This document shows, in pieces, positions 1-64,000 of a stretch of 64,000 bases of DNA (position 1 is its first letter; each line of letters begins with the position of its first letter). The notes under the pieces were generated by a model, which had not been told where the DNA came from, did no database searches, and saw only the letters and a list, made by a program, of their open reading frames with translations. The stretch covers positions 28,427,294-28,491,293 of the forward strand of contig NC_088645.1 in assembly GCF_964019385.1 (NCBI RefSeq). Direction: 5' to 3'. The stretch comes from Sycon ciliatum. Lineage: Eukaryota > Porifera > Calcarea > Leucosolenida > Sycettidae. The position numbers and the translations under genes were made by a program.

Positions 1-147
1 AACCGGGGAGCTTATAGCTGTATGTGTGCCTATAGCACTTGCCCTACCGCACCTGTAGCATGGAGGCAAACTTCCGCAAGCTCTCATTTCATGCACCGTC
101 AGACATACTCAGGCTCTCCCGCATACAAACACGCGCCAGGTATGCTG

Positions 148-3012
148 TCAGCAATCACAGCCACTAACTGCGCACAATTTCAAAGCAATGATCTCGGACT
201 TCGGCATGCCGTAACCAAACAAATTCCATGGGCATGACCCCTGCAAGAATGTATTCTCATCCTTTGGCAACCACACGCACTCTTTCACAAATCCGTACCA
301 CGCAGCTCCGTCATGCAATTTTGGCCACCATGGGGCTGACCGCCACTCTGGTACAACAAGAGTGCCATGGGTTCTGCATGCTAGCAGCATATCGATTGTA
401 CGTGAAATAAGGTAGATAGGGGGAACCATCCACACCCTTTCAATGGACCAATCCACTGTGAACGCATCAATCGCAAAGCACTCTGGGTTCCACCACCGGG
501 AGCAGTACTTACTGAGCTGCTTAGTCTTAAAACTGGCAAAACAATCTAGGCTGTAGGGGCCCCATCTCCCCTCCATTTCGCGGAATAATGCAGGGTTCAA
601 TTGCCAATCGTCTTGGTCAACAACCTTCGAATAATAATCAGCCAGCTCGTTCTCTTCCCGAGGTACCCATTCTGCCCTAATCCTCACGCTAAAACGCCTG
701 CACAATTTGTGTATTGCCATAGCTTTCTCTTGCAAATGCTCTTTGCGGCTACCGTTTTCGATAATGTGTGCCGCTGCCTGGTTGTCTGTGCGATGTATGC
801 AAGCCTTCCCAGCAATCTTTGGTGCCAATGACTCCAGAACAAGCTTAACAGCCCTAAGCTCACGCCAAGTAGAACTTAGTCTCTTTTCTTTGATTTCACC
901 TGGCCATTCACCCTTCGCAACATGCACACCCAACCTCCCCTCCATGAAACCTCCCCAGCCAGTGTCGCTGGCATCTGACCAACAGATAACTACAACACGT
1001 GGGTCCTTCTTCCAGAAAGGCTGGCCATGCAATTTGTCAAAAGATTCTTTCCAGAACTTCAGGTCATCAATTGCCTCCTTTGACCAAACTGTTTGAGCTG
1101 CCCATGACTTCCTCAATAGGATCATGTGGTAGAATGCTCTAGTCCTCAGCCTGCAAATCTGGCCCAGGGCCAGCGACATGGACATTATCATTCCAGTCAT
1201 CCTTGCTACCAGCTTAGCTGATGGTTGCCTGCTACCTGACATTGTGCTGAGCATCGACTTAAGCTTTTTAACACGCTTTTCGGAGGCTCGGATGGCTCCA
1301 ACGCGTAGGTCAACCACCATACCCAACATCTCTACAACCTGAGAGGGCTCCCAACGGCATTTCTTTTCATTAGCTACAAATCCTGCGTTTTGGAGATCTT
1401 TCTTCATTTGATTTGCTACCTTGTGAGCACCTGCTTTGGAAGCATGTCCTCCCGACCCATCGTCCATGTACAGTTGGCAACGTATACCCATTGCCCTCCA
1501 ACGACGCACTAGCACCCTGGTTACCTTTGTAAAAATGTAAGGGGCGGTTGACAAACCAAACGGCAAGACGCAAAACGTATAGTATGCTGCTTTTCCCTGG
1601 GGGGTTACCCAACTGAAACCAAGATACCTCCAGTGGCTTTCTGCTATAGCAATGTGGTGGTAGCCACTCTTCAAGTCGAATGTAACCAAGAAATCGTTCT
1701 TCTCATATACATCTGCCACCACCTTCAAATCTTCCAGTTTGAACTTGAATTTAGCCAGGTGTTTGTTGAGGTACCTTAGGTCCAGAATAAGCCTCAGCTT
1801 CTTCCCATTATCCACCACTCCCAACGGGCTACACACTGACACTTGGTCTCTGTTAACCTCTTTAATACAACCGCGAGAACGCATATCTGAAATGGCCTCC
1901 CCGACAAAATCTGGAAACTCATGTGTACTTTTGTGGTTGTCTGACCACCTGGGCCTTGGCAATCTAACAAACGGCAGCGTGTATCCATTATTGATTACTT
2001 CAAGTACTAACTTTGGTGCTCCGATTTCTTCCCAGAACTGCACGTTTTTCTTTAGACTGCCAATGACCACCCTGTCCCGGTCCCCTCCGAACTCCCCATC
2101 CACGCTATGCAACATAGAATAGGTTTCAGCATCTAATTCATTGCTTTGAAATGACATATCATAGTCGTCAGCTGCACAGGGTTCAGGCATTTCGCGGCTG
2201 GCTAGCTGCTTGCCGGCGGGGACACACGCGAATGTAGTGGCCTGTTTCGCCGCAATGGTGGCATGCAAGTTTGCATTGTGGGCACCCCACCCCTTGGCCG
2301 ACTGGGACGCAGTGCGGGGGAGAAAGGGCTGCTTGGCTTTTGGCGCAGGGGGGGATTGGATGGCTGCCATTAGCCTTTTCCTTTTCTGCGGGCACCCGAC
2401 AATCCCCAGCATCTCGCCACCCTCTGCAAACGTTTTGGCTGCCTCGTGCCCGTGTGCATCTGCAATGACCAGCCACTCTTGCCTATCCCGCAACAAGTTC
2501 TCACCTTGCTTGGTGGCTCGCCTTGCCCTGTCCACCTTCCTCTTCCCTAGAGCAGCACGCACTTCGCCGAGCTCTTCCAGCACAGCAGCGTTTGTCTCGT
2601 ACTGTCTCTCGTACGAGGGGTTCTTCCACCACCTCGACGAGGTTGACTGGGGACACGCGGAACGACTTCTCGAGTTTTTGGCCTTTTTTGATTTTTTGCG
2701 ACGACGGCGAGACTCGGGAGATGACGATGAAGACGGGGATGACGACGGAGACGAACAGGGGGAAGATGAGGATGATGATGAGGATGATGCCGACGACGAT
2801 GGGGACCGACGACGACGGCGGCTTGACCGTTCCTTGGCCAGCGCCGATTCTAGGGCGCCGATCCTCAACTGCTGCTCCTGCAGTTGGGCGTTCGGTTCGG
2901 CTCCACTGTCGGAGCTGCTTACTTCAGGTCTGCTTGCTGAGGCAGGCAAACTACCTCCCCTGGAGGACCTGCTCCGGCCTCTTGGGGTGGAGGATCGTCC
3001 ACGTCCAGGCAT
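148..3012 (-). CDS. DIRS-type retrotransposon Gag-RT-RNase H polyprotein
   Basis: Open frame of about 950 codons from the ATG at 3012 (a Pro-Gly-Arg-Gly start; the frame stays open upstream to 3210 but that part looks non-coding) to a TGA at 148-150. The N-terminus is Ser/Arg-rich with a long poly-Ser tract and a basic RRRRKKSKK stretch, as expected of a nucleic-acid-binding Gag-like region. The reverse transcriptase follows: ILDLRYLNKHL, FDLKSGYHHI and a catalytic YMDD near 1465. RNase H is marked by WSDASDTGWGG, ELRAV, TDNQAAAH and NELADYYS. The C-terminus has the CFAS...WWNP...DAF..DW...VVPEWRSAPWWP block that follows RNase H in DIRS/Ngaro elements and is known there as a degenerate methylase-like domain. 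It replicates RNA to DNA for transposition. The tyrosine recombinase ORF expected downstream would lie beyond the left window edge. The frame is intact, so this copy may be young. Confidence 0.9.
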   Translation of the reverse strand: MPGRGRSSTPRGRSRSSRGGSLPASASRPEVSSSDSGAEPNAQLQEQQLRIGALESALAKERSSRRRRRSPSSSASSSSSSSSSPCSSPSSSPSSSSSPESRRRRKKSKKAKNSRSRSACPQSTSSRWWKNPSYERQYETNAAVLEELGEVRAALGKRKVDRARRATKQGENLLRDRQEWLVIADAHGHEAAKTFAEGGEMLGIVGCPQKRKRLMAAIQSPPAPKAKQPFLPRTASQSAKGWGAHNANLHATIAAKQATTFACVPAGKQLASREMPEPCAADDYDMSFQSNELDAETYSMLHSVDGEFGGDRDRVVIGSLKKNVQFWEEIGAPKLVLEVINNGYTLPFVRLPRPRWSDNHKSTHEFPDFVGEAISDMRSRGCIKEVNRDQVSVCSPLGVVDNGKKLRLILDLRYLNKHLAKFKFKLEDLKVVADVYEKNDFLVTFDLKSGYHHIAIAESHWRYLGFSWVTPQGKAAYYTFCVLPFGLSTAPYIFTKVTRVLVRRWRAMGIRCQLYMDDGSGGHASKAGAHKVANQMKKDLQNAGFVANEKKCRWEPSQVVEMLGMVVDLRVGAIRASEKRVKKLKSMLSTMSGSRQPSAKLVARMTGMIMSMSLALGQICRLRTRAFYHMILLRKSWAAQTVWSKEAIDDLKFWKESFDKLHGQPFWKKDPRVVVICWSDASDTGWGGFMEGRLGVHVAKGEWPGEIKEKRLSSTWRELRAVKLVLESLAPKIAGKACIHRTDNQAAAHIIENGSRKEHLQEKAMAIHKLCRRFSVRIRAEWVPREENELADYYSKVVDQDDWQLNPALFREMEGRWGPYSLDCFASFKTKQLSKYCSRWWNPECFAIDAFTVDWSIERVWMVPPIYLISRTIDMLLACRTHGTLVVPEWRSAPWWPKLHDGAAWYGFVKECVWLPKDENTFLQGSCPWNLFGYGMPKSEIIALKLCAVSGCDC
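2183..2330 (-). other. CCHC zinc knuckle encoded in an overlapping -1 frame of the DIRS polyprotein
   Basis: In the -1 frame relative to the polyprotein, a C-x2-C-x4-H-x4-C retroviral zinc knuckle (CHHCGETGHYIRVC) is read around 2215-2256, then a stop at about 2183. The main frame over the same bases has no knuckle. This may be a Gag end reached by frameshifting, or two compensating indels in the main frame. Confidence 0.6.
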
Positions 3013-3480
3013 GATCAGACAGATTACACTAAAGAAACGAAGAGAAAAGCACACGCAGCGAAAATTCGCAACTGTACAGCAGCAGTGCAAGAACAAAAAG
3101 AACACTGTCTTCAGACCAGCATGCACCTTCATGTGCATGCTGCAACTCCGCACTGTGCAGCCAGTGCGTACCACACTCCCAGCACAGTCCGTGAACTCTG
3201 GACTGTGCACTCGCGTTTCGAAAAGAACAGCATTTCTTGTTTACTTCGTTGCTCTCATCCAACAAGAAATGAGACATTTCTCTGTGAGTAGTCACAGGCA
3301 GAATATAGGTATATCTGTATTACAAGAGAGATTGGAGGCTTTGTCACAACTCTGAGTTTCACGTATTACTACGATCGTCAGGCAACTGATGGCTCCTAAA
3401 CGGGCAGCCTGAACATAAGGGGGTGCAAGGGGTTAGGTGGGAAATTCTAAGGGGTATCATAGGCGACGGGTATTATAGTG
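3013..3480. other. Leader region of the DIRS element, no gene seen
   Basis: Sequence upstream of the DIRS ATG. It contains no recognisable coding exon. The terminal repeat of the element probably lies somewhere here, but its partner is outside the window, so its ends cannot be set. Confidence 0.35.
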
Positions 3481-3596
3481 CAAGAGTCAGGTGCAGGCGT
3501 GAAGTTGCCAAGTCTTCAGACTTGGGGCTATGCAGCAGCAGCAGTTCCAGCGTGAATGACATAGAATAGAGCTGGGGACCACACATGCCCACACCA

Positions 3597-3642
3597 TTAC
3601 ACCCACATACACCCACACTCTCTCCCTTTTCTCACATACACT

Positions 3643-3673
<31 letters not shown>

Positions 3674-3881
3674 TCATTCTCTAAATCTCTCTCTCACACA
3701 CACACGCACATAATTATGTCATTCATTCTCCACATCACACACACACACACACACCTGGCCTGGTGTACAGCTGCCAAATGCTTAGCCACGCCGCCCCCGA
3801 GACAGGGGGAGAGTAGAAGAGAGAGTTTGAGACACACAAACACACATCCACACACACACACACATACACACACACAAACAT

Positions 3882-3969
<88 letters not shown>

Positions 3970-4115
3970 GGCCTGGTGTACAGCTGCCAAATGCTTGGCC
4001 ACGGCGCCCCCCGAGACAGGGGAAGAGTAGAAGAGAGAGTTTGAGACACACACACACATCCACACACACACATCCACACACACACACACACACACACATC
4101 CACACACACACACAT

Positions 4116-4163
<48 letters not shown>

Positions 4164-4260
4164 TCTCTCTCTCCCTCTCTCTCGCACACACACACACACT
4201 CTCTTTCTCACGCATGCACACACACACACACACACATGCGCGCGCAGACTTACTCACACA
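3597..4260. repeat. CA microsatellite block with a duplicated 85-bp unit
   Basis: Long (CA)n tracts, the longest about 3886-3966, are interrupted by two near-identical unique segments at about 3753-3840 and 3965-4052 (cctggcctggtgtacagctg...). The unit of unique segment plus CA tract is therefore duplicated. All open frames here are artefacts of the CA repeat. Confidence 0.9.
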
Positions 4261-4267
4261 CCTCAGA

Positions 4268-4681
4268 CCTCAGACATGCCCATCGCGGGAGCGATGATAG
4301 CGAACAGCTATGTTTTAGACATAGCAACTTGTGCTGGGATTACACCATCCAACAGCTTGCAAGGCTGATGAATTGACCGCCACTATTTTTAGCCTGGTAT
4401 CCACCACACAGCTGTTTGAAGTGACTTTTTCTGGCCAGTGAATCCCTATTTTTCATTTTTCCATTTTTTTCTTTTTTTCTTTTTTTCTTTTTCTACACAC
4501 ACACCACACCACATACTCCGGCATACACTGGCTGTTGGTAACCACCCAGGAGAATGAAAGAAAAGTCAGGAAGAGTCTGAGAAAGAGAAGAAAGACGTGT
4601 GTGACCATAATCGTCGGGAATCGAACCCGCAACCTATCGATTGGAAATCGCTGCACATACCACTGCACCATATGGGACACA

Positions 4682-4682
<1 letters not shown>
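4268..4682 (-). repeat. tRNA-derived SINE, family 1, copy 1
   Basis: On the minus strand the head carries an A-box-like TGGTGCAGTGGTATGTG and a B-box-like GGTTCGATTCC (near 4615-4675). A body and tail then end near 4268. A second copy lies at 20096-20475 on the plus strand, colinear over the full length, including the CTCCTGGGTGGTTACCAACAG block. The A and B boxes at tRNA spacing are the internal RNA polymerase III promoter of such SINEs. The head abuts a (CA)n tract in this copy. Confidence 0.75.

Positions 4683-4746
<64 letters not shown>
4681..4746. repeat. (CA)n microsatellite
   Basis: About 33 uninterrupted CA dinucleotides directly after the SINE head. Confidence 0.95.
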
Positions 4747-4747
<1 letters not shown>

Positions 4748-5224
4748 TAGGCAGCGGGACTACCAGCTAGATTCACGTGACCTTGCGGACAAAGTTACGG
4801 AAGTAGAACTAGTTTTCATGACGACACTTGGACACAAGTACTTCTGTATTATTATTTTATCTCTTTTCAACCAATCCACAAGCCAAGAAGAGATGCGTAG
4901 ACGGAAGAACCGTACTCTTGGTGATACTGACCGCAAACATGATTAATTCCTCCAGGCCATTGAGCACCCAATTCTAAACCTTATCTAAGCAACGCAGCAT
5001 GCCAGTTCAAGAACATCTCGTCAGACATACATATCGATACATGTCTGGTGCACTCTCACTAACAAGCAGGCATCGCAGGCTACATTCGCACCAGCAATCA
5101 AAAGAAGTTGAAGTGAGTGAATATTTCCATAAAATTAATAATTGGAAGACAAATGAAGGTGTGGAGGATCGCCCAAAAACACTGACAAGGAGACAGTAAA
5201 CGGTACACAGTACTCGTATGCATG
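4747..5224. other. No gene recognised
   Basis: Short random open frames only. No domain, repeat pair or RNA gene was recognised between the microsatellite and the Tc1-like element. Confidence 0.4.
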
Positions 5225-5226
5225 TA

Positions 5227-5979
5227 CAGTTGCGCTCGGTGAAATCCGGCCCGAAGTGCAAAGCCGGCGCCGCAAAGCCAGCTCCCATTACATCACTGGC
5301 GATTTGTGTGTATGAACTCAACTGTACGCACCTCGTGTAAAAGTTCGGAGTGCACGTGTTGCATGCTAAAAACAGTTCAAAATATATTATTTCTTTCATT
5401 CACTTCACTCAAGCACAGCAGGATCTTCTTGATATATCGATAGCGGAGTACCCAACATCCTGTTTCAACCTCCCTGCTCGCCGGACATGAATCCAATGGA
5501 GAATGTGTGCACTCTTCTCAAGAAGAGAATAATTCCACATTGCTGCGAGAATGCTGACCAGCTGGTGCAGGCACTGCAACTGGAGTGGGACTCTTTGGGT
5601 CCTGACACGGTTTCCCCATACGTGGAGTCAATGTCACGTCGTGTTGAAGCCCTAATCGAAGCTGACGGTGGCCACACAAAATATTGAAGCCCTGCTGTTC
5701 TGTGTATGAAATAAACTGCTTCGAAACGATCTCCGTCTTCTTTACTTGTGCTGAACTGAAATGAATGTTACACTTGTCTTTGTTTGGCGCGGTTGTTTAC
5801 ACTTTGGTGTAAGCGTGCATGCGTATTAGTACAGCACATGCCCAGTTCATACGGCACACGCGCACACTACAATAGCATAGCACTTGACAGTCTTGTACAA
5901 CTACTTGAGGGCGTCAAGGGCCGCATCAGTACTGGGCGCCAGTTATGCACTTCGGGCCGGATTTCACCGAGCGCAACTG
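5227..5979 (+). mobile_element. Internally deleted Tc1/mariner transposon
   Basis: Inverted ends of about 34 bp begin CAGTTGCGCTCGGTGAAATC on both sides and are flanked by TA at 5225-5226 and 5980-5981, the TA target duplication of Tc1/mariner. At 753 bp it is about half the length of an autonomous element. The interior holds only the 3' part of a transposase gene. Confidence 0.88.
5415..5687 (+). pseudogene. Tc1-like transposase, C-terminal fragment
   Basis: The open part from 5487 starts within SPDMNPMENVC, the Tc1 family SPDLNPIENxW motif that holds the third catalytic acidic residue. It continues through LLKKRI and a W-D-S-L-G helix to the MSRRVEALIEADGGHTKY tail and a TGA. A frameshift separates it from an upstream AEYP-like segment at 5415-5460. 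The first two catalytic Asp residues and the DNA-binding domain are missing, so it cannot be active. Confidence 0.88.
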
Positions 5980-5989
5980 TACTTATACA

Positions 5990-7697
5990 CGTTATAGCAG
6001 CACAACGATAAAGACCATGGTGCATGATGATTAATGTTGCATCAATAAATTTTACAGAGTTATTTTGGGAGTAGAAATGAAGATGTGTTCGAAGCAGTAA
6101 ACTGCGTAAGCACTACGTTGAGCCAGAATATTGAAATACAGTTTCCTGCAGTCAAAACAAGACACTCACACTTCTCTGGTCTAGTTCGCCATTCTTATCG
6201 ATAAACTTGACTTGATTTAATTTCTTACGATGGTTCTTGAGAATGGATCAATGATGTCTTGAATAGATGTCTTCCTGAACGACTTCAACTGAGAGGCAGT
6301 TTCAGTTTCAACAAGCTGGACATTGTTTTTCTGTGGAGTCTTCCACAAGAAAGACAGAGCTACACACACGAAAGTGCTTGATGTACTCAGTACCTTCTTG
6401 GAAATGAACATATTTTCATTTCCATCTTCATTATATTTTCGTCTCTGCATCGTCGACGATGTCCACTTCTGACTCCGTAATCTTGTCACCCATCCTCTCC
6501 AAAAACACAAATCGAGTGCTGCTTGCATGCTGGATCAGTTGAAGTCAGTCTCTGCTCTAGCAAGATCGGCATGCAAAAATTACATGACTGAAAATATTCC
6601 GAAATAGATTTTCTGAACGACGAAGTTTGTTCTTCAAATATGATGAATAGCACAACCTACTAGCCAGAACGTCCTCTCAAAAGAGATTCTATCTGAAGCC
6701 TGCAAGATTTTCGACCACCCTTCGTTTTGGAGAGGAGCCCACACACACCAGACTCGAGCTACAAGTAAACTACGCGGAGATCGAGAGTTGATCGAAATCT
6801 TTCTTGCTCACTTGTGAAACCTGTGAAGGAAAAAAAAGTACGCGTGAATGCCTACAGTTGAGTCGTAATATTTTGACGTGGATCCTGTGACCGTTCACAG
6901 AGAAAGTCGCGGCTGTTTCTGACTGGTCATCGGGATTCAAACTGGTGTGTGACTTTATGACTGCTCTTCGGGGATTTGTGACTGTTTGATTGGTCACGGG
7001 GATCGTGATCGGTCATCGAGACGTGACTGCTCACTGAGTCCTACATATATTCACCATCACATCCCTCCCAAACACACACACACGCACACAAACTCACACG
7101 TACACTGAACACCTTCATGCCGCCCACTGGGTGACCCAGACACCATACATTAACAGTGACACTCATCCATACATGCACATGATGCCTGCTCACATTCACG
7201 CTGACGGAGTAGTCACATAGCTACAAAACTAATGTACGAGCATGATTGCAGAGCACATCTCTACCATGCCATATTTGGGCGTCTGTGCATGTGTGTATGC
7301 TTGTGGCGTTGTGGGTGTGTTTGTGTGGGTGTTTGTTTGTTTGTGTTTGCATAATTATTTATCCGTGTAGGTGCGTGGTGAAGCATGTGCATGCATGTGC
7401 CACTGTGTGCGTGCGTAGTTGAGTGTGCAGTGAGTATAGGTGAATGTGTGGTGTGCATTAAAAAAATAAATTCGACGGGATTCGCGTACCGGGCAGGTCT
7501 AGAACAAGGAGTCTTACGCTTCCCTGGTCAAGAACCACCTTTCCGCTTCCGTGGGACGCCAACACCCCATGATCAGGCGTCAGATGCGGCTCCTAAACGG
7601 TGGGGGAGGATAGATCAGATCCACCAACCAGAGGCCAAAGGCCTCGATCCCATTTGCCACATCCATGTATTACTCATGCCAGGCCACGAGTTCCCAA
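5990..7697. other. No gene recognised; short GT/CA-rich tracts
   Basis: A 103-codon minus-strand frame (6217-6528) has no recognisable domain and no flanking splice signals that I can support. TG-rich sequence lies at 7270-7440. Nothing else was identified. Confidence 0.4.
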
Positions 7698-7842
7698 TTA
7701 AAGGGGAACTACACCCAAAAATCAAAACTTCATGGTCCGTAGAGTTTTGGACGCTGAGTCGAATGGTGAAGGTCCCACTTCGATCCGATCAAGCGTTCCT
7801 GAGATATCTTCGGTTTAAATTGTACTTCCGGGGGACGCGCCA

Positions 7843-7850
7843 TGACGTCA
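7843..7850. promoter_or_regulatory. Consensus CRE palindrome TGACGTCA
   Basis: Full CREB/ATF consensus inside the left inverted repeat. The same octamer recurs at 7965, 11320 and 13749. Confidence 0.5.
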
Positions 7851-7964
7851 TGCGGCCGCGACACACCCCCAACACGCCCTTCTACGTCATTGAGACTCGC
7901 TTGCTTGGGCCAAGCTCAGAAGTACAGGTATTTTGGTATGTGAAAGGAATGGGGCTGTTAAGTG

Positions 7965-7972
7965 TGACGTCA
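7965..7972. promoter_or_regulatory. Consensus CRE palindrome TGACGTCA
   Basis: In the inner inverted repeat, next to the conserved block CGATACGCATAGCAACG. Confidence 0.5.
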
Positions 7973-8521
7973 CGGCCCCTTCGATACGCATAGCAACGGA
8001 GAGCACTGGGGACAAACAAAAGTCGCGTCCTCTGGATGGAACCAGTTGTGAAGGGCAACAGCATCTAAATGACTGGAGAGAGAGTAGTTTTTCTTTGCTT
8101 TTTCGCCAAACGATTGTTGTCGCTCTTTACTCCTTGTTCTTTCCTCTACAAATCTCCTGTAGTCGTCGAGGGCCTTCATAATGGCTGTGAAATTGGCTGC
8201 CCACTGTAAAACTCCCTGTTTGAGAGTGCTTTGAAGATTCTTCGCCTCCTGATGGATCAAAGTACGAGCGCTCCCTGTGGATTCGATTATATGAAGGTGA
8301 GTTGTTCAAGAAATCAGTGTCTTCTTTCTGTCTCTGCCCTCACGCTGGCACAATATCAGCCTCGATATCCATGACAGCCCGCACCTAAGTACCTCTCGTA
8401 GACTGCCCTGACTTAGCTGTATTCTCGCCCTCCGTGGTGATTGAAGACCCATGGAAGAAGTTGTTCAGAATGATGTCCTGAGAATATAAAATAAAATAAT
8501 TCCAGGGAATTGTTACAGGGT

Positions 8522-8560
8522 ATTTTGGAAGGATGGAGAGAGAGAGAGAGAGAGAGAGCA
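8522..8560. repeat. (GA)n microsatellite
   Basis: Run of GAGAGA repeats, about 13 units. Confidence 0.9.
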
Positions 8561-8569
8561 CTGTTTTGA

Positions 8570-11230
8570 AGTGTTTGTCTCACTGTAATTACTCCAGATT
8601 ATTGAATGGTGTATGATCTACTCGATATTTTCCGCAATGGTTTTTCCTGATTTGCGGGATCTCTTCTTTTGCTGTTTGCGTGTTTACAGGAATTGACTGT
8701 CTGGTGTATCTGCACCAGATCCTGGGGAAGTGAAGTCAGATGCAGAGGCAGGGTCGTCCAGTGATGCAACACTGCCGTTCTATGTGCAACGTCACCGCTA
8801 ATTCCCCCGGCGAAAACACAAACACGTGAAGAGACTACAGTATTGACCGTTCTGGTAATGAATCGTGACTGATCGGACAGTCGATAATCGAAACACAGAG
8901 CACCAGCATGATGTTTTCATATTGGGAACCACACACCAGCTCAATTCTCAAGCCCAAAAATTGATTAATACAAAACACAGAGCGACGCAACAAGAGATCA
9001 TCCGGAAACCAAACCAACCTGGGTCTGATGCACTGAATAGTCCTGAAATACGCAGGCCACACAAAGCAGTGCAAGCACAGACTGTTACAAGGTACATGCA
9101 TTGCAGAACAAAGTGTAACCAAAGATACACAGGGTTATAGCTGCACACTCGTGCATGTGCTCGCTCAGCCCAAGAACACGCAGGATGATAGAAATAATCC
9201 GGGGGAAACACGCTAATGTCATGACCGGGGAGTGGGCCAGACATACTCTCAGGATTCTATAATTCCAGGTTCTTTACGGAAATATACCAGGAGTCCAGAT
9301 ACCCATTCCTCACCCTCACCACACAAGAAGACCAAAGCTTCACTCTAGGACCAAGCTCAAACAACAGAGAAGCAACAAGAACAACAACCAGCGATCGATG
9401 CAAAGCATCGAGCTATATACTACAAGACCTAGTAGCGTGCACGGCGCGGAGCGAGCGAGTAGCCAGCAAAGCAAGAATAGTGATAGGTTTCACAACACTA
9501 TTGATCGACAAGACACATCGCCGCCACGGCAAACACTTCATAAAGACACATGTATAAGCAGACGGAATACAATACAGATAATGACATTGTAGCAACACAC
9601 GGACACGACACTAGCACCGAAGTAAGCATCAAGACGTAAATAGTGCAGCTCTGAAAAAGTAAAAACTACATTGACATGTACATTGGTGTGCCGAGTAGTA
9701 TCATCCTTGATCACCCATCCAACCAAGACGTTATCAGGTCCCAGACGCCGAGATCCCACGCCGAATGTGAAGTGCATCTAGCCTTGAACCTGTTGCACAA
9801 GGCACACACATATGACAAAAAATGACATCCACTCCGATTATTTCCAGAGGCCAATCATAACAGAACACAGAAATGAAACCACGGACTCAACAAAGTAAAC
9901 GCAAAGGAAATTAGTTAAAATAATCCATGAAGTACTATGTTAATTCCAGCGCTGACTGCAGTGTGGCGTCATGGCCCGATACCCGCGGAGCATAGACACA
10001 AACTCCATTTGACAGGGGCACGACATACTATTTTGGAATAAAGTCACAGGGGCGTAGCACCCGCTACGACTGGTACTATCATGGCCGCACCACTTTTCGA
10101 AAAGTGTGGTCCGTCTGGAACGTGCAAAACCGTAATAAAAAATCAGGATCCGGCGATATTTGCATATGCGCATCAGACCTTTTCTAGACTCGTACTCGTA
10201 GATCTGTTATGCATCTGCAGTCGTACTGAGTACTGTACTCGACTCTACTGCACACTGCGCCAGAAGTGTGCCAGAAGTTCCCAGAACGCAGGATTTTGTG
10301 TCTTTTACAAAATTTCCCGGGGGGGGGGGCGGACCCCCTCCAACACGGCCTTCCGCCGCACCGACCTTCGGTCGTACCACTTCCAAAACCCCTCCTACGC
10401 CCGAGTCATAAAGTACAGCACTCCAATAACATGACGGACACCTCGTGCAAATGCGTGGTCTGTTCATCCGGCCAACTCGGCCACGCATGAGAGTGTGTGC
10501 ATGTACGCGCGCACGTGCACACACACCATGTATTCGGTGCGTATGGCGTACCTGTTGCGGAGATAATGAAGATGGAATCATTATCATGATGTTACATGTA
10601 CATGTACAGTGTATGTTTGAGTGTAAAGTAAATTTTATTTTATTACACATTTCTTCGACACAACTTACTCCACATCTTCGCATTTCTCATAATCCATCCA
10701 TCTACACTCCGTCTCAGTTGAGGAAACTTCTCCCAGGTATACACTAGTCACCACAGCCATGTGATGACATTGGGATGGGCCCCAAGCACGACTGCACTCT
10801 CCAGTTACAATATAATTTATTTGTCCAGATTATCTGTGAAGACAAAATGCAATGCATAGCGGCAATCGATGGATGAAGAGAGAGTTTGTAAATACACATA
10901 TCTTTCCACTTGTTCAGGAGCTTACCTTTTGGAGTTCACATCGTTTACACGATCTCTTATGCTGTCTTGCACCTTGGCTTTGTTGACCATGGATACGCCA
11001 TCCCAGAAGACATTCTACAGGAGCTACTAATGCAGAGCGTTTTTCACGCTCGATCTCGGCGATCTACCTCGTCACGCCTATAAAATCCTCCGTGACACTG
11101 GCTACAGTCACAAGAGATGTCTCAGTAAGGTAATAAAGCACGACAACGCCGTCGAGATCAAGGACAAAGAGAAAACAAAACACTCACTGAAAACAGCAAA
11201 GAAGAAACGAAGAAATGTACACGATTCCTA
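8570..11230. other. Interior of the TTAA element, no gene recognised
   Basis: Only short, low-complexity frames. A G-run (about 10319-10329) is followed by a C/G-rich stretch. I saw no transposase motif. Confidence 0.4.
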
Positions 11231-11319
11231 TATGTTGCCACTGACAACTGGTTCGGTGGAGACGACGCTACTTTTGTTTGTCCCCAGTGGGATCGTTGCT
11301 ATGCGTATCGAAGGAACTG

Positions 11320-11327
11320 TGACGTCA
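11320..11327. promoter_or_regulatory. Consensus CRE palindrome TGACGTCA upstream of an acidic ORF
   Basis: It lies 42 bp upstream of the ATG at 11369, in the inner inverted repeat. It is a plausible promoter element for that short ORF. Confidence 0.45.
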
Positions 11328-11368
11328 TCACTTAACAGCCCCATAGTTCTGACAAAGACGTCCTCACC

Positions 11369-11614
11369 ATGAGCGATTCCGACGTATCAGACGAGCTTGA
11401 AAGCTCAGAGCCTGAGCTGAAAATGTTTGGCTTCGGGCATGAGCCGAAATTTTCAGGAAAGGACATGGCGGTGGCTTCCATTCGGACTCTAAATGTGGAT
11501 GAAGCAGAAATTACTGCAATTGGAGAAGTCGCTCTCCATCAGCAACATCTGGCAACCGGTTGGCTGGGCTATTTCGAAATGAAGCGGCAGCCAAAGCAGC
11601 TCAGACAAGCCTGA
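11369..11614 (+). CDS. Short acidic ORF in the TTAA element, function unknown
   Basis: An 81-codon frame beginning MSDSDVSDELESSEPEL, an acidic Ser/Asp/Glu-rich start followed by MFGFGHEPKF. Its context suggests a first exon: a CRE-containing conserved block lies just upstream, and a good donor (GTAAGT) lies at 11621, 7 bp past the stop and better matched to another frame. Acidic starts with a GxExxF patch remind me of proteins encoded by some animal DNA transposons, but I cannot name the family. It could also be chance. Confidence 0.35.
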   Translation: MSDSDVSDELESSEPELKMFGFGHEPKFSGKDMAVASIRTLNVDEAEITAIGEVALHQQHLATGWLGYFEMKRQPKQLRQA

Positions 11615-12414
11615 CAATCCGTAAGTGTTTCACAGTATAGTCCTACGTAATGCTCACAAATCGAATCGTTCTCTTCATATCGAAAATTGTGTGAAATTTT
11701 GTATTCGCACAGTACTCAGATCAATAGTCTCCTCACTCGTACTCCTGTACATGGAGTTTGCTGCGTAACATGGCTAGTATTATCTCCGTGCCAGTCGTGC
11801 AATGTGTATCGGTTCACTTGTGCTTTATCTCACACAAGTGGCCTGCACCTCAATTCGTATTGTGGCGAAATTCATTCTCACCTTTTGCATTATCACTTAG
11901 TCTTTACAGAATGCTGAGACGTTCTCTTGTATTTCACGTAGCTGTGCACCAACAATTACGCTGTGCACTCTAGCAGCAGCAGCACAGTAGCATATTGAGT
12001 GCGTTTTGCCCTACTGTGGTGTCTCATGACTGCATTACCGGAACAGCTGTCCTTCTTGATTATCATTCTAAAATGTGTGCACATATCCGCCTGCGCCCCA
12101 CACGCACGCACGTGTGCTCACCTTGGTCGGCACATAGTATAGTAGTCACACATGCTCACGCACGCAGACACGCAATTTCACAAGCGCGTGCGCACACGAC
12201 TGCATAAGCATACAAGTGCCTGTGCACATGCTCGTGCACGCACACATGCGCGCACTCATGCACTTGGTTGCACACGCACACATTCCTCAGGATCACTAAC
12301 GGCAATGCATCTACTACTTGTCATTCCATGTCCCTCCCGTAAGGGGGAGAGAATGACATAAAGGAGAACACAGAATAGATGACATGAATATCTTTGGAAT
12401 GTTATATTACATTA

Positions 12415-12845
12415 CACAAAAGCACACGCATGTGCGCGCACACACACACACTCACGCAAGTGCGCGCACACACACTCAGTGTCACGTGCGTGCGCGCGCA
12501 CACACTCACGCGCGTGCACCCCCACACACAATAATAATAATGTCTGTCTCTCACGCGCGTGCGCGCAAACACACACACTCACGCGTGTGCACCCACACAC
12601 ACAATAATAATAATGTCTGTCTCTTACGCGCGTGCACGCAAACACACTCACGGGCGCGCCCACGCACACTCTCACGCGCGGGCGCGCACACACTCACGCG
12701 CGTGCGCGCACACACTCACGCGCGTGCGCGCACACACTCACGCGCGTGCGCGCAAACACTCACGCGCGTGCGCGCACACACACATTCGCGCGCTTGCACG
12801 CATACACACACACTCACGCGCTTGCACGCATACACACAATAATAA
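12415..12845. repeat. Alternating purine-pyrimidine tract (CACGCG/TGCGCG), Z-DNA prone
   Basis: Over 400 bp dominated by CACA and GCGCGTGCGCGC runs, with three interspersed copies of an ACAATAATAATAATGTCTG segment (about 12531, 12601 and 12836). The long open frames in both strands are repeat artefacts. Confidence 0.85.
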
Positions 12846-13748
12846 TAATGTCTGGCTCTCATCTGCATCCATACTGAGAAAACCCAACGAGTTCCCGAAT
12901 AGGTGTACACTGTTGCTGGTATGTGGACTATCTTCTCTCCTTGAACTGCGGGTCATTGCGTGATGTAGCTTATCAGCAGTACATACTGTGTGTTTATACA
13001 GGAAAAAAACATGCCAGCTAGAGGCGCTGGCGCTGTAAACAGTCCTTCATATAACCTTGGGGCGGTGGCAGTGGTCGTAGCTCAACAGTGAGTCACTGCG
13101 ACCGATGGTACAGCCGCTCTTGATCTTCTTCCTGTAAAATCAAGAACAGCAATCGCAGACAGGTTCATCGATCGCACGCAATAGCCTAGGGAAACAGGAG
13201 ATCTACTGCCGTCCACCTCATTAAGCCGGTTTCGGAAAGCTTCACATTTCGTACTGATGTAGTCCAAAACAATTCTACAAATGCTTTGGAAAAGAAAGAA
13301 CTACATACAGTAGCTAGTGTTTTTGAAATATTGCACTCACCTCCGCTTTTCGACTGACGCTTCACAGTGTGGCGTGCGAAAAAGGACACACCACAGTTTC
13401 ATCCACCAGCGTCCGCATCGGATGAGTGCATAATATTCCTCCTGAAAATCCTCCTCTGCCAAATGGCTGGAACACACGCGAAGGATTTACATTGTAGTCC
13501 CGAAATTGTCAAGCAAATAATTATGCCGCTTGATAGCTGCTATGGTGCACTGCTCGGCCTGTGCGAGGCACAAGCCTTCGGAAATTGGTGCAGGTTCATC
13601 CCAGGGGGGTTACCAGTAAGATTATAGTAGCCAACAACACAGCCAGAAGCCATGATGACACAAATACCCTCTTCTTCCATGGACAAACAGAAAGAAGATG
13701 CGAAATCCCAGTGTTTCTGGATCTGGCCAAAGGATCACCAAGTCTCAA

Positions 13749-13756
13749 TGACGTCA
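13749..13756. promoter_or_regulatory. Consensus CRE palindrome TGACGTCA
   Basis: In the right terminal inverted repeat, mirroring the site at 7843. Confidence 0.5.
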
Positions 13757-14204
13757 CGGCACGGACCCGAAAAGGACAATTGCAAACTGATATATCTCAA
13801 GAACGCTTGGTCGGATCGAAGTGGGACCTTCACCATTCGACTCAGCGTGCAAAACTCTACGGACCATGAAGTTTTGATTTTTGGGTGTAGTTCCCCTTTA
13901 ACTGTTGGTCGCAGCACGGTTGGAAAAAATCCTTCTGCTTCCAAGCAGGACTTCAACCTGGTACCTCTCGTATCTCAATCATGGTCTTAGACCAACCCAC
14001 TTTTCCTGCCTGCTGTGAGTCGCATGCGTATGAGTAAAGGTGACTGTCCTCGGTGCAAAAGTGAGGGTTCTGTGGAGGGTACAGTATGGTATTAGATTTG
14101 ACCTTGCGAATTTGTTTTGTTCAAAAATGTTGAAGTTGGAAGAAAAAAGAGTTACAAAGGAAGAACAATTATTGAAATAATCTACTTGGAGATAATAATT
14201 TTAA

Positions 14205-14349
14205 TATAGCTATGAATAGGATGAAGGCCGCAGACATCATCGATTCTGGGTTTTCAATAATATTTTTGTTATAAAATACACAGTAATAAATGTCAAACAA
14301 ATAACGTAGTTGCGTGATGTCTGCGGCCTTCATCCTATTCATAGCTATA
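14205..14349. mobile_element. MITE with TTAA target duplication
   Basis: A 145-bp element with about 39-bp nearly perfect inverted ends (TATAGCTATGAATAGGATGA...), flanked by TTAA at 14201-14204 and 14350-14353. Non-coding. The TTAA flanks again point to a piggyBac or Kolobok-type mobiliser. Confidence 0.8.
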
Positions 14350-14479
14350 TTAACAATTATCGAGGATAGCAATAGCCACTGTTTTTATGAGTATCAAGAA
14401 GACATCCGGGAGCGATCATAGAATACAAGACTGATGTTAGGAGAAGTCTAGTACAGAGAGGGTCAAAACCGGGTCTAAG

Positions 14480-14644
14480 TGTAACCGGCTACTGCGGGTT
14501 TAGGAAAAGAATCATCTTTATTCGTACTGCACAGGGTTATATATGATGTAAAGGTGTCAACTAGATAGGCGGGATGGTAGGTGATAGGCCGAAGGGCCGT
14601 GGATAGAGGGGATAGGAGTGTGAACAGCAGGTAACACTGTTACA
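14480..14644 (-). repeat. 3' LTR of chromovirus 1
   Basis: 165 bp, nearly identical to 17587-17751. On the minus strand it holds TATATAA (14537-14543) and AATAAA (14517-14522). It is preceded on the minus strand by a polypurine tract (14645-14662). Confidence 0.9.
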
Positions 14645-14662
14645 CCATCCCACTCCCCTAAA
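14645..14662 (-). promoter_or_regulatory. Polypurine tract of chromovirus 1
   Basis: Minus-strand TTAGGGGAGTGGGATGG directly abuts the 3' LTR; it primes plus-strand DNA synthesis in LTR elements. Confidence 0.75.
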
Positions 14663-14840
14663 GGAAGCATTGGGTTCTACGAGCAACTCAAGTAGGTAAA
14701 TCTGCATGTGGATAAGCGGAATAAGTCGAGAACCCAACAGTCAAATCGCGAGGAAAATTACACAGAATGCAGTGCAATGGAATTCCAGAAGTTAACTCAG
14801 CTGCAATATCAGTGAAGATTCCTTGAATTTGAATAACGTC

Positions 14841-17012
14841 TTAAAAACACAATGTCTCTGTCAGACTCATCGCGCAAATTAGTTGCGGGTTCCCATGTAG
14901 CTTCGTCGACAGGATAGCCCTGCCAATGGACCAGGTCCTCTCGCTGCCCCTACGTTCTCGGTGATCAAGAATTTCTTCGACCATGAACCGTGTGTTTCCA
15001 TCGAGGTCAGTGAATGATGGTGGTGGAGGTTGCTCTCTGCCAGGAATAGCGTTTTCCTCATACCGCCGCAAGGCAGTAATGTTGAAGACGGGATGGCAAC
15101 GAATCGTGCGAGGAAGCTCCAAACGATATGCGTTTGAGCTAATCTTTGCCTGCACGCGGTAGGGCCCAAACCACCTTGGCCGCAGCTTCCGGGACGGTTG
15201 AAGACGGGCCTCTGGCGTTAGCAAGAAGTCCTTATAAACAAGCTCCATATCACCAACCTTTAACTGGCTGGGAACCCTTCCACGGTCTGCGTACAGCGCC
15301 TGGCGTGCTTGAGCGGCCACTGAGGCATCACGGGCAATGTCTAATGCATCACGTTGTTGCTCAGTGATGCTCGATGGACTGGGCCACGTCCGGACAGCGT
15401 TCACCTTCTTCGGGTCAGGTGAAATATGAGAGCCGTTGATGTAATGCCCCAAGAACAGAACTTCCGAAGCGCCGAATTCGCACTTCGATAACTTGCAGAG
15501 CAGTTGGTTCTTCCTGAGCACGTCCAGCACCGTCCGCACATGGCTTAGATGCTCTGACCACGATCTGCTGAATATGAGAATGTCATCCAGAAACACAACT
15601 ACAAAATCTCGTAAGTACGGGCGGAGGATGCTGTTCATCAGAGTCTGAAATGTGGCCGGTGCATTAGTCAGGCCGAAACCCATTACCCGGAATTGATATT
15701 GCCCAAACGGTGTATTGATGGCCGTTTTCTCGACATCGTTCTTCTGAATACGGATCTGATTGTACCCTGATCTTAAATCGAGCTTCGTGAAATACGTGAA
15801 ATACGTGTTCCCCTGGACTGTGTCAAATAGATCATCCACATTGGGCAGGCAAGCCGTATTCTTCACAGTAATTTTGTTAAGATCCCTCCAGTCGCATACC
15901 ATGCGCAAACTGCCATCTGCCTTTTTTACGAAGAACACGGGTGCGCCATACGGGGACTTACTAGGCTCAACAAAACCCTTTGCGAGTAGTTGCTCCAGTT
16001 GCGACTTCAACTCGTCCATTTCAGGCTTGGGGAGACGATAGGCTGGACGTGACGGCGGCGGTGCACCCTCTTCAAGCCGAATCTCATGATCTACGGATCT
16101 TTCAGGTGGAAGTGCTTCCGGCAGTTCATCAGGAAAGACATCGGAATACTCACGAAGCAAGTCAGCAACTTCGGGCTTGTTAGAGTTGGGGATACTCAGA
16201 GGTGGATCAAGACCGGAGTCATCCTCAGCTGTGACCCATGCTAGGAAACCTTGTTCGCCGTTTCTGAGCGCATGACTAGCCTGACAGCCAGAAATGAACA
16301 TGTTTTCGATTTGCGAGTCTCCGTCCTTGTCCTGAGAAGGTGCACTTGGCAGGCCATTCCCGTCCACGATTATTTCGTTGGTCCGGAAATTGATTCGTGG
16401 GTTGTTCCTAGTGAACCAGGGCCTGCCCAATATCGCGTCGTAGCGGGCGAGGGGAAAGACGGTAAACTGCTGTTTCTCCTTGGAGTCGCTGACAACAACA
16501 TCTATGGCATTCGTGGTCTCCATAGCGTGTGAGCTCGTTTTTCCATCCGCTAATGTGACTTTCAGTAATTCCGATCCCAACTCTGTTGGCACCTTGTGTC
16601 TTCGGACGAACACCTCAGAAATGAAGTCGTGGGTTGATCCACAGTCGATCAACACTGTCGCTGCACGGCCGTACAGTTTGGCTTCCACCCGTAGTAGCTC
16701 GTTCTCTTTTTCAGCGACGACACTGCCGACGTGCGCTTCGCGGCTCTTCTTAACATGTTTTTTGGAATCAACACAACTAGTAGCGGTAGCAGCAGCAACA
16801 TCCGCGGCAGGCTCATCTTCTCCGCAATCGACTTCGTCAACCAATAAGTCACTGAAGCGATTCTTCGTGGCGATTGGAGCGGCAGTGGGACAGGGTGGTG
16901 CTCTTCTCAGCGCCAGTGATCGCACCGCTGCCACTGGCGTCCAGAGTTTGGGTGGTGGTGAACTCGCGGGCAATCTCGGGCTAAATGTCCCTGCTGTCGG
17001 CAAGCGAAACAT
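14841..17012 (-). pseudogene. Chromovirus 1 Pol: protease, RT, integrase C-terminus and chromodomain
   Basis: The protease active site reads LIDCGSTHDF (Cys in place of Ser within DSG, which is unusual and may impair it). RT follows, with the MDELKSQLEQLL entry, MVCDWRDLNKIT, LDLRSGYNQI and FLDDILIFS. After GHYINGSHISPDPKKV it jumps to the integrase tail LKVGDMELVYKDF, RPRWFGPYRV and a HPVFNITALR block, so RNase H and the integrase core are deleted. A chromodomain follows (FMVEEILDHR); its second half (HWQGYPVDEATWEP) is in a different frame over 14838-14950, a frameshift. Chromodomains steer integration to marked chromatin. Confidence 0.88.
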
Positions 17013-17571
17013 CTGCCAGCACTCATCAAGCGATTACGGTCTTCTGGCGACAGTCTGGTTGGTCTTCGGATATTTGGTGATCCTGCAGCTATGCCATCTG
17101 GTTGGTGTCGATTCTCGGCCGTTACGGTCAGTTCTGCTTGTATAGCCTTCGACAGTGTTGTCGGATGCTCCTTGAGTACTTCACGCCTCAAATGGCCCCA
17201 GCCTACATGTTCGAAATAAGCCATAGGCGGGCATTGCCCACAAGAAAACTCGAGGCATAAGTAACTTCTTCCTCCTGTGTCGCAAATCCTATGGCTTTTA
17301 TAGCTAAGTCCATGCTAAATACCCACTCCCGAAACAAATCTGCCTCACCGTGAAATGCTGGGGGCTCCTTGACATGGCGCTTGGTAATATTATCGCGAGG
17401 GTGTTCTCTGGTGCTTAGCCCTGGGCTGGATGGGACTTGAAATGGTGTCGCAGGAGTTGGAGTGATGGCGGCCACGAGCCGTCGCAACTCTTGTAGAGCC
17501 AGGTACGCTGTCACGGCGATGACGGTCAGCAGGACCGGAAGGCCAGTACTAGTCAGGTCGATGGAAATCAT
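16907..17571 (-). pseudogene. Chromovirus 1 Gag, frameshifted and shortened
   Basis: The ATG at 17571 lies inside the tRNA primer-binding site. The first frame (17571-17203) has an N-terminal hydrophobic segment (LPVLLTVIAVTAYLAL) followed by QELRRLV, then the Ty3 Gag block FHGEADLFREWVFSMD to GNARLWLI. A second frame (17224-16907) continues to a zinc knuckle CFACRQQGHLARDC. The middle of Gag is missing at the frame change near 17210. Gag then passes into Pol in a third frame. Confidence 0.82.
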
Positions 17572-17586
17572 CCTCTCTGCTACCAG
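17562..17586 (-). promoter_or_regulatory. Primer-binding site, initiator tRNA-Met type, chromovirus 1
   Basis: Minus-strand TGGTAGCAGAGAGGATGATT directly follows the 5' LTR. Its first 11 bases match the complement of the animal initiator tRNA-Met 3' end (ending ...CTCTGCTACCA), and the rest matches after a 2-base insertion. Confidence 0.8.
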
Positions 17587-17751
17587 TGTAACCGGCTACT
17601 GCGGGTTGAGGAAAAGAATCATCTTTATTCGTACTGCACAGGGTTATATATGATGTAAAGGTGTCAACTAGATAGGCGGGATGGTAGGTGATAGGCCGAA
17701 GGGCCGTGGATAGAGGGGATAGGAGTGTGAACAGCAGGTAACACTGTTACA
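17587..17751 (-). repeat. 5' LTR of chromovirus 1
   Basis: 165 bp; TATATAA at 17644-17650 and AATAAA at 17624-17629 on the minus strand. Near identity with the 3' LTR points to a recent insertion. Confidence 0.9.
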
Positions 17752-17895
17752 CTAAAACCCATTCGGTTCAGATGGTCGCAACCGACAGGGGCTCTACAAA
17801 CCGTGGATGGTTGTAGAAAGGTCACTGTTTCTGAACACCTTGTTCTCTACCTTGCTACATACTGCCAACCAACAACATGTTAGGGGTACAGTATG

Positions 17896-18247
17896 TGTAA
17901 CCGTTACACCTTCTTCTGCCTTCCTATCACTGCTCACCTATGTACTCGCATATCACTGGTCACCTATGTACGCTCCTATCACTGCTCACCTATGTACGCG
18001 CCTATCACTGCACACCTATGTACGCGCCTATCACTGCACACCTATGTACGCGACTGTCACTGCACACCTATGAACTCGCCTATCACTGCACAGCTTGCGC
18101 GCTTGTGCGCGCCTATCAGATGCACACCTTGTGCAACTTCTAGCACTTACTTAACCTTGGCACCTGTTATTCTACTTACTGTATAAAACTGCTTCTTTAC
18201 TAATAAAGAGACGATTATTCCTCAGCTGACTAAGTGAGACGTTTACA
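17896..18247 (+). repeat. 5' LTR of chromovirus 2
   Basis: Starts TGTAACCGTTACACC (itself nearly palindromic) and ends GACGTTTACA. It contains about six tandem 24-25-bp units (CACCTATGTACGCGCCTATCA type), TATAAAA at 18182-18188 and AATAAA at 18202-18207. Confidence 0.9.
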
Positions 18248-18248
18248 T

Positions 18249-18266
18249 TGGTAGCTGAGGATGGTT
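18249..18266 (+). promoter_or_regulatory. Primer-binding site, initiator tRNA-Met type, chromovirus 2
   Basis: TGGTAGCTGAGGATGGTT matches the complement of the initiator tRNA-Met 3' end in 17 of 18 positions. It contains the ATG that in the related element starts Gag. Confidence 0.88.
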
Positions 18267-18516
18267 CTCGATTGTTATCTTCCGTTTGCACTGGTTCCTT
18301 CTGACGTCTGCTGTCTTATCGTTCCTGGTACTCAGTTTACTGGTTTTCGCCGCTATTCGGGAACTGCTGCGGGTTGCTAGGCTATTAGCCAACGGTCCAA
18401 CGCTAACAACAGTACCTGTGACTCCTTGGAAGGGTATCGGAGCCGCGGTCAACCAGAATCGGCCTACATCGAGACGTGGGCCTAGTACGAAGGAGCCTCC
18501 AGTGTTCGGTGGCTAG
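18260..18516 (+). pseudogene. Chromovirus 2 Gag N-terminal fragment
   Basis: One frame after the primer-binding site encodes a strongly hydrophobic segment (FLLTSAVLSFLVLSLLVF) then AAIRELLRVARLL and STKEPPVFGG. It is colinear with the Gag start of chromovirus 1 (LPVLLTVIAV..., QELRRLV, KEPPAFHGE). The ATG in the primer-binding site is one base out of frame here, so this copy is broken. The rest of Gag is gone. Confidence 0.7.
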
Positions 18517-18606
18517 GCAAACCGGTTAAAGGAGTGGTCTTTCGCCATACATTGCACGGAACTGCCCAGGACAAGGTCACCCAAACGCTGGGCGTCAGTC
18601 AGTTCG

Positions 18607-19251
18607 GTGCGTTTGCTGGCGCGACAAAGGGTACCTTCAGAACCGACTCCGATCACCGTTCACAACAGGTTTGCTGGCCTGGTCGTGGAAGAACCTGCGT
18701 ACTGCGACATTGATGACGATGAACTGGACTGCAACCCGCTGCAACCTGGAATTATTGAAAATGTACACCTCGGCAATGTCGTCGTCGACAAAGAGCACGA
18801 ACTGTTGCGGGTTGTTGGGATGATTAACGGTCGCGACGCAACTATGCTGATCGATTCTGGGTCCACTCACGATCTGATATCCGACGCTTTCGTTCGTCAG
18901 CACCAACTCCCAACAAAATCCAGCTCCGAAGTCCTGAATGCTTCCCTGGCTAACGGCACGTCATGTCAGATGTCAGGTGTCACGGAAACACTCGATATTG
19001 TTGTTGTAGACTTCAGTGACCACCAGGCCTTCAGAGTGTTTTCACTTGCCAAGTACATGTATGACGTAATACTCGGAAAGCCCTGGCTTACCAGGTATAA
19101 CCCCGATGTCAACTTCCGTACCAATCAGGTAACATTCGATGGAAAACCAATCTCAACCAGTAAGGCGCTTGATTGCTCTGACCCAGTAACCCAGTTGCCC
19201 AGTTACCCAGTTTCCCAGTTACCCAGTTATCCAGTTGCCCAGTTGCCCTGA
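18607..19251 (+). pseudogene. Chromovirus 2 protease fragment running into a minisatellite
   Basis: An intact aspartic protease site, LIDSGSTHDLISDAFVRQH, is followed by the ILGKPWLTRYNPDVNF block. It matches chromovirus 1 (DFISEVFVRRH; ILGRPWFTRNNPRINF). After about residue 190 the frame enters a CAGTTACC minisatellite and stops. RT, RNase H and integrase are absent. Confidence 0.85.
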
Positions 19252-19430
19252 GTCACCAAGTCACAGAGTCACCAAGTCACCAAGTCATGGAGTCACCAAG
19301 TCACCCAGAGTCGCGCAGTCACCAAGTCATGCATTCACCCAGTCACCCAGTCACCCAGAGTCATGGAGTCACCAAGTCCCAGAGTCATCCAGAGTAACCC
19401 AGTCACCCAGAGTCACCCAGCCGCCTCAGC
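19180..19430 (+). repeat. Minisatellite of CAGTTACC / AGTCACC units
   Basis: About 30 short, drifting units (CAGTTACC, GAGTCACCAAGTCA, CCAGAGTCA) replace the missing middle of chromovirus 2. Confidence 0.85.
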
Positions 19431-19431
19431 C

Positions 19432-19620
19432 GCCTACAACCGATTTGGACGGCAACACAGGGTACATTGTTGAGGAAATCTTGGATCACCGAGTATGCAA
19501 AGGCACACGCGAGTTTTGGTTAAGTGGAAGAGTTATGATGAGACAAGCTGGGAGCCAGAGAATGTTCTCAAGGACGAGTCCGGAAGAAACATTGCTCCAC
19601 TTGTGTTCTTAAGTATTTCA
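19432..19620 (+). pseudogene. Chromovirus 2 chromodomain, frameshifted
   Basis: TTDLDGNTGYIVEEILDHR in one frame continues as VLVKWKSYDETSWEPENVL in another, together a full chromodomain. It matches the chromodomain of chromovirus 1. Confidence 0.85.
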
Positions 19621-19644
19621 TTCTCTTGTGTTTTGCACAATCTA

Positions 19645-19658
19645 GAGGAGGGGGATGG
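19645..19658 (+). promoter_or_regulatory. Polypurine tract of chromovirus 2
   Basis: AGAGGAGGGGGATGG directly precedes the 3' LTR. Confidence 0.8.
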
Positions 19659-19844
19659 TGTAACCGTTACACCTTATTCTGCCTTCCTATCAATGCACAC
19701 CTATGTATGCGCCTGTCACTGCACACCTATGTACGCGTCTGTCACTGCACAGCTTGTGCACGCCTATCAGTTGCACACCTTGTGCAACTTTCTTTACTAA
19801 GAAACAGACGAGTATTCCTCAGCTGATTAAGTGAGACGTTTACA
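19659..19844 (+). repeat. 3' LTR of chromovirus 2, deleted
   Basis: 186 bp. Same ends as the 5' LTR, but with fewer 25-bp units and no TATAAAA or intact AATAAA because of an internal deletion of about 166 bp. Confidence 0.88.
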
Positions 19845-20095
19845 GTATGTATAATTATGTGTGCACGTGTGTGTCGAGTGGAAGTGTTCACCTGTACATT
19901 GCGTCTATGACAGAGCATGATTTCAAAGTGTATGTCAGCGTGAATATGAGCAGACATCATGTGCATGTATGGGTGAGTGTGGGTGTATGGTGTTTGAGTC
20001 TCCCAGAGGGCAGCGCGAAGGTGTTATAGGTGTGAGGTATGAGTTTGTGTACTTGCATATATTGTGTGTGTGTGTGTGAGAGAGTGTGAGCGTCC

Positions 20096-20475
20096 CCTAT
20101 TTATGGTGCAGTGGCATGTGCAGCGATTTCCAATCGATAGGTTGCGGGTTCGATTCCCGACGATTATGGTCACAGATGTCTTTCTTCTCTTTCTTAGACT
20201 CTTACTGACTTTTCTTTCATTCTCCTGGGTGGTTACCAACAGCCAGTCCATGTCGGAGTATGTGGTGTGATGTGCGTGCGGTAAAAAATATAAAAAGGAC
20301 CAAAAAGTAGGGATTCACTGGCCAGAAAAATCACTTCAAAGCTGTTTGGTGTAGACTAGGCTTAATAGTGGTGGTCAATTCTTCAGCCTGGGAACCTGTT
20401 CAATTGTGCAATTCCAGCACAAGTTGCTATGGCTTCTGCTGAAGCATTGCAATCATCGCCTCCGGCGATAGGCGT
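20096..20475 (+). repeat. tRNA-derived SINE, family 1, copy 2
   Basis: Same head (TGGTGCAGTGGCATGTG, GGTTCGATTCC) and body as the copy at 4268-4682, in the opposite orientation. It is preceded by a GT-rich tract, as in copy 1. Confidence 0.75.
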
Positions 20476-20901
20476 CCAATGGTCCAATGGTGTGTGCGTG
20501 AGAGAGAGAGAGGATGATTGTGAGCATAAGTGTGTGAGAGTGTGCACTTGGGTACGTGTCTAGGTGATTTTGGACGTGGGGTGGTGTGTTGGAGTGAATG
20601 TATAATATTATGTTTGTATGTTGTTTTTTATTGTATGCGCCCACGGGTGCAGGTGTGTATGTGTAAGCGTGGTTCCACTGCATTTCTAGAGGAAAGATTC
20701 TTCACGTACTGCCCTGTGCAAATACCAAGACCCTATTCCACGTTTCGTACCAGAAAATGTTTTCCTGGTGACGGGGCAAGCGTGAATGTCTGATTTGCAA
20801 TGCAATTTCTTTCCCACCTTACTTGAAATAGTATCTTCGACAAATCATTGATCGAAGTTTCTGCCCTTCAAAGTCTTTTGTCTCAGAGAGTAGTTTTTCA
20901 G
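20476..20901. other. No gene recognised
   Basis: GT-rich sequence; no domain or splice-bounded exon that I can support. Confidence 0.4.
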
Positions 20902-21027
20902 GCGTGAGGGCTTGCATGCTCACCCCATCTGTATGCACCACTGGCTGGCTGGGGCTTCTTCTGCAAACATCCCGTAATGCTACAGGAAGCGGTTTTTCCC
21001 GTCAATGCACGCCCGGTTGTGTATTTG
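20902..21027 (+). CDS. Possible Cys-rich exon (phase 1-1)
   Basis: A 126-bp frame lies between TTTTTCAG and a GTTTTC donor. It encodes about 42 residues with four Cys (CMLTPSVC ... CTPGC). Both boundaries are phase 1, like the four better-supported exons downstream, and the intron to the next exon would be only 68 bp. The donor is weak and the domain is not recognised, so it may be chance. Confidence 0.35.
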
Positions 21028-21095
21028 GTTTTCTCAGGTCCATAATCGACTGTACTGTCAATTTATTACTGCTTCCATGTGTCCTTTTTCCACAG

Positions 21096-21485
21096 CTCAA
21101 CAAGTTCATACAGAACCATCCCCTGCATCACTGACATTGACCAACACGGGTGCTTCTCACAACATACCATGTATATCAAGTGGAAACTTTCCTCTCAACG
21201 CATCTTGGAGCTCAACATTATCTCCGGACTCACAGATGATACAGACAACTATGCCTGCCACTATGGTGAACTCAACGTTCAGCTTCCAACAGAATGATGC
21301 TCAGATTGTGTTTACAGAAAGTGATACATCAGGTGTTACCTTCAGTGTAACCTGTACGACATCGTACACTACAAACTTTGATTGTATTGGAATGGGTTCA
21401 ACTCCATCACGTCCACAAAGCGTGATTGACAGATGTGTAAATGCCACCCAGGCAATATCTACCACTATCTCTGTCATAATCCAAG
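21096..21485 (+). CDS. Ig-like domain exon of a modular extracellular protein
   Basis: The acceptor is CTTTTTCCACAG and the donor AAG|GTTGGT, giving 390 bp, exactly 130 codons, phase 1 at both ends. The product has an Ig-type pattern: Cys (NIPCISSG), Trp 12 residues later, then DTSGVTFSVTC with the second core Cys, and extra Cys pairs. Several N-x-S/T sites fit an extracellular location. It probably belongs with the Cys-rich and CCP exons downstream on the same strand. An alternative is another beta-sandwich. Confidence 0.6.
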
Positions 21486-21489
21486 GTTG

Positions 21490-23550
21490 GTATTTGTTCA
21501 GAATTACTAGGTTTGAGTGAATAACAAGTGTGATGTGAACACTGACAATTTCAGATGTATAACCTGTAGCTGCTACTATGGAGAGCAGTGTTGCCAGCCC
21601 AGTCGTGCACTGTAAGACACGTTGTCCTCATTAGTGGTGTGCGGATAATGCTTGAAAAGGTTGCAGATTCTGCTGGAAAATCAGTGAAGTTGGCAGAACC
21701 ATACAAACCTTATAGCGGGCAATTCCTCGAATTCTGCTCTATTTCTTTATCCACATACCAAACATGCATGAAACTTACCAGAAAAAGTACCTAATTCTGA
21801 CAATTTTTCTGCTGGCATTACCCGCATATGCCTAGTAATCATGACGGTTGGGGTACATACAACGGAGAGGCTAAGGAGAGGCTAAGATGCTCGGTATTTC
21901 TGACTTGATGTGAAAGTTTAGCTCGCGTTATTTAGCTCGTGCGTCGAAAAACAACGCGAGTGACCTGAAGCTCACGTCGAAGTTTTACGCCAAATTTGAC
22001 GTGAAACTGCGCGTCACGTTGGAAATAACGTGCATTTTAACCCCTATAATGTAGATAACAAATTCTCTATACCAGAGAATACCAGTAACGCGCGCGCAGT
22101 ATGCTTAGCACCAAATTATCTATCTAAGGGTTTTGGTGAATTCCACATGTAAACAGCGCAGTCACTACTAACAGTAGAGAATCATTCCACAAACCATCCA
22201 CCTGGACACTGGACTTTAACCTATTTTTACCATTTCGGTTTCGACCACTCGAAACCAATACTTTCATTGTCATCCAGGTTTTGTTAAAAGGATTTCAACT
22301 CGGTCAATTCTCAGCATAATCGAAATACCGACTTACATGTAGATGGTAGCAGATACGCACAGAATTCAGCTCAAGCAACTCCGAGGCTTCCACAATGCAG
22401 TTTAAAACATGTTTTTCTCACGTTCGAAGTTGAAAAGACGCGAAGCGTGAACTCTCCATTGCCTCGATGAGAAAAGAGTGTACTCATCATAAACCCGGAA
22501 ATGATCAACCCTTTGCGTGTTTATGAGGAGAATACTCGTCACTCTGACCCCATCAAATCTGAGTCTGGGCAATAGAGAGTATACGGCTCAAAAAATAATA
22601 AACATTATGCGTTACGCTCTTTCACCATATGAATATACTTGACCTGAATTTCTCCACTTCGCGGACAAACAAATGAGTGCCGGTGTCGTGTGGAGCGAAT
22701 TTCTGCATCTTCACCAATAATTTGATTTCCTTGGAGTGAATGTCAATAAGATACGGTTGTGGAATCGATTCCTCGCTTCCCAAGATTGTCGTGAAGCTGC
22801 TTTCCTGGTGTAAGGTGTTGGACAACTATAGATTTCCTTTACGAGCATAAGCTCATAGTTGGGTGTTCTGACGTTTTTGAAAGTTGTTCCGATCCCTTCG
22901 ATTTTAGTCTCATTGGAAGGAGTAGGATAAACTAGCCAGGAAATATATCAGGTTTGCCTAAATCCGACAGACGTTCAAAAGTTATGGTCTTTTGAAGTGC
23001 CCTTGTTGGCACTTTTGCTGGAACAGTGTTGCCGCAGTCCCGGGGCACAAAACCGGGAAATTCAAAACCAACTAGAAAAAGGTGAAAATCATTTTCGTTG
23101 AGGGTCTTTCAAATTTTCAGAGATGATAGCCAATAGAGATCTTCCATCACTTGACCAATACTTTTGGTATTCCATAAAGCCAAATTTAAATTACACCCAT
23201 AGCAACCACCATAGCAGTGCATACAAATTAGTCGGAATGGATGCGAAAGATGTAGCCTTTCACAGGCTGAAGCTGACTGGAGTACGGTTACTACGAAAAT
23301 ACATCACCAGGAGGAGATTACAGTTATCTACCCCATGTAGATGAAGCATCTATGAAAATAACCTATGCACTCGTCCCAGTCTGCACCCGCACCCGGACAT
23401 GTTGCGCCGCAGAACAGGATGCATGCAGCCAATTAACAGATATGCTGCACCATTGCAGCAAGATGTGAGCTTCAGCTAGGCCAAGCCAGCAGCAGTCCTG
23501 CTGATTATCAGCTTTAGAAGGAAAACCTGTTCCCAGTCATATACAGCGTG
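21490..23550. other. Intron-like sequence with a dispersed repeat at 21905-22040
   Basis: No exon recognised. The segment 21905-22040 (GCTCGCGTTATTTAGCTCG...) is shared with 60008-60090, and its end is shared in inverted form with 59608-59665, so it is a dispersed MITE-like repeat. Confidence 0.5.
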
Positions 23551-23559
23551 TGCAGCACT

Positions 23560-24060
23560 ACCGGGCAATTGGCGTCGCACGTTACATGTAATTCATTCGT
23601 ACGATTTGCCCAATCAACAGACAGTTTGGGAGAGATATACAAGATGCAGCGGGTACCCTTCAACTGTGTGCCGGTCAGGAGTGCGGCATTGAAGCTGCCA
23701 TCCATGCGATGCAAGATGTCTACCGTGAGGAGAATGCGGATGCCATAATATCTCGCCGATGCTTCGAACGCTTTCAACCGGCTTAACCGTGAAGCCTGCC
23801 TACGGAACATCCGTCACCTCTGTCCCTCTATAGTGCCAGCTGTAATCAATACCTACCGCCAACCATCCCGCCTATTGGTTGATGGAGAGTGCTTGCAATT
23901 GTGCGAGGGTACCACCCAGGGTGACCCTCCGGCCAAGCCCATATACGCGCTTGGAGTCCTCCCGCTAATCAAGAAAGTTGCAGTGCCTGATTCGAAACAG
24001 GGCTGGTATGCGGACGATGCTGCAGCCGGTGGGAAGATAACGCCTGTCCGCCAATGGTGA
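23560..24060 (+). pseudogene. LINE reverse transcriptase fragment
   Basis: In order: RDIQDAAGTLQLCAGQECG, then after a frameshift DASNAFNRLNRE (first catalytic Asp motif), VINTYRQPSRLLVDGE, TTQGDPPA, and WYADDAAAGGKITPVRQW with the YADD core, ending at a TGA. This matches a LINE RT type common in marine invertebrates. It has an internal stop near 23601 and a frameshift near 23750, and lacks the endonuclease and thumb. Confidence 0.85.
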
Positions 24061-24694
24061 GACAATCTTGTCAGCCGCTCCCAGGGCAACGACGAGAATC
24101 CCCGCGGCAACAGCAAGGATGACAGCAACACACAACAGGGTCACCCCACCAGCAACTTGGCCTCTGAGGGATCCCTGGCAACAACAACCACCTCTGACGG
24201 ACCAAACTGGGAGCCTCCTGGCGTAAGCGGTACTGGTGAAGCCATGGACTCTGGCACTGACATAGTTCCTGATGATTCGGAAACAGGCAACGGCAGTTCA
24301 GGCGAACAACCCCAGCTGCCAATGCAGCCGCCACCGCTGAGACGACTGCCGCCTTAGAATTCTCACTAAAATGGCCAAACACCTTCGTATTTTCCTCACC
24401 AATGCCTTCACTATGTCCAACAAAATTGGGTAGCTGCAGCACGCAGTCCGTACACACAACATTGATGTCGCAGTATTGACGGAAACGAAGTATGGACAAA
24501 GCACTCTGGACTCTGATACACTTGTTACTGGATACACAGTAGTTCGCAAAGACAGAAATGAGGCAGGAGGTGGTGTAGCTATTTGGGCTAAATCAGAGCT
24601 CTTGGTTACTCAGCTCACCCATGTCGCTTGCGGCCCCCAGGAGGTGCTGTGGGCATCAGTGTCACCTTCTGCAGCATCCGGAGCCAATGGATAG
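24061..24694 (+). pseudogene. LINE ORF fragment with apurinic endonuclease N-terminus
   Basis: A low-complexity, Gly/Ser/Asn-rich part (24061-24357) is followed after a stop by RIFLTNAFTMSNKIG, IDVAVLTETKYGQ, TGYTVVRKDRNEAGGGVAIWAK. That is the start of an AP endonuclease domain of a LINE ORF2 (TET and DR...GGGVAI motifs). The RT lies upstream of the endonuclease, so these are two separate insertions or a rearrangement. Confidence 0.8.
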
Positions 24695-24699
24695 AGAGA

Positions 24700-25881
24700 C
24701 GCAATCCCGGTGGCTGCCTACCCGTTTAGCCTGAAGTGGGGGTGGAAGAGGTTTGGTTCAAGAACCTTATTAGCTCGTCAAGTAGTTAGAAAAGATTATC
24801 TACAAACGACCATCCTTGTGATAATGCGGTGTACCATCTCCAGGTTGCAGAGTTTCGATTCCTCTTCCTCAACACTATCCATTTCGGGGTCTCCACCACT
24901 CCTGCAACTGTTTCTGACAATTCCTTGTCTGGACTATCACGCGATCCTTGTTCGCTCTCTGGAGGCTGGTAAACCTCAATACATTCTGAATCCAAAGATC
25001 CTCAGGTGTTGTGACCGTACGATTCGCATTCATATGACAGAACAGATGCACCACTGCCAATGGTCACTACACTTGAACATTTATCAAATGAAGATAAAGT
25101 GGGCAATTTCGCTGTCATGGTCATCAGATTCATGCATGGTAATACTTGAAGTAGGCTACATCCATTCTAGTGTTTCTTTGGCCGTCACACCGCGATTGCT
25201 CCTCTGGGGTAATTTGCAGGAAAATGACAGGGAATGAGCAGTATCAAGGACATTAGCTGAAGAGTGTTTGTGTAATCTGTGCACTAATGTTTACCCGCCA
25301 CAAATTCGCGATTCTCGCTCGACGGTTGTATGTGATCATATATTCCGTCCTGTATTCAGCAATTTTCCTGGCCATGGACCTTTCTTCGGTCCGTTGGCAT
25401 CCGAGCAACTCAATATGGCCAACTCCTTCGATATGTGTTCATATTGTTTCCATCTAGCTGCAATAATGGCTTTTTTTAGTCCAGGTGTCAAATGACACTG
25501 GTTTGCCGTTCTAGGTATACATACTCGCCATTGTGGTACCTCACCAATTAGAAATCAATGGGCTATGGCAGACGAAAGAGAAGCAAAACTAGGAATAGTC
25601 ACAAGATTTGAGCGTATTCTGATTAGCCATGTTTCGGTAATTCCAAAAGTTTGACTCGCGTGGTGTCAAATGACACTGTTGGCGGTTCTACTGTTAGATA
25701 TGTGAAAAATTGGTTTTCAACACAACACGGACAAGTGCCGCAGGTCTGGATGTACACTTGTTGTCATTGGACCACTAAACATTGTCTGCCTTTGTCTTTA
25801 TGGACCATCACAGCAACTTTATTAGGTAGGGTTTTCACTTACTGCGAGTAATGGCCTTGCAATTTACCGCTTTCTTCCCAG
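24700..25881. other. Intron-like sequence, no gene recognised
   Basis: A 175-codon plus-strand frame (24710-25237) has no recognisable motif. GTGTCAAATGACACTG occurs twice (25486 and 25662) as a palindromic motif, each followed by a similar GGTTCTA. Confidence 0.4.
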
Positions 25882-26070
25882 CACTATGTCCAGATCTCAA
25901 TGACAGTGGTTTCAATTATAAACCTATTCCCGGTCTCAGCACACAACCGGCGGGTCCCCTAGTACCCATCGAGTGCAGAACAGGTTATCTGTCTAACAAT
26001 AGTATGGAAATAACCCAGTCTACATGCCAGGGCAATGGAAGATGGCAACCAAGTCAACCATTGTGTGAAA
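25882..26070 (+). CDS. CCP/sushi domain exon
   Basis: Acceptor TTTCTTCCCAG and donor GAAA|GTAAGT bound 189 bp, 63 codons, phase 1 at both ends. The product has the four CCP cysteines (LCP, IEC, STC, PLC), the GYL block after Cys 2, and Trp (GRWQPSQPLC) before the last Cys. CCP modules are extracellular and typical of complement-like, adhesion and receptor proteins. Confidence 0.85.
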
Positions 26071-26530
26071 GTAAGTCTGTATCCAAGTGGTCCAAGAAAT
26101 TTCCAATTCTGAAGAAATATTCCGTCCAGAGTCTGTTCACAGCATACTAATATTTTCATTTTGGTTTCCCTCATTAGTCAGATGAACAATATGGTGGTAC
26201 AGTATTATAAAAGACATCGCAGTGTTTATCTCATACAGTATTAACACAATGAGCACTAAGAGGCTTCTGTGGAATTTGATATAGTTTGACCAGTTCTTTC
26301 TTTCATACAGTTGTAGCTACTGCCAGTTGCACATTGGTGTTTCATCTTGTTAGTGTGTGGTTTATTTCTGCTATTTTATATAATGTTCATGAGAGGGCAC
26401 GGGTCAGGCAGTAAGGCCAAGTACAGGGAAATCCAAAAAAATCCAAAAAAAGGTATGTAAGAATAGCTGTCATCAAGAGGTGAATCATTTTCATTGGAAT
26501 ATTGTTTGTGTTCTATATGCTGCATTCTAG

Positions 26531-26662
26531 GCTGCTCTATGGTTTGCAATAATGCCAGTGTTACCAGCTGTGCCAGGATCACTGTGTCTAACATACAAGG
26601 CATAAATTGCCCATGTAACAGTATTGATGAAATCTGGACAAGGTCTGCTCAGGACTGTGTGC
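26531..26662 (+). CDS. Cys-rich exon between two CCP exons
   Basis: Acceptor GCATTCTAG, donor GTGC|GTAAGT; 132 bp, 44 codons, phase 1-1. Encodes CSMVCNNASVTSC, INCPCNSIDEIW and AQDC. Six Cys in 44 residues suggest a small disulphide-rich module. The family was not recognised. Confidence 0.6.
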
Positions 26663-26840
26663 GTAAGTAATTATGTACCACTGTTTGGTGCTGTAAAAGT
26701 CCGTTCCTTTCTCCACTTTGATATATCCGCCTGTTTTGGTGAACGTCTCATGAGTCAAGGTAGTATCATTTGTATAACTCCTTTTAACTGTCTGCAGAGT
26801 GTGCATTTACCTTTTTCTTCTAATCCATTCCCTTCTTCAG

Positions 26841-27011
26841 CAACCCATTGCCCCACTCAAGATTGGAACTCCCTCTCGGATGATATTCCGAGATTGGAAG
26901 TGAATAATTCAATGTATGTGGCTTGCAATGATAAATACACTTCAACGGAAAATGGGAGGAACGTCACATGTATGCTGAACGGGACCCTGTCTAACCTACC
27001 AAATTGCACAG
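26841..27011 (+). CDS. Second CCP/sushi-like exon
   Basis: Acceptor CTTCTTCAG, donor ACAG|GTAAGA; 171 bp, 57 codons, phase 1-1. Four Cys at CCP spacing (HCP, VACN, VTCM, PNC) and N-glycosylation sites. The usual Trp before the last Cys is absent. Confidence 0.75.
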
Positions 27012-27019
27012 GTAAGAAT

Positions 27020-27537
27020 TCTGTAGTTGAGGTTTATCTTTAAGAATTTCTCCACTGCAGTGTTGATCTAGCTAGAGAATGTTTGGAAGAATCATGGCTA
27101 GGAGAGCATACTAAAAATCTGTTGGCGATGAACCGTATTACTGCCACCTATATTTTATGTGTCTACGCAGACTACACATCATGTCTAACTTAAAAGGTAT
27201 CTCGTGTTTGTCTCTTTCTTATCATTGGGCTCATGCAGGGAATAGGGCAAAATAATTTAGACAGCAATTATTGTGTGGCTGCACTAAACGTGGAAGCTTG
27301 CGCTTCCTGCTGACTGGCTTGACACTTGCATGACTTATGGCTGCTATTCAGAGCACATGAACAGCCTGTCGCACCTGCCACTGGGCAAACTTGCAAGAAA
27401 GCCCTCCCTCTTTAATATAGAGGGAATTGACCAATCATCGGCTCGGCTTGTGGAGGCCTGTTAACGTTCTGCTCCGAGAGGACTGAATTATGTAGTGTTT
27501 TCCAAGTCCAATTATCACTAAGGATATGTGTAACATT
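27020..27537. other. Intron-like sequence, no gene recognised
   Basis: No exon, repeat or RNA gene seen. Confidence 0.4.
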
Positions 27538-27860
27538 TAGCCGAGTGGTAGGCGCGGTGAAATCAACAAGAATTAGTTTTATTCTACTTCTTTCAGGTAC
27601 ACACCTAAGATATAATTATTAGTGAAAGAAGAAGCGGCAAAATAAATAACTTTCTCTCCGGTGCTCGCCTAGAGGTTGATTTCTTCGTCTTCGAGTTAGC
27701 TTTCGTTGCTATCTAATCTAATCTTCCTCAAAACAGAAATGCGCAGCCACTTTAATGCAGCAGACGCTGTACGCTTACATACAGAGATACACTAAATATA
27801 CATCAGGCAAAGCTCCGTATTAGTTCCGTACTACTTCCGTATTGGTCGGGCAGGGATACT
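27538..27860. repeat. Dispersed 323-bp repeat, copy 1
   Basis: About 95% identical to 29779-30100 in the same orientation, 2.2 kb apart. It begins TAGCCGAGTGGTAGGCGCGG, which resembles a tRNA A-box, and ends GGGCAGGGATACT. The ends are not TG...CA and no primer-binding site follows, so an LTR pair is possible but unsupported. Confidence 0.75.
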
Positions 27861-29778
27861 ACATATGTTGGGTTCCAACAGGAGGAAGTCATACTCTCCA
27901 AGCACAATAATGGACAACGAAAACTGGTAGGTGGAACATTTATTACAGGTGACGAAGAGACAGAACCCGAGACAAACGGAACGACGTCATTGTGTAAGAG
28001 AGAAAGAAGAGGTAGAGAGCAAGTGTGAACGGCAAGATAAAGGGCCTGGGTAGCTATGGCAATTATGGGCGCGCAAGTAGCTTCCCAGGCCAACGGAACA
28101 AAAGGAGACAAAAAAGTATGAGAGTGCATTCAGGCCAACTTGGATATGGTTGTAGACGTACGGGAGGAGGTACCTTACAGATATCTTGCACATTTGCTCC
28201 ATGCATTTATTCGGCATCAGGAAATCAGGGTATACTGTTGTTGCGTGAATGTACGAATCCAGTGTGCAAAGCGTAAAAACTCAACTGACGCTTTTTCTTG
28301 CTCCTTTTCAATTAAATTTGTTCACAGAAGTAATAGTGCAAAAATTCTGAAACAAAATATGTAATAATTTATTTTGAAACAACATTAGATTTCAGCTTGA
28401 TAATTGCTATCAGTGTTCTGACAAAGTTATTATATGTTTTCCAAGGTCCACATGTTGCTGTGCTCTAGGTTTTGAGTGAAGTGTTTGTATCTGTGCGTGT
28501 CGTTGTGTGTATAATCCATGTGCGTGGTGGCGATACTGGCTATGTGAAGTCAATCCTACGAATCCAACGACTACCGTGGGCAAGTTGTATTTCGTTTACT
28601 GCTTTACTCTGCATATGAAGTAAATGCACCAAGCACTGAGTATTTGAATACACAGCATGGTCGCGTTCATGCATGGAATAGTTTCCAGTGAGTTTGATAT
28701 TTATCTCGAAATTCTCTCAGATGGGGCCCAATACTAAAAATGCATAGATTTTCCTGTGGGCCGTGGCATGCAAACGCAACAGTCAATTCCGTAGCACTGA
28801 AAAGAACGTGGGGAGACTGCAAGCAGCAGTTTGCTAAGCAACTAATGGAATAGACATGACCATGCCATCAATGACAACAACTTTCTGCAAGATATACTAG
28901 AGTGCTAAGGTGCACATGGCTTTCGTTGGAATTCTCATTGGGTACCTGTCTGAATATCCCTGTCAGCGTAATTACTTGGTATCGCACTATCTGACTGTAT
29001 AATATCTCATTGCTTTGGCAGGCTGTTAGTCATAACCCGAAAGTATTCGTCCTTTCTCAATTGGCTCAACATCCGAGTGGTTCTGAAGCCATAGTATGCT
29101 TTCCTTGTCAAGGATCATTACGGACATATCTTGGCGAAATGGTGTCGTGTGGGGAAACAACTTCTGTATTTAAACATTTGGTCCAATCTAATATTATAGA
29201 AAGTGCCAAACCCCTTGTTGTCGCACTAGCTGACTGGATAGTTTCTCGTTACTTTGATGCACTCTTAGTCATAACTCCTAACTTAGTGGTCCTTTCTTCT
29301 TTGTTAATTAATATTATTGCCTCAACAACATCCGAGTGTTTTTTTGCCAAAAACAACTAGACTCATTAGACAGGACGATTGCGCTAGTGTTCCAGATGTT
29401 GTTGTTGCAATCAACTAGAAACCCTTCTTGACGACGTATTGCTCAATCATTGTCCTTGACGCCGTATTGCCCAATCCTGCTGTCTGGGGCTGCATCCATG
29501 GGGTACTTTATTGAGGCGGGATGGGCTAGGCTTCGTTGAAGAAACATCTGTGTTAGCTGTGGGGCGATATAGGCCTAGTGGCGGGGTTTGGAGAAAGCTG
29601 CGCGCTTCAGGGTGACGAATGCTGCAGGATCATCTAGCGCTGTCGTGAAACTTTGTTGCCCGTGGCTTCCGGCTCCATTTACCCTGCAACTGATGTTTCT
29701 TTTTCATTTCTCCTACTCTTAAAAAGATAACTATAACATGGAATTCGAACGCGCACTATAGCCTTACATGTGTTATGG
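27861..29778. other. Sequence between the two 323-bp repeats, no gene recognised
   Basis: Short frames only. An imperfect direct repeat near 29027-29110 and 29266-29340 (TTAGTCATAAC...CCTTTCT...CAACATCCGAGTG) is visible. No Gag or Pol motif was found. Confidence 0.4.
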
Positions 29779-30100
29779 TAGCCGAGTGGTAGGCGCGGTG
29801 AAATCAACAAGAATTAGTTTTATTCTACTTCTCTCAGGTACACACCTGAGATATAATTATTAGTGAAAGAAGAAGCGGCAAAATAAATAACTTTCTCTCC
29901 GGTGCTCACCTAGAGGTTGACTACTTCTTCTTCGAGTTAGCTTTCGTTGCTATCTAATCTAATCTAATTAAAACCGAAATGCGCAGCCGCTTTTATGCAG
30001 CAGACTCCGTACGCTTACATACGGAGATACACTAAATATACATCAGGCAAATCTCCGTATTAGTTCCGTGCTGCTTCCGTATTGGTCGGGCAGGGATACT
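29779..30100. repeat. Dispersed 323-bp repeat, copy 2
   Basis: Second copy of the repeat at 27538-27860. Sequence diverges at once outside the repeat on both sides. Confidence 0.75.
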
Positions 30101-31240
30101 GCACCCTCCCTTCCTACAGATAATCACGCCCTCGTGATTTTCAAAAAATTAGTGAAGAGCTACGAACACAGCGTCAAGCGGAAGATGGCAAATTATACCG
30201 GAAATGATAACGTTTAGAGTAGACAGACGAAATGAACTGATAACAAATCATAAAGTAGAAGCACACCAGGTTCACACGATCTCACGGAGTCAAAAGGGAA
30301 AGAATGGTCCTCCAAACAGGACGTGAAAGACAGCCAAAGTTCTGCACATCGCGGGCTCAAACTGCCAGGAAATTCACAATTTCAAAAAAAATGCACTGCA
30401 TCGTGGGAACTTACTCCGGTACACACCTGGAGTGTAAAAGGGGATTCTCTCACACTTCTCTCACCAGGTTACTTAGGTAAGCGGTGGCTCACCATGATCA
30501 GACGCCTACCAAACTAAACTGGATTCACACACTCGCATTAAGGAAGACTGAAGAGAATAGGGAGACTGAAGGAAGTCAGGAAAGAAAATGCCATACCTGG
30601 AATCAGCGTTAGTAACCACGGCGGCGGCTGGAGCTACGGCGGAGAGCAAGCCAGGTTTGATCTTCATCTTGGTTGTGCCGGTCACTCAGAGCGGCTAGCT
30701 CGGCGTCAAACAAATCAACTCCCTCCTCGTCTTGAATCGTGGTCTTCACATAGTCGATAGCATCAGTGGTGTCATTATCGTGGAAGCATGGTCTTCGTCG
30801 ACAACTCAGCTGTGGGGGCAGACGAGCGAATTCCTCCTAGGACTCTCATTTCTGCTTTCGCCACGCTCGGCCGGGTTGTCTCGACGTTCAACGGCAGCGA
30901 GCAACGGAGGCGCAAATGGGGACAGCGCGAGGTAGCGGTCGGTCCGGCCACGTACGGTGCGCAGCAAGGTGTGACGGCCAATGGAGATCTGTTGCTCGGG
31001 AGAACGCCGGAGGGGACTCTGCGGGGACAGTCGACGTGGTGCGTCTCTGCATGCCTGCGTGGTTGGCTGGAGAACTGCCCAAGTGAAAAGTAGATCTACA
31101 TGTAACTACAGTCCATTCATGCGTGTGTGCACTCTTTGTAACTTTTGCTGCACTGCACGCTTAGCACTCTACTTTCTTTCACTTTGTTTGGTGGCTCGCC
31201 AAAATTCTTAAACTATCACCTAGCCGTTAGAAAATGAATG
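30101..31240. other. No gene recognised
   Basis: A GC-rich minus-strand frame between stops at about 30640-30845 encodes an acidic stretch (DEEGVDLFDAELAALSD). No domain or convincing splice sites were found, so I do not call it a gene. Confidence 0.35.
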
Positions 31241-31380
31241 TTAGCAGCTTGTGATTGGATTTCTCACCTGCCATTTTCTTGGAACCCCTGGCACTGTGTT
31301 GCTGGAGAGGTTAGCAGCTTGTGATTGGATTACTCACCTACCATTTTCTTGGAACCCCTGGCACTGTGTTGCTGGAGAAT
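31241..31380. repeat. Tandem duplication of a 70-bp unit
   Basis: TTAGCAGCTTGTGATTGGAT starts two units (31241 and 31311) that differ at only a few positions. They lie 100 bp upstream of the hammerhead motif at 31480. Confidence 0.9.
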
Positions 31381-31479
31381 TGTAACTTTTCATTGTCACA
31401 CTTTGCCCGTAATCTTGCGCCCATGTTTTGTAGTATAAATCTGACCATCTCCACATGATATCATCCTATTCAATATCAC

Positions 31480-31523
31480 CTTTCTCTGATGAGCCTTATG
31501 AAGGCGAAACAGCTGTCAGGAGG
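31480..31523 (+). ncRNA. Hammerhead ribozyme (type I, Penelope-like)
   Basis: The core CTGATGA (31486-31492) is followed by a perfect 5-bp stem II (GCCTT/AAGGC, ATG loop), then GAAA (31506-31509). Stem III is very short (AC/GT around AGCT) and ends in a GTC cleavage triplet (31515-31517). Stem I pairs CTTTCT with AGGAGG, 6 bp with two G-U pairs. All invariant core positions are present, so self-cleavage after 31517 is predicted. The short stem III is typical of ribozymes in Penelope-like elements and retrozymes. No Penelope RT was seen nearby, so this may be a solo terminal repeat. Confidence 0.82.
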
Positions 31524-31636
31524 AATTTCAGTATCTACCTGCAACCCTTCCTTGGTTGGTGTGTGTAATGGCTACTGAGGGTAGCAGTGAGTCGGCTGTG
31601 AGAGCGCATGGAGGAGAGGAGAGGAAGAGTTCTTTA

Positions 31637-32345
31637 TATTATTATTATTATTATTATTATGAAATGACCCAAAGGCAATGTGCCTATCGAGGGGTTCATT
31701 TGATTGAAAGAACAGTAGATGTAGATGTATGTACAAAGAGAAGTAGGGATTGATGAGGAGAGAAATGGGGAAAATCAACTGCAAGGTGGCGGAATTCCGT
31801 TGATTGCATAAGCAAAGTCAGCTGTAAATTTCCTGAGGGCAGCTTTGAACTTATAGAGCGAGGCTTCCGATGTTAGACTGGGGGGTAAACAGTTCCATAG
31901 AATAGCAGTTCGGAACATGAAGAGAGACTTAGACAATGATTTAAATTTGGGAAGAATGATTTTATTTGGTCGTCGCTCACTATTCGTAATCTTGAAATGG
32001 AAATCAGCAAGGTAATCACGATGATGGAAAACATATCTGTGAAAAGTAGTGAGACTGATGATTTGACGACGATAGGCTAGTGACTCTAGGGAGCATTTAG
32101 AATTTAAGACAGATTTGGAAGAAGTGTAATCAAATGCAATTTTTTTCTTTTTCAGTAGAGCTCTAGCAAACCTTGCCTGTAATTGATCAAGAGTGGTCAT
32201 GGGTTTCTTATTAGATCCAAACGACCACACCGTACAGCAATATTCGATCACAGGTCTTACGAACCCTTTGTACAGTATGATCATTGCCGAAGGCGCAAGT
32301 TGCTGGGACATAATTGACCGTAGGTGCACTCGATATCTGAACTTC
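31637..32345 (-). mobile_element. 5'-truncated LINE (CR1/L2-like), 3' end
   Basis: The RT C-terminal region (31775-32329) is followed by a 3' UTR ending in a conserved hairpin-like tail (CCAAAGGC...GCCTATCGAGGGG complement) and an ATT microsatellite (31637-31660). The 5' end is cut off where the next LINE's tail begins. Confidence 0.85.
31775..32329 (-). pseudogene. LINE RT C-terminal fragment
   Basis: Encodes MIILYKGFVRPVIEYCCTVW, LDQLQARFARALL and the ILWNCLPPSL block typical of the thumb/C-terminal region of CR1/L2 and jockey-group RTs, to a terminal stop. The catalytic RT core is absent. Confidence 0.88.
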
Positions 32346-32580
32346 GAAGTTATTTATTATTATTATTATTATTATTATTTGAGGGATTCCCCAAAGGCCG
32401 AAGCCTAAATCAAGGGGGTCTCCGAGAATAAATATACGTGTACAATGCGTGTGCAATAGGGTGCAATTCTTAAAAGAAAGAAAATATTACGATAAAAAAA
32501 GATTAATGTGAAGAGGTTAAATAAGAAGTCTGAGTAGAAGCAAGCGAAAAGGGTACTGGTAAAGAAGGGGGGGGGGGTAA

Positions 32581-35480
32581 TCAGGAAGTGAGAAAACCTC
32601 GAGGATGGAATCTATACCTGTGGAAATGGGACTTAACGTGCTGGCTAAATACACCACGGGTTTCAGATATCCTAATCTCGGTAGGCAGGGAGTTCCACGT
32701 GGTGATCATGGAATGTAGTAGAGTGGATCGGAAACAGGGACCAGTGTGAGTGGGCAGGAGGTAAAAGTGGGGACGTCGTGCACTCTTGGATAGAGCTATG
32801 TTGAGATTATTGAGGGTTTCCGGGTATTGGCGGGTGAAATGGTAAAACAGTTTGAGGCAATGTATATGCCGCCGCCACGCAAGACTTTCCCATTCAGCAG
32901 CTTCAAACACGTTCTCCATGCCATGAGGAATGGGCACTTTCCGACGGTGTAAATACTGCCTGGCCACGCGTGCTTGCAATCGTTCCAAAGTGTCAATATT
33001 TCCTGCGGTCAGTTTGTTATTCCACAGAGGTGAAGCATACTCAATGGAGGGACGGACGTATCCTTTGTAGAGGCGGGCAATGAGAGCAGGGGTCAGATTG
33101 GGTGACATGTAGGATAGCAGAACAACGCGACGACGAAAGTTGGAGGTGACACTATTGATGTGGGTCTGGAAAGACAGGCGGGGATCCAGGGTGATTCCTA
33201 GATTGCGGTGGGTAGTCGAGGGACATAGGTCTGCAGCATCCACACGCAGTGCCGGGGCAGGAGTCTGGGCGGGGTCAAGTTTGCCGAATACAACACGCAC
33301 GGATTTAGCGGCATTAAACCTGCCACCAAATGTAGCAGCCCAGTCCATCACCATGTTCACTGCTGACTGGAGCTGTTGAGGTGCTGCTGCTGGCGGTCGG
33401 GATAATCCCAGCGCAGTATCATCAGCATAGAGGTATGTTTCCGTCCTGTTGCCATCAGGGATTGATCTCGGGAGGGTATTAATGTACAGGAGAAATAGGA
33501 TGGGGCCAAGGTGGGAACCTTGAGGAACTCCCGCAGAGATAGGGGCGAGGGGGGAAAGGTCTTCTCCAACTTTGACCTGTAACTTGCGAGCTGCAAGGTA
33601 ACCTGCAAACCAAGTAGTAGCCGTTGGGTTGCATAGTGGTTGTAGAAGGGCCAGAAGGGTAGAATGCGGGACGCGATCAAATGCCTTGGCAAAATCCAAG
33701 AAGACCACATCATACTCCTGGCTGCTGTCCATGCTCTTGGCGGCGCTAGCCGTTAAATGTATCAGTTGGTCAACTGTGCTCCGACCGTGTACAAACCCGA
33801 ACTGATCCGAAACTATTAAATCTTCATTCCTAAGGAACCTGCTAAGACGGTGCGCGACAATCGAATCAAGCACTTTGGCGACCGAGTTCAAGAGAGAAAT
33901 AGGGCGGTAGTTCTGGGGTTCAGCTGTGGAACCTCTCTGCTTATATATTGGTACAACTTGCGCCGTTCTCCACGATGGTGGCAGGCGGCCTTGTGTTATA
34001 CGTAAATTAAAGACTTTGCAGAGGGAGTGGGCAATGACACCAGCGGTCTCCTTCAGAATGCGGTTCGGGATGTCACCACCGGCAGCTTTATGGACAGGCA
34101 ATCTCTTGAGAGTATCAAAGACGTCGTAGGCAGATATAACTGAGATATCGAAGGGGGATGTTGGCGTAGGTGGGGGGTGCGGATTAGGTAGTTGTTGGGT
34201 GTGGGTGTTGGAGCATTGGTTGGAGAACACGTCAGCCAGCAAGTGCGCCTTGGATGCGTCTGTGGTTACAACCTCGCCTCCAGACTCAAGGGATGGAATT
34301 GGTGCACGCGTTTTAGATATATTGGTGAGCTGTTTGGCTTGGCGCCACCACTGGTACGGACTTCGTTCTCTGTCAACCCGTGCGCTCATGTTCTCCAGGT
34401 AGATTGCTTTAGAACGTCGGACGGAGGCTTGATAGGCATTGCGGGCAACTTTAAAGACAACCCAGTGGGTTGTTAAGTTTGTACGCTTGGCTAAACGGAA
34501 AAGGCGGTCTTTTTTCTTGCAAAGAGTGGCATGGCGGCCAGTGTACCAGGGTGTATCTGTTCTTCGCTTTGTGGAAATAGTTCTCATAGGCACGTGTGAC
34601 GAGATTGCCGTAGTAATGCAGGAATGCCAACTATCCCACGCTTGCTCAACTGAGGACATACTACTGATGTCAGACGAAAGTGGAAGATTCCATATGTGGT
34701 CTCTGAGTGCATCAAAATCGGTGTTTACGTAATCAGGAACGGCACGTGACTGACTGGGAGATGACTGGGCAAGGGAAGGCAAAGCAACTTTGAAGACAAC
34801 GGGACAGTGATCGGAAATGGAGGACAGCACTTGAATGTCACATACATGCTGTGGTGTGTTTGTGATGACAAGATCAAGGAGCGATGGACCCTGGCGGCCA
34901 GTGGCAGAATATCTAGTCGGGGTGTTGTGGACGAGTTGGATGAATCCAAACCGGTCTAATGCTTTGAGTAGAAGCTTGCCTTCTGCTGTAGACGGGTCTG
35001 TAGAGTTCCATGTACGTAGTTTAGCGTTGAAGTCACCCACTAAGATTGTGGGCAAGTGTGGCTGGTTCTGTTCAAAGGTACGGCTGAAGGAAGTGAAAAA
35101 TTGGTCGCGCTCGTCTACGGTACGATGTGGCGGGCGGTAGAAGACATGAAAGGCCATTGGAAGCTGTTGAGTGATGCTTACTTGAAGACAGAGATGTTCT
35201 ATGTCCGGGCCCTCCATTTGTGGCAGCCTAGTAATCCTGTGGGAAAGACTGGATTTGACATACACTGCTATACCTCCTCCTGTGCTGCCTAGTATGGCTG
35301 TCCTTCGGTCACTACATAGTTAGGGATATTTACACTGTGGTCGGGGAGGGATAGAAAAAACCAAGTCTCAGTGAGAAAAAGAATATCTATATCGTGATAT
35401 TTAATGAATGCTTCTAAAATAGAGAGTTTTCTAATTGCACTTTGGCAATTGAGGTGTGCAACTCGGAGCCCCGGAGGTTC
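32581..35480 (-). pseudogene. LINE ORF2: AP endonuclease and reverse transcriptase, one frameshift
   Basis: The endonuclease starts HLNCQSAIRKLSILEAF, DIDILFLTETW (35460-35330). A frameshift near 35315 moves to the long frame, which begins within RRTAILGSTGGGIAVYVK. It continues with VGDFNAKL and SDHCPVV (endonuclease catalytic motifs), then RT: NYRPISLLNSVAKV, FLDFAKAFDRVPH, PQGSHLGPILFLLYIN, YLYADDTAL (near 33425) and the LGITLDPRLSF block. It ends with TWNSLPTEIR and a short tail. The domain order is complete for a CR1/L2-type ORF2 of about 950 residues. Confidence 0.9.
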
Positions 35481-36524
35481 CTATTGTTGCCGGTTTGAGC
35501 TCCCAAGTGCGCCAGCTCTTGGGTGTAGTTGTGCTGCGTTGCTTCGTGTTGTTGCCAGCGGGTCGATGTTGTGTGCTCGCATATACTCTTCTGCAAGGAC
35601 CTGCGAATGAAGGATTACTCTGGGCGAATCCTTCGTCGCAACAACTTCAATGTGAGTGGTGCGCAGATAGCAGGTCTTTCCGGCCTTTCTCATTGCCTGG
35701 AAAGCTGGTCGCAGCTTCTGTTGAAATTGGCGTTCCTCCCTGGTCAGATTTTCAGAAAAGTACACCTTTTCCCTGGTCTCGTTGGTTGTACGGAGTCTGC
35801 TCCGTAGCTGGAGCATGCGCTTGCAGGCATCTGGCGTTGCAGTGCGGACCAGGATGGGACGCGGTTTGAGTGGCGGTTGTTGTACTGACGTACGCGTGAC
35901 ACCAAGTCGCTGTGCAGCAACAATGTCAGTTTGTTGCAGTGGGAAGCCTAGTGTGTCCCGTACAAGGGTCACAACTGCGTCTATGGTTGCCGTACCCGTA
36001 TCGTTTGAACTGGAGGCCAGCTCTTGTTCCCCTTCCCCAAGGCCCTGGATGATGAAGGAGGTTGCCGTTTCTCGCTTGGCCTTGTCTACCGTGTCAAGGA
36101 GGCTTTCTACCATGGGGTCAACGGCTTGCAACTTGGTGTCAATGTGATCGACTCTACTTAACAGGGTAGCTGTTCTGACTTCAAACTCATCTCTGATTTG
36201 ATTTTCGAATTGGCTCACTCTTGCCTCCAAATCCTTGCATGCTTGTTTTATTTCTGTCGTCTGGGCAATGATTGTAGCCATTCGCTCATCTAGAAGCTCC
36301 GACATTGTGGAACGGAATTCACTCACTAGCACTTCTATCGACACAATGCCATCCAGTGACTCACCCTCATCATTATTGGCTGCAGGAGGGTTCATACCGT
36401 CTGATAGTCGGGATGCTGACTGTCGGCTCTCTCCAGGCGAACTACAGGGTTTAGATTTCGTGCTTGGCTTGGTAGAGGAACCCTTGGCTCTGCTCGATAA
36501 GCTAGTTCTATTAACTTGAGACAT
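35481..36524 (-). CDS. LINE ORF1 RNA-binding protein
   Basis: The ATG at 36524 has a good context (A at -3) and the frame runs 347 codons to a TAG, nearly abutting ORF2. A Ser-rich N-terminus is followed by a predicted coiled coil (EIKQACKDLEARVSQFENQI ... LLSRVDHIDTKLQ). An RRM-like fold follows (FIIQGLGEG...; PRPILVRTATPDACKRML; VYFSENLTREERQ). This order matches ORF1 proteins of the L1/CR1-type LINEs, which coat LINE RNA. Confidence 0.82.
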   Translation of the reverse strand: MSQVNRTSLSSRAKGSSTKPSTKSKPCSSPGESRQSASRLSDGMNPPAANNDEGESLDGIVSIEVLVSEFRSTMSELLDERMATIIAQTTEIKQACKDLEARVSQFENQIRDEFEVRTATLLSRVDHIDTKLQAVDPMVESLLDTVDKAKRETATSFIIQGLGEGEQELASSSNDTGTATIDAVVTLVRDTLGFPLQQTDIVAAQRLGVTRTSVQQPPLKPRPILVRTATPDACKRMLQLRSRLRTTNETREKVYFSENLTREERQFQQKLRPAFQAMRKAGKTCYLRTTHIEVVATKDSPRVILHSQVLAEEYMRAHNIDPLATTRSNAAQLHPRAGALGSSNRQQ

Positions 36525-36599
36525 GGTTTCATTAATGCAGTTAGAACTGATCTTTAACACGGGTACTGAAGCTAAAATCCTTTCTACAGGCGGAGCCCA

Positions 36600-36700
36600 A
36601 AAATTGCCAACCGCACTTCAAAACGTACAAACGATTGTACTCCTCATGCATGACATTGTTACTGAAGTAACGTCTTCTGCATAGCTACGGGAATAAATAC
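36600..36700 (-). pseudogene. Short LINE C-terminal fragment
   Basis: Minus-strand NSRSYAEDVTSV is shared at DNA level (about 36 bp, 36657-36692) with the end of the LINE at 60804-60839. It is a small relic of that other family. Confidence 0.5.
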
Positions 36701-36822
36701 TATACTATACTATATACAGCTTCCAAACCATTCAACTTAGCACTGCGTACATGTGAGCAAAATAGAGAAGCAACTATCCGTATACACAAGCCAACATTCA
36801 GGTTTCTCCGACATATTTATTA

Positions 36823-37480
36823 TTATATTAAGGCGACATGTTTGTGGAAATCCAGGTTGTCGGTCAAGGTGATGCCAAGATGTTGCAGTTCAGAAACCAC
36901 CGTTAATGGCTCATTGTACATTTGGTATTGGATTCCTGCAGTAGGTGTATCATTGATAGCTCTATGGCACAGCACGGATGTCTTGCTTGCTGAGAATTCA
37001 CCTCCATTGTTCCTGCCCCATGTTTGACATGCATCGAGATCAGACTGCATGTTCGCTCTACTGGCGAGGGTGTCTTCAGGTTTGTTAGCCAGTAGGAGGG
37101 TGACATCATCTGCAAATAGATATTGCGTGCAATGTTGCATAGCGTTGGGCAGGTCATTTATATAGAGTAGGAATAGGAGTGGTGAAAGGTGGGAACCTAG
37201 AGGCACTCCGCAGTTGATGCTCTGCTTCTTCGATTTAGTGCTATGTACCTTCACTTCAATTTGTCGATCCCCTAAGAAGCTCTTCAGCCATTTTACTGAC
37301 GAAGCTGTAGCAATCTTACCGAATTTCTTTAGGAGTATAGAGTGGTCGACCCGGTCGAAAGCTTTCCTGAAATCTAGAGATATCAGGTCAAAATTAGTGC
37401 CATTATCAATATTCACAGCCATTGATTGGGTTAGCAAGATACGTTGGTCCGTTACAGACTTGTTGCGTACATATGCTAGT
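36823..37480 (-). pseudogene. LINE RT core fragment
   Basis: Reads SVTDQRILLTQSMAV, LDFRKAFDRVDHSIL, GVPLGSHLSPLLFLLYINDL, FADDVTLL and the LGITLTDNLDFH block, then stops. Lacks endonuclease and C-terminus. It is directly followed by the hammerhead-bearing tandem array. Confidence 0.88.
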
Positions 37481-37875
37481 GCACTCCAGGCACAAACATC
37501 ACTAGGGATACAAACTTACAGAGACGCTCCATTTCCAGCGCGACGAACACCTCGTAAACACCAGATAGCAGCGTGAGTCAGTGTCGCTCCTGGACGGTGA
37601 GACAGACGTCGAGCACCCTCGGTCATTCGCAACGCTGTCACCTCCAAACCAACTAGTCGCAAGCCCGCGCTGGGCACAACAGAACGAAGTAGTGGTTGCG
37701 ACTTCGGCGATGATTTGTAAGAAAGGGTTTCCTCTCCATACTGCTCTCCACACTGGAGCTCGCGCTATTTCGCCGACTTTACTTGACACTTGACTGACTC
37801 ACTACTGCCATCCAGAGCACACGAGAAGTCCATCGAACCTTCGATTCGAGAACCTGCAAGAAAGCACCACTCCCT

Positions 37876-37921
37876 GCTCAATACACAATGTTTCGGGGAA
37901 TTCACCCCTCATCAGTTGAGC
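37876..37921 (-). ncRNA. Hammerhead ribozyme, unit 1 (intact core)
   Basis: Minus strand: stem I GCTCAA/TTGAGC (6 perfect bp), core CTGATGA, stem II GGGG/CCCC with a TGAATT loop, core GAAA, stem III ACA/TGT with a TTG loop, cleavage triplet GTA. Predicted cleavage lies between 37882 and 37881. All invariant bases are present. Confidence 0.9.
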
Positions 37922-38353
37922 TTGAGTAGGCTGAGGAAGATTGTGACTGAAGAGCACCACTTATATAGAGCTCTCCAGGCACAAACATCACCAGGGATAC
38001 AAACGTACAGAGACGCTCCGTTGCCAGCGCGACAAACACCTCGTAAACACCAGATAGCAGCGTGAGTCAGTGTCGCTCCTGAACGGTGAGACAGACGTCG
38101 AGGACCCTCGGTCATTCGCAACGCTGTCACCTCCAAACCAACTAGTCGCAAGCCCGCGCTGGGCACAACAGTACGAAGTAGTGGTTGCGACTTCGGCGAT
38201 GATTTGTAAGAAAGGGTTTGCTCCCCACACCGGAGCTCGCGCTATTCCGCCGACTTTACTTGACACTTGACTGACTCACGACTGCCATCCAGAGCACACG
38301 AGAAGTCCATCGAACTTTCGACTCGGCAAACCTGCAAGAAAGCACCACTCCCT

Positions 38354-38399
38354 GCTCAATACACAGTGTTTCGGTGAATTCACCCCTCATCAATTGAGC
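38354..38399 (-). ncRNA. Hammerhead ribozyme, unit 2 (core mutated)
   Basis: Same fold as unit 1, but the core reads TTGATGA (the invariant first C is changed) and stem II has one lost pair. It is probably inactive or slow, so units 1 and 3 would stay joined here. Confidence 0.85.
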
Positions 38400-38824
38400 T
38401 TGTGTAGGCTGAGGAAGATTGTGGATGAAGAGCACCACTTATTTAGTGCTCTCCAGGCACAAAAATCATCAGGGATACAAACTTACAGAGACGGTCCGTT
38501 TCCAGCGCGACAAACACCTCGTCAACACCAGATAGCAGAGTGAGTCAGTGTCGCTCCTGGACGGTGAGACAGACGTCGAGGACCCTTGGTCATTCGCAAC
38601 GCTGTCACCTCCAAACCAACTAGTCGCAAGCCCGCGCTGGGTACAACGGTACGAAGTAGTGGTTGCGACTTCGGGGATGATTTGTAAGAAAGGGTTTGCT
38701 CCCCACACCGGAGCTCGCGCTATTCCGACGACTTTACTTGACTGACTCACGACTGCCATCCAGAGCACACGAGAAGTCCATCGAACCTTCGACTCGGCAA
38801 ACCTGCAAGAAAGCACCACTTCCT

Positions 38825-38870
38825 GCTCAATACACAGTGTTTCGGGGAATACACCCCTCATCAGTTGTGC
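38825..38870 (-). ncRNA. Hammerhead ribozyme, unit 3 (intact core)
   Basis: Core CTGATGA and GAAA are intact, stem II GGGG/CCCC, stem III ACA/TGT, triplet GTA. One mismatch in stem I (GCACAA against TTGAGC). Confidence 0.88.
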
Positions 38871-39302
38871 TTGAGTAGGCTGAGGAAGATTGTGCCTGAA
38901 GAGCACCACTTTTATAGTGCTCTCCAGGCACAAACATCACCAGGGATACAAACTTACAGAGACGCTCCGTTTCCAGCGCGACAAACACCTCGTAAACACC
39001 AGATAGCAGCGTAAGTCAGTGTCGCTCCTGGACGGTGAGACAGACGTCGAGGTCCCTCAGTCATTCGCAACGCTGTCACCTCCAAACCAACTAGTCGCAA
39101 GCCCGCGTTTGGCACAACAGTACGAAGTAGTGGTTGCGACTTCGGCGATGATTTGTAAGAAAGGGTTTGCTCTCCACACTGGAGCTCGCGCTATTCCGCC
39201 GACTTTATTTGACACTTGGCTGACTCACGACTGCCATCCAGAGCACAGGAGAAGTCCATCGAACCTTCGATTCGGCAAAACTGCAAGAAAGCACCACTCC
39301 AT

Positions 39303-39348
39303 GCTTAATACACAGTGTTTCGGGGAATTCACCCCTCATCAGTTGAGC
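39303..39348 (-). ncRNA. Hammerhead ribozyme, unit 4 (intact core)
   Basis: Core and stems II and III are as in unit 1. One stem I mismatch (TTAAGC on the 3' side). Confidence 0.88.
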
Positions 39349-39614
39349 TTGAGTAGGCTGAGGAAGATTGTGACTGAAGAGCACCACCTTTATAGTGCTC
39401 TCCAGGCACAAACATCACCAGGGATACAAACTTACAGAGACGCTCCATTTCCAGCGCGACAAACACCTCGTAAACACCAGATAGCAGCGTGAGTCAGTGT
39501 CGCTCCTGGACGGTGCGACAGACGACGAAGACCCTCGGTCATTCGCAACGCTGTCACCTCCAAACCAACTAGTCGCAAGCCTGCGCAGAGCACAACAGTA
39601 CGAAGTAGTGGCTT

Positions 39615-39766
39615 GCCGAGTCGAAGGTTCGATGGACTTCTCGTGTGCTCTGGATGGCAGTCGTGAGTCAGTCAAGTGTCAAGTAAAGTCGGCGGAATAG
39701 CGCGAGCTCCGGTGTGGGGAGCAAACCCTTTCTTACAAATCATCGCCGAAGTGGCAACCACTACTA
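39615..39766 (+). repeat. Inverted segment of the retrozyme unit at the array edge
   Basis: The last partial unit breaks at GTAGTGG and continues with about 150 bp that are the reverse complement of the next stretch of the unit. This is a local inversion that ends the array. Confidence 0.8.
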
Positions 39767-40553
39767 AGTCTCATATTTACAGTAGTTTAAAAAATAAATA
39801 AAAAATAAAAAGTGCTTTGTCCGGAGTGACAGCAGCGCTAGCTGCATGTGAAGGAGCATAACATCTAGTTGGTAGCTGTGATTGTGGATAAATTGTGAAC
39901 TGCCCTGCACTTGTGTATAAATAACCTCCAGTCCAAGAACTGACGGCGCTCCAGCAAGGGCGGCTGGTGAAGAAGGGACAAGAGGTGTTCAAGGAAATAC
40001 GGTGCATTGGTTTCAAACTGCTGAGGAGGAAAAAGTTAACCTCTCCGTCCCATTCTGGCTGTTCCTAGTATACTGCTACTACTGACTGCACATTCTGCAC
40101 GAATTTTTCCTGATTTTACGACTTTTGTCTATACGTCGACTGTCCAAAATGTAGCGCTCATTTATTGCTTGTCTTCGAGATAAAGTGCTCCTGGTTGCTC
40201 ACATATTCGAAAACCGGCGCTTAGTGCCCGTTTGGCGCCAGCACCAACTCCCAAGGCCAAATTTAAACAAAGCGAAAGGGAATTGTACATGAGCGTCACG
40301 GGTCATGTTGGACGTGCAAGAACGCGAAATAAGAACGTAGCCTAGGGCACTGAAAAATAAGAACTTTGCTAGGTTTTCCCTCTGAAACTGCCTTCTTGGG
40401 CGTACGAGTCTACTCTACAAGTATACACTCAAGGCCACATATTTCATCTTTTTTTTCTGTTTCTGCCTCATATTTAGATCCTAACAACACAGAGAGTGGT
40501 AACTGATGTGCCACTGGTTCACGTCCTCCGTTTTTTAATTTTGCCTAGAAGTA
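39767..40553. other. No gene recognised
   Basis: AT-rich start, no domain or repeat recognised. Confidence 0.4.
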
Positions 40554-41196
40554 CAGTCTGTATCGGCTATAGAGTGACCGGATATAAGAATATATCGGCT
40601 ACAGTGATATTGGTACGAAATATTAACTACACCATAGCTCAGTGGTTAGAGCATCGCTAGCTACAAGCGAGGGTCCCTGGTTCGAGTCCTGGTGGTGACA
40701 GTCGATTTTTTCTTCAGACTTTCCCCGTTTGTCTCTTTCCCTCAAACTAGTGAAAATATAAAAAGCAAAACGTATTTCATCCTGTAAAAATATCACTATA
40801 ATCAATATTATCGGATGTAATGATATATCGGATATTATGATGGCAACAAAGAATCAAAACATGCAGAACACACTATATTATTATCGGCTATAGTGATCAC
40901 TTAAAAAAAATACAAAGGCCCTATTTTTTTTACTTCTTTTTCACGTTTTTTTATTTTTATAGTGATACATGTACATGTACATAACATAATTTTTTATGGA
41001 AATGCGGGCACTGTCAACTATGCAGCATACTCATTTTGTCAAAACGCCATGTTGGAAGTATTTCCTTGCCTTTCATGTGTCGATCGAAAAAAAAGAAAAG
41101 AAATCGATCGTATCGCATAATTAATTATAGTGATGCATCGGTTATAGTGATAAAATCACGGAAATCGAAAGGGTACGCTATAGCCGATACAGACTG
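40554..41196. mobile_element. pogo/Tigger-like non-autonomous DNA element with TA flanks
   Basis: Ends CAGTCTGTATCGGCTATAG are inverted at 41177-41196, flanked by TA (40552-40553, 41197-41198). Subterminal motifs of the type ATCGGCTATAGTGAT and CGGATATTATGA repeat inward, as in pogo/Tigger relatives. No transposase. The interior contains a tRNA-derived SINE. Confidence 0.75.
40628..40755 (+). repeat. tRNA-derived SINE, family 2, copy 1
   Basis: The head has A-box TAGCTCAGTGGTTAGAGCA and B-box GGTTCGAGTCC at tRNA spacing. The anticodon arm does not give a regular loop (T33 is out of place), so this is a tRNA-derived sequence, not a clear functional tRNA. A shared body follows (CTTCAGACTTTCCCCGTTTG), matched by the copy near 63740-63875. 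Confidence 0.7.
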
Positions 41197-41540
41197 TACT
41201 ACTAATTAGGGCTCAAACGGTTAGTCCGATTAACCGGTTGCAGACTGGTTACGAACAATGAACAGTTAGCCGATAAAGATAACGCTTATGCAGTAACTTT
41301 CCAGTCGATTTTTCAAGTATCAGGTCGTTGCAAAGTATGCACTTTCGCAGGCTGTTGCACGCGTACGCAATTTCTGGGCTGTCAAGTCCGTTATATCTGG
41401 TCTCTTGGTGTGAGAGTATGTATGAATGAGCATGCATGTGTGAGGTGTACTGAATAGGTTACATTTTTTGAATGAGTATAGTCAAATATACGGTTAAAAA
41501 AGAGTCCGCAGGATTGCCGTGGCTTATAGGTTACAAGTTA

Positions 41541-42364
41541 TAACCGTTAAACCGACCATTAGCCTAGCAGTTAACCGTTAGTGGTAAAACCGTGACCGTT
41601 TTAACCATACTACTAGTCAATGGTTTGAGAGAGAGAAACCGAAAATTAGAGCTGTTGAAGATCTTTTCAGGCCACTCGCTCGTTTTTAGTGGACTGCTCC
41701 AGCACGCAGGGAACTTTTCAGAATGATGTTCTCGGCTGACCTGTTGCGATGAAACGTATTTTTTTTGGAGGATTTTGATCTGCACCTCGTGAAAATTCCA
41801 CCTTGCGGCACAAATCCCCCCCCCCCCCACCAATGTGCGTCCCATTTTGTTTATTTTAGATCAATGAAAACTCTGCTCAGATCCGGAGAATAGGTCTCAA
41901 TAGAAGTTCGCAGAAATTGGTGTAAAATTCGGAAACTGTGTGAAGGTTCTAAAAACCTAAAATAGCATATTCACTTGGACAGCTGATGAGTGTAAGAAGG
42001 TAATTATAAATGGCGCCGTGTTCCACTAGCATTCTACCGAGTTGGTTTGCTGACGTTTCGAAGCTCAATGATCCATGATCCCTATAATTGCACAGATTTT
42101 GCGGAGAACAGGTAGAATAGGAATACATGTAGCAGTACTGTATTTGCATTGTTTTATTTAAAGGATTTCCCAAAGGCATAGCCTATCGGGGGAACTCCTA
42201 ACAGTGAAAATGATCCTTGCTTTATAATTATACTAGTGAAGCGACTTGTGCAGGCCAATTTAGGCTGTTTATAATGAGCGCGAGATTGTATCCGAAATTC
42301 TGAAACAGAATCTATAGCATTTAAACAATCGACGAGGAGACAATAGTCGTAAAATGGCAATAAA
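41541..42364. repeat. 824-bp direct repeat left of the BEL element
   Basis: About 98% identical to 49983-50807. It ends exactly at the left LTR, while the right copy begins exactly after the right LTR. Inside it, 42150-42364 (minus) holds a LINE 3' end with the AAGGATTTCCCAAAGGC...GCC tail. Confidence 0.92.
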
Positions 42365-42713
42365 GTTCTGTAGAGGCGTGCTCCTACCTCGGCACACACC
42401 CAAACCACACAAAAGACCAGCTCACGACTATCAAGAGAACTCTGTTAGAAAACTCTGGCTCCAAGCCGCAATTGCTTGAAACCTTTCACCGAACTCGTAA
42501 GCACTAAAGCCTACTCTAGTCCCTCCCTACTCCAGTGAAAACGTCTAGGTTATAACACTTGCATGCCAAGAACTCCATCAGCAGGCGCGAAAGAAGGTGA
42601 AGACAAAGCCTGTGACTTAAAAGTGTGAACCCTAACGAAAGTCACAGCTACATGTAACACGAAACGAGAGTGCATGTCAGTGACACGTGCTACCTCCTGA
42701 ACATTCTCCCCTT
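42365..42713 (-). repeat. 3' LTR of the BEL element
   Basis: 349 bp; on the minus strand it starts TGTTCAGGAGG and ends CTACAGAAC. It has 179 bp (about 42392-42559) that the other LTR lacks. A polypurine tract GGGAAGGGGAGAA precedes it on the minus strand. Confidence 0.85.
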
Positions 42714-42726
42714 CCCGATATGTTGA
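42714..42726 (-). promoter_or_regulatory. Polypurine tract of the BEL element
   Basis: Minus-strand GGGAAGGGGAGAA directly upstream of the 3' LTR. Confidence 0.75.
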
Positions 42727-42930
42727 AAAGTAACATCGAAAAGCATATCGCAACTCAACAAACAAATTTCCAATACGACAAAAGCATTATTCCGAAAAGC
42801 TGTTGAAGAAATACAGCAAATGAACAATGTGAACACATTCAAGAAATAGTGAATCAAACTTTCCTTGAAATCAGTTTCACAAACGCCTCCGGCTGGTTGT
42901 TGTCACCTAGCCAATGTGACACCAGGGGCT

Positions 42931-45900
42931 TTAGCACAAGCCAAGCGGACATAGTCGCGTGATAGGGCGTGTCTTCTCCTTGCCGCCCACAAGCACCTTA
43001 GCCACTCGTACATGCCCATCTGGACCAGGAAAGACTGCCGTGATTCTTCCCAACGGCCAGTGCCCTCGTGGCGTGTCGGGATGAAGAACTAGTACCATAA
43101 TAACAGCCAAGTCCCGATTGATCTTGATCCACTTGCGACAAGCATTGAGCGTCGGAACCCATTCCTGTAGCCAGCGCTTCCACACTTGGCGTATTACGTC
43201 CTGCACTAACCGCCATCTCTTCTCTGGGCTGAACTCTGTCGTGTCGACGCTCGCAGGTGCAGGCTGCCCGTTAGCGTGTCCCGTCAGAAAGTGCAACGGG
43301 GTAAGCGGGGTGTTGTCGTCAGCACTGGCGCTCTGGTATGTCAGAGGCCGAGAATTGAGGAGCGCCTCAATTCCGACAATGGCCGTCGTCAGCTGCTCAT
43401 CAGTTAAGACGCCTGGAGAGTTGCCGAGAATAGCAGTCAATGCCTTCTTGGCTGCTTTAATCATGACCTCGTGGACTCCTCCATGGTGTGGGGCCAATGG
43501 CGGATTGAAATGCCACACCACTCCTCGGTTTGCCAGAGACCGCTGGATGGCATCTTGGTCGAGCTGTTGCACAAGGGCTAGCAATTCCTTGTTGGCTCCC
43601 ACGAAGTTTGTGCCATTATCGGACAACATCTCTAACGGCAGTCCACGTCGGCCGACCATCCGCGTGAATGCATTCAGAAAGGAGTCGGTGTCTAGTGCAT
43701 AGCTCATCTCCAGGTGGACGGCACGGCACAGCAGACAAGTGAACAGGCAGAGGTATCGCTTCTGTTGAACTCGTCCTCGACCTTGCTTGGTCAAGAATGG
43801 CCCTCCATAGTCCACAGAACACCGGGCAAACGCGCGCAGTGGAGTTTTCAATCGCATAGCCGGCAAGGGGGCCATCACTTGTTCCACGGGCTTTGCCTTG
43901 CGACGACGACATGTATTGCATTCTCGTTCCCACTCGCGGATCATTTCCCGAGCGCCTTCAATCCAATAGTGGGTGGTTAGCGCGGCAAGAGTCTCGTTCG
44001 TTCCACCGTGCTGCCGCATCTCATGGTGCTCTTTCACGATGAGACGTGTTACGGGGTGCCGGCGCGGCAATAAGATTGGATGGCGCACATCGAAAGGCAA
44101 ATTGTCTGCCAGTCGGGTTCGTCCGGACGCTCTCAAGAGACCAGCGTCATCTATCACAGGCTGCAGCTTTCCTAGATGTGACTTGGCCGGTAAGGGTTTG
44201 TGCTGCTGCCCTGCTTCAATAACATCCTTGAACTCTTCGTGTTGAGCTTCCAGGATGATGTCGTTCTCAGCCTCACTTAGCTCCGCTACGGTCAGCTCCC
44301 CGCTTCGCTTCTCGGCACGGCGACAGTTGTCAAGGAAGCGGTTGACCCAAGCCCAAACTCTTTTGTAACGCAGCCAACTGGAGGAACGATGTGGCGCAAG
44401 TCTTCCTTCTCCCCTTCCGTCACCTGTGACGGTTTCTTGCTCGTTAGCAGTCGAGTTTGCCATCAGCGTCACTTTCCTGCTCTCTTGGTCGACCTCGTGT
44501 GAGAATGAGGCGGGTCCCACTGGCCACTGCGCTGGTTTGTTGTGCAGGAAGGGCGGTCCCTCCCACCACAATGTACAACTACTTAGCTCCGCAGCCGAAG
44601 TGCCACGAGATGCGAGGTCAGCCGGATTCTGTCCAGATGGCACATGACGCCATTGCTGCGGCTGTGTCATCGTCTGGATCTCTCCAACACGGTGCGCTAC
44701 AAATGGCTTGAAGTTACGGCTTGGACTTCTGATCCACCAGAGAACATCAGCACTGTCGCTCCAGAAGGTCACCTCGGACATTGGCCACTCCAGCACTTGG
44801 CACACAGTTTCGGCCAGATGCAAACCGAGAATGGCAGCCAAAAGCTCCAATCGTGGAATGCTAATTACCTTGAGTGGAGCAACTCGGGTCTTAGCAGCTA
44901 CCAGGCGAGTCTGTACAGTACAATCCTAGCTTAGGTCCCGGCTGTACGCTACAGCTCCATACGCCACCATTGACGCATCTACGAACACATGGATAGAGCT
45001 GTCTCCGGCTGGCCCGCTAGGGAACAGGCAACGAGGTATATTGACGGCAGACAGCTGTGTTGCTCCCGAGCACCACCGTCGAAACTTGTCGGCTAATGGC
45101 CCTATCACCTCGTCGTCCCAGTCGACGCCGAGTGCCCAGAGCTCCTGAATTAACACCTTGCCGACTGTTACAAATGGTGCCACAAATCCTAGCGGGTCGA
45201 ACAGCTTGGCAATTTGACTCACCACCTGGCGTTTGGTCACCTTGTTCACTTCCTGGAAGGCAGGCTGGAATTGGAACACATCATGTTGCGCTACCCATCT
45301 GACTCCGAGCGCTTTCATCGTCGGCAGGCTTCCATCATTGAGCTCCAGTGCAGACAGCCGGTTCTCCGCGGGTATCTCGGCTAGCACCGCAGGCGAATTA
45401 CTCAGCCATTTCCGTGCCTTCATGCCGGCTGCAGCCCAGATCAGTGACAACTCTTGGTACATTTGCACTGCCAGTTTGTCGTTGGCTACTGAATCAAGAG
45501 TATCGTCCATGTATGTGGACTTCAACACACCATTGGCGCCTAGCGGGTGAGTCGACAGATACTTTGATGCATGTTCCTGCGTCACAAGATGGGCGACGAA
45601 CGGAGAAACATTCAGGCCAAAGACCAGCCGCTCAAACTGATAGACGTCCGGTTGAGCATCGCTCTGCGGTGGTCGCCACAGGAAACGCAAGTACGGTTGA
45701 TCCTCGGGGTGAATTCGAATCTGAAGATACATCTCCCGATTATCACAGACGATGGCTACGGGGTTGCGTCGAAATCTGAGCAGCACATCCAATAGCTCTC
45801 GCTGCAACTTTGGGCCCGGCTCTATGCAGTCGTTTAAGGCCACTCCATCGCACCTTGCAGCCGCGTCAAACACCAGTCAAACTTTGGTTGTACTCTTAAC

Positions 45901-46791
45901 CGTCCGGATGACAGGGAAATGTGGCAAGTACCATGCCTTTTCCGCTGCAACTGTTGTCGCCAGTCGCCTCACATAGCCCTTGGCTTCATACTGTTCGATT
46001 GTGCTGCTGTATGCCTCTGCAATAGACGGATCACGGTTCAGCCGGCTCTCCGTGTTGCGTAACCTCTTCAACGCCATGCTGTAGTTGCCGGGCAGTTGCG
46101 ACTTTCGCTCATTCCATGGCAGACGAATCTCGTACCCAGCCCCGTCGAGTTGCCGCATTGACTGCTCAACTTCAGCCTTCACACTGCGGTCTTTCATGTT
46201 CCAGGGGGGCTCAGGGCTGATGCCGCCTTGATCAACTTCCCAGAACCGTTGCAAGCAGTTGTAAAGCGGGTTCAGCTGTACGCCACAGTAGGTGCTGTTG
46301 GCGCGAGTTGATCGATCATCATGGTGCAATACAGCTCCGATACATGTCCAACCTAACGGCGTTCTGCGAGCTAGCGGTTCTCCTGGCTTGCCATTGACTT
46401 CTTCCAAGGCAGAATGCAATTCACTGTGATCGCTGCCAATTAGAACGTCCACTGATTTCTCGGTGAGAGCCGGGAAGGGAACATCGCGCAGGTGGTCCCA
46501 TTGCGCTGCCGCATTCGCCCAGTCAACGGCCTTTAAGTTGCTTGCGATGTTATCAATGGTTAGCGCTGTTAATTTGGACTGGAATGTTCCGTCAGCGCTT
46601 TCCACTGTGATGTTGACCGGCGTCGTGACGAATGTTTCCGTCAGCCCACTCAGAAGAGAAACCGATGCCTGCTGCGGTCTTCCTGCCACCCTCAACTGGC
46701 CGGCAGCTGCAGTGGTTATGTAGGTGGTAGTGCTGCCATCGTCCAACATAGCGTTAACCCGTAGCCGTACTCCTTCATGCACAAGCGACAC
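42931..46791 (-). pseudogene. BEL Pol: protease, RT, RNase H, integrase (two in-frame stops)
   Basis: One frame interrupted by a TGA (45877-45879) and a TAG (44926-44928). Protease: NAMLDDGSTTTYI active site and LIGSDHSELH. RT: MYLQIRIHPEDQPYLRFLW, FGLNVSPFVAH, STYMDDTLDSV, then LFDPLGFVAPF. RNase H: VFVDASMVAYGAVAYS, MELLAAILG and TFWSDSADVLWWI. Integrase: the HHCC finger (EHHEMRQHGG ... CNTCRRR), DDE residues in VDYGGPF, SDNGTNF and GGVHEVMIKAAKK. A DUF5641-type C-terminus (GHWPLGRITAVFPGPDGHVR) ends it. The order RT-RNase H-integrase with the DD-GST protease is diagnostic of BEL/Pao. Confidence 0.92.
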
Positions 46792-49739
46792 CGGGAGGAT
46801 GCGTAACGAGACTGATGGTACTCCAAGGGCCGATCTTCACCCAGATCCGGCTCCCCTTCCGTGATGTCGCATGCTTGGATGGAGCAATTAATAGAGGCTG
46901 GCTCTCTTGCAGGTGTTGTTGCCCCTCTTGTGCTGATTGAAGCTGTAGGAGCGCTTGACGATGCTGCATCACTGCTCATGGCTGCTTCAGACAGGTTCCG
47001 TTTCTGCTGCGGTTGACGATCATGAAGCAGCTGGTGATGTGTCTGACTGCAGCCACTGACGCCGCACTTCCTGTTTCTGGTACAGGATGTCCCTCGATGT
47101 CCAGTGCCAAGGCACCTATAGCAGAGGCCTTTCTTCTTTGCTGTTTCCCACCGCCTGCTGGGCGACTCGCTCTTGAAGATGTCACAACTCCATGTGTGAT
47201 GAGGCGCATCACATACTGCACACTGGATTTTGGCAGCGCTCTGACCAGAGGCCAGGAATGACGACGCGTGGGCTCCGGAGCTGCCACCGAACGTTGGTCG
47301 ACTTCTTGCAGGGGCTGGTTTAGTCGGCAGCGCCGCTGCATGATGACCATCCGCAGAACTGACTCCGTGGGCCATCTCCGCTGCTCCAGTAGCGAATTCT
47401 GCCTCGAGAGTCACCCATTCCAATAGCGTTGGTACACTGCTGGGTTTCGTGTTGTTGTGACGCCAACGGTTAAACTGGGTCGGCATGGGCATGGGCAGCT
47501 TGTTTTGCAGCTGTCGGAACAGAAGACCATCGCCCAGCTCATATTCCTTGCCTGCATCCGCCATGTTCACTATCAGCACATCCAGCAAATCGGCGAATTT
47601 CTGCAGGTCTCCAGGCCGGCCTGTCCGGAGGGCGGGGAACGACTCTACTTCCTCAAATTGGAGGTTTGTTTGCCTCTGCTCGCCACCAAATTTCCTGTCT
47701 AAACGGTTTACGGCAGCTTCGTAGGCATGGGCCGAGTAGCCTAGGCTCTCGATGGCGACCAATGCCTCTCCACCTAAATACTGCTTCAGGTGCAGCAGCT
47801 TCACCTCCGGACTTGAGCTTGTCTGCCCAACACAAGCCATGAAGGCTGCTCTCCAGGCACGATAGGCTCTCTTGTTGCCTGTGAACGTTGGAATTTGTAT
47901 GGGTTTCAGCCGCCGGAATATCTCGTCCGATGACTGCTGATGCCGCGTTTGGCCTGGTGCTACTGATGGCACCGGTACTGGTGCGGCAGTCGACCCTGCT
48001 GGTTGCAAACCCATGGCCTGTGGAGCGGGCGGGCTCCACAGACTTGCTGCTGGCACAGTGTGCACGCCGGCCACACCACTGGCGCCAGACCACTGCCGAG
48101 ACGCAGATGTAATTACTGGCGACTGAGTAGTGGTGTGACGGGTGTCAACGGATTGCTGGAATAGCGTGGCAGAAGCGGATCCAGGCGGCCTGCCGATTGC
48201 GCTGAATAGCGTTGCAGGTACGGATGATCCAGACAGTCTGTCGATTGCGCTGCTTCCGCTGACTGTCTGCTGGGATGCAGGCATCTCTGCCTCTGGCCTC
48301 ATTCCGTTTGCGTTGTTGGCGCTGGCAATCTGGAGTGCTAACGTTTCAGGGGGTGACACAGGTAGGTTGCTGGTCATGCTGATCGCTCCAGTGCCGTTCG
48401 CGCTGTTTGCGCTGATCAATCCCCAAGGTGCTGATCCTGCAGCTAGCGCAGAGGTCACAGGCTGTGCGCTCACAGGCTGTGCGCTGTCCGCGCTGGTCTG
48501 AATTTCCGACGCGTGCACAGGCCCGGATCCAGGCGGCCTGCCAATTGCGCTGAATAGCGTTGCAGGCTCGGATCCAGGCGGCCTGCCGGTTGCGCTGAAT
48601 AGCGTTGCAGGCTCGGATCCAGGTGGCCTGCCGGTTGCGCTGAATAGCGTTGCAGGCACTGGTGCAGACTCTGGATCTGACGCATGTGGTGCGCCGCTCG
48701 CGCTCATCTGGGGAACAGCCGCGGACAAAGGCGGACCGCGTGTCGCTCTGTTCGCGCTGTCCAAGTGCCCGGTGGCGCCAGACTCTAAAGCGGCACCAGC
48801 TGGCGCGCCGCTCCCTCCAACCTGCGCCGCAGCCGCGGACAAAGGCGAGCCGCTTGCCGCTCTGCTCGCGCTGACCTGGGTCTTAGACGGAGTGAGCGCT
48901 CTGCGGACCAACGGCGTCTCTGGTCGCAACTCATCCGTGCCCATGGTGACTTTCGGTCCGCTTTCGCTGACCGCCTTGTACTTGTCTTCGATGACTTCAG
49001 CAAGACCGTACTCCGTTCCCCGGTGCTGGTCTGCAACTGTTACTTGCTCTACGCCGGCTGACCGGCTCGTCGGCTCGTACGTGTAGCCATGGTAGCCGTA
49101 GTCGTACGCTAGTCCACGTGCAGCAGTAGACTCCGAGGCCTCAACTGAACTTCTGCCGTGCGCGTGCAGGTAGCTCCGGGCTCCAGCCCAACTGGGCATA
49201 GTGCTTGCGGCAGGTCCGCTGTATCCGTACCCGACCTCCGAAGCTAGTTCGCGTCGAGCCTGGACTGGGTGGGGCCGCTGTGAGACGCCCAGGTAGTAAG
49301 TTTCCTCCGCGTAACTGCGTACCTGCCCACGTACGTCCTCCAAAATGCTCTCGGTTGCGGTAGTGAATTGTTCCTCGAGCAATTCCGCTTCCCGCAGCGT
49401 TCCTTCCATACGCTTCTCTTCGTTAGTTGAGCTGTACACACTGACGAGGTTCATGATAGCACTGGTGGCGTTGTCATAATGTGAGCTTAGCTCGGCTAGC
49501 TCGTCGTTAGCTTGCTCTCCTCGCACTCCACCATTCATGGAGCGCACGAGAAGTGTCCGCCGCGCGTTAGTGAAGTGTTTTTTAGCCACCATCTTTTCTC
49601 TAAGCAGCTCGCTAAGCTTCTCGCGCTTGTTCTCTACTGCCGCTGGTTCTTCTCGGTGGTTTGCTTCCTCGGTGCTGGCAGTCCCGTCCTCCGCGTCATG
49701 GCTGTCTTCCTCCTTGTCCTCTTTGACTGGAGACTCCAT
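46716..49739 (-). CDS. BEL Gag with DUF1759 and zinc knuckles
   Basis: A 1007-codon intact frame from a Met with acidic N-terminus. A coiled-coil-like region (about residues 40-150) is followed by a long Ala/Pro/Ser-rich repeat region with three tandem copies of an ATLFSATGRPPGSEP motif. The DUF1759 Gag domain follows (PIQIPTFTGNKRAYRAWRAAF, LKQYLGGEALVAIESLGYS). Two zinc-knuckle-like clusters come next (CAVCDAPHHTWSC; CYRCLGTGHRGTSC). It overlaps Pol by 76 bp in another frame, so Pol needs a frameshift or one is a mutation. Confidence 0.9.
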   Translation of the reverse strand: MESPVKEDKEEDSHDAEDGTASTEEANHREEPAAVENKREKLSELLREKMVAKKHFTNARRTLLVRSMNGGVRGEQANDELAELSSHYDNATSAIMNLVSVYSSTNEEKRMEGTLREAELLEEQFTTATESILEDVRGQVRSYAEETYYLGVSQRPHPVQARRELASEVGYGYSGPAASTMPSWAGARSYLHAHGRSSVEASESTAARGLAYDYGYHGYTYEPTSRSAGVEQVTVADQHRGTEYGLAEVIEDKYKAVSESGPKVTMGTDELRPETPLVRRALTPSKTQVSASRAASGSPLSAAAAQVGGSGAPAGAALESGATGHLDSANRATRGPPLSAAVPQMSASGAPHASDPESAPVPATLFSATGRPPGSEPATLFSATGRPPGSEPATLFSAIGRPPGSGPVHASEIQTSADSAQPVSAQPVTSALAAGSAPWGLISANSANGTGAISMTSNLPVSPPETLALQIASANNANGMRPEAEMPASQQTVSGSSAIDRLSGSSVPATLFSAIGRPPGSASATLFQQSVDTRHTTTQSPVITSASRQWSGASGVAGVHTVPAASLWSPPAPQAMGLQPAGSTAAPVPVPSVAPGQTRHQQSSDEIFRRLKPIQIPTFTGNKRAYRAWRAAFMACVGQTSSSPEVKLLHLKQYLGGEALVAIESLGYSAHAYEAAVNRLDRKFGGEQRQTNLQFEEVESFPALRTGRPGDLQKFADLLDVLIVNMADAGKEYELGDGLLFRQLQNKLPMPMPTQFNRWRHNNTKPSSVPTLLEWVTLEAEFATGAAEMAHGVSSADGHHAAALPTKPAPARSRPTFGGSSGAHASSFLASGQSAAKIQCAVCDAPHHTWSCDIFKSESPSRRWETAKKKGLCYRCLGTGHRGTSCTRNRKCGVSGCSQTHHQLLHDRQPQQKRNLSEAAMSSDAASSSAPTASISTRGATTPAREPASINCSIQACDITEGEPDLGEDRPLEYHQSRYASSRCRLCMKEYGYGLTLCWTMAALPPT

Positions 49740-49791
49740 AGCCGCGCTTAGGTGGAACGTTCAGTACTTACGAGGTCGACTCGACTTAATT

Positions 49792-49809
49792 AACCATCCT
49801 CTGCTACCA
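49792..49809 (-). promoter_or_regulatory. Primer-binding site, initiator tRNA-Met, BEL
   Basis: Minus-strand TGGTAGCAGAGGATGGTT is a perfect 18-base complement of the animal initiator tRNA-Met 3' end, three bases from the LTR edge. Confidence 0.9.
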
Positions 49810-49812
49810 ATA

Positions 49813-49982
49813 TGTTCTGTAGAGGCGTGCTCCTACCTCGGATGCCAACAACTCCATCAGCAGGCGCGAAAGAAGGTGAAGACAAAGCCTGTGACTTAAA
49901 AGTGTGAACCCTAACGAAAGTCACAGCTACATGTAACACGAAACGAGAGTGCATGTCAGTGACACGTGCTACCTCCTGAACA
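49813..49982 (-). repeat. 5' LTR of the BEL element, shortened
   Basis: 170 bp; same ends as the 3' LTR (TGTTCAG...AGAACA) but lacking the 179-bp middle. Confidence 0.88.
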
Positions 49983-50807
49983 TAACCGTTAAACCGACCG
50001 TTAGCCTAGCAGTTAACCGTTAGTGGTAAAACCGTGACCGTTTTAACCATACTACTAGTCAATGGTTTGAGAGAGAGAAACCGAAAATTAGAGCTGTTGA
50101 AGATCTTTTCAGGCCACTCGCTCGTTTTTAGTGGACTGCTCCAGCACGCAGGGAACTTTTCAGAATGATGTTCTCGGCTGACCTGTTGCGATGAAACATA
50201 TTTTTTTGGAGGATTTTGATCTGCACCTCGTGAACATTCCACCTTGCGGCACAAATCCCCCCCCCCCCCCCACCAATGTGCGTCCCATTTTGTTTATTTT
50301 AGATCAATGAAAACTCTGCTCAGGTCCGGAGAATAGGTCTCAATAGAAGTTCGCAGAAATCGGTGTAAAATTCGGAAACTGTGTGAAGGTTCTAAAAACC
50401 TAAAATAGCATATTCACTTGGACAGCTGATGAGTGTAAGACGGTAATTATAAATGGCGCCGTGTTCCACTAGCATTCTACCGAGTTGGTTTGCTGACGTT
50501 TCGAAGCTCAATGATCCATGATCCCTATAATTGCACAGATTTTGCGGAGAACAGGTAGAATAGGAATACATGTAGCAGTACTGTATTTGCATTGTTTTAT
50601 TTAAAGGATTTCCCAAAGGCATAGCCTATCGGGGGAACTCCTAACAGTGAAAATGATCCTTGCTTTATAATTATACTAGTGAAGCGACTTGTGCAGGCCA
50701 ATTTAGGCTGTTTATAATGAGCGCGAGATTGTATCCGAAATTCTGAAACAGAATCTATAGCATTTAAACAATCGACGAGGAGACAATAGTCGTAAAATGG
50801 CAATAAA
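49983..50807. repeat. 824-bp direct repeat right of the BEL element
   Basis: Second copy of 41541-42364. On its right the sequence continues (CATAAGATAAATTGTGC...), which other copies of this repeat family also show, so this copy preserves the uninterrupted junction. Confidence 0.92.
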
Positions 50808-51495
50808 CATAAGATAAATTGTGCACTCATAACAACAGCAAAAATTAAGAAAGTCCAGTTCCATAACGTTTTCTTGTGACTGTCATCAGTGGAACGCCGT
50901 CACATAAAAATGTAATAACTAAAACACACACTTATATTATTATTATTACTTGCATGTACGCGTTGGAGTCAACTATGCAAACATGATCCACAACTTCGCT
51001 TATGCTGAACATGATAAACAGGACTATGACAGGGGAAAGAAATTGAGCTAGAACGATGATACAATGATATAATTATCATATACAATGTAGCTCATGGGTA
51101 TTGAAGATATGTCATTTATGAATATGTCTTTAATTATGTCATTGAATATTGCAGCCTGAGTGATAATAATAGTGCTATTTCCTGAGTTTGACTGTTTCAG
51201 GACCTGTCGGAATATCACGATGCACAGATCTCGTCATGCAGGTCGGTCATGGGCAATGGCTCGCAGGCTCTGCAGAGCGTCTAAGTTACCGAGCAATCCG
51301 GCTCTGGCTTGGCGCAGATCTCCCACCAATGCCTGCGGCAGGGTCGTCACACTTATATACATGTAGCTAATATGGTTTCAGGTAGAAATACAGCAGCTAA
51401 CAAGTGCAAAAAGCGACGTTTTGCACCTTTGCAAGGTGTGAATATAGTGTATGTGAGAAAGGTAGTGGCAGATGAATGTGATACTGTGTGAATGA
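50808..51495. repeat. Dispersed repeat family, longer copy
   Basis: Shares its start (GATAAATTGTGCACTCATAAC...) and end (ACACTTATATACATGTAGC ... GTGAATATAGTGTATGTG) with the palindrome at 53314-53788. It contains about 410 bp (50938-51348) between two CACACTTATAT motifs that the palindromic copy lacks. Confidence 0.75.
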
Positions 51496-52013
51496 ACCTT
51501 TCTCACCTTTTTACCAACTTGCCAAGGTCAGGGATTATGATGACAACATTTTTTACTTCTTTTACTTTTTAACTTCTTAACTTCTGCCCGTATAACTACC
51601 ACAGTACTTACTTCGCCTCAGGGATTAGACATTGCAAAGTTGCCATACAGGGGTGTTGATCGCGTTTTTCGGCACCGGGAATACAACTCACTCGACTCTG
51701 TATCTACTGAGTGAAGAGGACCCACGCCTTTATCTGGTGAGCTGGGTCATGGGGCTTTGCTGTCAGCCGTGTGACCACCTTATTTATTATATTTGTCTTC
51801 CCGTAACGTCAAAGTAAACACTTACATATTTTGTAGGTGTGTTTTGAAGAGCGGTTGTCAATTGACTAGCCAATGAAGAAGGAAATACAAAATGTGATAA
51901 GTTACAAGTCATGACTAACAGTCCACGAAAGGACCAAGATGCTATACAATCAGATAGTGCGACGAAATTGTACAACCTCTACATGGATATTGAGTAATTC
52001 AGCGACCTGATAC
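51496..52013. other. No gene recognised
   Basis: Short frames only. Confidence 0.4.
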
Positions 52014-52808
52014 CTACTTGGTCCGCGTCAGCAATATTGTCGCTTATCTTTCGACAATTTGAACTTAGACTTTGGACATGAACACGTGCACTTGAAGTGA
52101 TAAAACTTGGTACGATGGACGGTAAGGTATAGAATGACAACTAGCTGCGAGGAATTTATTGTCCAAGGAAGGGTTCCTACTTTTTTCGGTCCTCCTCGTC
52201 GCCGCTCTCGTCGCTGGCGACAAATATTTTTGCTCGGGATCGACTCTCTTGCTTTTGCAAGCTCATCTCTCTTCCTCTCCGCTGCCTGGCTATTTTCTAA
52301 AGAGAAATCGATCGTGACGGTCGCCTTCTCTATAGGACTTCGCGTGGGCAGCACGACAGCCTGTATGGTTCAAATCAGACACCGTTCTTTGCAAGATTTT
52401 ATTTTGAACGACGACGACGCGTACAGTACTTGCAAATCTCCACGATGCGCTGGATACTCCGAGCGTTGAGCTGGAGGTAAGGGAGCTGCGATCTCAGCTT
52501 TTTTGAGCGATCCCTGAGGTGAGCGATCTCGGCCGTTCAGCAAAATGGAGCTGATTCCGAGTAGCCGATTACTTTCTTGTGGCTTGCGCTGCTCTTGCCT
52601 GCACAGCGTAAAAAGATAATCTATTTTGATGCGGCGCTGTATCAATCAGAATCGCCCACCTGTCGCTCTTGAAATCCACTCGCACTGTAGCTAGACCTTT
52701 CAGGTACTAGCAAACTAACTTGCTAACCAAAATTGCCAAGTAAGCATTGGCGACATATAAACAAAGCTGAAAGATAAGCGACAATATCGCTGACGCGGAC
52801 CAAGTAGC
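52014..52808 (-). other. 795-bp segment with 39-bp inverted ends and two unknown minus-strand ORFs
   Basis: CTACTTGGTCCGCGTCAGCA... (from 52018) recurs inverted at 52768-52806 with one mismatch. Inside, minus-strand frames of 91 and 108 codons (52370-52645, 52028-52354) have no recognised domain. The second has a basic RRERRRGGPKK patch that could be a nuclear localisation signal. It may be a small DNA transposon; no clear target duplication was seen. Confidence 0.45.
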
Positions 52809-52809
52809 T

Positions 52810-53170
52810 CTAACACACCTACGAAGCGCAACCCAACAACCTTTCAAGTAAGAAGGCTCAGGTGCGGAAATATCCAATGAGGGTTATACGCCACGAAGAT
52901 ATGCACGAACTACGTCCCTCGGAAACAAAGGATGTCAGAAGTTATTGGTTGATGATGACGAGACCAGAAGCACCATCCGACATACCTGTCTTACTTCAAC
53001 TCGGCGATGCAAGGCGAGAGCCCACCCAATTTGGGAGGCTCAATAGTATGCAAAATATATCAAGAGGGGAAGCCAAGCGAAGGCGAATTGTCACAAACCG
53101 AAAGTCCTTATCCTATTAAACGCCATGTTTATGTAACGATGTTGGCCGGGTTTGGTGCAATACCAAGTCG
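52810..53170. other. No gene recognised
   Basis: A single 85-codon plus-strand frame (52862-53119), basic at its end, without recognised motif. Confidence 0.35.
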
Positions 53171-53171
53171 T

Positions 53172-53224
53172 TCCACATGACGTACATTTCGCCGTATTGC
53201 CGGTAATGGCTCATCAGGTGTGCC
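53172..53224 (-). ncRNA. Possible degenerate hammerhead ribozyme
   Basis: Minus strand: core CTGATGA (53211-53217), GCC/GGC stem II with a large inner loop, core GAAA (53187-53190), a 3-bp stem III, and a GTC cleavage triplet. Stem I pairs ACAC with TGTG, but its first pair is a C-A mismatch. Core bases are complete, so it is a candidate, weaker than the others. Confidence 0.42.
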
Positions 53225-53313
53225 TAATAAAAAATGGGATTTTGAGCCAAGAGTAATATGTAAAAAGAAAAGCACCTATAAGTATTTAAACAGTCGACGA
53301 GGAGACAATAGTC

Positions 53314-53788
53314 GTAAAATGGCAATAAATAAGATAAATTGTGCACTCATAACAACAGCAAAAATGAAGAAAGTCAAGTTCCATAACGTTTTCTTGTGAC
53401 TGTCATCAGTGGAACGCCGTCACATAAAAATGTAATAACTAAAACACACACTTATATACATGTAGCTAATATGGTTTCAGGTAGAAATACAGCAGCTAAC
53501 AAGTACAAAAAGCGAAGTTTGCACCTTTGCAATGTGTGAATATAGTGTCACATACACTATATTCACACATTGCAAAGGTGCAAACTTCGCTTTTTGTACT
53601 TGTTAGCTGCTGTATTTCTACCTGAAACCATATTAGCTACATGTATATAAGTGTGTGTTTTAGTTATTACATTTTTATGTGACGGCGTTCCACTGATGAC
53701 AGTCACAAGAAAACGTTATGGAACTTGACTTTCTTCATTTTTGCTGTTGTTATGAGTGCACAATTTATCTTATTTATTGCCATTTTAC
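53314..53788. repeat. 475-bp near-perfect palindrome
   Basis: Arms 53314-53548 and 53554-53788 (235 bp each) are reverse complements with a 5-nt spacer (CACAT). No differences were seen in the stretches compared. Each arm is a shortened copy of the repeat at 50808-51495. Confidence 0.92.
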
Positions 53789-53789
53789 C

Positions 53790-54087
53790 TATAAGTATAT
53801 TCATATTTATATTTATTACAACATCTCAAGACTCGGTGGAAACACCGGCCAATGTGAAGAGAGTGGGTGTTTGCCAACAACGGCGATAAATAAATGTAAG
53901 GGGAGGGAAAAGAAAGAGTAGGAAAAAGAACAGCAACAACAACTCCGTAAAGAAAGATGATGTATAATAAAAACACTGAAAAACACGGAGACGCAAAGGA
54001 CATGTGGATAATGAGCTATTTATGTCGTATTAGAATCAACTCGTAAAAACTCCAAGTCAATCTCCCATTGACACAAACCTCGTTTAT
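53790..54087. other. No gene recognised
   Basis: AT-rich sequence before the Ngaro element. Confidence 0.4.
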
Positions 54088-54412
54088 TAGCACATTAGAG
54101 CTTGCGGTAATGTAGGTTAACACATTGCACAAGCCACCACTTCACACGCGCTCCAGCGGCTTCCAAAGAGCCCGCAGATCCCACGCTATTCATTGATGCA
54201 TGTCAAGTAACACGTACATGCACGCTGTGGTGGCATGTAACATGCGTACGCCGGAACTCACCTGAACTCGCCAGCCAACCAGCCATATGCGGCTGCAGCA
54301 CACATCGGAGCTTGAACCCGTAACGCATACACCATACTTCGCGCTGGCCGTATTGCTACTTCATATTTGCTTTGCTTGGGTAGTGAGAAGAACACCGGTT
54401 TGTTCCTTTCTC
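54088..54412 (+). repeat. Ngaro A1 repeat
   Basis: 325 bp, essentially identical to A2 (57767-58091). Confidence 0.92.
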
Positions 54413-54423
54413 GCGCGCCTGAT

Positions 54424-55718
54424 GCCTCCGACACACCGTCAGCAGCTAGTTCAGACTTCTGACCCCGCTCCAGGCACCGACGCTTCTATGCAGGACGAGC
54501 CCTCATTGCTCTCCCCGGACATCATTTCCTCAGCCGTTATGAAGATGAACGCCCTCCACTCTCTCCTCGAACGTGTGGAACGCCTGGAGAACAGACAGTA
54601 CTGAGTCTGATCTGGAAGCCGATCTCTCCCACGCGCGTGCTCCGCACCCGAAAGATCGCTCCCACGCTCCGAGCGTCAAGCTCCGGACCTATCCTGCCCG
54701 GAACTTCCAGTTCTATCGGAACCCCGACTTTGCCAGGACCTCCAGTTCTCTCCAAGCCCTCGGTTCTACCCACACCGCCACGTCGCGCGATTGAAAAAAT
54801 CCAGCGCGGAGAGTTTGTGGAACTTGAGGAACTCTTGCCGGAAAATTTCAGCTCCCAGGGACAGGAGCCAATACAACTGGTTACAGCTGGCGGCGACATG
54901 GCTCAGCTCTTGCTCAACCTCAGCGCAAAGCACACGCGCGCGATCAACGACTTCTCGGCTTGGCTGGAGGCCTGGACGATCTACATGGGCATCGTCGTTC
55001 TTGCTCGTCCTGACCGAGCTCATGAGCTCGTCTGCAACCAGCACATACTTTGTACTGCGAACCAACAGTTCACGACGTCTGCTGTGCTGAACTATGATCG
55101 AGCATTTCGCCAACACACCGCCAGCATGGCACTGCGCTGCGACGTGATCAATCAGACGCTGTGGAGTATTCGCCTACTCCGCTCTCCCCGTCTGTCATGC
55201 AGACGTCTGCTGTGCTGAACTATGATCGAGCATTTCGCCAACACACCGCCAGCATGGCACTGCGCTGCGACGTGATCAATCAGACGCTGTGGAGTATTCG
55301 CCTACTCCGCTCTCCCCGTCTGTCATGCAGACGTCTCCTGTGCTGAACTATGATCGAGCATTTCGCCAACACACCGCCAGCATGGCACTGCGCTGGGACG
55401 TGATCAATCAGACGCTGTGGAGTATTCGCCTACTCCGCTCTCCCCGTCTGTCATGCACCAAATGCACGCTCCAAAACAGCCGCGACCGCTGCCTGCCCAC
55501 ATGCCGCAGCTCAACACGCGCAGCCCTTTCCATCAGTGGCGGGCAGCACCCGCCAAGTCTGTTTTAACTTCAACCGCGGCAGGCCCTGTTCCCGCACACC
55601 CTGCGACCGTCTTTACGCCTGCAGCTCATGTGAAGACAAAGGACATGCCGCCTCATCCTGCACCAGCACCACCCGCTTCAGGTGGCAGCGCCCTGCAGAT
55701 AGCCACGAGAAGACTTAG
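54424..55718 (+). pseudogene. Ngaro Gag-like protein, frameshifted, with triplicated segment
   Basis: Starts near an ATG (MPPTHRQQL) with a helix SAVMKMNALHSLLERVERLE, then a frameshift. The core follows: PRRAIEKIQRGEFVELEELL, AINDFSAWLEAWTIYMGIVV, VLNYDRAFRQHTASMALRCD. This is the conserved core of DIRS/Ngaro ORF1 proteins. After the triplication comes a Cys-rich finger VCFNFNRGRPCSRTPC ... CSSCEDKGHAASSC in another frame. Several frame changes make it inactive. Confidence 0.82.
55074..55457 (+). repeat. 128-bp tandem triplication inside Ngaro gag
   Basis: Three head-to-tail copies starting GACGTCT at 55074, 55202 and 55330, differing at only about two or three positions. 128 is not a multiple of three, so each copy shifts the frame. 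Confidence 0.95.
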
Positions 55719-55775
55719 AAGCCCACTGAGAAAAAGTCAGCCGACTTCCACTCCCCTGAACACTGTTCGCTTTCA

Positions 55776-56119
55776 CACATTACTGCCCTCCTCGGAATTG
55801 TGCTTGACACGGTGCGCATGGAAGCCCGTCTCCCAGACGACAAACCGACGGACCTCCGCGAGCTCCTCAGCGAGCTGTCACGCTGCACCCAGACCACGCA
55901 ACGCAAACTCGATCACTTCCTGGGGAAACTCTCCTTTGCGTCGAGCGTCGTCGTACCAGGCAGAACATTTACGCGGCGCTTATGGGATATCAACAAGAGG
56001 TTTAGCCGCGCCAAGCCCTATTTCCGTATCACTCTGACAGGCATTCCAGCAGCTGGCACCATCGGCACAGCAAGCCCCGGACACTGCAATCCGCCTCCCT
56101 CTCCTGGACTGATGCAGTA
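55776..56119 (+). pseudogene. Ngaro RT C-terminal (thumb) remnant
   Basis: Encodes LGIVLDTVRMEARLPDDK, LDHFLGKLSFASSVVVPGRT and FTRRLWDIN, the region after the RT active site in DIRS/Ngaro proteins. The palm with YxDD and RNase H are absent: a deletion joins the Gag finger to this piece. Confidence 0.82.
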
Positions 56120-56120
56120 G

Positions 56121-57084
56121 GTCGCCGACCTGGCAGCCATCACACGGCGCACGTACGCCACTGGCGAAAGGAAATTTACGCAATTCTGTGCGTTGCAGAG
56201 ATGGACGCCCATGCCGGCTACAGACACGATGCCCAGCTGCTTCGCAGCACACCTCACACAATCGGTTCAACCACAGACAATTCATGTCTACATGGCCGCA
56301 GTACGCAACATGCATCTCGAAGCCGGATTCCGAGATCCAACGATGAATGCATTGCTGCCGCCACGTGTTATGCGAGGCATCAAGAGGACGGCGACTGACC
56401 CGGCAATCCAGCGCACTCGCCTCCCAATCACAATTGATTTGCTGCGGAAGCTCCTCAACCAACTCAGCCTGGACCAACGGCGTCACCAGCAGGACAAGGG
56501 CATGCTCAAGGCGGCAATGGTGCTCGCCTTCTTCAGATCTCTTCGATGCGCTGAATTCACTGCGCCTCCAGCCGGGTTTGACCCTGCCACTCATGCCACG
56601 CGCCAGGATGTGACTCTGGATGTCACTTAAGGACGCACATATATCCGCTTCCACATCAAGCAATCGAAGACGGACCAACTTCGTCAGGGCCATGCAGATA
56701 ATCGGTAGTACCACTTCACAACCTTGCCCGGTTGCCGCCCTCCTGGCATATTTTACAGTCTGTCCGTCTGACGCCACTGACGCACTCTTCCGCTACCGCC
56801 CTGGGAGACCGCTGACCAGGCAGGCACTGACAGAAAAGCTCCGACAGCTTCTCCCACTCACGGGAACACCCAATTCACGCGATTACGCTGGTCATTCGTT
56901 CCGCATCGGTGACGCCACAACTGCAGCCATGGCGGGTACCCCGGACTGGCTAATCAGGGCAATGGGCCGATGGAGAAGCGACAGTGTCTTGCGCTACATC
57001 AGGTCAACCGACACAGACATGGCGCAGTTGACCCAAAAGCTATCAGAGGTACAAGCGCATCACACAACGCATGGAGGTATGTAA
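56121..57084 (+). pseudogene. Ngaro tyrosine recombinase
   Basis: N-terminal SAM-like core-binding region (TYATGERKFTQFCALQRW; TIHVYMAAVRNMH). Catalytic Arg I in FFRSLRCAEF, Lys in IKQSKTD, the HxxR box in AGHSFRIGDATT, the Trp in MGRWRSD, and the nucleophile Tyr in LRYIRS. A TAA at 56628-56630 and a frameshift near 56692 interrupt it. It integrates circular element DNA. Confidence 0.9.
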
Positions 57085-57263
57085 GAACCCGCCACGCGGG
57101 CACGCAACTCGCACCCATGCACGTACCCACAGGGCTGACCGTTTGGAACAGCACAGCAACTTGCTCTGCTAGGATTGTGCTGACAAACTGCGCTGATAGC
57201 AACAACGGTGTCATTCACGTGCATTGCAATGTGTCACAACTTAGCATGGAGGCTGGGCAACCA

Positions 57264-57767
57264 TGGGCCAGCTATCTCCTCTCATCTGGCAATTATCACG
57301 GCCTTCGGCCATCACACTCATACTCCCACACTCCTGCCTCCTAACGGGCATTGCACTTCGTGCGTGGGCCGTCCACACTCCGTCCATTTCATGGGCGCCC
57401 ATCTCATGGGCTGCACTTTGTGCGTGGACATACATACACACTATCATACAGGCCGTCCACACTCCGCCCAGTTCATGGGTGCCCATTCATGGGCTGCACC
57501 TCGTGTGCGTGGGCCGTCCACACTCCGTCCATTTCATGGGCGCCCATCTCATGGGCTGCACTTTGTGCGTGGACATACATACACACTATCATACAGGCCG
57601 TCCACACTCCGCCCAGTTCATGGGTGCCCATTTCATGGGCTGCACCTCGTGCGTGGACTATCCTACATGATTATCACATGCCAGATTCGGTTGCCCAGCA
57701 CTCCATGAATCCTCCATATGATGTGTGCTCTCCACTGGTCTGCAATAGCGAGTGCATGCGTGTTAAT
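57264..57767 (+). repeat. Ngaro B1 repeat with internal tandem units
   Basis: 504 bp, near identical to B2. Contains two units of about 145 bp, each with GGCCGTCCACACTCCGTCC and CGTGGACATACATACACAC, giving long artefact frames. Confidence 0.9.
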
Positions 57768-58091
57768 AGCACATTAGAGCTTGCGGTAATGTAGGTTAAC
57801 ACATTGCACAAGCCACCACTTCACACGCGCTCCAGCGGCTTCCAAAGAGCCCGCAGATCCCACGCTATTCATTGATGCATGTCAAGTAACACGTACATGC
57901 ACGCTGTGGTGGCATGTAACATGCGTACGCCGGAACTCACCTGAACTCGCCAGCCAACCAGCCATATGCGGCTGCAGCACACATCGGAGCTTGAACCCGT
58001 AACGCATACACCATACTTCGCGCTGGCCGTATTGCTACTTCATATTTGCTTTGCTTGGGTAGTGAGAAGAACACCGGTTTGTTCCTTTCTC
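57767..58091 (+). repeat. Ngaro A2 repeat
   Basis: 325-bp copy of A1, directly after B1. Confidence 0.92.
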
Positions 58092-58185
58092 ACCCACCCA
58101 CCTCTTCCCATCTATGAATGATATTGATATCCTTGATTCAACACAGGTATCATAATTCATACAAGACGAAAATAAATAGGAGTGC

Positions 58186-58689
58186 TGGGCCAGCTATCTC
58201 CTCTCATCTGGCAATTATCACGGCCTTCGGCCATCACACTCATACTCCCACACTCCTGCCTCCTAACGGGCATTGCACTTCGTGCGTGGGCCGTCCACAC
58301 TCCGTCCATTTCATGGGCGCCCATCTCATGGGCTGCACTTTGTGCGTGGACATACATACACACTATCATACAGGCCGTCCACACTCCGCCCAGTTCATGG
58401 GTGCCCATTCATGGGCTGCACCTCGTGTGCGTGGGCCGTCCACACTCCGTCCATTTCATGGGCGCCCATCTCATGGGCTGCACTTTGTGCGTGGACATAC
58501 ATACACACTATCATACAGGCCGTCCACACTCCGCCCAGTTCATGGGTGCCCATTTCATGGGCTGCACCTCGTGCGTGGACTATCCTACATGATTATCACA
58601 TGCCAGATTCGGTTGCCCAGCACTCCATGAATCCTCCATATGATGTGTGCTCTCCACTGGTCTGCAATAGCGAGTGCATGCGTGTTAAT
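58186..58689 (+). repeat. Ngaro B2 repeat
   Basis: 504-bp copy of B1; its end marks the 3' end of the element. Confidence 0.92.
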
Positions 58690-59095
58690 GAACATAATCA
58701 TATCCTATCCAATAAAAACAGTTCATAAAAACAGTTCATAAAAACAGCTTTTTCGGATCGGACCCAATCCGCATAACCAAGAGAGCTAGCTCCCTTGGCT
58801 GCTGTTGGAATATGCAAGAATGGGCCTTCCAGATAAGGTCTAACAAGGAGCAGTGGCTATAGTTATGAAATGAACACCGGTAACCATGGAGACAGACCAC
58901 ACTCTCATTATAGATACTGGTTATAAATAGACCGAATAAGGAAAATGATCTGATAGCCTATGAAGACTAAAAGAAATTGAACCAATGACAACAAATACTC
59001 GTCCAGCACACGGGTTGTCATAGCAACACAAATAACAGCTGTCCGCTAATTTTGTTGTTGGAGATTGAGTAGGAGTTTTTACTGGTTGATTCTAA
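58690..59095. other. No gene recognised
   Basis: Short A-rich direct repeats (TAAAAACAGTTCA) near 58722. Nothing else. Confidence 0.4.
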
Positions 59096-59220
59096 ATACA
59101 ATAAATGCTCCGGCCTTGGGTTTATGACCAATAAAAACTAATTATAAACACCTCGGGGGACCTCGGTCTTTATAATAGTTTTTATTGGTCATAAACCCTC
59201 GGCCTCCTCATTTATTGTAT
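59096..59220. mobile_element. Foldback MITE, 125 bp
   Basis: Arms of about 60 bp (ATACAATAAATG ... TTTATGACCAATAAAAACT) are inverted around a GGGGGACC-like centre, forming one long hairpin. Non-coding. Confidence 0.8.
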
Positions 59221-59607
59221 ACGTAAATAAGGGGCAGCACGGATCTTAAACAGGCGGAGTGAGGTCAGATCCCTAACTTCTCTGGGTAGAGTGAGCAAAA
59301 CAGAATAAGCAATAAAGAGAGGGGAGCGCAAAAGAGTGGATGAGTAAGATCGAGTTTCTAGTTCTTAGAGAAGAGAACCTACGAGAGAGCTTGGAAGCTC
59401 AGGGCCCTACGCTATGCTTTTATACTTTTTTGCCTAGCTCATCGTACATGTTATAAGAACTGAGGCAAAAGTATTTGCAGAATTTATTGCGGATTGTTAT
59501 TTCTCTAATAATCATCTACTTTTGGTTTGCTCCTTCTTTTCTTTTTATCTCCTTATACTGTAAATCAACAAAATTTGGCCGATGAAAAATAGAAACCTCT
59601 CTATCAG

Positions 59608-60090
59608 AGAGGTTAAGATGCACGTTATTCCGACGTGACGCGCAATTTCACGTCAAATTTGCAATCGATCGGTATTTTTGCTCTCACATGCATCCATTGC
59701 TCAATCATGCATCATTTGCCTATATGACAAACTTTCGTTTGCGATTTACTTTGGCCGGTTGGTACCAAGCGGCGAAATCAGCGAAATTAAATCGCCAGCG
59801 AAAATTAGTTGATTTTAATACAGTAATCTGATTTTCTGGCCTTTTTGTAGAAATACATGTACATTGACCTGTTGAACCAATGACGACGCCGAATGCATGG
59901 TTGCCTGTGGAGCCCATTACATAGCTTAGCAGTCTCCTAAAATACGTATCCTGTCCGACGGCAAAAGAGTCTGCAGATTTAGTTTTTCTGCGCGTCGACC
60001 GGATGTCTGCGACGCGAAAGTTCAGCTTGCGTTATTTGGCTCGCACTTCGAAAAATCAACGCGAGTGACCTGCTGCTCACGTGGAAATTT
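59608..60090. repeat. MITE-like dispersed repeat pieces
   Basis: 59608-59665 (minus) and 60008-60090 (plus) both match the repeat at 21905-22040. Confidence 0.55.
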
Positions 60091-60182
60091 GGACATTACA
60101 TAACTTTACAGTCTCCTATATACGTATTCTGTCCGACGGCAAAAGAGGCTGCAGATTTAGTTTTTCTGCGCGTCGACGGGAT
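59940..60182 (+). repeat. Direct repeat of about 75 bp
   Basis: TCCGACGGCAAAAGAG...CTGCGCGTCGAC occurs at about 59955-60002 and 60131-60178 with similar upstream sequence. Confidence 0.75.
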
Positions 60183-60475
60183 GTCTGTCCTGACGTTCAC
60201 AGGGATCAGCGCTGACTCTGCCGATCACGGGTGTTCTGGACTCGACGGGATGTCTGTCCTGACGTTTCCTGGGACCGGCTTAGACTCTGCCGATCACGGG
60301 CGTTCTGGACTCAACGGAATGTCTGTCCTGACGTTGCCTGGGACCGGCGGACTCTGCCGATCACGGGGGTTCTGGAGTCGACGGGATCTCTCTTCCGACG
60401 TTTCCTGTGACCGGCGCTGAATCGCTCTTTCACGCTTATTCTAGAGACGACGGGATCTCTCTTCCAAAGTACATG
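60177..60475 (+). repeat. Minisatellite, about 66-bp period, four to five units
   Basis: GACGGGATGTCTGTCC or its variants start units at about 60177, 60244, 60310, 60375 and 60449, each with CTGCCGATCACGGG. The open frame 60181-60420 follows the repeat and is not taken as a gene. Confidence 0.85.
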
Positions 60476-60799
60476 TATGTTAATGCGGACGCATCCTATC
60501 ACCTATTCGGCGTCTATTCTAATTTAATTTCCTCCTAGTCTCCCTATTTCTTTCCAAATCTCCCTCTACATCAGGGAGTCGTATACATAATACGACGAAT
60601 ATTGGTACAGTACGGGACAGATACAGGAGCCCGCAAATATTGTGGACAGCTGTTATGTACAATCCTGTAGAGCCTTTGTAGTCACAGATGCGGGACAGAT
60701 ACGGGACAGATACGGGATAGCTCCAGCCGTGACACAAACAAACAAACAAACAAACACACAAACACCAAATTAAAGCTGTGTGGACGCTGGCTAGCGCCA

Positions 60800-61880
60800 G
60801 ACGTTACTGAAGTCACGTCTTCTGCATAGCTACGGGAATTAAAACACATGAGATGAGGTGGGCACAACTCAAGCTTAATAGAATGGACAAGAGAAGCAAG
60901 GTGTGCACTGCGTCCATGTGATAACGGGGTTGTGTGAGCGATTTTATAAAGGGCGGATGATGAGAGCATCTGGGGTTGACGGAGGAGAATTTTAAGGATT
61001 TTCTTGTCGTGTATTTAAGTTTTGCAGCAGCGGAAGAGGATCATCTAACCCAAGACGTATCGGCATAATCAAATTTTGGGCGAAGGTAGGCTAAATAAAA
61101 ATGAAGCTTGCAAGAAAGTGGTAGGTAGGAGCAGTGGGGGGGGGAGAGAAGTCCTAAGGATTTACTTGATTTTTTACAGATATATTCGATTTGGGGTACC
61201 CAAGAGAGTGCAGAGTCAATCACAATGCCAAGGCGTTTGTGAGAAGACACTATATCAATTAGATTTGGAAAGTTGGCATGGCTGAGGGTTGTGAACTCTG
61301 GCTGGGGCGGGAAGAGCATGATCTTTGTTTTTGATAGATTTGGGGACAATCTCCAGGACGACATCCAGGAAAGAACTTCCTGAATGCCAGTTCGCAAGTT
61401 GTTTTTCAGGCCAGTGAGGGAAGCTGATGAGGTGAAAAGGATCGTGTCGTTAGCAAACAGAGACGTTCCAGGGAAGACTTCAGGTAAATCGTTAACGTAA
61501 ATTATATATAGTAGGCGACCAAGAATTGATCCTTGAGGAACGCCTGACAATACTGGCTCTGCAGCCGAGGATATGCCAAGCACAGTTACGTACTGGTAAT
61601 GCCCAGAGAGATAAGATTTCAGCCAGGAGAGTGGTTGTTTGCGTAATCTGCATGCATGCTCGAGCTTGGCCAAAAGTCCTCGATGCCAGACGGTATCAAG
61701 CGCCTTGGCCAAGTCAAAGAAGCAAATACCAGCAAGCGCTCTGTTATCCCTATGCTGGCACATCTCCTGCACGATGCGGGTCAGTTGAAGGGAGGTGTGC
61801 GGGACTCAGAAACGGCGAAACATGTCTGTATAAGTGATCATAAAAGATGCGTTCACATACTTTGGACACGCAGGGAAGAA
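60800..61880 (-). pseudogene. LINE RT fragment with FAND in place of FADD
   Basis: KVCERIFYDHLYRH, LTRIVQEMC..., CFFDLAKALDTVWHRGLL, SGVPQGSILGRLLYIIYVNDL, SLFANDTILF, SPNLSKTKIMLF, RLGIVIDSALSW, LAYLRPKFDYADTSW, then the C-terminal NSRSYAEDVTSV. The second catalytic Asp of the FADD core is Asn, so this copy would be dead even without its stops. Confidence 0.87.
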
Positions 61881-62009
61881 GAGAGATAGCCGACACAGCT
61901 GCGGAAAGGTTGTTTCGCACGGATCATGGCAAGGTACCACGTCAGCCGAGCCTGAAGACTCAGCGTATCCCCATGCCGCGACAGCCGGCTCGCTGCCTTC
62001 TGAGAGTAT

Positions 62010-62710
62010 CTACGGGATATGGGAACTCCAGCTCAGGTCGTCGTAGATGGTAACACTCAGGTAACTTGCTGAGGACAACGTAGCAGATTCATCCCTATTA
62101 CAGCGGACGAGACAAAGTGGGTTTGACTGCGCTCGTGGCTTTACGAACATGAAGTGGGCTTTTCTCTTACTAAGGAGGAGCTCGATTTCCTCCAGCCATT
62201 TAGCGAGCTTGGTGATGCCCTCCAAGAGAGTCTGAACAGAGAACAATGGGTCTGAGTGTGAAAAGTCAATGATGATGTCGTCTGCAAACTCCTGGTGGAT
62301 AATGGTGAGCAGGACTTCATTTTTAGCGTGTATGTACAAAACAAACAGAAGCGGACAGATGACAGTTCCTTGTGGCACACATCTGCTGCTGGACACTTCA
62401 GCAGACAGCTTTCTGCCAACTTTTATCCGTTGGTGACTACCCGTCAAGTAGCTGATGAAACAGTCAAAGATGATACCATGAAAAGTTCAAAAACCCAGTG
62501 AATGCTGCTCTATGATGAGGCATTGATGTTGGACTTGGTCGATTGCTTTCGACATATCAATCATGACATAGTCAGTAGTTCACGTCTGGATCTGTGCGTC
62601 CTCCCATAGGTCCACTGCTCGCACAAGCGCATCCTCCGTCGAGCGACCGAAGCGGTATGCATATTGCGTGGTAGGGAGCAAGCCTTTCTCGTTGAGGTAT
62701 TTGTTCAGTT
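62010..62710 (-). pseudogene. Second LINE RT fragment
   Basis: Reads TTQYAYRFGRSTEDALVRAV and DYVMIDMSKAIDQVQHQCL, then after frameshifts SSSRCVPQGTVICPLLFVLY, QEFADDIIIDFSHSD and LSSASYLSVTIYDDLSWS. It is of a different family from the adjacent fragment. Confidence 0.85.
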
Positions 62711-63541
62711 GGTCCTTGACAATTTTCTCTCAAGCATAGTTCACAAGCGACGCAACGGTGACGGTGCAGGACTTACGGGCCTGTTGGGACGGCTGAGGCG
62801 AGCGGTAAAATCTTGTACGATTCCAACTTTTCCCTCCACTTCAAGATCAGTACGTTAGTACGCTGTGTTCCCGATCCTGGTGTTCACATTGGACGCTGTC
62901 AGACAGTCCTGTCCCTTCCAGTCGATTCTTACGTTGCGTCCCGTCCCGCCCCGTCGAGTGTGAACTAGGCGGGACACGATCGAAACCAGAGGTATCGCCG
63001 GGACTACCGTTATGGCGACGGTCGGTGTCCCCACTTTGAAAAGGGGAGAAACATAAGAGAGCTTGAATGCAGCTGGCACTTTCCCTGGTCACAAGGACTC
63101 GTAAAGAAGTCACTGAAGGAAAGGGCAAATGTGTAAGAGGTCATTTTAAGGGCCAATTCTGGAAGACCGTCACACCCCGTACTTAGCTTGCGCTACCCTG
63201 AGCGAGCAGCTTGTTTACTTGGGCTGGGGTCAATGATTGTAAGCGGAGAATACCCTTAAGAGGACTTGTGGTCCGTCACGACTTAGCCGGACCTTGTGCT
63301 GAGGTTGTCGAACGATGCCTGAGGTTCTTGTTGCGACTTTGATCGGCCAGTAACTTAGTCGATAGTTCGCAGAGCAAATTCATGTGCATGTGTACTGAAT
63401 GACTTAGGAATGGCTTTACAACCGCTGGCGGACCAGTTAGTCTCTCTGGCTCTTTTGTGAACCGTGAATATTTCTCCACAGATCTGATGTTATGCCATTC
63501 TCTTTCTTGTTTCACTGCTCATGTTTGTTTTAATCTTTCAG
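62711..63541. other. LINE-like remnants, then intron-like sequence
   Basis: 62711-63130 may continue the RT fragment upstream (minus-strand ESASCIQALLCFSPFQSGD resembles a LINE segment), with many stops. Nothing after 63130. Confidence 0.4.
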
Positions 63542-63601
63542 TCAACTCAACACCTGGATCAACAACAGGATCAACACGTGAATCCTGCACGACAACTAGC
63601 G
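63542..63601 (+). CDS. Ser/Thr-rich linker exon (phase 1-1)
   Basis: Acceptor TTTAATCTTTCAG and donor AGCG|GTACGT bound 60 bp, 20 codons, phase 1 on both sides, encoding NSTPGSTTGSTRESCTTTS. Such Thr/Ser/Pro repeats are mucin-like linkers of surface proteins. Strand and phase match the CCP exons at 21-27 kb, but 36 kb lies between, so it may be the same gene or another. Confidence 0.5.
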
Positions 63602-63734
63602 GTACGTACAATCTCAAATGAGTTGAAGAAATCAAGTTGTATAAGACAGTAGTAGTACTCTATTATTTTAAAACATCGTGGAGGAAACAAAAGCCGTAGT
63701 ATTGAAATGAAAACAAGTATTGAAAATCAACTAT

Positions 63735-63875
63735 TCAATGCTTTAAGGGAAAGACACAAACAGGAAAAGTCTGAAGCCAAAATTGACTGCCATCAGACAA
63801 GGGGACCACCAAGATTCGAACCATGAATCTTCGCTTGAAGCCAGTGATGCTCTAACCACTGAGCTAAGATGTAGA
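63735..63875 (-). repeat. tRNA-derived SINE, family 2, copy 2
   Basis: Minus-strand TAGCTCAGTGGTTAGAGCA and GGTTCGAATCT with the same body (CTTCAGACTTTTCCTGTTTG) as the copy at 40628. Its anticodon arm is also irregular. Confidence 0.7.
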
Positions 63876-64000
63876 CGTCATCAGAACAGAGACCGTTGAC
63901 CACTTTCTTCAGACTACGTAACTCACACTTCCTGTGAATCCTAACTGGCGGGTGGGACACTGTAACTTGGGGCTCCCCGCGTCTTTACAGCCTCTTTTAC

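Follow-up and report, generated by a model that had tools for sequence, protein, structure and literature searches.

A hammerhead retrozyme family in the sponge Sycon ciliatum with insertion scars like those of Penelope elements

A tandem array in the genome of the calcareous sponge Sycon ciliatum, in which each unit carries a hammerhead ribozyme motif on the minus strand, raises the question of what kind of element it is and which enzyme brought it there. It lies in a 64,000-nt stretch (C3:28427294-28491293 of the 538-Mb assembly), referred to here as the window. The initial annotation had read it as a retrozyme-like system, possibly of a new family, moved by a resident LINE, BEL or other reverse transcriptase (RT). 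We consider it very probable that the array is an old insertion of a non-coding retrozyme whose RNA is cut by its hammerhead, probably circularised, and then used in trans by a Penelope-type RT/endonuclease for copying and insertion; self-cleavage, circularity, trans-mobilisation and promoter use are inferred here from DNA sequence.

Tandem Repeats Finder reported 4.5 copies with a period of 478 and 92% matches (Table 1). Each full unit junction has the layout of a type I hammerhead, a retrozyme trait found in every unit by descriptor and by sequence: GCTCAA pairs with TTGAGC in inner stem I, CTGATGA and GAAA make up the core, stem II (GGGG/CCCC) is closed by a 6-nt loop and the 3-bp stem III (ACA/TGT) by a 3-nt loop, and the cut falls after GTA. 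The cleavage points were re-read directly and by descriptor, and the reported spacing of 478, 471 and 478 was recovered. Three of the four cores are intact as first described, only the 38360 site being altered (C3 to T). The accompanying statement that all three stems close holds at 37882 and fails elsewhere, with an inner stem I mismatch at 38831 and 39309 and a broken stem II pair at 38360; the 37882/37881 site is thus the only defect-free hammerhead, and the remaining three of four are damaged. A strict descriptor matched one site in the window and none in 100 first-order Markov windows, and with one stem I mismatch allowed it matched three sites, compared to one in the 100 Markov windows.

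Table 1. Features of the array and its surroundings (positions within the window)
Feature	Position	Strand	Remarks
Tandem array, 4.5 units of 471-478 bp	37477..39616	-	Minus arm of head-to-head element; direct reading and repeat finding
Opposite arm, unit 28-183, 156 bp, 98% identical	39610..39765	+	Joined head-to-head to array; outer end at S2
Hammerhead, core and all stems intact including outer stem I	37867..37930	-	Cut GTA^T between 37882 and 37881
Hammerhead, core C3 to T; one pair broken in each of stem II and outer stem I	38345..38408	-	Cleavage point 38360/38359
Hammerhead, core intact, mismatches in inner and outer stem I	38816..38879	-	Cleavage point 38831/38830
Hammerhead, core intact, one inner stem I mismatch	39294..39357	-	Cleavage point 39309/39308
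TATA-like TATATAAG (unit 393) and initiator-like stretch TTCAGTCAC (unit 409)	37943..37967	-	Upstream of hammerhead; by sequence only
LINE RT fragment, 5'-truncated	36823..37476	-	Adjoins array at unit 394-395; S1 end expected further out
Decayed solitary piece of the window family	27295..27402	-	75% identical to unit 18-127

The fold predicted at the 37882 site contains stem II and both helices of stem I, the outer of which (CTACTC/GAGTGG), not mentioned in the initial annotation, lies past an internal loop; stem III does not form as drawn. Folded singly, the hammerheads were no better than shuffles at two sites (z -0.32 and -0.01) and gave z of -1.84 and -1.87 at the others. The three full array units, with a GC content of 0.515-0.531, were predicted as circles to be 67-71% paired, each beating its 60 shuffles (z -2.9, -3.5 and -3.6). 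A single long frame in one unit (38469-38936, 155 aa) had no Pfam match at E 0.001, and no open reading frame (ORF) of the Penelope kind, with RT and GIY-YIG, was seen in the array or adjoining it. Around the TATA-like stretch of one unit lies a 27-nt inverted repeat (38880-38943; 81% complementary, 10-nt spacer), which accounts for spurious Rfam miRNA matches at that place; the Rfam miRNA and snoRNA matches in the window were taken as chance or simple repeats.

The initial annotation had held that a covariance search lacking a hammerhead hit would count against the ribozyme. Rfam returned none for the window at the gathering score, none to E 10 in 37000-40200 and none to E 5 over the window. 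We read this as limited sensitivity of the library, because a second hammerhead family of the genome, family B, passes Hammerhead_1 only narrowly (35.4 bits against 34), and two Penelope loci and two loci of the window family gave no hammerhead up to E 0.5. The unit is not confined to this locus: a 26-nt pattern of core and stem II, with up to two mismatches, occurs at 5185 places genome-wide (2644+2541), with a reversed-pattern control of 0. The exact hammerhead had 0 matches in viral contigs, and a version with an open loop had 0 matches in prokaryote genomes. The retrozyme-like character is borne out by these thousands of places, by the tandem units, by a conserved type I hammerhead whose stem III has 3 bp, and by the absence of any protein-family match for the one frame searched. 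The family may also be new: neither a retrozyme in Porifera nor a hammerhead ribozyme in Sycon was found in the part of the literature searched. The array belongs to a genuine retrozyme family that is new within the limits of that search, and the locus in the window is an old, damaged member.

Family architecture was analysed in 54 loci taken from the listed pattern places on contig C1 up to 14.15 Mb, a perfect hammerhead core being required. Parsed by BLAST, 53 of these loci yielded 66 elements: 45 head-to-head, 14 with a single minus arm, 7 with a single plus arm and none tail-to-tail. Arms have their outer ends at either of two discrete sites, termed S1 and S2, which are separated by some 27-39 nt. 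Against the subfamily A reference, 37 outer 3' ends lay at S1 (140-170), 33 at S2 (178-196) and 41 elsewhere, 17 of the latter at position 102, where other subfamilies diverge; in subfamilies C and D the sequence diverges after unit 96-142 and the two-site layout is retained (partly by eye). Both ends could be assigned, taking subfamily into account, in 31 of the 45 head-to-head elements: 30 were S1+S2, one was S1+S1 and none was S2+S2. By our arithmetic, an independent choice at even odds would give at least 30 mixed elements of 31 with a probability near 1.5e-8. Arms span up to 5.18 units without an ORF and run through the hammerhead site. BLAST and a listing of frames likewise showed no ORF with RT and GIY-YIG in the sampled copies, and inspection by eye of the listed arm ends revealed neither LTR nor primer-binding site nor poly(A) end. 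Three pairs of single-arm loci (L038/L053, L036/L073 and L058/L059) have equal element ends and flanks, and are apparently larger duplications that carried the insertion along.

Two further features of the ends were considered and set aside. Inner 5' ends might mark templates that were ribozyme-cut monomers, and ends at unit 1-3 were counted in 4 of 88 inner ends (44 head-to-head elements) against 0.6 expected and in 2 of 21 single-arm ends against 0.1. Nothing is concluded from them: BLAST with a linear unit misses short matches spanning the unit ends, and in three of the four inner cases 14-24 nt at the junction could not be assigned. The second feature is a hairpin predicted ahead of S1 in the tails of subfamilies A, C and D and of Penelope, with stem letters that differ between them. 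Tail structure was nevertheless set aside, since predicted folds of the whole tails do not surpass those of shuffled sequences and the hairpin is absent from family B.

The window array is itself one arm of a head-to-head element, the inverted arm (Table 1) having been absent from the initial annotation. This copy retains the head-to-head join and a single true arm end (S2), and has no target duplication. Its minus-strand units differ pairwise by 4.1-7.5%, well above the medians of the sampled elements, and on this ground the copy is old, provided that its units were alike at insertion. Judging by the translations, a frame at 31775-32353 is read as the continuation of the adjoining LINE RT fragment, split off by another LINE.

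The insertion targets were examined in the same sample. Three ATT/TAA-type triplets lie within 40 nt of an end in 22 of the 45 head-to-head elements, using ends prior to subfamily correction, compared to 76 of 1941 random positions from the same loci. Outside microsatellites, 13 elements had both ends in a site class (L056 and L062 only tentatively), and 8 of them show target duplications of 10-15 bp, with at most one mismatch and up to a few letters common with the element; in a control with mispaired flanks, 8 bp was reached in 1.4%. The family thus has the insertion traits of Penelope-like elements: head-to-head arms, a tail on one arm, an AT-rich target and a short duplication. Arm ends, orientation and targets point to such elements as the mover, in place of the LINE or BEL first proposed.

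Penelope-like elements are present in the same genome. A pattern for their hammerhead occurs at 455 places, and GIY-YIG (PF01541) has at least 13 matches at E 0.001, with 150 of 944 candidates scored; two of the matching loci were examined. L074 has an 807-aa frame with GIY-YIG at 24.5 bits (cut-off 22.6) and no RVT_1 call, and L075 a 749-aa frame with GIY-YIG at 25.4 and RVT_1 at 26.9 bits, below the cut-off of 29.6. The nearest database relatives of the two proteins include Sycon ciliatum proteins, and many of the relatives have RVT_1. Both L074 and L075 (L075/L076) are Penelope-like elements with head-to-head arms and minimal hammerheads. One arm of L074 has the S1 end ...TTCGAGTT, and the other continues 34 nt further along the tail to the S2 end ...CTACTTCGTT; a flanking duplication and a paralogous empty site occur in the same locus (by eye). 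In L075 the first arm ends at S2 and the other at ...CTCTTCGA, which is S1 within a few letters common to the target duplication; this end, one of the four Penelope arm ends, was predicted before it was read. The retrozyme S2 end CTACTTCGTA has nine letters in common with the Penelope S2 end, and outside this motif the unit has no significant DNA similarity to the Penelope loci (best E 0.51). Among the listed places of the Penelope hammerhead, 11 opposite pairs lie under 2 kb apart, all in minus-then-plus order (by eye).

Much of this layout has precedent in Penelope itself. The Anolis Penelope protein cuts and extends both strands and cleaves at 5'-ATT-3'; it starts internally at two sites matching a 30-40 bp tail, the start site being alike on both strands, and the ribozyme is dispensable for insertion in vitro (PMC11167929). 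Penelope inserts are described in the available text of PMC3846280 as head-to-head pseudo-LTRs (pLTRs) with a 31-bp tail optionally on one and duplications of 8-10 bp, and a trans-mobilised gene is described there too. The scar is therefore already known for Penelope elements; the same scar on retrozymes was not found in the literature searched. In the accessible parts of PMC7229834, PMC7761336 and PMC8969392, Penelope elements are named only as likely movers of retrozymes, or 'candidates'.

We envisage the following course of events. Each unit has a TATA/initiator-like stretch, which may serve as promoter, and a type I hammerhead, by which intact multi-unit transcripts would cut themselves to RNAs of ~478 nt; these would probably be ligated to circles. 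A Penelope-like element would supply RT and GIY-YIG endonuclease in trans, and the enzyme would cut both strands of an often AT-rich target. Reverse transcription would begin inside the element RNA on each DNA end: one strand would be started at S1, ~149-161 nt past the hammerhead cut, and the other at S2, ~182-191 nt past it. A cDNA passing more than one unit would form a tandem arm, and the two arms would be joined head-to-head at variable points. We further propose that the Penelope-type RT/endonuclease, perhaps as a dimer, loads S1 on one strand and S2 on the other on hammerhead-made circular RNA, that rolling copying on both strands builds both tandem arms at once, and that animal retrozymes would stand to Penelope as SINEs stand to LINEs; our judgement of this extended proposal is evenly poised. 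The strict one-of-each pairing of S1 and S2 observed here exceeds, and partly differs from, what is reported in PMC11167929.

The nature of the template was approached through unit differences in 24 subfamily A elements. Median differences were 0.26% within the same arm (n=35), 0.65% between opposite arms (n=38) and 2.36% between elements (n=2029), with means of 0.80%, 0.94% and 2.43% and within-element pairs differing by up to 5.8%. Of 61 segments, 41 had their closest relative within the same element. The small distances would suggest that both arms come from one molecule, a notion that was dropped, since for only 25 of 45 segments is the opposite arm the closest or tied for closest. An element probably derives mostly from one kind of RNA that was uncut at the ribozyme when copied, either a circle or an uncut multimer, since units within an element are alike and the arms run through the hammerhead site. 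Column variation was 0.8-0.9% in the hammerhead outside the search pattern, 2.7% in the TATA region and 4.5-8.9% in body and tail; sampling by perfect core is biased to young copies, yet the columns compared are of like age. In 29 diverged elements compared with the window unit, the hammerhead columns gave 2.2% and 5.8%, the latter figure including one column in which it is the window unit that deviates, against 11-24%. Variability in the hammerhead columns is 5 to 10 times lower than in the body, and the hammerhead is the most conserved part of the unit.

It is possible, and we entertain it tentatively, that events ran as outlined above except that the template is the uncut multimeric transcript, the hammerhead serving, for example, in freeing RNA ends or in release. 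Arms cross the hammerhead site, source arrays are themselves multimeric, and unprocessed RNA is the dominant substrate in vitro (PMC11167929). On the other side stand the strong conservation of the hammerhead and the circles shown for coral, mussel and axolotl retrozymes in the available text of PMC7229834, neither of which decides the template. Between the two, a circular template is favoured because the hammerhead columns outside the search pattern vary least.

An improbable reading is that the units are pLTRs of an autonomous Penelope family, seen here as ORF-less copies, with no separate non-autonomous retrozyme. Such copies would have the same architecture and end layout, and pLTRs likewise carry a TATA/initiator-like stretch and a hammerhead. 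However, no unit was seen entering a Penelope frame in the 54 loci, 11 of which have frames of at least 150 aa, listed by length only; arrays free of ORFs reach 5.18 units; and two Penelope loci, of the at least 13 GIY-YIG matches, carry other pLTRs without significant similarity to the unit. Movement of the retrozyme by a LINE or an LTR/BEL element, with inverted arms arising by twin priming, is very improbable: LINE, gypsy and BEL frames do occur in the same window, but both arms start at the same two internal sites and the listed ends have neither LTR, primer-binding site nor poly(A). Twin priming would not yield two arms with the same 3' start region, and is disfavoured on that account. 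Spread of ordinary satellite DNA through unequal crossing-over, its hammerhead being a relic or there by chance, would fit the tandem units and the damage to three of the four hammerheads of the window copy, but is scarcely credible given short dispersed copies with fixed ends, target duplications and a hammerhead that varies so much less than the body.

A retrozyme mobilised by Penelope machinery, our preferred reading, can be placed among known systems. With metazoan non-LTR retrozymes, as characterised in the accessible text of PMC7229834, the family has in common a type I hammerhead in tandem units, a multi-copy and apparently non-coding nature, a unit RNA predicted to be strongly self-paired and coexisting Penelope elements. 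The unit of 471-478 bp is slightly longer than the ~170-400 nt RNAs and 150-450 bp repeats given there. The GC content of 52-53% departs from the values below 50% of metazoan retrozymes in that text; we regard this as a departure and not an exclusion, because the trait is a descriptive one in the portion available and family B has 0.526 too. The same portion was not found to describe head-to-head arms, a pair of end sites or a promoter-like stretch for metazoan retrozymes.

Penelope-like elements, according to PMC11167929 and the available text of PMC3846280, are alike in head-to-head arms, a tail on one arm, short duplications, AT-rich simple targets, a hammerhead and a TATA/initiator-like stretch, and the S2 end ...CTACTTCGT is common to the family and the Penelope of this genome. 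They differ in that the family forms pure multi-unit arrays and no ORF was seen in it, and in its hammerhead stem III has 3 bp and stem I is in two parts, whereas their hammerhead is of minimal form. We therefore claim that the window family works like a Penelope passenger and is not a Penelope element itself. Plant LTR retrozymes, as presented in the accessible text of PMC7229834, are also non-autonomous and hammerhead-flanked, with circular RNA intermediates described, but have a type III hammerhead, LTRs, a primer-binding site and a polypurine tract, 4-bp duplications and a length of ~700 bp.

Family B (~352-bp unit; for example L006 and L019) offers a comparison within the genome. All listed matches among the 1062 places of a generic hammerhead pattern belong to it. 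It resembles the window family in its hammerhead, tandem units, head-to-head arms and two ends, ~36-40 nt apart, one arm ending near 240-244 and the other near 278-284 (L001, L002 and L019). Its sequence is unrelated, and its unit folds as a circle no better than shuffles (z +1.7).

The mover of animal retrozymes is left open in the available portions of PMC7229834 and PMC7761336, and the paired S1/S2 scars make the question directly testable. The pairing also suggests that the optional Penelope tail may record the start from which a given strand was copied. Sycon adds a sponge to the hosts of retrozymes, and places helper and passenger in one genome.

The surroundings of the array are crowded with retroelements. 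Long RT frames lie at 148-3240, 14841-17033, 32581-35319 and 42931-49760, among which are one with a gypsy-like protease, one with Pao/BEL domains and one LINE with an endonuclease; the first also has a weak Dam match below the cut-off. A tRNA match (38 bits) near the array, at 40630-40697, may represent a gene or the head of a SINE. A long palindrome at 53501-53601 scores as a hairpin on both strands. Two 145-bp tandem duplications (57360-57651 and 58282-58573), ~920 bp apart, have the same consensus, period and score, and are probably the product of a local duplication.
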